NCBI RefSeq assembly: GCF_026151205.1
Contig: NC_087084.1
Span: forward strand, 2,698,845 to 2,762,844
Length of the DNA: 64,000 nucleotides
Reading direction: 5' to 3'
Origin: Bolinopsis microptera
Taxonomy: Eukaryota; Ctenophora; Tentaculata; Lobata; Bolinopsidae
This document shows, one piece after another, positions 1 through 64,000 of the stretch (within the stretch, counting starts at the first letter, position 1; every line of letters starts with the position of its first letter). A program made the position numbers and the translations under genes. The notes beneath the pieces were generated by a model that searched no databases, was not told the origin of the DNA, and was given only the letters and a program-made list of their open reading frames with translations.

Positions 1-247
1 TTGAACACATATAAAAGAGAATTGGATCACTACTTTTTATGGGTAAGAAATCATTTGATTTTCTAAAATTATTAATATTCAAGACAAGAGCTTTGACAAG
101 ATTTAACATCTCTGTTAAAATATAACATCCAACGGGACCCAAATTGAAACTCAATTACAGGGGTGTCTCTGGAGTCTATGTATTAATTTTCTGCCTCTAT
201 AATCTACATGAATTAAAAAGAAATTTAACCTTTATAACAATTTTCAG

Positions 248-1114
248 CTAACACTAAAAAAAGTCTACAGCAAACCTAAAATATCAGATAAAAATCCTTT
301 TCTTCATCCACCATATCCTCAATTAGATGATCTGATCAATTATATCAGGTATGCAATTTTATCGGGTACCTTTTAAAATTTTACATCTCGAACTTTCTGC
401 AAGACTCTACTTTACTAAGATCAGTGGCATAACGAAGGGCCCCGCTGACCCCGCTGTGCGGGGGAGGGGGGCGCCATCTTAGGGGGGCGCAAAATGGTCG
501 TTTGAATGTGGGACAATTTTGAAAAACTTAACTGAGGTATATACTAGAGCAAAACCCTAGTATCCTCTAAAATCTCCTAATTTGTTCAATTTTAGGGAGG
601 GGCACCAAAAGGGGAGGGGGCGCATTTTCGGCACAGGGGCGCGCCGCCAACAGGCAACATTACGCCACTGACTAAGATCATTAAATAATGGTTTGTTTGT
701 GGCATGGTGATGTCAAATTTAGGTAAGAGAGCACATAATATTATTATATATAAGTGATGTTGGAACTTAGAATAATAATTTTGCTAAGATAATCATTCCA
801 TTAACCAAGCTACTCTTCACAGATTAGGTTCATACAATGGGCATTGGGCTCCAGCTTGGAAATGGTGCAATGTCTGCACTAATAAGTTAAACTATATGAT
901 AAAGCTTGAAGAAGAACCCTTAGAGCTTTGGTATTTACTTGACAAACTAGGGATGTGGTCAGAAAGAGGACTTTTTCATGATGTTAAAGCCAACAGCTCG
1001 CCAAAAGTACAAAACTTAACTAAAGTTTGCCCCACTTTAGACAATGACCAAATTGAATGGCTGAATAGATATTATGAGTATGACCTTAAAATGTTTGACT
1101 ACGAAGTGTCGTAG
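248..1114 (+). CDS. Carbohydrate sulfotransferase (Sulfotransfer_2 family), C-terminal exons
   Basis: Two exons are visible, 248-348 after a ttttcag acceptor and 823-1114 after cttcacag, ending in TAG; they join in phase within an Arg codon. The protein tail contains NYIR, then NGHWAPAWKWC, a second Cys three residues on, a Met-x-Lys-Leu-Glu-Glu stretch, an ERGLFH segment and a final YYEYDLKMFDYE. This order (His-Trp-x-Pro, paired Cys, acidic 'K-x-E' and a terminal 'Y-x-x-D-x-x-x-F-x-Y' block) is the usual C-terminus of Golgi carbohydrate sulfotransferases of the chondroitin/HNK-1 type, which transfer sulfate from PAPS to glycans. The N-terminal membrane anchor and the PAPS-binding loops lie upstream of the window. 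A hAT-type MITE sits in the intron between the two exons. Family assignment is from pattern recognition; the exact substrate cannot be read. Confidence 0.75.
422..670. mobile_element. hAT-type MITE with 8-bp target duplication
   Basis: A 249-bp element begins CAGTGGCATAACG and ends CATTACGCCACTG, an imperfect inverted repeat. It is flanked by a perfect 8-bp direct repeat ACTAAGAT (414-421 and 671-678), the duplication size of hAT transposons. It encodes nothing. A second copy lies at 22943-23142. Confidence 0.85.
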
Positions 1115-1427
1115 TATATAATATGTATAATCATTTAACTATTTTAACCAATTATTTTATCTTTCACAAAGTCAAACCATTAGCTTAGGTCTTTAGTTAG
1201 TCGTCAATAATTTGGATTAACTTTAGATTATCATATGAATTACTATTCCGACTCAGCTGAATGATTAACCGGTGAAACACGTAAAATATTTGTTCCGTGA
1301 TGAATGGTTAAAGGAAAAGGAGCCTTGGTAAAAGATTTGAAATTTTTGTACACTCAATACTGCAAATCAAAATATTATACCAAGTAAAGTCCAAAATAAA
1401 CTGTGATAAACTGTTGGTGAAACAACT
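1115..1427. other. Sulfotransferase 3' flank, no gene seen
   Basis: AT-rich sequence after the sulfotransferase stop codon. It should hold the 3' UTR. I see no clear AATAAA signal and no conserved coding pattern. Confidence 0.4.
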
Positions 1428-2168
1428 GGTTATATATCTAAATTAGATTACTGTAATTCTCCGTACATGAATCTACCTAAGACCAAACTAAGCAAACTTA
1501 GATCCACCCTTAATGGGGCAGTTCGTTTCATCTATAACATAGAAGACAGAACCCACAAATCAGTTCACGGTACTGCACCTGATTACCTCAAAGCACTACT
1601 GGATTTGGATGTAGCGGATATAGAACTCTCAAACACCATGACCAGGTCGAAGAGACCTGGTGACCATCTCATGCTCAAGGTACCAAAGAATAAAAGGTCC
1701 AAAGTTGATGACAGACGTTTCTCAAGCCATGCACCGATTGCATGGAACTCTCTTCCACTGATGTTGAGATGTATTACTGATAGCAACTGCTTCAAGCGAA
1801 TGTTAAAGAACCATCTATATAATAAGTTTTGATGTTTTTTCTTTCCATTTGTCTTCACTTTGCAAGACACCTTGGCTTTTATTTCTTGCCGCACTCCATT
1901 TTATGTCTAAGATCTCTACCTTTCTGTGTCGCTGTACTAACCTTTATTATACCTACATGTATTGTATGGTCTCTGCTTCTTTTTAGTTTAGTGTGGTTTA
2001 AAATAAAAGATGTTTTAATTTTGTCTTAGCCTTATATTGAGTTATACTCTTCATTTTTACACATTTGCTCACATCACTCACAGGCAGCCGCTCTGACATG
2101 GTTAACCACCTTCCTTGTGTTGTTGGTTAATCATATGAGCGGGATATAAATACCTCATTTCATTTCAT
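1428..2168 (+). mobile_element. Decayed non-LTR retrotransposon 3' fragment (reverse transcriptase tail)
   Basis: The reading starts with a Ser/Lys-Leu-Asp-Tyr-Cys-Asn motif near 1436 and continues in an open frame 1467-1832. That frame contains GTAPDYLKALL and, later, RRFSSHAPIAWNSLP followed by FKRMLKNHLYN. These are the standard last motifs of CR1/L2/Jockey-like LINE reverse transcriptase proteins. The block that normally separates the first motif from 'APDYL' is missing, so it is a deleted, 5'-truncated copy. The end near 2168 is a 'gatataaatacctcatttcatttcatc' style tail. Exact clade not resolvable. Confidence 0.65.
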
Positions 2169-3400
2169 CAAGGCTAGGATATAAATTATTTTCAAATTTA
2201 AAATATTTATTAGCAATTATTTCAAAATTAAATATTCAGTTAAACAAAAATTTCAGTTAAACAAAAATTTCAATTTTATACCATTTATTACAGAGTGAAC
2301 AAGTTTACAATAAATCAATTTGATAATTTAAAGGAATCCTAATTCAATGTGTATTATGATTGTCACTCTTTGAATAGATTAGATATAGGTTGACGGGAAA
2401 AGGAGTGTACGTGCTGTTCGCTATTGCTCACACCAAACGGCAACCTAGTAAAAGTTTTGTATGGACACCGGTCTCCATCACGATACAAAATTAGGATTGT
2501 AGAATTTAATGTATAACTAACTGCAGTGGAAGAAGCGGTGTGTTGCATTAATAGCCTACTAACTGATATAGATTTGTTTTCAAGTGGGTATATTTTGGAC
2601 CTAAAGGCTTCAGTATTGCAACTTTAAAATTAGTTCCCAGGAAACCTTACCGGGTAGGCTATATCTCCGGAAGTAAAAGAGATAGCGACCTCCGGTTTTT
2701 TGCATAATGATCGTCTCATTAAAATCTTGTTGGCTCCCCAGGAGCAAAATTGGAACTCTCAAACTTAAAAAGTTATTACCAAAAAACTGTTTTTGGGGCT
2801 GCACGGAGCATGCCACAAAAATAACTTTGCAGAAATAATACGTTGCTATGCGCGTGACGTCACATTCACAATGCAATGACCATATTTGGTGAGATACGCG
2901 CAACGACATCATGCCTTGTGTAAGATTTTAAGTCTGTCATTCGTCCGTTATCGTTGCATGCAGTTGTTTTAAACTTTATGCTTTTAATCATATGTCCATC
3001 ACCTGATCAAATCCAATTGTTTATAACTAATATGTATAGCTGAAAGCACCGTGTAAGGCCTACACGGACCGCCTCTAACTGGCCAGTCCCTGTTTATATG
3101 CCGTGTAGCAGGGGACTAGATAGAGCTAAACTAGTAAGCGGGGCATAGCCAATACACTGTACTCCCATCTTTGAAGATATTACCAACCAAAAGGAAAATT
3201 TCCTTGTGTTTGAAATCTACCAAGACGAAAGTTGTGCAGTTCAGCGAAATTCCGAAGAATCATTCCAGGAGACTGGTCGCATTCATTAAATATCAGTTTA
3301 AAAATAAATAAATCTGGAATCTGTTCACACTGTGATAGCAAAATTACAAAACATTATTACATATTAGTCACGATAGATTAAAATGGGGTTCATGGTTTTA
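2169..3400. other. Intergenic, dispersed repeat, no gene
   Basis: AT-rich sequence. A block at about 2230-2330 with tandem 'cagttaaacaaaaattt' followed by 'ttacagagtgaacaagtttacaataaatc' is shared almost unchanged with 6645-6735. The longest open frame, on the minus strand at 2610-2912, shows no family pattern and I do not support it as a gene. Confidence 0.4.
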
Positions 3401-3546
3401 CATCACCAAACGCGCCGGTAAACGTTAAATATAATTGCAATAGTAGTGGAATATCGAGCCGCGGCAGAAATGCGCGGCTCCATCGAAATGCGCGGGCATT
3501 TTTGCAATTTATTATGTCGCCGCGCACAGGAGGAGCAACGTGCAAA

Positions 3547-3735
3547 GAAACTGCCACAAACTGCTACAAACTGCTACAAACTGCTATTATAACTGCTACA
3601 AACTGGCACTAACTGCCACAAACTGCTACTAACTGCTGCAATCACGCCCACAAATTCGCGCGCCGTTTGCAGCAGTTAGTAACAGTTTGTGTGTTGTGCC
3701 AGTTTGTAGCAGTTTGCAGCAGTTTGTAGCAGTTG
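3547..3735. repeat. Inverted tandem array (aactgctac units)
   Basis: About 100 bp of 'actgccacaaactgctacaaactgctac' units is followed, after a short GC-rich spacer, by about 70 bp of the reverse complement ('gcagtttgtagcagtttg'). The two halves can fold into one long imperfect hairpin. Open frames across it (3687-3893, 3749-3964) are by-products of the repeat. Confidence 0.75.
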
Positions 3736-4430
3736 CGCGCGGCGTGCGTTGCGCAGTAAAGATTCACCTAACCATGTGCTTTCGCGCCACTGCGGGCGCG
3801 CTTGTTTCACAAGTCAAGAAAAGCACCTATCCACGAACCCCGATGGAAAGGTTCGTGCGCGCGCGTGCAGTGCTGACAACAGCGTCTATGTAGCGAAGGA
3901 AGTCTTGGCACTTCTCCCTCCAGTATGCAGTAACCACTTTTCAGGTTTCTATAATGCACAGTGACCGTGTATAGGGGTTAATTAGGTATAAACTACAGTA
4001 CAGCTGTACTTACACCTACATTCACAAGCATGCAAGCTCACCTGGTCCAATGAGCGGGAAACGGAGGACAAGGTCTGGTGACGTCATAGTCACGTGACCT
4101 CATAGGCTCATAATTAGGTGACCTCAGACCCAATCAATGATCAATTAGGTTTGGGCATAGTCAGCCCCCTGTCATCCGATCTTTAGGTGACGTACGACAC
4201 CTCGTTTACACAATCAATGTCTAAAAGACTACACACGTTGCATATGAGGACAAAAGCGCGGGAAATTTTGACACCACTGTACAGTGGTGCCAAAATCGTT
4301 GGGTGGGTTCATGGCTAGAGCCCTTTTTACCGCCGTGAGGCGGGCGCGCGCTACAGCAAGCGCAAGGGCTCTGGATAGAGCAACAGTAAAGACGTATTAC
4401 ATCTTTTTAAATATATTTTAAAATAGTTCT
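3736..4430. other. GC-richer repeat-like stretch, no gene
   Basis: Contains a perfect 18-bp palindrome CACCACTGTACAGTGGTG at 4272-4289. It also has a CACGTG core near 4091 and a short stretch (about 4017-4050, 'acaagcatg..agctcacctggtccaa') that recurs in the arms of the nested element near 38508 and 49285. No coding pattern. Confidence 0.45.
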
Positions 4431-4790
4431 TCTGTTCAAATTTCTCATTGTTTCTGAATAGACTCAGTGAAGACAAATTCTAATGGAAATAAATAGCTGA
4501 ATAACGCATCGACATTTCTACGTCATACTCATATTCTCAAATTATTTGTTATATTAGTGTTATATAGTAATGTTGAAAGTATTAAATACTTTCAACATTG
4601 CTATATAACAAATAATTTTAGGAAAATCAAGTGTTAGCATCATATCGTTTCAAATATAATATAGATAGTTCTTTCATTCAAATTTCTGATTGTTTGAACT
4701 GAATAGACTCAGTGAAGACAGATTCTAATGGAAATAAATTGAATCTGTCTTCACTGAGTCTATTCAGAAACAATCAGAAATTTGAACAAA
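4431..4790. repeat. Fold-back element with nested hairpins
   Basis: Two near-perfect hairpins are present, about 4539-4618 and about 4673-4787, the latter with arms of roughly 48 bp around a 15-bp loop. The outer arm of the second hairpin is also repeated directly at about 4432-4490 ('caaatttctcattgtttctgaatagactcagtgaagaca'). The set looks like a fold-back transposon or MITE remnant. Confidence 0.7.
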
Positions 4791-6644
4791 ATAACTATAA
4801 AAATGAGACTCAATAACACTACACGAATCAACCAGATTATTTTAAAATAGAATTATTCAATAATACAGAGGTACCATAACTCTTCCACCCACGGCAATAC
4901 TTGATTTGGACCTTAACCTGATCAACACTCCTAAACCCTAAAAGGTCATGGAGTGCTTGTTGGATGGGGGTCTAAACTGCTTTTTGTTGTGATGTGAATT
5001 TGTTATATATCATTGCAAAGGGTTTTTATTTTTACCTAAGTTTTTTAAATTTGTACCATTTAAAAAAATTTTTTATATAGGGTCATTGCTATATTATGTG
5101 TATATTGTTTGAATAATTTTCCGATTATTCAATAATAACTTTTTTTACTGTCAGTCTTAGCAAAGTATATCACCCGTTAAAAACGAAACACCAGTTTAAT
5201 TGTCCTTTTATCTGAACCATATGGTTTTAAGTGTAAGCTGTATACAATACGTCAAAAAATCATATCAACGAATCGTATCAAAGGGATCAAAGTCCATCAT
5301 CAGTTAGTAACAGAGTAGAGATCAGAGCAGAACGAAGGAACATAATTGCTTGCGGGAATCTTTTCTGAAATATTGTCGACAGGTTAAAATCAATTGCATT
5401 TCTGTTACTTGGGTGTGGGATATAAAGCATTATATGGTTGTTAAAAGCCTACATATTACTCTTCACTTAATATGGCTAATGTTTAGCATTATTTATAATC
5501 CATATTAAGCTACAGACGTTTTTTGTGACAATACAAGAAATAATGGTTGAGCTCCTACTTGTGAGCCACTTAGGAAATACAGTATATCTGATTTATTGTA
5601 CCTAGCTTCAGTTCTTCTGATTTTTCGTTTGCTGTCTGTACTCTGCGACAGCAATTTGTTGCCCAGACTTCCTATCCTCCCCTACCACCTCCTTACCACA
5701 GGTTGACATAAGCGCCACTTGCCTCTGACTCGTCTCCAATAGCCTGGTATGAGCTTCTAGTAGTTCGGTTAGAGTGAATAAACATGTTAGGATGTCCAAT
5801 TTGGGTGTCACACATGTTATTTAATGACCAAAATCCATAAAATGGCCAAAAATTTCAATTGACTCAAACTTTTTTCCAATTAAGCGTATAGCGAGCATAT
5901 TTAACAATTTTTAAGCAATAATGTATTGCGAGCAGCTGTAACTTAAATATCGCATAAAAATCATATAATTATAACACAAAACTAAAATTTTATTGGAATC
6001 TAAGTTAAACTATAAGATAAAATTAATATCAGCCCCTTCGCCACTCTCAGCAGTCAACCAGGGCTCATAAAAGCTTAACAGCGCCTGGGTCCGTTCACCA
6101 ACTGTGCTAATGTGAGTGGCGGTGTGGTAAAACCCATTTTAACAGCGTGAATATTTATCAAATATAAGCGCGCTAGCTGCTAGCATACTTGTATCATTTA
6201 ATTTTTAGTCAAATTTATTCGGATATATATTTATTGATTATGTATTGAATTGGTGATAAATAATAAAATTGTCTTTTCTCTTGTCTTTTCTCAATTTTTT
6301 CCTCTACTGCATAAAAATGTATGCCATTTTATGACATTGGCTCCACCCAGTTTTCCTTTCTTGCAGTACTAGTATGTTATTCTGAATAACCCCAAAACTA
6401 TTTTCTGACAAAGTGCAACAACTATTGGGATAATGACATATAGGTAGAAAGTAAAATCCAATTAATGTCTCTGGGTAATACATTGTGTTTTCTGCCCCTG
6501 AACCAATTTGAGAACATGGTATAGATAAAAATGTTTGTTGTTCAGGTTGTTCAACCCTGTATTCTTAACACAGAAGAGATGTATTATAATAATTTTTGGA
6601 GATGCAAACTCATACCAAAACAAATTCAAAACATGTGCTCGTTC
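4791..6644. other. Intergenic, no gene recognised
   Basis: Low-complexity AT-rich sequence without splice-bounded open frames I can tie to a family. The minus-strand open frame 5608-5811 has no recognisable pattern. Confidence 0.35.
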
Positions 6645-6735
6645 TCAGTTAAACAAAAATTCAGTTAAACAAAAATTCAATTTTATGCCATTTATTACAG
6701 AGTAAACAAGTTTACAATAAATCAATTTGATATGA
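6645..6735. repeat. Dispersed repeat, second copy of 2230-2330
   Basis: Tandem 'cagttaaacaaaaatt' followed by 'ttatgccatttattacagagtaaacaagtttacaataaatc'. Nearly identical to the copy about 4.4 kb upstream. Confidence 0.7.
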
Positions 6736-6749
6736 CCTATTCAATGTAA

Positions 6750-7280
6750 AATACTGAGTAAACATGAGTCTAATGCTGATAACTCTGTTAATCCACGTGT
6801 TAAACCATGTGGAAAGTGTGTCCGCTCTAAATCGGTAGTTCATAATAAACTTGTTAGACCCTTATGTTGTCAAAAACTAGGAGCTGAATTCTATTCCAAG
6901 GAATCAACCAAACCATTATTTAACAGTCATAAACTCCTTACTGTTCATAATCTTTACAGACTCCGTACTATAACTGAACTTTTTTAAATAGTGAAATATA
7001 GGGTACCCATATCTCTCTACTCTTTACTTAACATGTCTGAACTGAGGGATGACCGTCTAATACCACCAAAGCCAAGCCATAACTTTATTTATAAATCTTC
7101 TTGGCTTTGGAATCAATTCAAGGACTCCAATCCACAGAATAAACCTGACTTTGTGAACACATCCTGCAACTCAATCAAATCAAGGCTAAACCGATCTCTT
7201 CTAGATGCCCAAAGCAGGTTCGATAATGAGTGGCATAATGACAACTTTAATAGTTTGGGCCATGCTAGATTATTGATAAA
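6750..7280 (+). mobile_element. Decayed non-LTR retrotransposon fragment, second relic
   Basis: A broken open reading reads PLFNSHKLLTVHNLYRLR, meets an in-frame stop near 6987, and continues (6991-7280) with ISLYSLLNM..., a Lys-Ser-Ser-Trp-Leu-Trp-Asn-Gln-Phe stretch and IKSRLNRSLLDAQ. 'K-L-L-T-V-H-N-L-Y' followed by 'L-W-N' and 'K-x-x-L-x-x-x-L' is the end of a LINE reverse transcriptase ORF of a different subfamily from 1428-2168. Pseudogenised by the stop. Confidence 0.5.
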
Positions 7281-8308
7281 AACGTGGAATTTAAGTAAAC
7301 AAATACTTAATTACTTAAAATATTGCCGTTTCAGTACGGCGCTACACGTAATATCTATTATAAGCGCGCCGCAGCTACTCACTACTTCAACATTTGCGCG
7401 GGTTTCTTAAGCGCGCACGTACGTTTATTCTTGGCCGTTAATCAGACCCAAGACGCGACATAACGCTATTATAGGTGGCAGTGACTGTAATTTTCTACAA
7501 CAATTACTGAATCATCCATCCATAAATTGATTTACAAAATGACACCTAAACCTCGTGTTTCGGTGTTCAATTAAACGGTACTTGGCAGCTGAACTGTGGT
7601 GTCTGACGTGTGCAGCTAGATCGGACTCTGATATTATGTATTAGCAAATTTGTATAGTGTATAATTTTTTAGTGTTTATCATACTCTGCAACCTGGTAGC
7701 GCGGCTGACACAAAAACAAAATGTTGGCCTGGCTTGTGCATAACCAAGTAATAAATGTTTCTAGTATTAAAAGATTCAATAAGTTATCTTTTCATGTACG
7801 CTGTACACTGTAGTTACAAGTTAGTAAATGCAAACCAAACTTTTTCGATCAGCCGCGCGCCGAACCAGTGTTGCACTAGGTAAAAATTGTGTATATTTTG
7901 TGTATATTTTGTTCATTTTTGAGTGTAAATTAATTTATTAATTTATCAAAAATTATTTTATTATAATAAAACCTCTTATGTGAAATGGTTATTTTGACTT
8001 TAAATATTTGAACTAAATATGAATTGATTGTGGGTATAAAATAAAATGTGTTTTACTAAAAAAATGTGTTTTACTTTGTACTAACTGAACATCAAGTAAT
8101 GCTAAAGCTACTGAAGTACTTATGCTATGTTAATACGAAATACAAAACAAACCACAAGCATCAATGTGCTGTGTAGCATGTACTTGTACTTTATTTTATC
8201 TTTTCATTTAGAGTTTAACCATTTCCTTCATACATTGGAGCAAGGATTATACGTGGTTAAAGCACGTCTTCCATCACATTAGCATTACTTAATAATACTC
8301 AATAAATG
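7281..8308. other. Intergenic, no gene seen
   Basis: AT-rich with short GC islands near 7350-7470 and 7850. No family pattern or splice-bounded frame found. Confidence 0.35.
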
Positions 8309-8392
8309 TAATAGACGCGTATAGTTAGTAGTAATAGACGCATATAGTTAGTAGTAATAGACGCATATAGTTAGTAGTAATAGATGCGTAGT
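8309..8392. repeat. 23-bp tandem repeat, about four copies
   Basis: Unit 'taatagacgcatatagttagtag' repeated with single-base changes (acgcgtat/acgcatat/atgcgtag), about 600 bp upstream of the PSMC3 start codon. Confidence 0.85.
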
Positions 8393-9000
8393 GTTGTAGT
8401 TAGTTTAAAATATTCTTCGCTCACCTGCTTGTTATAAATTGTGAAATATCATTGCAAACTTCAGCTTTAGATATTAAATATAAATTATCATTCATGACAC
8501 ACTTCATCAAAAGATTATATAACAAAGTAGCCAATCACACTTTAAACACATCCCCTTTTTTCGTGCTGAACATCAAAAAGCTGAGGTATATATTACAAGA
8601 TTACACTGATTTCAACTCTCATATTTTACATTCTTAATTGTTATTCCTATTGTCTGTTTTGTATTTTGTATTATATATAAATCCGCATAGATAACAAATT
8701 TGCATAGGAAGATTTAAGCACTATGTTTTGCTATGTAAATAAAAGTGAGCCAACAAATTTAATACACAAAATTACACTACAGCTAACACTAGTTGTTTCA
8801 TCTAAATTATAAGTGATGCGAACGTTAAATTCCTATAACTTGATTGCTGATACTGAAAAGGATAATAATCATAATATTATCACCACATTTTATAGTTTTT
8901 TGATTATCATAAAAATATGTATCATCACATCCACTAGTTAGTTAAATATTCAGCATATTATGATCACTTCAATAGTTTGTTAATTAATTACTCATTAAGG

Positions 9001-20890
<11,890 letters not shown>

Positions 20891-22754
20891 ATTGGCTGTG
20901 ATTCAGCAGGAGTTATGTCACGTGATTAAGCCTTGTGTTTGTCACGTGCGTTATAAAACTCGGTTGAACCATGTTTAAATTTGGGACTTCGCTACTTCAG
21001 ATCACTATATTAGTTTGGTAAGATTTACTGTGGCCCTCAATAGCTTTATCTGTTTATATGTACGTACGTCCTAGCGTAGTGGCATATTCGCTTCTTTCAG
21101 AAAGTTGTTAAATTTGTGCTAAAATTTTGTGCCAGTATCAAGAGGGGAACTCATTTTGCTAGACTGGTTCTAGTTGTGGAGGTAGCGTCATTATGACGTT
21201 ATTTATCTAACGTTATATTAAGTTAATTAAAATGGCCTGCTAGTGATATTGTATTTGAATTGATATAATAGCGACTGTTGTATATATTTGACTTCTACAA
21301 AATTTAAACTATGTTTATTTGAATTTGAATGCGTTACCGTGAGCAACCAAGGACCAGCCTGGTAGCGTAGTTGCAATGAATTAATATCTATTGTTAATTG
21401 GTTGCCCAACGAAAAGTTGGACGGACATGAGAGTTCAGACATGCAATGGTCTTTCCTTGTCTTTCCTTGTCTTTGTCACGAGTGTTATAGGGGCAGCATC
21501 GGCCATTCGGTCACAGTCGATTAAAGTCATGTTTGTGACGCGCGAAAGAGAAACCCTGATTCCTTTTACGCGCTTTTTGTCACGTACGAATTATTTAATT
21601 GAAATGAGATGTAAATATTATTTACGCGCAGCTAGCTGATGGTCCGTGCATGAATGACGTAGCATCTAGTAGGTCACTTTCTTTCGTCTTTGCAGCGAAA
21701 CTTTTATAAATATACGACCCACTCTATAAATGTGGCTAATTAGCAATTTGAGCTTGTGTAGTTGTGTGGTGTACATTGTCTTCCATTTCACTGCAGTCAA
21801 TAATATATAATTGATAATACTCGATACTCGTACTGATCCTCAACACCATTTCCTGTACGCTTGTTAGTTGTTTAATCAAACCACATCTCTCTACGCTGTC
21901 AATGATAAGGATTAACTCAATTCTGTGCATAGTAACCAACGAAATTTACTGCTTATTAAAACGCAAATAAATAAAATATCGCATTGAAATGATTGAAAAC
22001 GTTGTATTTAAATATAATATGCTGATGTGACATCCTAAAGCTTGCAGTTTATTTAGTTACCACGAATGAAATTAATCTGCTTTTCTGTATAGTTCATTGC
22101 TTCGTTAGCTTAGTCCTAATTACATGAACGTCAACATTCATTCGGCATTAAACATTTGTTAACACCATGTGCACCAGTGGGAGATCAGGAGTTATCACAC
22201 CACTATTTACCTGTTAATCACAGCCTAAATGTAGGATCCATGAGAGAACATAGTTATATTTCATGGGTAGTAATCACATGGGTAGTTATCACATGGGTAA
22301 GTTACATTATATTAGCGTTAACAAGAGTGAGAGGACAACTTTTAACGGACATATATACCATGATCATAGGAGAATTATATTTATTGTCCTGTTTCCCATT
22401 TATTGTCCTGTTTCCCATTTAATTTAATTGTAAAGTTTTTAAATCTGTTCAATACTCCTACACGGCACAAAATTTAAATTTTTTACAAGTAATTTATAAA
22501 ATCTGTCGCAGAATTAATAAAAGTCGTTTAGTAAATAGTAAATAACAAAATTCCGCGTTTAAGACCAGCAGCATAAAGGATGTTATCAATCATAAATAGT
22601 GCATCAAACGAGACATTAATTTTAAATTTAATGTGTCAAACGACATGTACCTGGTACTGTAATTGTTAATTAAAATTTAACTCGTGTTACTAAATATCAC
22701 AATTTTATTTCTCAGAATGCTAGAAAGATGATAATTAAGTGCTGTTTTTTTATT
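20891..22754. other. PSMC3 3' flank and intergenic
   Basis: Two CACGTG cores lie just after the PSMC3 stop (about 20917 and 20942). The rest is AT-rich with scattered open frames (for example 21391-21639, 22156-22422) that lack family patterns or splice context. 'gtaatcacatgggtagttatcacatgggtaag' near 22270-22300 is a small tandem duplication. Confidence 0.4.
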
Positions 22755-25700
22755 TCACAAAAACTGGTATTCTAGATCAAAACAAAGGAATACCAAAATC
22801 CCAAACATGAGGGGCAAAAGAAGACGCTTCGTTTCCATCGGATATTGAAAAACTTTTGCCTGAAAAATGAATGAGTGTTAATTATATTATTCATTATTGA
22901 TCCTTAGATGGACAGTTTATCAAAACGCATAGGAATTAAGACCATTGGCGTAACGAAGGGCCGGGGGGCCAAATCGTCGTTTGAATGTGGGACAATTTGA
23001 AAAACTTAACTACAGTACTAGCAAAACTGCGCGTTTTGATCTAGAAACACACTTTTATAGAGATTTTACTGGCGTATCCTCTAAAATCATCTAATTTGTT
23101 CAATTTTAGGGAGGGGCGCCAACAGGCAACTTTACGCCACTGGGAAAGACCAGCACATTTTAAAATTTATTGGTTCTGACTTAGGTAGTGGTACTTGTTA
23201 ATCACAATGTACACTAAAAGATGTATTTGTTGGTTTAGAATATTATTGAGTTCAGCTAAAAAACAAACTAGGAATTGACTCTAATAAGCTATAAGCTAAA
23301 CTGAACATTTTAAAGCGATACTGACCCTCATTTTTAACGCTCGGAGATAATAGTGGAAGGAATCCAGTTCCTCACAGGTGTTCTGGTTGTAACCAAACAC
23401 TCGGAGTTCCAGGGCCTGGTTTATCAATCGCTTGTGAGATGTGGCGATTTTACACCCCTGAAATTATAAGTTATCAATTTTGAGCCACGAAAAATAAATC
23501 TATCGAAATATTTATACAGCTGTCATAGGATTAAAACAAATTCCTAAGTATCTAATTATTGATCAGTGTAAACTAATTGTTACCTGGTAAATAGTCATGA
23601 AAAACATTGACCCAAGGACCACGTCTCTCAGCATCACTACCACAAACGAGATCCTCCCGTACGTTTTTACAGTCCGACACACTTGCCTGAACGTTCCATA
23701 ACTTAATTAACAGTTTAATACATTTAAGATTTAGAAAATCAAAACTTTTCGAACATAAATTAAGGTCACAAGGGATCAGTATGAGTCGGGTTCCTCAGTA
23801 TGCTACCATATTTGATGAATTCCAAGGAATCTCAACATGCTTTTTTTAATTATATGAATAAAATTACAAATCTTCTTTTCAATCGGGGATGTCGTACAGC
23901 TAAGTTCTAAGGACCAACCGGATTATCATTTTAATTACCAGACGTAGGTCTGAATTTCAAGCAAAAAACTAATTACACCCAACCATATTTCCAAACCACT
24001 CCCACTACTACTAGTACTGGGCTGTGATATGAAATGAGGTCAATAAAATATGCAAGTTGATATTAAAACAAAAACCTGTATTGCCATTCGACACCTTCAT
24101 CACATCCTTCGTTTGTAAAAATATTCTCTATTGTCCTGGCCTCCCCAACAGTTTCCAGTATCGAATATACATCTGAAGATTGTATGCTTATAGATTGTCA
24201 AATTATAACGATCGGAAATGAAAACAAATTCTTCACTCAATTAACGTGGCATGCAACTGTTCTGACTTCTGATACATATCTCAAAATAAACAATACATCT
24301 GAGTATTTTTAGAACATTTTTTTCCCGTTGTACTAAAGCCATCGGAAGGACTATTTCTCGGTAAAAATCGAGTAGTCTTACTTAAAAATAACCTACTACA
24401 GGAATGTAGGAATGTAGCATGTTCACATAATATGTTCATGTTTTTTAATCTAATTTTAATTATATTTTGGCTTACCAACGAAAATGCCGTATGCCAAGTA
24501 AAAGAGGATGAAAGACATTGCAGGGGCGGATTCACTGTTCATCTTGTGGACAAACGAACTGATATCGTGAGCTTCCTGAACGAGATATTTTATAATATTT
24601 ACTTAGTAACTAAGTTACTAAATTAATTAGTGACTTACAAGGATGTATTTGTATACTAAGCTAGCTGATAACTAAATAAGTATTCAAATATCCAGTACAG
24701 ATCGTGTCCCAGAACTAGTTTTGTAACCCAGTTACCCAGTACCCTACAGTGACCTCGTGTCATACTAGTCCTGTACACAATACTATTGGAGACACGATGT
24801 ACACCAGCATTTAAACAGCATTTCTGGGGCACAACGTCACTACGTAACTGAGCCTAAAAATCTGGGACATTAAGTTCTGGGGCAGGACGGTGTAAAACCC
24901 TGACACGATTATAATCAAACGGTACCTGCATCATTGCCTTTAACGTGTTTCGTTTTTCTCTCAGTGTTGCACGAAGCTCCGTTATCAAATACTGAATTAA
25001 CCTAGCCTGGGAGGCATGGTTTAATTAGATTTGATACTTGCATGTTGTAGCTTAAGGAAAAATATATATTTTTCACATCGATGAGATACACCGTTGTAAA
25101 TTAAACTGAATAGTATTTGCAGTAACGTCGCCTGACAAAAAATGAACGTGATTGAAATCCTAGTCACAGTGAATCCGAGAATTCTAAAACTTTAAAGTCA
25201 AATCTTGACACTGACCTGAATAGTAAAATTGAGAAGTATTGGTGTCAGGAAGATGAAGATAGCAAAAGAGGGCACCGCCACTAACAATCCTCGGTAGTAA
25301 TGGTCTATGGGGGATCCCTCACCGACCCTGAGTAACAAATCTAATACAGCACTTCACAGGGGAGTTATATAAAAACTCTTGCTCATAATATGAGTTTTCT
25401 GAATCGTATAACCAACGAATTTTCATGTTGATGGATTAGTAACGGTAACTAAACCGTAAATTAGCGCGATGGTCAAATATAGCGTTGGATTAAGAATTTC
25501 CTTACCCGTCAATTTCATTGTGTAGGGATTGTGGGGAACATCTCCACCAGACGAGCGCTTTGCCACAATAAGAGTTTACCACAGTAAATCCGAACAAGAG
25601 CCAGAGACAGACGTACGCACTAGCATAGACCACCCTGAATATAATATCACTTAGGAAATAATCGACAACTAATTGAAAACTAATTGATAATTTATTGACT

Positions 25701-28221
25701 TCTAATCGACTAGAATGAGTACTGTGCTTGAACTCTATAATAACCAGGCAGGATATTTGTTGAAAAGTTAAGACCAGGAATACCCTTATTTGGTAGGGAA
25801 AGGGTTGTGGATACTGGATTCTTGTCTCAAAAAAGGGGCATCTGTATTGGTATTATCCAAGACTGAGGAGGACTCTGGTACTCATTTTGGCCAATACCCC
25901 GGTTACATAATTGCATTATATCTATACAAATTTCCATTTTTAATTATTGATAATAATTCTTTCATAGTGACATCTAAATCTTACTTGAGTCTGGTAATAA
26001 AGACGTCTCTCCTCATTTGAGAGTTGGTATTGCCTCTTTGACTTACTAATGCCTGAATAGAAAAATAGTAAATAAATAATAAATGAAGGTAAACATCTTG
26101 TTTTGTGTGCAAGTGACCAGACTATATAGAATTACTGTCAGTCGCATGGGTATATAAACTTATATAAATATACATATATTTACACATATATATATTTATA
26201 CTATATATATAATAGTTCTAATGTACCGTCACAATAGTGACTTTAATATAGAATTACTGTTAATTATGGGTGTATAAACTTATATAAATATTCCCGAACC
26301 TTCTGAACGAGAGCCTCTAATTGTTCGCTCTGCTTCACTCTGAATATCCAGAAAGTGTAGAGGAACGCTACAAAGTGTATTCCACTGGGAACTATACTTT
26401 CTAAAGACGATCTGCACATCCCTGGAGAGATTTAAAGGAGTAAAAGTTTACGGAATGATCGCGACTTAATGACACATTCTTTCCTATCCTAATAATACGT
26501 ATTATAACAAGTAACATTATGATAAGTAATATGGGAAATATTCATATCATGAGTTTAGAATTTACAATGTTCATGAACTCATTGGCATGGTTTACCGTAA
26601 TAAAGATGAGAATAATGAATATTATTTACATAATAATATGATGAGTGCTTAATTACCTTCGATGTAATTGTAGGTTAACGTTTTATTTTTGCAAACTGGT
26701 ATAATTTCATCTTTAGTCATCTTGTCTTGATTGATCTGAAAGATAGGAAACATTAAAAAGATTGGTGGCAAGTAGTCGAGCTCGTTGATATCTACTCGTT
26801 GTCATAGATCTAAATCATTTTTGAATCTTCTAATAGAATGAACGATCAGTGATCAGGTCATGAATAATAAACTAACCATAAAACCGATAGTCATGCAATA
26901 TCAAGTGTAATACTCACATTGCAAAAAACCATGTTCAACGCATATCCCGTTATGATAACCACAAAAATGAGAACTGTCCAAATAAAGCTAAGTGCACGGT
27001 GAAATGGATTGTCTGGAGACCCAAAGTTCCGCATACCCAACTGAAAAAATTAACGAAAATCACGAAAAAGTACGTGTATTTTCAGACAAAATTGAATTAA
27101 AAGTTGCGTTATAACATCTTCTGATGCAATAAGCTTGGATGTAGCCAAAATACCGTGTCAATACATCTTAAAACAAGCGTGGTAATAATTGTAAGGACAC
27201 TAATTACGGTAAGTGTCCTTAAAATTATTAATAAAAATTGTATGGTAAGTGACCATTTTCAAGATGTTATCGTAGGGTTTGAGGACTTTCTTCTCGATGG
27301 AATGATGGTCGATTTGTCTTTGTGAGACACTGATCACGTCTGATCCCAACATACCCTGAACATTTATAAATGTAACAGTTTAACTTAAGTTTTAAGCTGA
27401 ATAATTGATAATGAGCTGAGGTAAAACTTACAACTTATAAAATATTTATGATTCTAATTGATAATAATTAGTTGTTGCTAATTGGTTTCCCAAAGAGTGA
27501 AAGAGAGTTTTCAACTGCAAAAAAGCAGGAGCATTATATTTCGGACAGTTGAAACAATATTGGCGGGCAAACGATCCGTTTCATGGTATATATACCATGT
27601 TTTTTCTAGTAATAGAAAAAACAATTAAATGCCAATATCGTCATTCCTCATTCTAACGTACTATATAGTAATAGTAAAATGGTGACGTTAACCAGGTTAA
27701 CGTACACATTCTTTAAAAAACAACATACGTTTTGTTCAGCGTATTGTTCAGCAGCCACGTTATTCATCATATCTTCTCGTTTCTGATCTACGTAATCGTT
27801 GATGTTAGTTACCCAAGAGGAGAGACTTGATAGACTGTTTAAACGAAAGTTTATGTTTCGTATCAGCGTATTTTCTCTACTAGTACTCGCTTTTGTTGAT
27901 TTAACACTGTAGCTCGCTTGTCCTGATTTTATATATTTTTTTTGGAAAACAAATAGAATAATATATAACAATATAATTTACAACAATGTATATCGACCAG
28001 ATTTGATTTATTTATGTAAGAGGTAAGGGTCGGTGAAGTTAAGTTAATAATAGTTTAAGCTTAGTTCTGGATTTTGCTATTATAAATGTAACCTATAGTT
28101 TAAATGTATTACCTAAATTGCCAAGGACAACACAATCAGGATCTATACCGGTGGTTGCAGTATAGCCGCTCTCACTGTCTACAATACTAGGTGGCTCTCT
28201 CAATACCACTCCATTACTCAT
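22755..28221 (-). CDS. Seven-transmembrane protein, gustatory-receptor-like candidate
   Basis: Reconstructed from 14 minus-strand exons: 28113-28221, 27729-27922, 27254-27355, 26918-27040, 26657-26735, 26280-26421, 25506-25634, 25216-25327, 24926-25006, 24476-24575, 24076-24172, 23584-23686, 23326-23457, 22755-22859. All chain in one frame (1,608 bp, 535 residues). The donor at 26280 (GTTTAT) is the weakest junction. About 150 polar N-terminal residues precede seven hydrophobic helices, each in its own exon: IWTVLIFVVIITGYAL, IHFVAFLYTFWIF, YVCLWLLFGFTVV, LLVAVPSFAIFIFLTPILL, MSFILFYLAYGIFV, ISFVVVMLRDVVLGSMFF and LLLPLMFGILVFLCF. Charged loops, a cytoplasm-like segment between helices four and five, and a short C-terminus resemble the gustatory-receptor-like superfamily found in many invertebrates. 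I do not see its TYxxxxxQF signature cleanly, so the family is only a proposal; the seven-helix topology is well supported. Confidence 0.6.
22943..23142. mobile_element. hAT-type MITE, second copy, in the last intron of the 7TM gene
   Basis: Begins CATTGGCGTAACGAAGGG and ends ACTTTACGCCACTG. Internal blocks ('cgtttgaatgtgggacaatttgaaaaacttaact', 'tcctctaaaatc.tctaatttgttcaattttagggaggggc') match the copy at 422-670. The flanking octamers attaagac and ggaaagac agree only in part, so this copy is older. Confidence 0.8.
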
Positions 28222-30896
28222 AGGATCTTCACCCTGTTCAAACACAGGCAAATATTTTAAGAACCCTGATAAAAATTGAAATATTTATTCTCAAATCTCA
28301 GTTATGTCATAACAATTTGTAAAGCTATGGAATCATTTAGATCATATAATTGTATAAATGTGATATCCAAAGTTGTGAGTAGAATTTCGCGTGGCTGTGA
28401 TTTCATGACTCAGTGAAAGGAAGATATCATTTATTTCCGCTTTAGATGAAACGCAGAGAAGTCGGATTAACTCATTAACCAAGAACAACACAGCGATCTA
28501 TTTCCCTATCAATATCTCAACAAAAAGCAACCAAATAACTAATAAGTGGAACACTTCAGTGAATAAAACGGAGCTGATGATAATTAGGTGTTTAAAACTT
28601 TTAAAATATCATGGTGGCTCCTGTTCTCAGAGAAAGCAAGCGAAGATAGCAAAAAGGAAGTTGTAATCTTATCAATATGCAATGTCTAATGTCTATAATA
28701 CACATATAACTTCAAGTATTGCTATCTTGGCAAAGTTTCACACAGCACACAAAACTACCATTTCTGATTTCTGACTGAAAAATAAAAATTAGCTTACCTC
28801 GATAGAAATAGTGTATTACTCAAACGGGAACGAACACGGAAGGTTTTACAGGCAGCCTTGAAAGTAACCAGTTATCACTCAGCAGGTGAAGATAAGTGGA
28901 AGCTTATAAATACCTGTATCACTGTTACCTGACTCGACTGTTATCAGAGAATATGTATCACATGAGATAATTCAGAGCAAGCTTGGCAAACTATCCTGTT
29001 ACACAAGCATGCGACAAGCTCGGTCAATTTCAACAAGGTTTGGTGAAGAATAATTCATTTTATAGGACTATAGGAGTTAAAGTTCAGATTACCAAGCTCC
29101 ACACGTACTATAACGGTACGTAACATAAAACATTTATAAATGCTTACTCAAAAACTATAGATACGAGTAGTTTGAATGCTAGGCTGCCTGATGTCTGAGG
29201 TAAGGCATAATACTGTCAGACTGAGTAAACTGTCAGAGAGATGCAGCTAACAAAACCACGTCACCTGTTTAAACTGCAAACTAGACCGCAACTATAAAAG
29301 TTAATTTATTGTAAGAGACAACCGTCAACCATTTATGATTTATTTGAGAGTGTTATAGGTATTACTTAAAAAGGAATCAGAATTTGTAAACTCAGATCAA
29401 ATGTCAGAACATCATGACACTAGATAACATCATGACACTATAAATAACATTACACGCATGCATGATCCAGTGTGTTCTATTAAAAAGTACAGTCCTTTTT
29501 TGCCGCCCCCTGGCCTCTATATAGCTTTTTGCTGTCCCCTGGAAGTATTTTCTATACCCAAATATTTTTTCGCCTCGACGAACGTTCAAGTGGACGGGAT
29601 AATACACAATTTCTGGGAAATCCTCCGCGCGCGTCGTATAAAATCCGCGCGCAACAAACATACTCGATGTGAAACTTTGCTGTTGTCATACAAATTTAAC
29701 AATCGACGATCGCGCCGCCAGATCTGTGATAAAGCAGGTTATTGTGACAGCTTCGAGCCATTTATAAACCTAGGTAATTTATTGGTAAATGGAAAATAGT
29801 AATCATAAGAAACCAATTTTGCGTTCTACTTGATGAGAACGTACATTGTGAGTCCATCTGGAAACATTTCAGTAAATATGTATGCTGATAGTATATAATT
29901 GTAGACGGGAACTTATCTGAAAGGACTCCGATATTAAGTCACTGAGATAGTAGGTACTAAGTTAATTTACAATGTTAATTTGGTTTAATGGTGATCTAGA
30001 TGTAAACCTCCTCTAGAAATAACTAAGACTTTCATGAGGAGAGATGAGTGGAAATCCAACGGCCGAGCACAATTCCTTTAGAGTCAAGGCTAAGGGTATG
30101 GAATGGGTTTGTGAAAGTTGGGATGAGATTTTAAGGTTTTTAATTTCATCTGAGGATGTCTGCTATTAGACTTATTAAATTATCACGAACAGCATTCAAA
30201 TGTAAATGCATGTAAATTAGGTGTATCAAAAAACAATCAACGGTAGTTGATAATAAGCTGTTGCTTGGTTTCCCAAAACAAGTGAAACACTCGAAATAGT
30301 GTTTCTATAACTATATAGTTATAGAAAAAACAACAGACGAATCGTTTCATGGTTATAGAAAGAACAATACCATTCCTGGTGCATAACACTAAATTATAGA
30401 ATAGAACCGGTGATAACAATGCGGCCACCGTAAAATGATTATATTCTATAAGCTGAACAGGTGCCTTGAAATCAATCCAAAAATTCACACAAATGGCAAT
30501 CAAATGGTAGTGATTAGTAAAAATGCAATATATCCAATAAAAAAGTAGCAACTGCAGGCATTTTCTTGGCTATAATAATTAGCTTGCAATCCAACCAACT
30601 GACCCAATTAAATTCGAGAATTTCTCTCTCAAGTCACGTGTCTCAACAACAAAATAAAAACTTTCGTATGAACAAGTTTGTTGCCAAACTAATCTCCGGA
30701 ATTGTGATCTAATTAACTAGATATGATTTTACGATTCTGCAAAAACTACAAATCGGTTTGTTGAACGAATAGAATCTTTCAGAATTCAGGTCCATAAACT
30801 GACAATTTTATCAATCAATCGACTAAATATCTCACCAATTAACTTGTTAATGAAATTTTTTTCTAGCTCACAAATTAGTATCTGACTAATCTTCAA
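28222..30896. other. Region between two divergent-unknown genes; 5' part of the 7TM gene
   Basis: A donor-like site near 28799 ('agcttac' before 'ctcgatagaa') may bound a non-coding first exon of the seven-helix gene. Blocks at about 27476-27630 and 30248-30370 share 'ttggtttcccaaa', 'gatccgtttcatggt/cgtttcatggt' and 'tagaaaaaacaa', an old dispersed repeat. Open frames at 29404-29799 and 30237-30551 have no family pattern. Confidence 0.4.
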
Positions 30897-33661
30897 CTAG
30901 CAGTTGCATTTCTTTTTTCCTTTAGGTTTTGGAACTTCAAAACTGTCATCTAATCGAATATTTCGTGTTGGGGCTGGTGGAGATCTGATCAAGAAATCTG
31001 GTACACTTCGACCTGAAAGTAGCATTATATAATCAATATGTTAGTACTACTAACGTATTTAACATTAACTCTAAATTTATTTGTTGCATCTTGTTTTACA
31101 GGAAGTCTTACAAAAAAAATACAGTACCTTGACAAGTGACAAGGAATGTTAGTTTATATTTCCAAGATATTTCACCCCTAAAACGTAAGACTGTAATGTA
31201 CAATCAGGTATCTTATCAGCTTACAAATTACATGTGTACAACTTGATATAGAATGACACCTTTGTTCTAAAATCTTAGAATATCTTCGATCTCATGTTAC
31301 AGGCAGGCAACTGGAAACGCCAGGAGCGCCCTGTGAAAACGAGACAAAACTCATTGTCTAGCTGCACGTGGCAGTTTCAAAGGTCACGTGGCAGTTTCAA
31401 AGGTCACGTGGCAGTTTCAAAGGTCACGTGTGATACTCACGTGACTCTAAGGGTTGGGGGTTTTGGACAAAGTTATTTCCGGTTATGAACAATTGTAATG
31501 CTGGATCAACATTTGTGGAGATGTAATTGCACCTTAAAAATATTTAGACAATTGGTTAATTTACCAGATACGTGCCCCACTTCCTGATACAATAACATAT
31601 TAAATACTTTTAATAATTTTTAAAAACTGACAAATGTGAAGGAAGGCGTCCTCAATGTTTGACCCTGTTTTCGCTGATGTCTCAAAGTACGGTACTCCGT
31701 TGTCATTAGCAAAACTTTCAATCTCTTGGACTGATACCTGGGGTGAAAGTTGTTATCATACCTTATATGGGCATCACGTGTCTCTACAGAACATACCAGC
31801 GGCAGCAGATTTAGTGGCCTTGTTATCATACGAAAACGGGACTTAAGTGTAAAGTTAAGCAACAAGTTTTTCCGATCAGATACTTTAGTGCAAAAACTTC
31901 AATTCATTACCAAAATTTATTATTGGCTAATAATCATATCAATTATGGCCAGAGTAAGAGTCCAGAGCACGTGTGCTCTAACATGGATGTTACTGGTTTC
32001 CTCGATCATAAATTACAGTCAAATCCTGTTTAATACTTGCGCCTGCCTAGTCTGAGCATTTCCCATACTAAACATTCTTTGTCCCAATTGTTTTTACTTA
32101 AGTTTTTTACTGTGTAATTCTGTATTATTTGATGGGAGTTTCAAATAAAATCATATTGAGAGGATAAAATTGAAATATTTATCAACCTTTCTGCTGTGTG
32201 CTAAATCTGCTTTGTTTCCCACCACTACTAGAATCATGCCCTCAGTTCCTATGTCTCTTAAATCTTCTATCCATTTAGTTAGACTCAGGAAAGAATTCTG
32301 TAAAAATCAGAATTTCAAATTTCAAAATAACAATAGTTAATATATCAACACACAATAGTTAACAGACAAAATCTTAAAATATCTACTAATTTTTAACAAA
32401 AAGCATCTAGATGAGTATGTAATCAATAAAGTACTTTTTTCGGAAACAAGGCCATCGTTAAAGCTCAATTTATAATCTCAATAAGAAAAATTGTAAAAGA
32501 TTGTTTTTATAGCACGTGTTAGAACGTGGTTACTGGTTATAACAACGAACTATAGTCACGTGATACCTCGTATGTGATGTCGAATGCTAGGATTGCAGCT
32601 GCGGCCCCCCTGTAGTACATCGGTGCTAAACTCCTGTACTGTAAATTAAAATTATCAATCAATATAACAGTAACCAAGCATGTATTAATATCACATGTGT
32701 CGAATAATTAAACGTGTATTCGTTTAATCTTTGGTTGTTGGGAAGAATTCATTCAGAATATATAATTTTGAATTGTGATGAGAATGTTGCAAGGCGATTA
32801 AAATAAGTAAATATTTTAGGAAACTAACTTGCTCTTGGCCGGCAGTGTCCCAAATCTGAACTTTGTAAGACGCCTTCTCTAAATTTACGACTCTTGCAAT
32901 GTATGACGCTCTGAAAAAACGTGATATTGCTAATAAGTAATTAATAATTAGTAATCAATCAAGTAATTAATCAAGTCATCAATAAATTTGTGAACAGAAT
33001 CTTCATGGCTTAAAAAAACCTTATTATCCATTGATAGTATGACAATCTCATCATAAGCAATGAAACATGTTTGCAGTTTTGCTATGAACATTTCCAGGCC
33101 ATAAATATCAGCTATAATCCTCATTCCGGTAAATAACTACCATATTTTCATAAAGTATACACAATCCACGGACCACAACACTACAACAGTCACTTTACTA
33201 ATAAGTCACTAACAAGTCACTAACAAGTCACTAACAAGTCACTAACAAGTCACTAACAAGTCACTAACAAATCACTCTACTAATCAGTCACTGAATAATA
33301 TAATGCTTTACCCGACTGTAGGATGATCCATCTCCGTAAAAGTATCCTGAACAAATCTCCGGGCAATGCAGCTTTTCCCCACACCTGAGTCCTGGAATAA
33401 CATTCATGTTAGGAGCCCTTCAGATAAATATAATATCTAAACTGGATGTAGTAATCTGACCCTTGATCGGGTCTGATATTTACATCTGCATTCTTACATT
33501 GTAGATGAAAACATCTGACCCGATTGAAATGTTTTCTCACTGAATATAAGTTTATCAACATGCTTTTTGATATAACAATTGGTGCAAGCAATTTGTTCGC
33601 ACAGTAAACGACTTACCCCGAGTAAGCATACTTTTATCTGTCTTTCATCTCTCTTTTGCAT
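30897..33661 (-). CDS. Rab22/Rab31-like small GTPase, complete, 7 exons
   Basis: Exons on the minus strand: 33617-33661, 33312-33391, 32829-32910, 32567-32638, 32187-32297, 31632-31737, 30897-31012; GT-AG junctions, 612 bp, 203 residues. Rab proteins switch between GTP and GDP states to direct vesicle traffic. Visible motifs are the P-loop GDSGVGKS, switch I with the conserved Thr in HPTVGASY, WDTAGQE, the RabF-type YRSLAPMYYRGAAAAI, the base-binding NKADL and ETSAKTG. The C-terminus is CNC, a prenylation site. KVCLLGDSGVGKS, the RFVQD stretch and the LAPMYYRG/AFDIT block match the Rab5/21/22/31 endosomal branch best, and Rab22/31 most. Start Met (MQKRDERQIKV) gives the usual short N-terminus. 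Confidence 0.9.
31364..31440. repeat. 20-bp E-box tandem repeat in the Rab intron
   Basis: Three copies of 'cacgtggcagtttcaaaggt' followed by two more CACGTG cores, in the last Rab intron. Each unit carries one CACGTG, the palindromic site of USF/Myc-type bHLH factors. Could act as an intronic enhancer; function is inference. Confidence 0.85.
33195..33290. repeat. 12-bp tandem repeat in Rab intron 2
   Basis: About seven head-to-tail copies of 'agtcactaacaa' with minor variants at both ends. It lies in the intron between the second (33312-33391) and third (32829-32910) coding exons. Confidence 0.9.
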
Positions 33662-35779
33662 TCTAGATAAATTGTCATTGATTAATTTTCTTAAGTTTCC
33701 ACTGGAATCTGGATGTTAGCCCTAGAGACTTGGGCTATAACCCGTTAGTCTTTTTCCTGTACAGAGATTTTTCTAGAATAACTCCATTTATAGAAAAACT
33801 TGATATTGGCTCATCATTAAAGTCTAAATGCATAACTGAACATTGAGTAGGATTGAACCTAAAAGCCAATTACTTTCCACATATCTTGTTCCTTTAAATC
33901 TTTAACCGTAGTGTCATGCTGATACACATTTCCAATGAGGTCATCTGCAAATAATTTAATTTTACTCTTAACACTATTTTTTAAATGTAATCCAACGTCT
34001 TTGCTTTGGCCTTCTGTTATAAAAATTTGATTCTGGTAAATGTATGCTGACTCCTGCACCTCTGTAGCGTAAATTATATAGTAGGAATTTTATAGGTGGA
34101 AATTTTGTAGGTTATTAAAATATTCTAATATGGTAATTATTGAAATGGTTCACAGTTTATGTGTAATTCTGTGAAAAGATTGTAGATTCAAGAAAACAAC
34201 AATTTCAAGATTGTTGATATTTAATAAACTACATTAGAAGATTATTAAGCAAACTAATTTGTAAATTGCCATATTGTGGCCTTTTAAAAAAACTTTTACG
34301 AATAAGGTTCACAAATTTGCCATGAATTTTTATTCATTTAAATCCAAATCTGGATTTGTAGTTGGCTGTCATTCTATTAATGCCCCACACTGCTAGTTCT
34401 ACTCTGTTTAACACAATTACGAAATAAATAGGTTGCTGTTTGGTGTGAGCAATAGCACACAGCACCGTCGCCCTTTTGCACAGTCAACCTGCGTCTAAAT
34501 TGTTTAAGGGGTCGTTCACATATTACGTAATCAATCTTTGGCAATTCGTTTTTTAAGCAGAGCCCACGTTATTGGAGCCCCCCCCCCCCCCTGCAATTGC
34601 ACCTCCGACCCCAGGATAATGTTGTAATACATGATGGAGAAGAGGAAGAAGATGAAGTAGAATACGTCAGCTATACAGGTAAATTCTTGAAAATCCAATT
34701 CTATAGACTCATTGCAGCCATGATCCATTGACTCTTGAACATTTTAACAGATGAATTCATAATTGCGCTTCATTTTTATCTAAATCTTTTCAAACAATAC
34801 ATAGTTATACAGAATTGAATGCTTCTAAATAAACCCAGTTATAAAAGGAGAAAACCGATATAGCCCTAATTCCACTATCCCAGTATGAAACCCAAATTAT
34901 GTATTGAAAGAGGGGTAACCAAAACACAATAACGAATAGTCTACTGTACAATCAACAGCAACACCGTCTTTCTCAGGAAACTTTACACTGCTAGCTGGAG
35001 TTTGGAAAAAATTGCTTAAAGACTATTATATCAGATCGCCCTCTAAACTTACAAGGAAATATTTCCTGTAGATCCTTGGTATATAAGCAACATTTGACAG
35101 AGCATAGTGTGGAGTGAGCTATGTGCCCATCCTTCGAGAACCCGGTGGATGTCTTTGCTGTACGGCAGTGTTAAACAAGGAACTGAAACCGAGGGGTTCC
35201 GTTCAGGCCCTTCACACTTTGTTTCTGTCTAGTTCTAATGTACCGTCACAATAGTGACTTTAATATTATGAATAATCTATGGAGAAGGATCTAAACTAAA
35301 AAGTAAATACATTGGAGTGCAGTTTAAGATGAGAGATATTACTCCTTCTTTGGACTCAATCTGACTAAGAGGCTGTACAAGATGGCAGACAATCTGCCAA
35401 TGCCCAATAGAACTACAACCAGAGCACCTATCAGCTCTTCATGTAGGCAAAGCTAAATAAAAGCATTCAATGTCATTAAAACCCTTAATTTAGGGCATGA
35501 GAAACGAGGTGACCTTCACTCTTCAGTAAATTGTGGGAAACCATCACTACATCAGCCAGAGGTATTCCCAACCTAGACGAGCCAGTTCTCCCCAGGCACA
35601 AACACTGGAATAATCACAATACCAAATACACTGGTAAGTGGTTTCTAATGCCCCTGCTAGCTATGCACCCTGCTAGCTACTACACCGAGGATCATTTTCA
35701 GGATAACGGTCTTTAATGATGATACATCATTAAATATTTCATGTTTTTATGCAATATGGTCATTGGTCAAGTAATTAAT
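33662..35779. other. Intergenic upstream of the Rab gene, no gene seen
   Basis: Contains a 13-C run near 34578-34590 and a short block at 35230-35267 ('tagttctaatgtaccgtcac' onward) that is identical to one at about 26213-26250. A block near 35090-35210 is related, in reverse complement, to about 45125-45215 of the nested element. None of the open frames (for example 34531-34728, 35531-35716) has a recognisable pattern. Confidence 0.45.
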
Positions 35780-36220
35780 TAACGCGGCCCCGCGGGTTGA
35801 CGGATGTTACTCGTCTAAATTTCTTCGAAGTAGCGCGCCCCGCTTTCTTCTCGATGGCAAGTGCTACGAAGTAGCGCGCGCCGGGCCAGACCATTAACAA
35901 TGGTCAACCCCGCGGGTGATGACTGATGCTTGTAAAATTTGTATCACGTCGTGACCCCCACGGTCGTTTCACTATCGTAGAGTTTCTACGATACAGTGCC
36001 GGGGAGCCGCGCGGCGGGTCATACATGCAACGTATGACAATGTAAAATGCTTGTTGATCCAAGACTGTCGAGTGTCGACGCGACGAGTCAAACTCGCCGC
36101 GCATCTTGGTATTGGAGGACTTCGACGCGCCGCGCGAACTAGCAATAGCATTCTTGCTCCGTCGACGATCGTTGCTCTGCTTCGCAGAGCAACGATTTCG
36201 ATGGGTTGACATCGTCAATC
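35780..36220. repeat. GC-rich hairpin cluster beside the Polinton
   Basis: Within about 440 bp there are several perfect short hairpins: a 13-bp stem with TTC loop at 36168-36196, a 9-bp stem with GTT loop at 35973-35993, and 'ccccgcgggttgac' near 35789 facing 'gtcaaccccgcggg' near 35905. 'gaagtagcgcgc' occurs twice (about 35826 and 35870). The base composition differs sharply from the surrounding AT-rich DNA. No coding pattern. Confidence 0.65.
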
Positions 36221-36292
36221 AAATCTTGGTACGGTAGGAATTATAAGTAAAACAAAATTTTAGCTTACCTGGGACCCCAGGCTTATTGTTTA

Positions 36293-36298
36293 TACATA
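36293..36298. repeat. Target-site duplication TACATA, left copy (right copy 62601-62606)
   Basis: TACATA directly precedes the outer element's AGTAGTAATG terminus and directly follows its CATTACTACT end. Six base pairs is the duplication size of Polinton integrases. Confidence 0.95.
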
Positions 36299-37009
36299 AG
36301 TAGTAATGTATGTGCTGATTTGGCTGCAAAAAATATCTATTCTGCACAGTTGTCACGTGGTGTAAAAGAGAGCCTCTGATTGGTCATTAAGGCAGTGTCA
36401 CGTGATTTATATTCGTTTTTGTGAATCTGGTTGGCTAGTTGGCGTTGTCACGTGATCACAGGTAGTCGACCACAGGTGGTCGAACTACAAATTACCATTT
36501 ATGGTATAACAAGGGGACATTGCCTTCTAATATGGAATAGGGTTTCTATCGAGTCACGTGATCAAGGTTAAGACCAATCAGCGTAAAATACGAGTCACGT
36601 GATCAAAAACAGCCAATCTGCTTTACCGGTACCGGATCGACGTGTCTTTTTTGCAAAAAATATCTATTCTGCACAGTTGTCACGTGGTGTAAAAGAGAGC
36701 CTCTGATTGGTCATTAAGGCAGTGTCACGTGATTTATATTCGTTTTTGTGAATCTGGTTGGCTAGTTGGCGTTGTCACGTGATCACAGGTAGTAGACCAC
36801 AGGTGATCGAACTACAGATTACCATTTATGGTATAACAAGGGGACATTGCCTTCTAATATGGAGTAGGGTTTCTATCGAGTCACGTGATCAAGGTTAAGA
36901 CCAATCAGCGTAAAATATCAAAGGATGTAAACATCAGTTTTACACAAAGACAAAAATAGAATGAAACTACAGCTTCCAATTACAAATTTACATATACTGT
37001 ACACAAAAC
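36299..37009 (+). repeat. Outer Polinton left terminal inverted repeat, with a 327-bp internal duplication
   Basis: 711 bp containing two tandem copies of a block, starting 'tgcaaaaaatatctattctg' at 36325 and 36652. Nine CACGTG cores occur (36354, 36399, 36449, 36555, 36596, 36681, 36726, 36776, 36882), interleaved with CCAAT boxes (tgattggtc or accaatcag). The innermost part 'actgtacacaaaac' also ends the right repeat. Confidence 0.95.
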
Positions 37010-37021
37010 TGGAAAGTGAGG

Positions 37022-37130
37022 CCACTCCCTCACTTTACAGATCTAAACATTTAGACTTGTTAAATAAAATATAGCGAGTTTATTGTGTGCAGCAGATGTG
37101 CTGTGTATATAATAGACAATAGTGCGACAT
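37022..37130 (+). promoter_or_regulatory. Early-type promoter, left copy
   Basis: A 109-bp stretch identical, as far as I can read, to 60128-60236, in the same orientation. It includes 'ccactccctcactttacag', 'taaataaaatatagcgagttt' and a TATA box TATATAAT (about 37107). It sits about 60 bp upstream of the ATG of the 37191 gene; the twin sits upstream of the polymerase gene. A CTCACTTT/AAAGTGAG inverted repeat opens it. Confidence 0.7.
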
Positions 37131-37190
37131 CTTCATTTCTCCTTCAGGTATTTTGCGTTTGTGTGTTCTATTTTTCGTTTTCTCTGTAAA

Positions 37191-37778
37191 ATGAGTTTGA
37201 TCAAGAATCTTGGTACCATAAAGAAGCTTGGGTTGAATGGAAAAGGCTATACTAAATTGGTCATCAGCGTAAACTTACCTTTCTGGACTAAATATCTCCA
37301 ATTTAACGTTTGGAGTAAGGATCTTTTATTTAATTCTGCAGAGAAAAAACAGTTCCAGTTAGAGGATCAAGTGGAGGTAAAATATTATTACAATGGTGAC
37401 TTCCCGCAGCTTACAAGTCTAACCAAAACATGCTTGGAATACTGTCCCGTTTGTTATAGTGGTTTGGAAGAAATCGAGAGCCAGAGAATGGAGTGCGGCG
37501 GCTGCAGCATAACTCCTAACGACGAACGGAGAGAGCGAACAAATGATGTGATGACCTTGATCGCGTGCACTGAAAAACAATATCGGTATTCAGTGGGTTA
37601 CAAGTTAAAACTATCATACCCAGAATGGGACTCCTCGTTCATCACTGTTGTGTTTCCTAACAAGTTGTTCCTCTACTCAAAGATACCTCATTTGGAAGTT
37701 GGGAAACTCTACAAAGTCGTGGGTTGGAAGGGTGGAAATTTATTCGATTTACTCGATATATGTGAAGTTGACAATTAA
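37191..37778 (+). CDS. Putative single-strand DNA-binding protein (paired OB-fold, zinc cluster)
   Basis: 195 residues from ATG at 37191 (MSLIKNLGTIKKLG). The N-terminal half alternates beta-strand-like segments (KLVISVNLP, LQFNVWSKDLLF, VEVKYYYNGDFPQL). A central cluster CPVC ... CGGC follows, then a second beta-rich half (YKLKLSYPEWDSSFITVVF, LYKVVGWKG). Two OB-like halves around a Cys cluster is the layout of replication-protein-A-like proteins, which coat single-stranded DNA. The 53301 protein has the same layout. The promoter upstream is a copy of the polymerase promoter, which fits a role in replication. No sequence motif proves the fold, so this is inference from architecture. Confidence 0.5.
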   Translation: MSLIKNLGTIKKLGLNGKGYTKLVISVNLPFWTKYLQFNVWSKDLLFNSAEKKQFQLEDQVEVKYYYNGDFPQLTSLTKTCLEYCPVCYSGLEEIESQRMECGGCSITPNDERRERTNDVMTLIACTEKQYRYSVGYKLKLSYPEWDSSFITVVFPNKLFLYSKIPHLEVGKLYKVVGWKGGNLFDLLDICEVDN

Positions 37779-38107
37779 TGTAACCAACCCAAATTTAGGT
37801 GGTAACATTGAGTTTTATTTTATTGAATTGAAGTTAAATATACATATGTAGCTTTATTTCTCAGTGATAATATACGATTGTTTTATTTGTTCCTCTCAAA
37901 TTCGACAAAACTGAATCGCAAACGTCGTCCCATGCATACAAAAATCACGAAGTACAATAATTTTATACCAAATGTAAACAAACAAATTTTAATTTCCGTA
38001 TCGATCATTGCACATTCAACTTTGGGCAACACACACGCAAGATAAATTGAAAATGAAATTAATTTACGAGTCAGTATAAACTTTAAAAAGTGGTCCCAAT
38101 GGGGAAG
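37779..38107. other. Spacer inside the outer Polinton
   Basis: AT-rich 3' flank of the OB-fold gene with 'gctttattt'-type sequence and no coding pattern, running up to the tRNA-like sequence. Confidence 0.5.
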
Positions 38108-38179
38108 AGGTCAGACGGGATTCGAACCCGTATGTTCCCGCTTGGGAAAGTTACCATTGACTTACTAACCTGAAGACCC
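38108..38179 (-). tRNA. tRNA-like sequence with a non-canonical anticodon arm
   Basis: Read on the minus strand, 72 nt run from GGGTCTT to CTGACCT. The T arm is perfect: ACGGG, loop TTCGAAT, CCCGT, and contains the Pol III B-box GGTTCGAATCC. A 4-bp D stem GTTA/TAAC can form. The acceptor pairs at about five of seven positions. The middle hairpin (TTCCC-AAGC-GGGAA) leaves a 4-nt loop, so no normal anticodon loop forms; a register with loop TTCCCAA lacks a stem. Probably a decayed or tRNA-derived Pol III unit rather than a working tRNA. Its 5' end coincides with the nested element's target duplication. Confidence 0.4.
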
Positions 38180-38184
38180 ATCAG
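38179..38184. repeat. Target-site duplication CATCAG of the nested element, left copy (right copy 49631-49636)
   Basis: CATCAG precedes the AGTAGTATATC terminus and follows the matching GATATACTACT terminus. Six base pairs, like the outer element. Confidence 0.95.
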
Positions 38185-39219
38185 AGTAGTATATCAGGGT
38201 TGAATCTCACCCCGAAACAGTATATATTCTGCTCGACCTTCTGATTGGTTTAAAACCGTCACGTGAGCTGCAGAACAGTGTCTAGTTGGCTATTGAAACC
38301 TGTCACGTGACCAAGGAGCATATCACGTGGGTCAAAAAGCTGTGTCTGATTGGTTGAGTTTCTCCTAAAGACTTCTCTTTGCAAGGAAAAGTGAGAGATG
38401 AGACAACTAGCTCAACAGACGAGCACTTTAATAAGTAAGAGACCAATGTTTATATCTTTTATTTTACAGTTACACTCACATCACACGCAAATTCACATTT
38501 AGTTTCACAAGCATGGGAGCTCACCTGGTCCAACGAGCTTGGTATTTATAATCACTTATACTGCACTCTCATGCGGCTTCTATATTAATATAGAAAGTGA
38601 TACAGTGTCACATGCAACTATAAGTATAATGTTTGGATGCACACTATGATAATCACGACTTGTAGCAACTTAAATCACAAATTTACATTCACTACACTTT
38701 AAATAATGTGATGGCCCATTGGCCCTCATCCCATGACACAATATAATAATTTCAATCCTTGCACAATAAAATGTAATTAACAAGTAACAATGACAGCCGA
38801 CCGTGTGCACTGTCGGCAGGTGTGGTAGAACAAAGAATGTCAATGTAAAATAATCTCGAAATTTATCCCTTTTGAGTCCAGGACCAGTCCCACATTTTTG
38901 TAATATTGTAACCCTACGAATATATTAGCTAAAATTCTGTGTCTTCTTCGATTTTTCGTTCAAGGTCCTACCGTTCGCTTTCTCGTCACGATTGACAATC
39001 TTTTATGCAGGACACTCGTGGAACCTAAAATTATCATACATTAAATATTATTGCACAGAACGCGCGCGCAATTGCGCGTTCCGCGCGAACTGATAACATT
39101 AGCATATTTTTACTGTACGCAAGGAGGAAAATCTAGCAGTAGAAAACTGCCACACAATTTTAGGTAAAAATTCCACGTAACTTTGATAATTTGTTAATAT
39201 CGAAGTTTGAAACATTAAA

Positions 39220-39513
39220 TTAGTCAATGCAAAACTTAGACAAACCTACAAAATCGGCGACAGAGAGCCTACGGATACCGATTCTGTATTCCCCTACGTT
39301 GCGAGCATGCTCCATGTGGATACTGATGTTCCGCGTCTGCCAACCATTCCGTTGCCACAAACGATATCGGACTGGGATACTCTTTTCTAAAGTTGACCTC
39401 CACTCATTGTGTGAGTCCCTTGGCCATTTCTTGATTTGTATTAGAGGGCATCTGAGGTTTATCAAATACTCAGAATAAGAAATAGTAACTCGAAAGAAAT
39501 AGTAACTCGACAT
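39220..39513 (-). CDS. Arm-encoded unknown ORF, left copy, pointing outward
   Basis: 97 codons, identical to the open frame at 48302-48595 in the other arm. A possible splice acceptor (cctcag) precedes its residue Cys23 and a possible donor (gtttgt) follows VADFVG, so the coding part may be one internal exon with a basic, Trp-rich sequence (QIKKWPRDSHNEWRSTLEK, YRLWQRNGWQTRN). No family recognised. It may simply be captured host sequence. Confidence 0.3.
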   Translation of the reverse strand: MSSYYFFRVTISYSEYLINLRCPLIQIKKWPRDSHNEWRSTLEKSIPVRYRLWQRNGWQTRNISIHMEHARNVGEYRIGIRRLSVADFVGLSKFCID

Positions 39514-39918
39514 ATAAGAATACCATAAAACATGTATTACTATTGACCAAATAAATCAATATTCTAATATCTTACCTATATCTAAAACGTTCTGGGTGAA
39601 TGGCTAATCTTTAACATGCCCAAGTTATGTGACACCGGCTTCCTAGAATCGGTCAAATATCAAGACTAAACCATCAATGTTTTGAGCTGGGAACAGCTTC
39701 ACCAGGTCACATGTCTCTTTGAAAACAAGTGAAAGTTGTCTGTTTGAAAGCGAGTCTGATGCCAGGCACTGAATTTTTTGAAATTATGACAATTAATAAT
39801 AATAATTGGTAATAATAATAATTATTTGCCAATAATAGATAATAATTAATAATTGATGATTAAACGCTAGCGGATTAACGTACGTTTTGGTGACATCCAC
39901 CTCCAGCTCAATATTGAG

Positions 39919-40107
39919 TTGTTGTTTGCTGATGTTTATACCGTAACAGGAGGGGTGTCGGGGTACTGCTCAAGGAACCCGGAAAGTCTAATTTTAAATT
40001 TTCCAGAGTCTCAATTTTTCAATTCCTGTCGGTACCAGGTTTTGTATTCTAACTCAATGAAACACCATCCTAAGCTCAAGCCCCTGAGTAAGTATAATGT
40101 TAGATAG
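39919..40107 (+). CDS. Arm-encoded unknown ORF, left copy, pointing inward
   Basis: 62 codons (MLFADVYTVTGG...), identical in the right arm at 47708-47896 on the minus strand. A good splice donor GTAAGT follows Lys-Pro-Leu at 40088, so a first exon is conceivable; no downstream partner exon was found. Family unknown. Confidence 0.25.
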   Translation: MLFADVYTVTGGVSGYCSRNPESLILNFPESQFFNSCRYQVLYSNSMKHHPKLKPLSKYNVR

Positions 40108-41707
40108 GTATCCGTACAGACTCAACTCTGCACCCGTGTCAATATGTTCATTATATGCAAGCCTCTTGATTTATAATATTAAATAATGATATGAAAACAA
40201 TATAATAACACAATAAAATACCAGGGGCTAAAGTTTTTAATTGTGAATTCTGAAACTTGAGTTAAATTTATTGAGTTTTGGAGCAATATGCCTGACATCA
40301 CTTATTTAAATATATCAGCGCAATGTTTGACATAATATCTTGTCAAATTTACGTGGTAAAGTAATGTTATAGACTATAGTGTACTGTTAGAAGTTACAGT
40401 AACGTGGTAAAGTAAGTAATGTTCACTCTTTTTGTGTATTTGAGTACTTACAAAGCTGGATACAGACTACACAGCATGATAATAGCAAATAATAGCAAAT
40501 AATAGCAAATAATAGCAAATAATAGAAACATACTTTAATAGAAATTAATAGCAATAAATAGCAATAAATAGCAATAAATAGCAATAAATAGCAATTAATA
40601 GCAATTAATAGTAAATTATAGCAAATTATAGCAAATAATAGAAAATAATAGCAATACAATGTAAGCAGGGTTAGATAAATTGATACCTTTTTAAAGCAAA
40701 ACCAATAAAACTTTTTTGAAAATGGTCGCAGCAGTGTGTTGGAGTGAACTTTGATAAAAGTTTTATACAACAATGAATAATTAATCATTATATTAATAAA
40801 CTGCTATATAAGAGGTTAAATGGTGCTGTAAAGGATGCCACAAATCAGATCATAGGACTGTTAGCAGTGCACCCTACTGAGAAAATTAATAATATAAGGT
40901 ATAATATAAGGTATTAGAATACATTAGAATGTACAGTAAAACCCTCATATTACCGTTGTTTTTGGGAAAAGATTTAACCCTGATGAATTGGTGTTGGCGG
41001 TAAATCAAGGTTTTAATTTTGGGTTAGACTTGAAGACAATATGTAAAAGAGTATGTGATAGTTTTATCAGAATAAGCAATTGTACAAGCAGAGAAATTAT
41101 TACTGCCCTTAGAGTGATGTTTTTGAGGGGCTTAAAATGAACAATTTTGGCTGATTTCATGGATGATTTTGAGGGCAAAAAATTGGGAAAAATGTAGAAT
41201 TAGGGTCATTGAACACAATAAAACTGCAAAGTGGAAAATTTGAAAAAAGTATATCAGCACAATGTTAGACATAATATCTTTTCAAATTTACGTGGTAAAG
41301 TAATGTTATAGTGTACTGTTAGAAGTTACAGTAACGTGGTAAAGTAAGTAATGTTCACTCTTTTTGTGTATTTGAGTCCTTACAAAGCTGGATACAGACT
41401 ACACAGCATGATAATAGCAAATAATAGCAAATAATAGCAAATAATAGCAAATAATAGCAAATAATAGCAAATAATAGAAATATACAAGTGGTATACCGTT
41501 TGTTTGAACTAAAAAATGACAAAATCGTCACATCCGTCACTGTGGAATTGCCCTGAGGGGTTTTCAAGTGCTAAAGGCCACTGCTTATTGTTAACAGGTT
41601 GGCTGGATGAGAAGACCATGTGATCAAACTGTCACATGCAAAAATAAAACAGGATCAGGAGAATCATCAATTGCACACGCCTCGCCCTCCTTCTATTGTG
41701 TCTGAAT

Positions 41708-42123
41708 GAGGTGAAGACTGAGGGCCAGTGGGCCATTACATTACCAACATTGTTAAAGGTATAATGCACATAGTCACACAATTACACGCAAGCCAGTCAG
41801 TAATTCAGTTGGTCAGTCAGTTAAATGCAATTATTTACAATTTCTATATTATCAGTATGAACAACAAGGGTAATATTATCTTCATTACAGCAGGTAGAGT
41901 GGTGTGATAAGCTCCCTAAATATTGTTGCAGACACTGTTATACAAATAAAATCCTACTATTGGTCTAGAAAAGACACGTCGATACGGGAAAGCAGATAAG
42001 TTGATAAGTAGTATATGTAGCAATCTTATTAAATTGCTCCAAACACTTTTGACAGTTTCCTGCTGTATTATATAATTGAAGATTGTTGTCGCTAAAGCGC
42101 TAATACACATCCACTGAAATATT
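41708..42123. promoter_or_regulatory. Leader and promoter of the zinc-finger gene
   Basis: Unique centre sequence. TATATAAT lies at 42069-42076, 55 bp before the ATG, the same spacing as several outer-element genes and the same octamer as the outer early promoter. Confidence 0.55.
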
Positions 42124-42876
42124 ATGAGCCGAGTATTTTGCTCATTCTGTGACAAATCTTTTGCCAATAAATATAGTTTGGCCACACACAAAAGTCGGTA
42201 TCATCAAGAAAACCGAGAATCACCCTCTACCATTTTGCCGTTCTCAGAAGCTACATCTGGAGTTACTGAAACTAAAATGGATTATCCTGCTTCCACAAAC
42301 TCAGATGCTGATACAACATTATCTCAGGAAGACAGCTCTAACTCTGAGGAAACAAGTGATGATGAAATTTCAAAAGCAGAACCTAGTAATGAATCTGATT
42401 CTGTCCAGCGATACAAAGGCAAACGGAAAGGAGTAGAAAAAGACCAAATAAACAATAATCCTGAGGAAACAAGTGATGATGATGCATCAAAAACAGAATC
42501 TATTAGTGAGCTTGAGTCTGACTCTGTCCAACGCCACAAAGGCAAACGGAAAGGAGTAGCAATCGACCACAAAAACGAAAAAGTACAGGTTAAAATATCA
42601 AAATTACTCAAAACTCTAAACATCCTGTTACAAAGTAAATTGTGCAAGGAGGAAGACAAATGTATAGACTTTTTATTCTCTTACATAATGAAGACGGATC
42701 TGTTTGAGAAGTTTGAGCAGCATCTCATTGACTGTGGACAAGACATTGCTACGATTTTCAGTATGGAAGAACGAGCTTTTTTAGATGCAGTTATCACGAC
42801 TAGTAGTCTATCTGACGTCAACAAACTCATGAATGAGAACGTGAATATTCTCAAGAAGATGCTTAAACTTGCATAA
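42124..42876 (+). CDS. C2H2 zinc-finger protein of the nested element
   Basis: 250 residues. One C2H2 finger at the N-terminus (C6, C9, H22, H27; spacing 2-12-4). Then a Ser/Asp/Glu-rich region holding a duplicated module: EETSDDEISK...SDSVQRYKGKRKGV and EETSDDDASK...SDSVQRHKGKRKGV, each acidic then ending in a basic KGKRKGV patch that could be a nuclear signal. The C-terminal 100 residues are helix-rich (ISKLLKTLNILLQSKL, a LFEKFEQHLIDCGQD stretch, VNKLMNENVNILKKMLKLA) with leucine spacing that suggests protein contacts. It is the only convincing gene of the nested element and would be nuclear. A role in binding its own ends, as an adaptor to integrase or as a regulator is inference. Confidence 0.7.
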   Translation: MSRVFCSFCDKSFANKYSLATHKSRYHQENRESPSTILPFSEATSGVTETKMDYPASTNSDADTTLSQEDSSNSEETSDDEISKAEPSNESDSVQRYKGKRKGVEKDQINNNPEETSDDDASKTESISELESDSVQRHKGKRKGVAIDHKNEKVQVKISKLLKTLNILLQSKLCKEEDKCIDFLFSYIMKTDLFEKFEQHLIDCGQDIATIFSMEERAFLDAVITTSSLSDVNKLMNENVNILKKMLKLA

Positions 42877-43135
42877 AATTATCGTCCGGAAGATTTTTGA
42901 ACTTTAAAGCCAAACGTTGATAGTTGTTGATTAGGATTTTGAATATAGAGCTGATGAATAAAGTTTATTTAAAGTTATCTTCGAAAATCTAAACATGTGT
43001 TTCATTGTCTACATTATAGTTAAAAATAATACATTATTGTTATAAAATATAACGTCATGTCACGATCGTGCATGATAGCATAAGGTATAACAATGGAGGT
43101 GTTTCCATCAAACATCGAATTTATTAGTATTGAGT

Positions 43136-43690
43136 ATTGAGTATTGCATATTCATTATGCAGTATTCAGTATTCATTCAGTATTCATTCAGTATTCAATC
43201 AGTATTCATTCAGTATTCAGGATTCATTCAGTATTCAGTATTCATTCAGTATTCATTCGGTATTCATTCGATATTCGTTTAGTATTCGTTCAGTATTCAG
43301 TATTCATTCAGTATTCGTTCAGTATTCATTCAGTATTCATTCAGTATTCAATCAGTATTTATTCAGTATTCATTCAGTATTTATTCAGTATTCATTCAGT
43401 ATTTATTCAGTATTCATTCAGTATTTATTCAGTATTCATTCAGTATTCATTCAGTATTCATTCAGTATTCATTCAGTATTCTGTATTTATTCAGTCTTCA
43501 TTCAGTATTCATTCAGTATTCATTCAGTATTCATTCAGTATTCATTCAGTAATCATTCAGTATTCATTCAGTATTCAATATTCATTCAGTATTCATTCAG
43601 TATTCAGTATTCGTTCAGTATTCATTCAGTATTCATTCAGTATTCATTCAGTATTCATTCAGTATTCATTCAGTATTCAGTACTTAGTAT
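43136..43690. repeat. 11-bp minisatellite, about 50 copies
   Basis: Unit cattcagtatt repeated for about 555 bp with small variants (catt/cgtt/tatt). As 11 is not a multiple of three and the unit has no stop in one orientation, two overlapping long open frames appear; both are artefacts. Confidence 0.95.
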
Positions 43691-46071
43691 ACTACCTGAT
43701 GGAGATCTGATATAATTAAAGAAAGTAGAAAATATATAGACAAGTCTAGATAAGAGATTGAATTGTTGTCAAATACATTACACAGATGTTACGGCTATAC
43801 AATGACTTATTATTCTTGAGGCTGTAGAGTAACCATTCTGAGAGTGTTCTTTATAAATTAGATTTCATATAAAACAGTCAGTGTTACGTAACCGACTACA
43901 GTCAAAAGAATTAAAAACAGTACACTTAACATTAAATTGAATAATAATTAGGTGAAGTAGAGACAAATTTTACGCAACACACAACTGAACGCCAAGTAGT
44001 AGTGTAAGATACGTTCCGGGTGTTGTCCAAAACTGTACACTCTAGTTAAATTTAGCTAGCACATAAGTCATTATATCACTTTATCAGTACATTGTACAAA
44101 GGTCGCCTCGAATCAGATGTTCATAATGCCGATAGACAACTGATGTAATTATACGTGAACGTGTACACTATACATTCAACGACTTCTGCTGTGTGAAGTG
44201 AGCACCACACAATCACAATTAATTAAATGATTCTTTGTGGCAATCGTAGACATCGAAGTGCACACTCAACTACACTCTGCTACTAGAGTAAACAGACATA
44301 TTCATTGACACTGAATTACTTCACAGAAAACAAAAGAAAAGGAGCATCTGTATGATGGGGTACACTTGTCCAGGATACTAGTCAATTTAACAATAGAAGG
44401 AAGTTGGCACCTGTTCAATTGATGATTCCAAGCAGAACACCTGCTCGAAGGGATACACTTGTCTACACTACTAGTCAACTTGATCATACTTTTATTCCTA
44501 TGTACGGTTATACTGTAACATGAGGATGATCGTCGACTCTTTCTACTTGATAGTCAATCAGTAAACCATCCGAGCAGGTGTTCTGCAGGAGCCACCAATT
44601 GAACAGATGACACCTTCCTCCTACAATACTAAATGCAAAAGTTATATATATATAGGGAGAAATTATAAAATCTTTCCTTGTATTTTACAAAGCATAGTTG
44701 TTGGTGATTAGTGGTGCAGTTGAATTATGTGACCCGAACCTGTAATGTAAAAACACTTCAAGAACCATTAAATCCTTATATGGTATAATTTTACTCAAAT
44801 TTCATATTATGAAAGCTATAAGCATGTCTTAATGTGTGGAATAATTCTACACTCCTCACGATGCTCTTGATCTAGGAAGAATGCGTTTTGCTGTAGTGTG
44901 CCACACTCCACATGGACACATAGCGGGGAAAGCCAAGAGCAAGTCTATTAGCTCAGGATAACAACAATTTCAGGAAAACAACAATTTTATTTAGTATCAA
45001 TTAAAGCAAACAAAATAATATTTTATATATAACTATCTAGACCTTTATAAATCAAGAGGCTTGCATATAATGAACATATTGACACGGGTGCAGAGTTGAG
45101 TCTGTAGGGAACTTAGTAGTTTCAGATCCTTGTTTAACTTGCCGTACAGCAAGGTCATCCACTACTTTAGCCCGGCGAGGCACATAACTCCCTCTACAAC
45201 TCCATATCAAATGTTTCATATATACTAGCTAAGTTCACAAGATATATCCTTGTGTTTGAGAAGAGCTCGTTAGAACTGCTTCCTTTCCCTTCAGTATCCC
45301 ACAGTCTCTCAAGTTTCGTAACTGCCAGAGAACTCTCTTAAACAATTACTAGACTCGGTGATTATAAATCAAGAGGCTAGCATATAATGAACATATTGAC
45401 ACGGGTGCAGAGTTGAGTCTGTATGGAACCAGAAATCTAAGGGGACTTGGAGTAGCAATAGAGTGGCTAGAAGGTACATATACCTTTAACAAAAATACGT
45501 CAAAAAGAATCCAGGGTGGTACAGGATCGGAGAGTGCAGACCATGTAGTTTACGCACCCACCCTTGCCTCCTAAATTCTTGGTTGGATAAGCATTTATGC
45601 GAACTTGGTCGTTTATACTCCAAGTCCCTGCGTTGTAAAAGTTTATTTGTTTTTAAAAAATTTACCTCAGTTAACTTCATTCAACAATAAAAATTTCAAT
45701 ATAAAAATCAAATAAATTAAACAATCGAATAAATTATCAGTTATAAATTTGATTTGATGAAAAATTTGTGATATAAGACAAATCGTTAAAAACGCCCAAA
45801 GTAGATCTAGATCTAAGAGCTTTTCAGCATATAGCACAATCATGATAGTAATAGTAAGTAGGTATGTGCCGCTGCAATTACTGTAATTTAAAATTGCTTG
45901 GAGTCCAAGTATCTTTTAAGTCAGCTGCCTGTGATTGTAGTAATAGTGCTTTGGTTCTCAGCTTTATCAGGTTAATGGAAGTTTCTAGGTAATTGCTTGA
46001 GGTAAGGATTATTTTTATAAACAATATTCCAAAGCTTGGCTGCATTAAACAAGAAAGTATTAGATTTGTTT
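43691..46071. other. Right half of the nested element's unique centre
   Basis: No gene recognised. Two direct repeats of 'atacacttgtc.a..atactagtcaa' (about 44360 and 44456), and two copies (about 45052-45110 and 45363-45425) of a 60-bp block beginning 'ataaatcaagaggct' that also occurs in each arm (near 40119-40182 inverse, and 47640-47703). The small frame 45486-45680 has no pattern. Confidence 0.5.
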
Positions 46072-47707
46072 ATTCAGACACAATAGAAGGAGGGCGAGGC
46101 GTGTGCAATTGATGATTCTCCTGATCCTGTTTTATTTTTGCATGTGACAGTTTGATCACATGGTCTTCTCATCCAGCCGACCTGTTAACAATAAGCAGTG
46201 GCCTTTAGCACTTGAAAACCCCTCAGGGCAATTCCACAGTGACGGATGTGACGATTTTGTCATTTTTTAGTTCAAACAAACGGTATACCACTTGTATATT
46301 TCTATTATTTGCTATTATTTGCTATTATTTGCTATTATTTGCTATTATTTGCTATTATCATGCTGTGTAGTCTGTATCCAGCTTTGTAAGGACTCAAATA
46401 CACAAAAAGAGTGAACATTACTTACTTTACCACGTTACTGTAACTTCTAACAGTACACTATAACATTACTTTACCACGTAAATTTGAAAAGATATTATGT
46501 CTAACATTGTGCTGATATACTTTTTTCAAATTTTCCACTTTGCAGTTTTATTGTGTTCAATGACCCTAATTCTACATTTTTCCCAATTTTTTGCCCTCAA
46601 AATCATCCATGAAATCAGCCAAAATTGTTCATTTTAAGTCCCTCAAAAACATCACTCTAAGGGCAGTAATAATTTCTCTGCTTGTACAATTGCTTATTCT
46701 GATAAAACTATCACATACTCTTTTACATATTGTCTTCAAGTCTAACCCAAAATTAAAACCTTGATTTACCGCCAACACCAATTCATCAGGGTTAAATCTT
46801 TTCCCAAAAACAATGGTAATATGAGGGTTTTACTGTACATTCTAATGTATTCTAATACCTTATATTATACCTTATATTATTAATTTTCTCAGTAGGGTGC
46901 ACTGCTAACAGTCCTATGATCTGATTTGTGGCATCCTTTACAGCACCATTTAACCTCTTATATAGCAGTTTATTAATATAATGATTAATTATTCATTGTT
47001 GTATAAAACTTTTATCAAAGTTCACTCCAACACACTGCTGCGACCATTTTCAAAAAAGTTTTATTGGTTTTGCTTTAAAAAGGTATCAATTTATCTAACC
47101 CCGCTTACATTGTATTGCTATTATTTGCTATTATTTGCTATAATTTGCTATAATTTACTATTAATTGCTATTAATTGCTATTAATTGCTATTTATTGCTA
47201 TTTATTGCTATTTATTGCTATTTATTGCTATTAATTTCTATTAAAGTATGTTTCTATTATTTGCTATTATTTGCTATTATTTGCTATTATTTGCTATTAT
47301 TTGCTATTTATATTATTTGCTATTATTTGCTATTATCATGCTGTGTAGTCTGTATCCAGCTTTGTAAGTACTCAAATACACAAAAAGAGTGAACATTACT
47401 TACTTTACCACGTTACTGTAACTTCTAACAGTACACTATAGTCTATAACATTACTTTACCACGTAAATTTGACAAGATATTATGTCAAACATTGCGCTGA
47501 TATATTTAAATAAGTGATGTCAGGCATATTGCTCCAAAACTCAATAAATTTAACTCAAGTTTCAGAATTCACAATTAAAAACTTTAGCCCCTGGTATTTT
47601 ATTGTGTTATTATATTGTTTTCATATCATTATTTAATATTATAAATCAAGAGGCTTGCATATAATGAACATATTGACACGGGTGCAGAGTTGAGTCTGTA
47701 CGGATAC

Positions 47708-47896
47708 CTATCTAACATTATACTTACTCAGGGGCTTGAGCTTAGGATGGTGTTTCATTGAGTTAGAATACAAAACCTGGTACCGACAGGAATTGAAAAA
47801 TTGAGACTCTGGAAAATTTAAAATTAGACTTTCCGGGTTCCTTGAGCAGTACCCCGACACCCCTCCTGTTACGGTATAAACATCAGCAAACAACAA
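47708..47896 (-). CDS. Arm-encoded unknown ORF, right copy, pointing inward
   Basis: Same 62-codon frame as 39919-40107. See that entry; coding status doubtful. Confidence 0.25.
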   Translation of the reverse strand: MLFADVYTVTGGVSGYCSRNPESLILNFPESQFFNSCRYQVLYSNSMKHHPKLKPLSKYNVR

Positions 47897-48301
47897 CTCA
47901 ATATTGAGCTGGAGGTGGATGTCACCAAAACGTACGTTAATCCGCTAGCGTTTAATCATCAATTATTAATTATTATCTATTATTGGCAAATAATTATTAT
48001 TATTATCAATTATTATTATTAATTGTCATAATTTCAAAAAATTCAGTGCCTGGCATCAGACTCGCTTTCAAACAGACAACTTTCACTTGTTTTCAAAGAG
48101 ACATTTGACCTGGTGAAGCTGTTCCCAGCTCAAAACATTGATGGTTTAGTCTTGATATTTGACCGATTCTAGGAAGCCGGTGTCACATAACTTGGGCATG
48201 TTAAAGATTAGCCATTCACCCAGAACGTTTTAGATATAGGTAAGATATTAGAATATTGATTTATTTGGTCAATAGTAATACATGTTTTATGGTATTCTTA
48301 T

Positions 48302-48595
48302 ATGTCGAGTTACTATTTCTTTCGAGTTACTATTTCTTATTCTGAGTATTTGATAAACCTCAGATGCCCTCTAATACAAATCAAGAAATGGCCAAGGGAC
48401 TCACACAATGAGTGGAGGTCAACTTTAGAAAAGAGTATCCCAGTCCGATATCGTTTGTGGCAACGGAATGGTTGGCAGACGCGGAACATCAGTATCCACA
48501 TGGAGCATGCTCGCAACGTAGGGGAATACAGAATCGGTATCCGTAGGCTCTCTGTCGCCGATTTTGTAGGTTTGTCTAAGTTTTGCATTGACTAA
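48302..48595 (+). CDS. Arm-encoded unknown ORF, right copy, pointing outward
   Basis: Same 97-codon frame as 39220-39513. Identity between arms cannot be taken as selection, as the whole arms are nearly identical. Confidence 0.3.
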   Translation: MSSYYFFRVTISYSEYLINLRCPLIQIKKWPRDSHNEWRSTLEKSIPVRYRLWQRNGWQTRNISIHMEHARNVGEYRIGIRRLSVADFVGLSKFCID

Positions 48596-49997
48596 TTTAA
48601 TGTTTCAAACTTCGATATTAACAAATTATCAAAGTTACGTGGAATTTTTACCTAAAATTGTGTGGCAGTTTTCTACTGCTAGATTTTCCTCCTTGCGTAC
48701 AGTAAAAATATGCTAATGTTATCAGTTCGCGCGGAACGCGCAATTGCGCGCGCGTTCTGTGCAATAATATTTAATGTATGATAATTTTAGGTTCCACGAG
48801 TGTCCTGCATAAAAGATTGTCAATCGTGACGAGAAAGCGAACGGTAGGACCTTGAACGAAAAATCGAAGAAGACACAGAATTTTAGCTAATATATTCGTA
48901 GGGTTACAATATTACAAAAATGTGGGACTGGTCCTGGACTCAAAAGGGATAAATTTCGAGATTATTTTACATTGACATTCTTTGTTCTACCACACCTGCC
49001 GACAGTGCACACGGTCGGCTGTCATTGTTACTTGTTAATTACATTTTATTGTGCAAGGATTGAAATTATTATATTGTGTCATGGGATGAGGGCCAATGGG
49101 CCATCACATTATTTAAAGTGTAGTGAATGTAAATTTGTGATTTAAGTTGCTACAAGTCGTGATTATCATAGTGTGCATCCAAACATTATACTTATAGTTG
49201 CATGTGACACTGTATCACTTTCTATATTAATATAGAAGCCGCATGAGAGTGCAGTATAAGTGATTATAAATACCAAGCTCGTTGGACCAGGTGAGCTCCC
49301 ATGCTTGTGAAACTAAATGTGAATTTGCGTGTGATGTGAGTGTAACTGTAAAATAAAAGATATAAACATTGGTCTCTTACTTATTAAAGTGCTCGTCTGT
49401 TGAGCTAGTTGTCTCATCTCTCACTTTTCCTTGCAAAGAGAAGTCTTTAGGAGAAACTCAACCAATCAGACACAGCTTTTTGACCCACGTGATATGCTCC
49501 TTGGTCACGTGACAGGTTTCAATAGCCAACTAGACACTGTTCTGCAGCTCACGTGACGGTTTTAAACCAATCAGAAGGTCGAGCAGAATATATACTGTTT
49601 CGGGGTGAGATTCAACCCTGATATACTACTCATCAGGACCACTGTAAAAAGAAAAATGTTGCTATACTTATAATCATACTTTAAGTGTTGTGTCAGATCA
49701 CGTGAACAAGGTGTGAACCATACATTGCTGTTAATTACTACACTGTTACCAGCTGTTATACCAGTGATTTGATAACGTATTGCTTATGATTGAGAATAAC
49801 TCGTCAACTCATCAGTGAATAAAAATTACAAGTGTCCGCGCGCGCGCGCGCACAGTTACGCTATCTGACAGAAGTTGTCTATCCTTAAATGTTTGGCGCT
49901 CGTATATAGCTATGCTTCAAGTTCCAGTTAGATACATGTGCAGAATGCGCGGCGCAACACAGTAGAGTGACGTTCTACAATTACGCTATACAGACCC

Positions 49998-50005
49998 TAT
50001 ATAAA
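49998..50005 (+). promoter_or_regulatory. TATA box TATATAAA before the 50093 gene
   Basis: 95 bp before the ATG. A (CG)n run at about 49837-49850 and a GC-rich patch precede it. Confidence 0.55.
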
Positions 50006-50092
50006 CAAAATTGATTGATTAATATTCATATTTATTACTATTTACATAAGTTACATACACACTCATATTTCGTTTGCGCGCGTGATCGTAGC

Positions 50093-50635
50093 ATGGTAAC
50101 GCGATTACAATACTCTGAACCAAAATATGTAAAATCTAAAGCAGTAAACCCTGATCATGAAATCGAGAACATTTATTTTTCTTTAGACTTACGAATACCA
50201 AAACATTTTTACGCGTGTACTAAGTCTGAAGTTCGTTCATTTGATAAGATTACGCAAACACCTAACAAATTTAGCAAAAGTTTGCCAAAGTTTGGACTAA
50301 CTGAGTGCTTTAAAATATTTAACCTTGAGCTAGAATCACAAAAACCGTGGCTAAACCAAGAATTTAAGAATTTATACACAAAGAAGAAACCCAAAAGAGT
50401 TCGTATAAGAATACTTGAAATCGAAAGCAGTGTATACGAACTACCTTATTGTAGGAGAAATAATCCAATTCTGATTCCCGAATCGGGTCGACTGCACGCG
50501 CCCCACTGCAAAAACACCAATCAAGAAACTGTTGATGTTATTGGTGACCGTACTTTTCAAAATAGACAATTCCATTTACAGGATATTAAACAAAGGATAA
50601 GCCAGTTGCAAGCTGCAAGCACACCTGAATGTTAA
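50093..50635 (+). CDS. Outer Polinton protein of unknown function
   Basis: 180 residues from ATG at 50093 (MVTRLQYSEPKYV). Upstream in-frame codons lack an ATG, so I take this start. Basic overall (KKKPKRVRIRIL), no signal peptide, no membrane segment, three Cys in the last third. First gene after the nested insertion, with its own TATA box. I do not recognise it. Its place next to a penton-like gene and the strong promoter allow a structural or early accessory role, without evidence for either. Confidence 0.6.
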   Translation: MVTRLQYSEPKYVKSKAVNPDHEIENIYFSLDLRIPKHFYACTKSEVRSFDKITQTPNKFSKSLPKFGLTECFKIFNLELESQKPWLNQEFKNLYTKKKPKRVRIRILEIESSVYELPYCRRNNPILIPESGRLHAPHCKNTNQETVDVIGDRTFQNRQFHLQDIKQRISQLQAASTPEC

Positions 50636-50707
50636 ACGAGTTACCTACCAGCTAGAAGCAACGTCTCTTGTTTAATGAGAAACTTCACATTTTCCCCTCA
50701 GTTATTC

Positions 50708-50715
50708 TATAAAAG
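50708..50715 (+). promoter_or_regulatory. TATA box TATAAAAG before the 50767 gene
   Basis: 59 bp before the ATG, in the short spacer after the 50093 gene. Confidence 0.7.
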
Positions 50716-50766
50716 CGTTCCTGCTATCTCATAGTTTAGTTCCATATCGCGTGTGACATCATCATC

Positions 50767-51567
50767 ATGATCAAATCTACAATGGATGAACTAAAAACAA
50801 GTTTAATTGTTTCTGGACGAGGGAAAATAATAAAAACCATGTTTGATCGACCCTTGTCTGTTCAGGGGAAATCTATTCGACTAAAATCTGTGAACTTTCC
50901 GATTCCACAGAACCAACCTATCCGATATACATTTTCTGTCAAAGATGTTACAGGAAATATTCATACTCTTTCTCTACCACCAGAGAACTGGTATTGGTCT
51001 GAAGACATATTGAAAACAATGTATACAGTTTTGTGTGAGCTCTACGATTCTCTAGATTTTAACAACTCACAAACTTACATTATCGACAGCGAGTCACAAG
51101 ATGTTGAAATAGTCAACTACAGCAAACCAAGATTCGTTTCTGTACCTTATACAGCCATATATTACGGCGAAAGCGGTCTGAAGATTGTGCCAGACCAATC
51201 GTCGCAGAGTGTATTCTCATTATTTGTGAAGAGAGAAAATCGTTCTAATGATAAAAGACTTGCGTATATACCTCATATACCTTATTCATCTAGTACTCAA
51301 CAGGACACTGAAAACGAATTAAATAGTACTCAAGCTGTGTACTTGTTTTGTGATGCTATCAGACCCATATATATTGGAAGAAGTAAAAGACAAATACTAG
51401 ATGTGATAAATATGTCACGTGATGGGAATTACTTTAGTAATTCCCAAGGCGAATTTCACGAATTTGCGGTTGATGAATTGATGCAGATTAGTTTTTATTT
51501 TCAGACGGTTGACGGTCTTGTGATAGGTTTTGACGATCCGGTAGTCATCCATTTCTTAATAAGCTAG
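50767..51567 (+). CDS. Second penton-like (minor capsid) protein candidate
   Basis: 266 residues. Order of features parallels the penton-like protein at 56424: an N-terminal strand region (FDRPLSVQGKSIRLKSVNFP), a middle 'LPPENWYWSEDILKTMYTVL' segment like 'IPNGFYDRSCEILRAAYKVM' there, then AVYLFCDAIRPIYIGRSK, then GEFHEFAVDELMQISFYFQT and DGLVIGFDDPVVIHF near the end. The last blocks match, in order, VVCGLLYSSVVKDSIINN, SFHEFQNPSYKPLSVSSF, and EDVKFD...LNLHIR in the other protein. This is the pattern of single jelly-roll pentons of Polintons, which close the five-fold vertices. Divergent paralog, fibre-like derivative or second vertex protein are all possible. Confidence 0.55.
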   Translation: MIKSTMDELKTSLIVSGRGKIIKTMFDRPLSVQGKSIRLKSVNFPIPQNQPIRYTFSVKDVTGNIHTLSLPPENWYWSEDILKTMYTVLCELYDSLDFNNSQTYIIDSESQDVEIVNYSKPRFVSVPYTAIYYGESGLKIVPDQSSQSVFSLFVKRENRSNDKRLAYIPHIPYSSSTQQDTENELNSTQAVYLFCDAIRPIYIGRSKRQILDVINMSRDGNYFSNSQGEFHEFAVDELMQISFYFQTVDGLVIGFDDPVVIHFLIS

Positions 51568-51761
51568 ACATATTAAATTATACAATTGAACAGGTGCCAA
51601 ATCAAATTACACAAAGTAACCTACTTCATACTTGATACATGAATCTATGTTGGTCCTCACTTACTTTTCATGTAATCAGACAGTGTTACATTTTGTTGTA
51701 AGAAAAAAAAGACCTACTTAAGGAGCGACACAAAGGACGACTCTCATTAACCTATTAAACA

Positions 51762-52235
51762 ATGGACTTCCCCAGCGAAATTAATCTCGATGTAATTGAG
51801 GATGAATACAAGTCTATCTACAAAAAGCATTACCAGACAATTCATACAAGAGTTACTAAAGGTCGTCTTAGAACGGTGTACCATTTTCTCGTCACTGGCG
51901 ATTACTCACGGAATAAAGCTAAAGAATATATTTCAAAAATTGATATGGAATTAAATCGTAATAATACCTACAAAATCAACGTGGCTTTCGGCTTTATTCT
52001 GAGGAATCGTCGCACAGGTGATTTGAGGTTCTTTCATCCGTCACAAAATTCAATGCTGTACGAATTACCAATGAAGGTAAAAAATAGAAAAGATATCAAA
52101 AAGGTCCTTGATGACTTGGAGGGTGAAGATGCTAGAGCTTACGCAATGGCTCATAGACCCTCGACTGTATGGAGAATGGAGAAAATCGTTTGTGTTCGCT
52201 TCGATGTTTATAAATTGGCGACGCCAGTGACATAA
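51762..52235 (+). CDS. Conserved Polinton-type protein, function unknown
   Basis: 157 residues. The central part INVAFGFILRNRRTGDLRFF, followed by HPSQNSMLYELP, a Lys/Asp-rich helix, AYAMAHRPSTVWRMEKI and VCVRFDVYKL, is a pattern I associate with a conserved Polinton/adintovirus protein ('SFGFILRN...TGELRYFH..N', 'RPxSKW', 'VxFxVxK') of unestablished function. That link is from memory, not from a search. No TATA box stands out upstream; the spacer is 194 bp. Confidence 0.6.
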   Translation: MDFPSEINLDVIEDEYKSIYKKHYQTIHTRVTKGRLRTVYHFLVTGDYSRNKAKEYISKIDMELNRNNTYKINVAFGFILRNRRTGDLRFFHPSQNSMLYELPMKVKNRKDIKKVLDDLEGEDARAYAMAHRPSTVWRMEKIVCVRFDVYKLATPVT

Positions 52236-52279
52236 ACTTTCATTTACGTTTTTGTTCAGTTACGTTTCGTGTCAAAATT

Positions 52280-52699
52280 ATGGATTTACCGAGTTATGTT
52301 GCTTATCGTATGTATTGTGATGTTAATGCGATACCAAGTCGCTACAACATAACATTTGAGAAGGTCTTCAGGGAGTTAACGGATTTTTCTCTTGCTTACA
52401 CTAAGCAATACGCCGCCCAATTGTTTCATAAAATTCCAGGAAACCGAACCTCTATTGATGAGTTACTTACAGATACGAAGAACATTTTCACGGGTATTGT
52501 AAAAGAATTGGAGACTGTCGATAGTGTACTGGCGATTCAAAGTCTATTTATTGCATCTTATTATCTGATGATCAAATACAAGAGTAATCCTCAAATGTGT
52601 GGACATGTGTCATTTTGGTTTGATGTTTTTACATACAAATCAAAAGGTTGGGACAAAATGTTGAGTAACCCTCGTGGTAACACTAACTCTGTCACGTGA
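52280..52699 (+). CDS. Small helical protein, weak Bcl-2-like candidate
   Basis: 139 residues, predicted mostly alpha-helical, no signal peptide, no C-terminal membrane anchor. Three spots recall Bcl-2 proteins in the right order: a BH3-like FRELTDFSLAY at about 30-40; a hydrophobic central helix pair (about 69-98, with VLAIQSLFIASYYLMI); and a BH2-like SKGWDKML at about 121-128 after an aromatic stretch (FWFDVF). The BH1 'NWGR' core is not conserved (VDSV at the place). Bcl-2 proteins hold back apoptosis, and adenovirus E1B-19K is a viral example. Short length and missing BH1 keep this tentative; it could be another small helical protein. It ends in the promoter of the next gene (CACGTG near 52693). 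Confidence 0.35.
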   Translation: MDLPSYVAYRMYCDVNAIPSRYNITFEKVFRELTDFSLAYTKQYAAQLFHKIPGNRTSIDELLTDTKNIFTGIVKELETVDSVLAIQSLFIASYYLMIKYKSNPQMCGHVSFWFDVFTYKSKGWDKMLSNPRGNTNSVT

Positions 52700-52715
52700 C
52701 GTCATAGACTCGTCC

Positions 52716-52723
52716 TATAAAAC
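52716..52723 (+). promoter_or_regulatory. TATA box TATAAAAC with upstream CACGTGACGTCA
   Basis: 58 bp before the ATG at 52774. Immediately upstream, at about 52693-52704, an E-box and a CRE-like TGACGTCA overlap, inside the end of the previous coding region. Confidence 0.65.
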
Positions 52724-52773
52724 AGAGGCGTGACAGTAAAACTCTCATTTCTGTGTATTACGTTTGTGTTTGT

Positions 52774-53326
52774 CATGACTTTGAAACTAAGTAATTCTAG
52801 CAGCAGAACCTGGCTGGGTTATGTGACAGCTGAGATTGTGCAAAGATGCATAACAATGTGCGTTGAAGAATGCTTGGCCTGCAGAAACGGTGTTATCAGT
52901 CCACTTTTACATTTTCACAACGAGTTGAGTTTGATGGATAAAATTCGCCGATACTTGGGGCGTGTTGTCATTGATCTTGAGTATCTTTTCGATCAATTCA
53001 TTTTACAATTTGGATGGTTTGCTCTAAATCGAAGAGACTACATTCAACTGGCAGAAATCTTTCTTAATGTCAGCACACCTGAAGCAATAATGTATGGAAA
53101 GTACATCACACATCAAAACGATCACGCCATTTATGGACAACAAGATTCTAGATCGGCTGCTGAATCTATTGTCATAGAAAGTACCTTGGATGGGGCTGTA
53201 AAACCCAAACCGACTGAATGCAGCAGTTTAAAGCGACAACCTTCATCTGACAAGAAGCCGATAAAAGCAAAACGCAGTAAAAAGGCTATCACTTCTCAAG
53301 ATGCTGCTCCAGGGAACAATCTATGA
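52774..53326 (+). CDS. Cys-rich Polinton protein with basic C-terminus, unknown function
   Basis: 183 residues from ATG at 52774. An N-terminal Cys cluster (CITMCVEECLAC) leads into NGVISPLLHFH, then helical KIRRYLGRVVIDLEYLFDQF and a segment FLNVSTPEAIMYGKYI. The last 40 residues are Ser/Lys-rich with RQPSSDKKPIKAKRSKKA, a likely nuclear signal or nucleic-acid contact. The 'C-x2-C-x-N-G-x-x-S-P-L-x-H' core resembles a family I have seen in other Polintons, unnamed as far as I know. The end overlaps the next gene by 26 bp in another frame. An earlier GTG in frame (52730) falls at the transcription start region and is not a plausible start. Confidence 0.6.
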
Positions 53327-53831
53327 TATCACTGAGCGCGAAAAATACACCAGAATTGTGGTCGTTGTGGAAACAGGATTTCAATCTGATGTCTACTTAT
53401 TTCGGGTGACCGCTGAGTTACAAGATGAAATAGAGTTGGGGGCCGGTGTACTGTTATCTGGTAACTATACAACCCGCGATGGATGCAGGCGATTTGTTTT
53501 AGAATCAATAATAAGATGCGAATTCAAGTCATGTGATATTTGTAAGCTTCCATTGACAGCAGAGCAGTGCGTCTTAAAACATGACAATGAAATCCAGCGA
53601 TTAAAGGGAAAGTGGACAGTCCTATACAAAAACTACTCCGGTGGCTACTTAGAGTTTTTTCTTCAAAAAGATGATATGGTCTTTCCAATAACAATTGCAA
53701 GCAAATCATGGCTATATAATTTATTGGACGATATCACAGAAGATGACGTAGTTGAGATAGAAGGGTGGCGACACAAAGACAAAACTGTTCTAACGGCTTG
53801 TGGGAAAGTTGACTACCGAGATGTTATATAA
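53301..53831 (+). CDS. Second putative paired OB-fold protein
   Basis: 176 residues. First half beta-rich (TRIVVVVETGF, DVYLFRVTAELQDEIELGAGVLLSG), then Cys residues in CEFKSCDICKLPLTAEQC, then a second beta-rich half (KWTVLYKNYSGGYLEFFLQ, VVEIEGWRHKDKTVLTACGKV). The layout (OB, Cys cluster, OB with 'V-x-G-W' near the end) is the same as in the 37191 protein (KVVGWKG), so the two look like distant paralogs, possibly partners in a single-strand-binding complex. Starts inside the previous gene, suggesting translation from a shared or overlapping transcript. Confidence 0.5.
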   Translation: MLLQGTIYDITEREKYTRIVVVVETGFQSDVYLFRVTAELQDEIELGAGVLLSGNYTTRDGCRRFVLESIIRCEFKSCDICKLPLTAEQCVLKHDNEIQRLKGKWTVLYKNYSGGYLEFFLQKDDMVFPITIASKSWLYNLLDDITEDDVVEIEGWRHKDKTVLTACGKVDYRDVI

Positions 53832-53833
53832 GG
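53825..53833 (+). promoter_or_regulatory. TATA box TATATAAGG before the 53870 gene
   Basis: 45 bp before the ATG; it overlaps the stop codon of the preceding OB-fold gene. Confidence 0.7.
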
Positions 53834-53869
53834 ACACTGTTTACTTTTAGAATCTCATTAAGTTTCAAG

Positions 53870-54508
53870 ATGCGAAATATATTATTGAATTTTTCTTTAG
53901 TGATTGTTGTCGTATTAACTGTAGAATTGTCCAAATTTGAAAATTTTAAGATTTCATTTGATCCAAAATGTCTTGAGTATTTTCTGTTTAACGGTTCGAG
54001 CAATTACGCGTATTTTCATCATAGAAATGGACAATTTGAGCTGTGGTTAGGTCAGAATGAAATAAATTATGCACTCTACACAGCTAGAAACAGTTCAACG
54101 CTCCTTTTCGAGTGGAATGGTTTATCACCGAAAGTAAATCACCAAAAAATGAAACTCGTGCTTTACGAAGGAACTATTCACCGCCCAATGAAATTTGACT
54201 CCGAGTATTACCTATGTAACCTTACTAGCGTGATAGGGGGTGACTCTGAATACCACGATCCTCTGGTTCATGTCGAACCTTTCTCGTATAAATGCAAGCC
54301 TCGATTAGATTTTGGTCTAATTTTTGCATTGGTAATAATATCAACGGCTAGTTTGCTTCTGTTGCTATACACTAAAAATGAATCTATCAAAACTCTACTT
54401 AGATCTAGGCTTTCCCGGATCATACAGTGGTGCCGACAAATTTTTTCGAGAAGTGAAGAAAGTATATCCCAAAGTGACGAAGAAGGAAATTTCACATACT
54501 CTACGTAA
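53870..54508 (+). CDS. Type I membrane glycoprotein of the Polinton
   Basis: 212 residues. Signal peptide at 1-20 (LLNFSLVIVVVLTVELS), an ectodomain of about 125 residues with N-glycosylation sequons (NGSS, NSST, NLTS) and four Cys, one in a YYLCNLT context, a transmembrane helix at about 148-168 (FGLIFALVIISTASLLLLLY) and a cytoplasmic tail of about 40 residues rich in Ser/Glu with a final YST. Immunoglobulin-like beta-sandwich is possible (FEWNGLS, then KLVLYEG, then EYYLC). Not recognised as a fusion protein: no obvious fusion peptide. Adenovirus E3 glycoproteins have this layout, but homology is not shown. Its last 131 bp overlap the integrase gene in another frame. Confidence 0.65.
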   Translation: MRNILLNFSLVIVVVLTVELSKFENFKISFDPKCLEYFLFNGSSNYAYFHHRNGQFELWLGQNEINYALYTARNSSTLLFEWNGLSPKVNHQKMKLVLYEGTIHRPMKFDSEYYLCNLTSVIGGDSEYHDPLVHVEPFSYKCKPRLDFGLIFALVIISTASLLLLLYTKNESIKTLLRSRLSRIIQWCRQIFSRSEESISQSDEEGNFTYST

Positions 54509-55292
54509 ATTAGATGCTTACACTTTACATAAAAAAGCTATTCGCCCTAAACGATTTCGGAAAACATGGACCCACGCACCAAAAGATCTTTGGCAAATTG
54601 ATTTATTGGACTTTCAAAAATTTAAAGGAGAAAATGACGATATAAGATATTTGTGTGTCGTTATTGATTGTTTTTCGAGATTTGTTTGGGTCAAAACTTT
54701 AAAGGATAAGTCAGCAAAGTCGATTGTTAAAGCACTCGCTCTGTTAATAATGACTGAAAGACCTAAACGTCTCATGTGTGACCGGGGCTCCGAATTTTTT
54801 AATGTTGATGTTAATAGAATGTTAGAGGCTTTTGGTCCCAAGATGTACTACGTTTATTCGCAAACGAAAGCATCTTTGGTAGAAAGGGTACAGAGGACAT
54901 TACGAGGGAAAATAGGAAGACTATTTACAAAAAATAAGAATAACAATTGGGTCAACCATATTGACGATTTGGTGTATGCCTACAATAATAGTTACCACTC
55001 GTCAATAAAAATGAAACCAGCAAAAGTTTCTGAAAAGGATTACGTCAGAATACGCTTACGGTTATATCCTGGCTTTAAAACAGAGCCAGCAAAATTTAAA
55101 GTAGGACAAAAAGTGCGAATTATAGCATACAAGAGAGATTTTGCTAAAGAGTATGAAGAGCGTTGGACGAACGAAATATTTCGTATAAAAGCATTACTTG
55201 ATACGCAACCGAAAACATTCTTACTTGAAGATAAAGATAAAGAACCTGTACTAGGATCTTTCTACAGTGAGGAGCTCCAGAATGTCGATTAA
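54378..55292 (+). CDS. Retrovirus-type integrase
   Basis: 304 residues. Inserts the linear element into host DNA, giving the 6-bp duplication. N-terminal helical segment with YSGADKFFREVKKVYP, then the RNase-H-like core: D75 in WQIDLL, D135 in MCDRGSEFF and E169 in KASLVERVQRTL. By my count 33 residues separate the second Asp from the Glu, slightly fewer than the classic 35. GKI and YNNSYHSSIKMKP follow, as in retroviral and Polinton integrases. A C-terminal SH3-like domain (FKVGQKVRI, RWTNEIFRI) closes the protein; no chromodomain seen. All three catalytic acids are present, so it may still be active and could serve the nested element too. Confidence 0.95.
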   Translation: MNLSKLYLDLGFPGSYSGADKFFREVKKVYPKVTKKEISHTLRKLDAYTLHKKAIRPKRFRKTWTHAPKDLWQIDLLDFQKFKGENDDIRYLCVVIDCFSRFVWVKTLKDKSAKSIVKALALLIMTERPKRLMCDRGSEFFNVDVNRMLEAFGPKMYYVYSQTKASLVERVQRTLRGKIGRLFTKNKNNNWVNHIDDLVYAYNNSYHSSIKMKPAKVSEKDYVRIRLRLYPGFKTEPAKFKVGQKVRIIAYKRDFAKEYEERWTNEIFRIKALLDTQPKTFLLEDKDKEPVLGSFYSEELQNVD

Positions 55293-55893
55293 ATTTATTG
55301 CAAATTCAAATATCTTGGTGATTGGTTCAAGTGGATCAGGCAAGACTACTGCTGTATTGAGGATTGTTCGCGAGAAGCTGATTGACCCGATGCCTAGTAA
55401 GATATTTTACTTGTATGGTGCTTATCAAGAAGAGTTCGAAAACTGGCAAAAAGATAAATCAAACCCACCAATAACATTTGTGAAAGGTCTCGATCTTAGT
55501 GTAATTGATAAATATAAGGGGCCAAAACTCCTTATTTGTGATGACCTCATTCTCGAACTGAATAGAGCACTTGCACAACACTTCATAGCAGGATCGTCAC
55601 ACAAGAACACAACTACAATCTTTATATCTCACAGTTTGTTCCTGAATAATGAACTCTATAGGTTGATATCTAATAATAGTCAGTATCTGCTTCTTTTCAA
55701 AAATAAGAGAAATTTTTCACAAGTTGCCAGATTAGGTAGACAAATTTTGGGAACGAGACAAGAGTTGCTACTCTCAGCCTATAAATATGTGAAACCGTTT
55801 GATTTCGTATTACTTTCGTTTCACCCACTTGTACCAGAGGAGCTGTTAGTTACGACTGATTACTTTGAGCAATGCCCAAGCGTATTCACATGA
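55282..55893 (+). CDS. Genome-packaging ATPase (FtsK/HerA-type)
   Basis: 203 residues from ATG at 55282, overlapping the integrase stop by 11 bp; an upstream in-frame GTG is not needed. Walker A GSSGSGKT at about 15-22 after the strand NILVI; Walker B LLICDD at about 83-88; a sensor-like TTTIFISHSLF at about 110-120. This is the short A32-type ATPase of Polintons, adintoviruses and virophages, which pumps DNA into capsids. Both nucleotide motifs are intact. Confidence 0.93.
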   Translation: MSIKFIANSNILVIGSSGSGKTTAVLRIVREKLIDPMPSKIFYLYGAYQEEFENWQKDKSNPPITFVKGLDLSVIDKYKGPKLLICDDLILELNRALAQHFIAGSSHKNTTTIFISHSLFLNNELYRLISNNSQYLLLFKNKRNFSQVARLGRQILGTRQELLLSAYKYVKPFDFVLLSFHPLVPEELLVTTDYFEQCPSVFT

Positions 55894-56195
55894 GTATTAA
55901 ATCACACCATGGAGCATTAAAGATGCTGTCAAAAGCTAAAAGAAACAATGCCGTCATTATTCTAAAAAACACCCCGGATATGCATAAAGCAATCAAGGCT
56001 TTATGTCGATACATTTTAAATGGAACTTTACGACTTGAGAAAAAACACGTAAAGAAACTAAAACCTCACCGAAAATTCATCAAGTCACTGGCTAAGGGTA
56101 CCAACAAATCTATAAATACCAAGGTACAAAAAGGCGGCTCAATATTTCAAACTATATTGAAGACGGTGCTGCCTCTTATCCCGGCAATATTATGA
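55872..56195 (+). CDS. Small basic protein, conserved in Polintons
   Basis: 107 residues. A helical, Lys/Arg-rich body (LKMLSKAKRNNAVIILKNT, ALCRYILNGTLRLEKKHV, KKLKPHRKFIKSLAK) is followed by VQKGG and a hydrophobic C-terminal helix (LKTVLPLIPAIL). I recognise this 'K-A-x(2)-R-x(4)-I-L...L-C-x-x-x-L-N-x-x-x-G-x-x-x-L...Q-K-G-G...L-P-x-I' pattern as a recurrent Polinton/adintovirus ORF next to ATPase and capsid genes; a DNA-condensing or membrane-active virion role has been supposed. Overlaps the ATPase gene by 22 bp and the next gene by 4 bp. Confidence 0.7.
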   Translation: MPKRIHMSIKSHHGALKMLSKAKRNNAVIILKNTPDMHKAIKALCRYILNGTLRLEKKHVKKLKPHRKFIKSLAKGTNKSINTKVQKGGSIFQTILKTVLPLIPAIL

Positions 56196-56467
56196 GATTT
56201 CTATTGGTTTCAGCAGATCAACCGTCTATCAGGAAAAGCATTGACGTCCCAGACCGACTTGTTCAGAAAGATAAGATTAATGTGAAAAAATCAAAGTCTA
56301 AAAAACGCACTGCTTCTAATGTAAAGAGATTAGGATCTAAAATTAAGAGAGTAGACTCTAAAATACAGACTACGGGCTCTATAAATAAACCAAATCAAAC
56401 CTCAAAACCTATTATTCGAAAAAATGGAGCAGTACATCACCGTGACAAGCGGAGACTCCCCGAGTAG
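56192..56467 (+). CDS. Small very basic protein, possible core protein
   Basis: 91 residues, about one third Lys/Arg (KKSKSKKRTASNVKRLGSKI), with Ser and Thr between. Composition fits a DNA-binding core protein or a scaffold; no family pattern. Start overlaps the previous stop (ATGA), and its end overlaps the penton-like gene by 44 bp. This dense packing of three frames supports real genes, but the protein could be a partial reading. Confidence 0.5.
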   Translation: MRFLLVSADQPSIRKSIDVPDRLVQKDKINVKKSKSKKRTASNVKRLGSKIKRVDSKIQTTGSINKPNQTSKPIIRKNGAVHHRDKRRLPE

Positions 56468-57203
56468 ATTTTCTTCAAGCTTCAATAGCGTAATCAATCT
56501 CACAGATGGATATGAAATTGCCGTCAAAAGCATATACCATGCGCCAATATTCAATGTAACAGAAAAAAATAACAGTTTTGCAGTCATCAAAGGTGGAAAA
56601 ATCTCACTTTTCGAAATTCCAAATGGCTTTTATGATAGATCATGCGAAATTTTAAGGGCCGCCTACAAAGTAATGAATCGAACTTTTGATGGCGATTATG
56701 ATGGAAAAAGATCAAATTTAAAGGATCCTCCAACTTTTGAGATCGATTTGAATGGTCGGAATATTTTGAAGTTGTCCCAGAGAACAGAAAATTTCTCATT
56801 TGATGAAAAATCTCCTCTCTTTGAAATCTTTGGGTGTTATAAAGATACAGCTGACAAGAATAAGATTGAAGTTGACGATTACCCACTGAAAACCACAGTC
56901 GTATGTGGTCTCCTTTATTCGAGCGTGGTGAAAGATTCCATAATCAATAATACATTTGCGAGATTGATGACCTGTATTCCGTTACGATCCAAAAAGGGGT
57001 ACAGCTTCCACGAATTTCAGAATCCAAGCTACAAGCCACTTTCCGTAAGTTCTTTCACAGACCTGAGTTTCATTATCACAGACCAAAATGGTGAGGACGT
57101 CAAATTTGACCATTCATCGGGATGCGGATCTGTTTGTGATTCAATTACGAATGTGGACTATCCCACTATCTTAAACTTACACATTAGAAAACCTCAATTC
57201 TAA
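56424..57203 (+). CDS. Penton-like minor capsid protein (single jelly roll)
   Basis: 259 residues. Opening YITVTSGDSPSRFSSSFNSV followed by DGYEIAVKSIYH is the usual start of the Polinton minor capsid ('V-x-S-x-x-S-x-x-x-F...x-N-x-x-x-x-F-x-x-x-L...x-L-x-G-x-x-x-V-A-L-x-x-I-x-Y-P'). IPNGFYDRSCEIL, then SSVVKDSIINN and SFHEFQNPSYKPLSVSSF, ending in EDVKFD and LNLHIRKPQF, complete it. It would form the capsid five-fold vertices. Position before the pVI-like and major capsid genes is typical. Confidence 0.85.
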   Translation: MEQYITVTSGDSPSRFSSSFNSVINLTDGYEIAVKSIYHAPIFNVTEKNNSFAVIKGGKISLFEIPNGFYDRSCEILRAAYKVMNRTFDGDYDGKRSNLKDPPTFEIDLNGRNILKLSQRTENFSFDEKSPLFEIFGCYKDTADKNKIEVDDYPLKTTVVCGLLYSSVVKDSIINNTFARLMTCIPLRSKKGYSFHEFQNPSYKPLSVSSFTDLSFIITDQNGEDVKFDHSSGCGSVCDSITNVDYPTILNLHIRKPQF

Positions 57204-57218
57204 TTGTTGATTCGTAGC

Positions 57219-57226
57219 TATATAAG
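57219..57226 (+). promoter_or_regulatory. TATA box TATATAAG before the pVI-like gene
   Basis: 55 bp before ATG 57274. Confidence 0.75.
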
Positions 57227-57273
57227 TAGGTGAACATTTCATTTGCAATTAATTATTGAACTGTCCTGACAGA

Positions 57274-57597
57274 ATGCGTCAAACTTATACACCAAACCGC
57301 TCATCGGAGCAAGCTTTCAAAAACGCTTTGAATAACGACTTGGGAGTCTATCATTTTAATAATCAGACCGGGTTCGGAATCGGCGGTTTTCTGAAAAAGA
57401 TGTTTAAACAAGTCGTGCCAATAGGTAAGTCACTTTTAAGAAGTGGCATCGAATTAGCCAAACCAGAGCTTCAAAAATTAGCAGTTAAGGGTATCGAAAA
57501 AGGAGCAAATTACGGAGTCAGGAAATTGGGAAATGCCATCTCCACAGATAAGATCAACAAAAACGCCAAAAAACCGAAATACGGGACGCTCTCCTAG
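57274..57597 (+). CDS. pVI-like minor virion protein
   Basis: 107 residues from ATG at 57274 (MRQTYTPNRSSEQ). After about 40 residues comes GFGIGG, a Gly-Gly site of the sort cut by adenain-type proteases, directly followed by an amphipathic helix (FLKKMFKQVVPIGKSLLRSG) and further helices with GIEKGANYGVRKLG. Adenovirus pVI, a protease-matured protein that breaks membranes on entry, has the same plan, and Polintons carry such a gene between penton and major capsid. The cleavage site does not match the strict adenovirus consensus, so processing is inferred. Kept by position and layout. Confidence 0.7.
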   Translation: MRQTYTPNRSSEQAFKNALNNDLGVYHFNNQTGFGIGGFLKKMFKQVVPIGKSLLRSGIELAKPELQKLAVKGIEKGANYGVRKLGNAISTDKINKNAKKPKYGTLS

Positions 57598-57599
57598 GC

Positions 57600-57607
57600 T
57601 ATATAAA
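57600..57607 (+). promoter_or_regulatory. TATA box TATATAAA before the major capsid gene
   Basis: 55 bp before ATG 57655, in a 57-bp intergenic space. The same spacing as for the pVI-like gene. Confidence 0.75.
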
Positions 57608-57654
57608 GCCAGTTGTAAGCTGGCTCTCATTCTTGACTCAACACTAACAGCACG

Positions 57655-58965
57655 ATGACCAAATATGTTAAATCTGTGGAGGCTCTGCCTTCAAATTTAC
57701 ACCTTTGGGAAACAATTCACACACAAACTGGAATTGTTGAAACAAAGACTATCGATATTTTTCCGACAACATCTATTGAAGCTTCTGACACTTTGACGTT
57801 TATAATTCCGGCAATGTCAAAAATGATGCTGCAAAATGTTCAAATTGTGAGTGAAATTCGTGTCTTGACGGCGGCCGACGCAAATCCTGCAGCAAATCAT
57901 CCGGTCAGTACTCTCCCGCACTTGGCAGCTGCATTATACAGGAATGTTGAAATTACTGCTGGATCCGCCTCCTTAGTTCAATCATTCGATAATGCTTATG
58001 CTATTTCGAAGTTCTGGGAAACCACTTTGAACACACGATCGGGTTGTCACCCTCATTTACACTCCAAAGAAGGATACTGGATCGATACTGTTAAAACTAA
58101 GGCTCATTCTGAAGACGTTGCTTTCTTCCCTGATGCAGATACAGCTGTTGTGAATGGTGGTGGACAAGATAGAGCTAAAAACATAGCTCTAGGTAAAAAG
58201 GTCTGCCTAGTTTCTGACCTCGATGCTAGCATATTCAAACAGGACAAGCTACTTCCGTCAGAATTGGAGATGCAAGTGACACTAACCAAAAATTATTCAG
58301 AGTTCATTCTCCTATCTCCCGACAATCATACAGACAAAGTGAAGTTCGATAAAATAATGTTACGCTGCACGTTTCAGAGACCACAGGACGCTGTCTTAAA
58401 CATAATTGAACAGAGGCTGAAAAAAGAAAATGCCATTTATCATACCGACAAGAGCGTTTTGAGTTTTCATTCTATTCCAGAAGGAGCAGCGGATCTGACT
58501 GTATCATCGATATTTGGCTCAACACTACCACACTCTTTTTTAATTGGTGTCCAGGATCGTGCGAGTTTTGGGAAAACTCGCTCCAAAAACGCATTCTCAT
58601 TACATCCCCTAAAGTCACTGCAGGTATACGTTAATGGGCGTGAACATTTTCCACGTAACGTTGAACGTATAGGAAACGACGACTACACATACATGTGGGA
58701 CGCTTTTCTCAATCAATCCGGATATATTAATAGCGGTGATAATCTTCTACAGCATTATTATGGAGCGTATCCAGCCCAATTCATTGATTTGAGTCAAGAC
58801 GCTAGTGGCGGGAATCAGAAAGCCCTGAATTTACAAAGAAGCGGAACTGTGCGACTCCAGCTAGAGTTCCCAGAAGCCGCTCCAGCAGGGAGGGTTTTGA
58901 TGGTTTTAGCCTGGTATGATGAAATTATAGAGGTGACAAACGATCGTCAGGTAATCGTGATATAA
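57655..58965 (+). CDS. Major capsid protein (double jelly roll)
   Basis: 436 residues. Strand-rich sequence with TLTFIIPAMSKMMLQ early, a long middle region with LELQVTL-like ELEMQVTLTKNYSEFILL, and the second roll with LPHSFLIGVQDRASF, NAFSLHPLKSLQVYVNGREH, FPRNVER and near the end TVRLQLEFPEAAPAGRVLMV. 'L-P-x-x-F-x-I-G...N-x-F-x-F-x-x-L-x-x-L-x-V-x-V-N-G-x-x-x-P' is the hallmark of Polinton major capsids, which trimerise into pseudo-hexagonal capsomers. Open throughout, and length is typical. Confidence 0.9.
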   Translation: MTKYVKSVEALPSNLHLWETIHTQTGIVETKTIDIFPTTSIEASDTLTFIIPAMSKMMLQNVQIVSEIRVLTAADANPAANHPVSTLPHLAAALYRNVEITAGSASLVQSFDNAYAISKFWETTLNTRSGCHPHLHSKEGYWIDTVKTKAHSEDVAFFPDADTAVVNGGGQDRAKNIALGKKVCLVSDLDASIFKQDKLLPSELEMQVTLTKNYSEFILLSPDNHTDKVKFDKIMLRCTFQRPQDAVLNIIEQRLKKENAIYHTDKSVLSFHSIPEGAADLTVSSIFGSTLPHSFLIGVQDRASFGKTRSKNAFSLHPLKSLQVYVNGREHFPRNVERIGNDDYTYMWDAFLNQSGYINSGDNLLQHYYGAYPAQFIDLSQDASGGNQKALNLQRSGTVRLQLEFPEAAPAGRVLMVLAWYDEIIEVTNDRQVIVI

Positions 58966-58979
58966 GCCTCCATTTATGG

Positions 58980-58987
58980 TATATAAG
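58980..58987 (+). promoter_or_regulatory. TATA box TATATAAG before the protease gene
   Basis: 39 bp before ATG 59019; a second 'gatataag' lies at about 58959. Confidence 0.7.
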
Positions 58988-59018
58988 CAATGAATCTGTC
59001 ATTGATGTAACTTACCAT

Positions 59019-59465
59019 ATGGATACGCTAGAGATTGACAAAACATTAGCTGACGTCAGTCATTTTCGGGGCGCTTTTGCGTACGACATTTTACCACCAA
59101 AACTTGATGAAGATTTTAGTTTGGTGGTTAATACTGGTAATTCGTCGTCACCTGGTGACCACTGGCTGGTGTTACAGCGCAAACACGGGAGGATTTACTT
59201 TATCGACAGTTATGGGCGAAATTACAACGACGCTACTTTTGAAGCTAATTTTACCATAGCAATAAAAAGTTACATCGGGGATGAGACTATCTCACGTAAC
59301 AGAAAGTGGTTGCAGCGTTTAACTTCAAACGCTTGCGGTGCTTATTGTGTTTATTTCATTAGAGAGCTGAGCAAGCGTAGTTTTAAATCCTGTCTGTCTG
59401 TATTTAGTGTACATTTAGCGGAAAATGATAAGCTTGTTTCAAATTATTTAGACGAAATTCGGTGA
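59019..59465 (+). CDS. Adenain-type cysteine protease (C5 family-like)
   Basis: 148 residues. Catalytic residues visible: H48 in PGDHWLVL, D63 in YFIDSYG, Q99 and C106 in WLQRLTSNACGAYCVYF. The Gln-to-Cys distance of seven equals that of adenain (Q115, C122). The family matures virion proteins during assembly. Also typical of the wider Ulp1-like clan, but neighbourhood and length fit the Polinton protease. All four catalytic positions are intact. Confidence 0.93.
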   Translation: MDTLEIDKTLADVSHFRGAFAYDILPPKLDEDFSLVVNTGNSSSPGDHWLVLQRKHGRIYFIDSYGRNYNDATFEANFTIAIKSYIGDETISRNRKWLQRLTSNACGAYCVYFIRELSKRSFKSCLSVFSVHLAENDKLVSNYLDEIR

Positions 59466-60127
59466 CGTTGAATCTTGAAAAGCATTTCTTTCAGTGTCAA
59501 TTAGTATGTAGAATAGTTGAATTATTTGAAAATCTATACGAGTCTTTTATTGCAAAACAAAAAACAAATGAGTTCAAAACAATCTACATCAAAATTATCA
59601 TAATAACAAAAAATTCTGAGATATGTTGTACTCATACCGTCAGCTAAAACTAATCCGAGTCACATAAATTAAATTACTGGTGGACACCGATCCATGTAAC
59701 CCTTATCAAGATGCTTTTTGTACTGTTCACCTTGTAAGATCTGTAAACTGAGAGACCTAGAGTTGAACAGTGTGATTATTGCTCGTCTAGTGTCTACAAT
59801 GTACAGCACTAGCTGCAGGTCCACTAATAACTGGCAAAGTAAGTTTACACTATGAATATAATATCACATAGCTTTTTACCGCTGCTACGTGTATTCTCGT
59901 GGTAATGTAACTTGTAGTTGATATTTTGAAGTTTAGAGCACACTATTTTTAATAGCTGAGTGTACTCGGTTTGCTGACGCCAGGTGTCTTTCTAACGTTC
60001 CTCAATCTTGACCAATAATCGGATGAGATAGTTTAGCAGGCCCCTCCCTGAGGGAGTGGCCTCACTTTCCAGATCTAAACATTCATTTAAATAAAATGAC
60101 GTCAGAGCCTTTGAAAAGTGGAGCAGA
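59466..60127. other. Spacer between protease and polymerase genes
   Basis: No gene recognised; the 59462-59647 frame lacks any pattern. From about 60040 to 60115 lies a diverged copy of the early-promoter box ('gagtggcctcactttccagatctaaacatt'). Confidence 0.5.
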
Positions 60128-60236
60128 CCACTCCCTCACTTTACAGATCTAAACATTTAGACTTGTTAAATAAAATATAGCGAGTTTATTGTGTGCAGCA
60201 GATGTGCTGTGTATATAATAGACAATAGTGCGACAT
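60128..60236 (+). promoter_or_regulatory. Early-type promoter, right copy, before the polymerase gene
   Basis: 109 bp identical, as read, to 37022-37130, including TATATAAT near 60213. The first ATG of the polymerase (60369) is about 155 bp downstream. Confidence 0.7.
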
Positions 60237-60368
60237 AGCTTTATAAATTCAAGATCGTTCGGAGCTCTGCATTGTGCTATAGCTTTTTGTTAAACTGCTG
60301 ACTCTCATCTGTTGGACACTATTCCCGTTTAACTCCTCGTCAATCTTCTACATTACAATCAAGTAATC

Positions 60369-62112
60369 ATGAACCCATCTGTAAGTGAGATTCTACTTTA
60401 GACATATTTTTCTTTATTTTTGTGTGGGTTGATTTTGTGTGACATCTAAAGACGTATATATAAATTCGCAGTGTTGCTTGAGGTATAGGCGACTAAAAAT
60501 CTTTTTGATGAAGCCTACACAGTGTTGAAGTTTCTATCTATTTTCCAGGACAGGTCCAGCTCCCGGTTCAGTAAGAGACATCGTGAAACTTGCCCTAAAT
60601 GTGGGGCGGCTATAACCATTACTTGCTCGTCGGCCTTGGAGGCTCATCAAGCGTCCCAAAGCTGCCAAATAGTCAACTGTAACATCTGTCATATGTCATA
60701 CCCTTTCCTAAATCATATCGAACACGGAACAACTCATGCGAGGGAATCTCGCCACATCGGTGCTGCTTGGGGATCGACGGCTGAAGACTCATTTGTAGTG
60801 CCAGATTTTGTGATCGAGGAGGATTATCGGGAGCTGTATGTGCGTCATGAGAAATACATAAAACCGTCTAGGTCGATGAAGGCTCTGAGTGCGGCAACTG
60901 ACTGCCGCAGATCTCATTAACGGCCCCCGCTTCTCCGCCTTGGATGAGCTTTCAGATAACTGCTACGAGGTAATTTTAATTTGTCTTACCGTAATTATTG
61001 TTGCCTACATTTACTGTGATCTGCAGTTTGAATCCTCATGGTTGATTTCATCGATTTCATATGAATGTAGTCCTAATAGTGTCTTCTATAGGTAACATCG
61101 AGAAAGAAGAGTATACGTCACAATCTTCCTATCCAGATTGGTTTTTTCGTTTACTCCTATGCAAAGTTAAGAATGCTCTCTTTTTACTTTGATGTGCTCG
61201 TGAGTTACATCCCTCGACCGTACTTCTCTCTTTGTGAGATGGATACGGGTAAGTTCAAATAATCTATAATCTAATCGATACATTCCGTACAAAACGATCA
61301 AAACTGTGACATTGGCTAAAACCTGAAATACGGTCTTCTGTTCATTTTGTGCGCTGACGCAAAATTATTTTTTGTAGTATTCTTCGCGCTAAAGTCGTGT
61401 AATGCGCGCGCGCGCGCGCACGCACGTTCCATTTTGCTGTAAATACAATAAATTCTTCGTACTGATCGTTTTCGAATTTTCAGACTCGCTGTACATGGCA
61501 CTTGCAGCTGACACGCTGGATGAGCTCATAAAACCTGAGCTCAGGCAAGATTGGGCTCAGATAAAGTTGCAGTGGTTTCCTCGTACAGATACCGAAGAAC
61601 ACGCGGCTTACGATAGGAGGACGCCAGGTGAGTGGTCTGCTGTGTTGTTTAACTTTATTATTATTTTGACAAGTTTAATGTCACTTTGATTTTATCTTGA
61701 AAGTTTCGCGAGGGTTATTCATTATTGTATACAAAATGTATCTCAATATTCTCTGCGGTTGGTGTCGCGTCGGTAGTATAATTGTCGTTTACTTTCAGGG
61801 TTATTCAAAGTAGAGTGGAGCGGAGGTGGCTTTGTTGGACTTTCGGCTAAAACCTATTTCTGTTTCGAACCTGATGCCAAACAGAAAGAGAAGTGTTCGA
61901 CAAAAGGCATCAACAAGGCAGCTCAGGTCACTATAGAGCATTTCCGTTCAGTTCTGCAAACGAAGCAAAGTGTCAGCTCAACAAACAGAGGCTTCATAGT
62001 CAAGAACAACACCATGTTGAGCTATCGAATGGAAAGAAAGGGCTTGAGCTACTTTTACTGTAAAAGGAAGATACTTGATGACGGCATCAGTACCACTTTT
62101 TTAGACATTTGA
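60369..62112 (+). pseudogene. Protein-primed DNA polymerase B, internally deleted and frameshifted
   Basis: Exons: 60369-60380, 60549-60969, 61092-61248, 61484-61627, 61799-62112, all with GT-AG introns, about 350 codons against over 1,000 in complete Polinton polymerases. The N-terminal part has Cys/His pairs (CPKCG, CNIC, HMSYPFLNHIEHG). Around 60880-60895 the reading shifts frame and jumps to ADLINGPRFSALDEL..DNCYE, which in relatives lies after motif B. From there the C-terminal third is orderly: LPIQIGFFVYSYAKLRML, motif C MDTDSLYM (its Asp codon split by an intron), KPEL, YDRRTPG, LFKVEW, GFVGLSAKTYFCF, STKGINK, FYCKRKIL. The 3'-5' exonuclease, TPR regions and motifs A and B are absent. 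Read as a deletion derivative without polymerase activity. Confidence 0.85.
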
Positions 62113-62126
62113 TGTATCTCACATCG

Positions 62127-62600
62127 GTTTTGTGTACAGTATATGTAAATTTGTAATTGGAAGCTGTAGTTTCATTCTATTTTTGTCTTTGTGTAAAACT
62201 GATGTTTACATCCTTTGATATTTTACGCTGATTGGTCTTAACCTTGATCACGTGACTCGATAGAAACCCTACTCCATATTAGAAGGCAATGTTCCCTTGT
62301 TATACCATAAATGGTAATCTGTAGTTCGACCACCTGTGGTCGACTACCTGTGATCACGTGACAACGCCAACTAGCCAACCAGATTCACAAAAACGAATAT
62401 AAATCACGTGACACTGCCTTAATGACCAATCAGAGGCTCTCTTTTACACCACGTGACAACTGTGCAGAATAGATATTTTTGCAGCAATATAAATCACGTG
62501 ACACTGCCTTAATGACCAATCAGAGGCTCTCTTTTACACCACGTGACAACTGTGCAGAATAGATATTTTTTGCAGCCAAATCAGCACATACATTACTACT
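62127..62600 (-). repeat. Outer Polinton right terminal inverted repeat
   Basis: 474 bp, the inverse of the left repeat but with one of the two internal copies cut down to about 98 bp (joined at 'gcagcaatataaatcacgtg' near 62481). It starts 14 bp after the polymerase stop codon. Confidence 0.95.
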
Positions 62601-62606
62601 TACATA
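62601..62606. repeat. Target-site duplication TACATA, right copy
   Basis: Pairs with 36293-36298. Confidence 0.95.
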
Positions 62607-63569
62607 ATTGTTATCCATAAAACATGATTCATATAAAACGTAAACATGCATAACACAATTGAAAATACAAAATATGGCAAAATGATAGGCTAAGCGTTAA
62701 TTAGTTTCGCGTCTCTATCCGGCCATATGCGCTTTTTTCAAACATGAACTTTTTGAAAGGAACACAGCATTAAAAAATAACGAGCTAAATAAGGCTGAGC
62801 CAAGTTTGCCAATTTTTTGTTTCTCAGCTAGCTCTTCGTGTAAAAAAAGCTTTTAAAATTGCCGCGTTTAATTGGGTCGGCGTGCCAAAAATTTTTCCAT
62901 GTTTACTTGCTGCTCATGCTAAAAGCCAATGAATGACATTTTATTAAGCTAACTATATCAAATATGATTTTAATATTACATAAATAATTAACAACATTTA
63001 TAGTTATTGTGCAATTGAAAAATTACAGTGCAGTATGCGATCATTTTTATAATTTGATTGTTTATGTTTATAATCATTACCTTCCTGTTTACATGTTTTA
63101 AATGTTAAAACTTGCATATTTTGTATTTATTATATTATATTATAGCGAAATAAAAAGCTGGGACTATTAAATAAATAATAAAATCACAAATGACCATTCT
63201 TTGTTCTTACAACAATTAAAATCGAATAGCAGAAAAATTGATGGTTGAAACATTCAAGGTTATTTCTTGTGTAATATTTATTTGGGGAACTAATTGAATA
63301 AAGTTTCATCATGGCACAATAATCATAAATCGTTTAAGCCGCGCGATACTGCGTTATGTTCAGCGCGGTCATACTCACGCGTTTGACAAGGAAAAGTGAA
63401 ATCGAGCGCTAGCAACGCAAGCTGCGACTGCTCGCATCACGCATGAAGTATTATTGTTGGAATGTTGTACTATTGGATTACTTTTCATGTCATTAGTTTG
63501 GAAGGAGCTGCCCGCACTATATCTCCATACGTCCGGGCCACTCTATCACAAATATGATCTTAACAAACA
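62607..63569. other. Right flank of the Polinton, no gene seen
   Basis: AT-rich host sequence with a GC-richer patch at about 63337-63430. The same region would be continuous with 36292 in a chromosome without the element. Confidence 0.45.
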
Positions 63570-63839
63570 ATGTTCTTGCCGATAGTTTTCCTTTTGATCA
63601 ATAACCGCTATTTTGTCGAGTCCTACAGTGATTCTTGCACCACCGTTCGTCAGCAGTATTCTACTATGGATATTGGAAACTCAAATGATGTCCCATACTC
63701 TCTTCAACCAGGTTACATTCGTCTCCTCGATTTAATTGATGTCTGCTTTGTCGTTGCTTTTTTTCCTGTGTTATTTTATTTAATGCCGACAAATTATTCG
63801 AGATGGCCCAAAAGTCTGTATCCAACTTTCGGAGAATAG
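63570..63839 (+). CDS. Possible small membrane protein
   Basis: 89 codons from an ATG at 63570. A hydrophobic start (FLPIVFLLI) may be a signal sequence, and IRLLDLIDVCFVVAFFPVLFYLMP is a transmembrane-helix-like segment. No family recognised, no splice context seen. Could be one exon of a larger gene or a chance frame. Confidence 0.3.
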   Translation: MFLPIVFLLINNRYFVESYSDSCTTVRQQYSTMDIGNSNDVPYSLQPGYIRLLDLIDVCFVVAFFPVLFYLMPTNYSRWPKSLYPTFGE

Positions 63840-64000
63840 TTCTCAGAAATTATGCGTGAAAATGAGATGCAGTTCCGTCGAAAATAAACCCTTGTTCAGT
63901 TTAATATGCCGATAGTAATATTTCTCCACAAATCAGTCAACACCGTCAATTCACAGGTGGAATTTGTAGCGTGACTAAAGGATGTTGCTCTGCCGATATG

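What the first reader, a model, noticed from the sequence alone, without database searches (positions are those of the whole stretch)
38185..49630. A Polinton satellite: non-autonomous element nested in a Polinton, with 3.5-kb inverted arms and one zinc-finger gene
Seen: AG...CT ends, 6-bp duplication CATCAG, two nearly identical inverted arms of 3,523 and 3,559 bp, and a centre with a single C2H2 gene. Established: 6-bp duplications and AG/CT ends are the mark of Polinton integrases. Inference: the element carries no integrase yet was inserted by one, so it uses a Polinton integrase in trans, perhaps that of the element it sits in. A satellite of a virus-like transposon with such long arms and its own DNA-binding protein is, to my knowledge, not described.
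Basis: partly seen in the sequence, partly recalled or inferred. Interest (0 to 1): 0.92.

Follow-up and report, generated by a model that had tools for sequence, protein, structure and literature searches.

The report
Polinton satellites that swap their ends
The element looks like a mobile DNA passenger with no enzymes of its own for moving: it carries the ends of virus-like transposons called Polintons from the same genome, and it belongs to a large group of such passengers that share one conserved gene but appear to have changed their ends during evolution.

Summary
A paralogous Polinton on contig C10 keeps the empty site with one CATCAG.

"Satellite of Polintons" holds and is broader than one element. 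The gene occurs in 57 or more clusters. I read both tips of 26 elements, with five types of end (A-E); 25 have exactly 6-bp duplications. No transposase frame was seen in the four elements read whole. A, B and E ends match a Polinton's end over only 454, 465 and about 520 bp (93.8-99.8%), then similarity stops; for C and D no partner was found. The gene is under purifying selection although the ends differ. One C-type body carries D-type ends, and the window element holds a remnant of a D-type end inside: this points to helper switching by end capture.

Whether the surrounding Polinton is the helper stays open: its integrase frame is complete and close to that of the C10 Polinton, but its ends differ and its polymerase is incomplete. 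Long arms vary: a sister copy has 454-bp arms, another element is a 6.1-kb palindrome.

Helper action, arm mechanism and gene function are inferred or open.

The parts
38185..49630 (.). the satellite element (type A), 11,446 bp
   Evidence: empty site in L011
38179..38184 (+). target-site duplication CATCAG, left
49631..49636 (+). target-site duplication CATCAG, right
38185..41707 (+). left inverted arm, 3,523 bp
46072..49630 (-). right inverted arm, 3,559 bp; stands where the contig C12 copy has a short Polinton-derived end
38185..38638 (+). terminal module (454 bp), 99.8% identical to the right end of the C10 Polinton, then unrelated
49177..49630 (-). the same terminal module at the right end
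42124..42876 (+). C2H2 gene, 250 aa: one zinc finger, acidic stretch, KGKRKG motifs, helical C-terminal part of unknown fold; purifying selection between families
43122..43690 (+). tandem repeat (11-bp unit ATTCAGTATTC) downstream of the gene, also in elements with other ends
41940..44196 (+). stretch colinear (71-92% in pieces) with the right half of the C21 palindromic satellite: gene, tandem repeat, subterminal region
44016..44196 (-). remnant of a D-type end: 91.8% to the C21 element at 237-420 bp from its tip; the outermost 237 bp have no counterpart here
44384..44691 (+). 78% similar to a subterminal region of the C1 Polinton, just beyond the D-type remnant
36299..62600 (.). host Polinton into which the element is inserted (about 14.9 kb without the insert)
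   Evidence: two relatives with its ends span 18.8 kb
36293..36298 (+). host Polinton duplication TACATA, left
62601..62606 (+). host Polinton duplication TACATA, right
54381..55292 (+). host Polinton integrase, complete frame (rve, E 2.8e-11)
59007..59465 (+). host Polinton protease (Peptidase_C5, E 1.1e-4)
60489..60920 (+). 143-aa piece of a frame that is 725 aa in the C10 Polinton and that I read by eye as the N-terminal part of PolB (no Pfam match)

Best explanation
The element is a non-autonomous satellite of Polintons. It keeps a Polinton's terminal module of about 450-520 bp, which I take to hold what the helper's protein-primed polymerase and integrase recognise. A Polinton that accepts these ends supplies the enzymes, and the satellite inserts with a 6-bp duplication. 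Its body is mostly not Polinton sequence: it carries a conserved C2H2 gene and a tandem repeat. The satellites change helpers: a body gains new ends by recombination with another Polinton. The window element is such a recombinant: one arm of a C/D-type satellite, with the remnant of its old end, placed between type A Polinton ends. In this copy the right end was then replaced by an inverted copy of the left 3.5 kb, which made the long arms. Shown by sequence: insertion, duplications, matching ends, lack of a transposase frame, shared body with different ends, fossil end, selection on the gene. Inferred: helper action in trans, extrachromosomal replication, direction and cause of the end swaps, the way the arms arose, and a role of the C2H2 protein in binding satellite or helper DNA.
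For: Empty site with a single CATCAG. Exactly 6-bp duplications in 25 of 26 satellites with both tips read and in 2 of 2 Polintons. Matching ends: A 454 bp at 99.8%, B 465 bp at 93.8%, E 518 bases at 95.4%, each stopping abruptly; beyond the ends, whole bodies of A, B and C21 and the E arms show little or no similarity to the Polinton loci held. The partner loci carry integrase: rve E 7.4e-10 (A), 3.5e-5 (B) and 8.6e-6 (E), the last two below the Pfam cut-off; positions. C12 copy: beyond its 454-bp repeat one end continues about 160 bp into C10 Polinton sequence at 99.4%. C9 copy holds a frame 58% identical overall to a host Polinton frame, its last 90 residues nearly identical. Of 57 clusters of the gene, 1 lies within 30 kb of any of 32 integrase loci, namely the window. 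End swap: C21 element, body 90-92% to C-type elements, tips 85% to D-type; D-type remnant inside type A. dN/dS 0.32-0.44 between families for complete genes.
Against: No enzyme activity or mobility was observed. No helper Polinton was found for C- and D-type ends (against 54). The integrase frames of the three partners read here are split, though complete frames exist elsewhere, the host included; the left tip of the A partner is damaged and the left end of the E partner was not found. One of 26 elements has no duplication (C1:24430799). Ends of the C9 and C11 copies of type A were not found; the C6 copy was not read. In C-type elements arms are not clearly more alike within than between elements (95.5 and 98.2% against 97.1%). 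Interiors of type E and of most D, C and B elements were not read.
Confidence: 0.8

Rival explanations
1. Ordinary internal-deletion derivatives of Polintons: now and then mobilised, with a captured gene that is only a passenger and no lasting satellite lineage.
For: The C12 copy has Polinton sequence at one end beyond the terminal repeat and the C9 copy holds a Polinton-related frame; defective derivatives are usual for DNA transposons.
Against: One homologous gene sits in elements with five end types and in 57 or more clusters, with dN/dS 0.32-0.44 between families. Apart from the ends, the bodies of B (L029) and C21 and the read arms of E are not similar to the Polinton loci held, bar one 74-bp piece in B. 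Body and end recombine.
Confidence: 0.13
2. The satellites are moved by another transposase that also makes 6-bp duplications, for example of the Ginger2 kind.
For: Ginger2 prefers 6-bp AT-rich targets and its integrase groups near that of Polintons (PMC2836005, passages).
Against: Ginger2 ends follow TGTNR and its target is RTATAY (same passages); here the ends are AGTAG and the 27 duplications read show no AT-rich motif. Ends match Polintons over 454-520 bp.
Confidence: 0.04
3. On the arms only: they grew in the chromosome by repair of a break in one end, copied from the other end, as proposed for Galileo, and not during replication of a free linear molecule.
For: The Galileo paper proposes this and says that expansion of inverted repeats has been reported for Polintons (PMC3573991, passages). 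Arm length differs between copies of one type: 454 bp in C12, 3.5 kb in the window.
Against: Arms of 0.9 kb or more were measured at eight other loci of types B, C, D and E, and inverted gene pairs at many more, so long-armed forms seem to move as such. Arms are more alike within an element than between elements in E (99.5-99.7 against 97.0%) and D (99.8-100 against 88.5%), but gene conversion in the chromosome can do that too.
Confidence: 0.45
4. Assembly artefact at the arms.
For: Long inverted repeats are hard to assemble.
Against: Arms differ at 7 sites and 3 lengths; duplication and empty site fit; arms in eight other elements.
Confidence: 0.02

Closest known systems
Polinton/Maverick transposons
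   Same: 6-bp duplications, AG...CT ends, inverted repeats; terminal modules nearly identical to those of Polintons in the same genome
   Different: no integrase, polymerase, ATPase, protease or capsid frame seen; body mostly of other origin with a C2H2 gene; arms far longer than the shared terminal module
Galileo / Foldback elements of Drosophila
   Same: variable, long, internally repetitive inverted repeats, non-autonomous copies, chimeric copies with ends of different subfamilies (PMC3573991, abstract and passages)
   Different: P-superfamily transposase and 7-bp duplications in Galileo; no virus-like helper; no conserved gene of a satellite's own in the passages that I saw
Tlr elements of Tetrahymena
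   Same: once suggested to be a non-autonomous derivative of Polintons (PMC4028283, passage)
   Different: Tlr encodes its own capsid protein and split off early according to the same passage; none was found in the satellites
Virophages, transpovirons and other satellites of DNA viruses (recalled)
   Same: small element that uses the enzymes of a larger virus-like element
   Different: no capsid gene found here; helper is itself a transposon-like provirus
Defective adenovirus genomes with long inverted ends (recalled)
   Same: protein-primed linear DNA in which one end is replaced by an inverted copy of the other
   Different: here inherited in the genome, with a selected gene of its own

Membership tests
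Polinton (autonomous) | 6-bp target-site duplication | tested here: met
   window CATCAG; 25 of 26 related elements; that 6 bp is the Polinton mark is recalled
Polinton (autonomous) | AG...CT ends with long inverted repeats | tested here: met
   that this is the Polinton mark is recalled
Polinton (autonomous) | RVE integrase | tested here: not met
   no such frame in the window element or the other three read whole
Polinton (autonomous) | protein-primed DNA polymerase B | tested here: not met
Polinton (autonomous) | ATPase, protease and capsid genes | tested here: not met
   none seen by eye in the frame lists; a related place on C12 has the C2H2 part fused to a protease
Non-autonomous Polinton satellite | ends shared with a Polinton of the same genome | tested here: met
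   types A, B and E met; for C and D no partner found
Non-autonomous Polinton satellite | mobility depends on the helper | not testable with these tools
   needs an experiment
Ginger2 | TGTNR ends and RTATAY target | tested here: not met
   AGTAG ends, no target motif; Ginger2 features from passages of PMC2836005
Galileo / P superfamily | 7-bp duplication | tested here: not met
   exactly 6 bp; 7 bp from a passage of PMC3573991
Packaged satellite virus | satellite DNA in helper particles | not testable with these tools
   needs sequencing of particles

The most novel reading that the evidence does not exclude
This genome harbours true satellites of Polinton viruses: helper-dependent linear DNAs with their own selected DNA-binding protein. 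They replicate and are packaged with the helper's proteins, and they survive the loss of one helper by capturing the ends of the next, so that chromosomes hold a fossil record of helper changes.
Probability: 0.3. Interest if true: 0.9.

Novelty: new variant of a known kind. Interest (0 to 1): 0.74.

Why it matters
Whether Polintons act as viruses with satellites of their own is open. A large, partly recent satellite group with matched helper ends makes this testable: it gives the shared end that helper enzymes should recognise (about 450-520 bp), names candidate helper-satellite pairs, and predicts free linear satellite DNA. End capture would show how a parasite of a virus-like transposon changes its host element, and the near-perfect palindromes bear on how such linear DNA is replicated or repaired.

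Tried and rejected
C2H2 gene as a normal Polinton gene: of 57 clusters only the window is within 30 kb of an integrase locus; but on C12 the N-terminal half is fused to a Polinton-type protease, and C11:8533316 is a similar 313-aa frame in the listing, not read. In one search I used 94 gene positions from the listed rows of 192 matches (rows for the other half of a gene dropped, unlisted matches missing; the two halves of the split C6 gene count as two) and 32 integrase loci from 70 matches (pieces merged; the weak matches, mostly in frames of 500 aa or more and likely of retrotransposons, dropped). C-terminal part as an MDM2/MDM4 (p53-binding) domain: alike over 31 residues, but E 0.06 with PI3-kinase at 0.11 in the same list, no Pfam SWIB match, no Foldseek match better than E 0.84, poor models (pLDDT 44 and 60): rejected for now. 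Relatives in IMG/VR by pattern scan: none confirmed for the C2H2 protein or the integrase. Capsid: the 437-aa frame at 57652-58962 had no Pfam match and one PDB match, a TnsC ATPase at E 0.005, so I do not name it. Host species: not identified. Nesting in a Polinton: one case, no sign that it is more than chance. Literature: in the held library the phrases nonautonomous, non-autonomous or defective Polinton or Maverick were found in no paper (its 3 hits are for Polinton-derived), nor Polinton satellite, Polinton MITE and the like. Other searches I saw as listings; passages of PMC6035795, PMC6431247 and PMC12368964 held nothing on satellites of Polintons. Preprints, Repbase and most subscription journals were not searched; Kapitonov and Jurka 2006 was not held.
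Full report
What is there. The coordinates given are exact. The element runs from 38185 to 49630 (11,446 bp), is flanked by CATCAG on both sides, starts AGTAGTATATCAGGG and ends with its reverse complement. Its arms, 3,523 and 3,559 bp, differ by 7 substitutions and by 3 length changes in decamer repeats. The centre holds one convincing gene, a 250-codon frame with one C2H2 finger (Pfam zf-C2H2 E 0.0011, below the curated cut-off). It sits in a Polinton, 36299-62600, with its own duplication TACATA, a complete integrase frame (rve E 2.8e-11) and an adenovirus-type protease (E 1.1e-4). A close paralogue of this Polinton on contig C10 lacks the insert and has CATCAG once. The insertion and its 6-bp duplication are therefore shown directly.

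The genome was available for search (264.65 Mb, 232 contigs, unnamed). Searching with the arm tip found other copies, several in inverted pairs. Searching with the protein gave 192 matches, not all of them listed. From the listed rows I took 94 gene positions, dropping rows for the other half of the same gene; they fall into 57 clusters, 37 with two or more positions. Many copies stand as inverted pairs; where I read the element (L029, C21) the gene lies inside both arms.

Five types of end were read: A (AGTAGTATATCAGG), B (AGTAGATGGTAAG), C (AGTAGTGTATTGTG), D (AGTAGTGTAAGAGG) and E (AGTAGTATATATAC). Between types the first 1 to 1.2 kb show no blastn similarity, except about 280 bp between C and D. 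I read both tips of 26 elements, all inverted pairs of tip matches: 2 A, 5 B, 4 C, 9 D (the C21 element counted here) and 6 E. One further possible D pair (C6:20828605/20838485, 3 mismatches on one side) was not read, and the C listing was cut off by a tandem array. Of the 26, 25 have a duplication of exactly 6 bp; the exception is C1:24430799-24434016. Both Polintons with two readable tips also have 6 bp. Of the 26, 25 have a C2H2 position in the listed rows; C5:19430338-19437448 does not. Ends of the type A copies on C9 and C11 were not found; that on C6 was not read.

Helpers. The type A terminal module is 99.8% identical over 454 bp to the right end of the C10 Polinton (94.2% at its left end, whose tip is damaged) and then stops. 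Shorter type A tips, 173 bp at 99.4%, also stand beside Polinton-like frames on C5 and C9. The type B module is 93.8% identical over 465 bp to both ends of a Polinton at C1:8045654-8064101, which has its own duplication ATGGGT, integrase and DNA polymerase B pieces (Pfam matches below cut-off) and, by eye, an ATPase. The type E module is 95.4% identical over 518 bases to a tip at C11:10504926; 7 kb before it lie integrase pieces (rve E 8.6e-6), with a reverse-transcriptase frame between; the other end of that Polinton was not found. In all three cases the similarity ends abruptly. Beyond the ends, the bodies of L029 and C21 and the read E arms have no match in the Polinton loci held, bar 74 bp in L029; the window element has two weak stretches (70 and 78%). 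For C and D ends I found no Polinton partner (searches compared with 54).

The Polinton around the window element has other ends: no blastn match with the element, only the first bases AGTAGTA in common. Without the insert it is about 14.9 kb, while two relatives with its ends span 18.8 kb, and of the frame that I read by eye as the start of PolB only 143 aa remain (Pfam gave no match for the 725-aa C10 frame). But its body is 97.5-99.7% identical to long parts of the C10 Polinton, and its integrase is 92-98% identical, in pieces, to the C10 one. So the same kind of integrase goes with two kinds of end, and the host is not excluded as a source of integrase. The integrase frames of the three partners are split; complete frames occur elsewhere.

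Non-autonomy. In the four elements read whole (window, C12 in two pieces, L029, C21) and two read in part (C9, C11) I saw no frame like a transposase or polymerase, apart from reverse-transcriptase frames, by eye a LINE, inserted in the C12 copy. Only 1 of 57 gene clusters lies within 30 kb of any of the 32 integrase loci, and that one is the nested window element.

Origin and end swapping. The C12 copy of type A has terminal repeats of only 454 bp. Beyond the repeat at one end, about 160 more bases are 99.4% identical to the C10 Polinton's left end, so its ends come from a Polinton. The C9 copy holds a 203-aa frame that is 58% identical overall, and nearly identical over its last 90 residues, to the host Polinton's frame at 50015-50635. 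The C21 element (6,119 bp, duplication AATTTG) is a 98.8% palindrome whose body is 90-92% identical to C-type elements and whose first 420 bp are 85% identical to D-type ends: same body, other ends. The window element is colinear, from 41940 to 44196, with the right half of the C21 element, up to 237 bp from its tip, and lacks that tip. The same remnant was found when the genome was searched with a D-type end. Next to it, 44384-44691 is 78% similar to a subterminal part of the C1 Polinton. The simplest reading is that a C/D-type satellite lost its tip and gained new ends from a type A Polinton; the direction is inferred.

Selection. Among 28 pairs of 8 gene copies, 26 gave a ratio of non-synonymous to synonymous change, from 0.25 to 0.60; between families, for complete genes, 0.32-0.44. 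The gene is kept by selection while ends are exchanged. At C12:1936717-1937655 the C2H2 half is followed in frame by a Polinton-type protease (Peptidase_C5 E 0.0045, below cut-off).

Arms. In the window copy the right end is an inverted copy of the left 3.5 kb; in C12 it is not. Arms within one element are more alike than arms of different elements in E (99.5-99.7 against 97.0%) and D (99.8-100 against 88.5%), not clearly in C (95.5 and 98.2 against 97.1%). This may come from replication of a free linear molecule or from repair in the chromosome, as proposed for Galileo (PMC3573991, passages). I cannot decide between them.

How it probably works. A Polinton that accepts these ends provides integrase and protein-primed polymerase; the satellite supplies the ends and its own C2H2 protein, which may bind its tandem repeat or the ends. 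The first part is inferred from matching ends and duplications, the second from the kind of protein alone. The C-terminal part is predicted helical; the models are poor and no known fold was matched.

Known or new. Non-autonomous transposons are common, and Tlr was once suggested to be a non-autonomous Polinton derivative (PMC4028283, passage). In the held open library I found no paper with the phrases for non-autonomous or satellite Polintons; other sources were not searched. I therefore call it a new variant of a known kind: a multi-family satellite group with a selected gene and exchange of ends.

Noticed in passing
C4:10346841-10361055: A 14.2-kb place with ends of the host Polinton's type doubled on both sides, without a listed integrase or C2H2 match: perhaps another non-autonomous Polinton without the gene (lists).
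   Followed up: no
C11:13687283-13693330 and C4:10998774-11003003: Inverted pairs of D-type subterminal sequence without a listed C2H2 gene.
   Followed up: no
C12:1936717-1937655 (L068:618-1556): C2H2 half of the satellite gene fused in frame to an adenovirus-type protease; inverted repeats flank it.
   Followed up: partly
window 38107-38171: tRNA-like sequence (Rfam 33.7 bits) 7 bp from the target site; by eye a tRNA-like box also lies near the D-type tip.
   Followed up: no
window 38185-38784, 36299-36898 and other ends: CACGTG occurs 3, 5, 9 and 7 times in the first 600 bp of the A, B, host Polinton and C1 Polinton ends and not in the C, D and E ends tested.
   Followed up: no
C13:1213749 onwards: Long tandem array with a 42-bp period whose unit resembles the C-type tip.
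   Followed up: no
C12:13329870-13343382: The type A copy here carries an insertion of about 5.5 kb with reverse-transcriptase frames, by eye a LINE, at the end of the 11-bp tandem repeat.
   Followed up: partly
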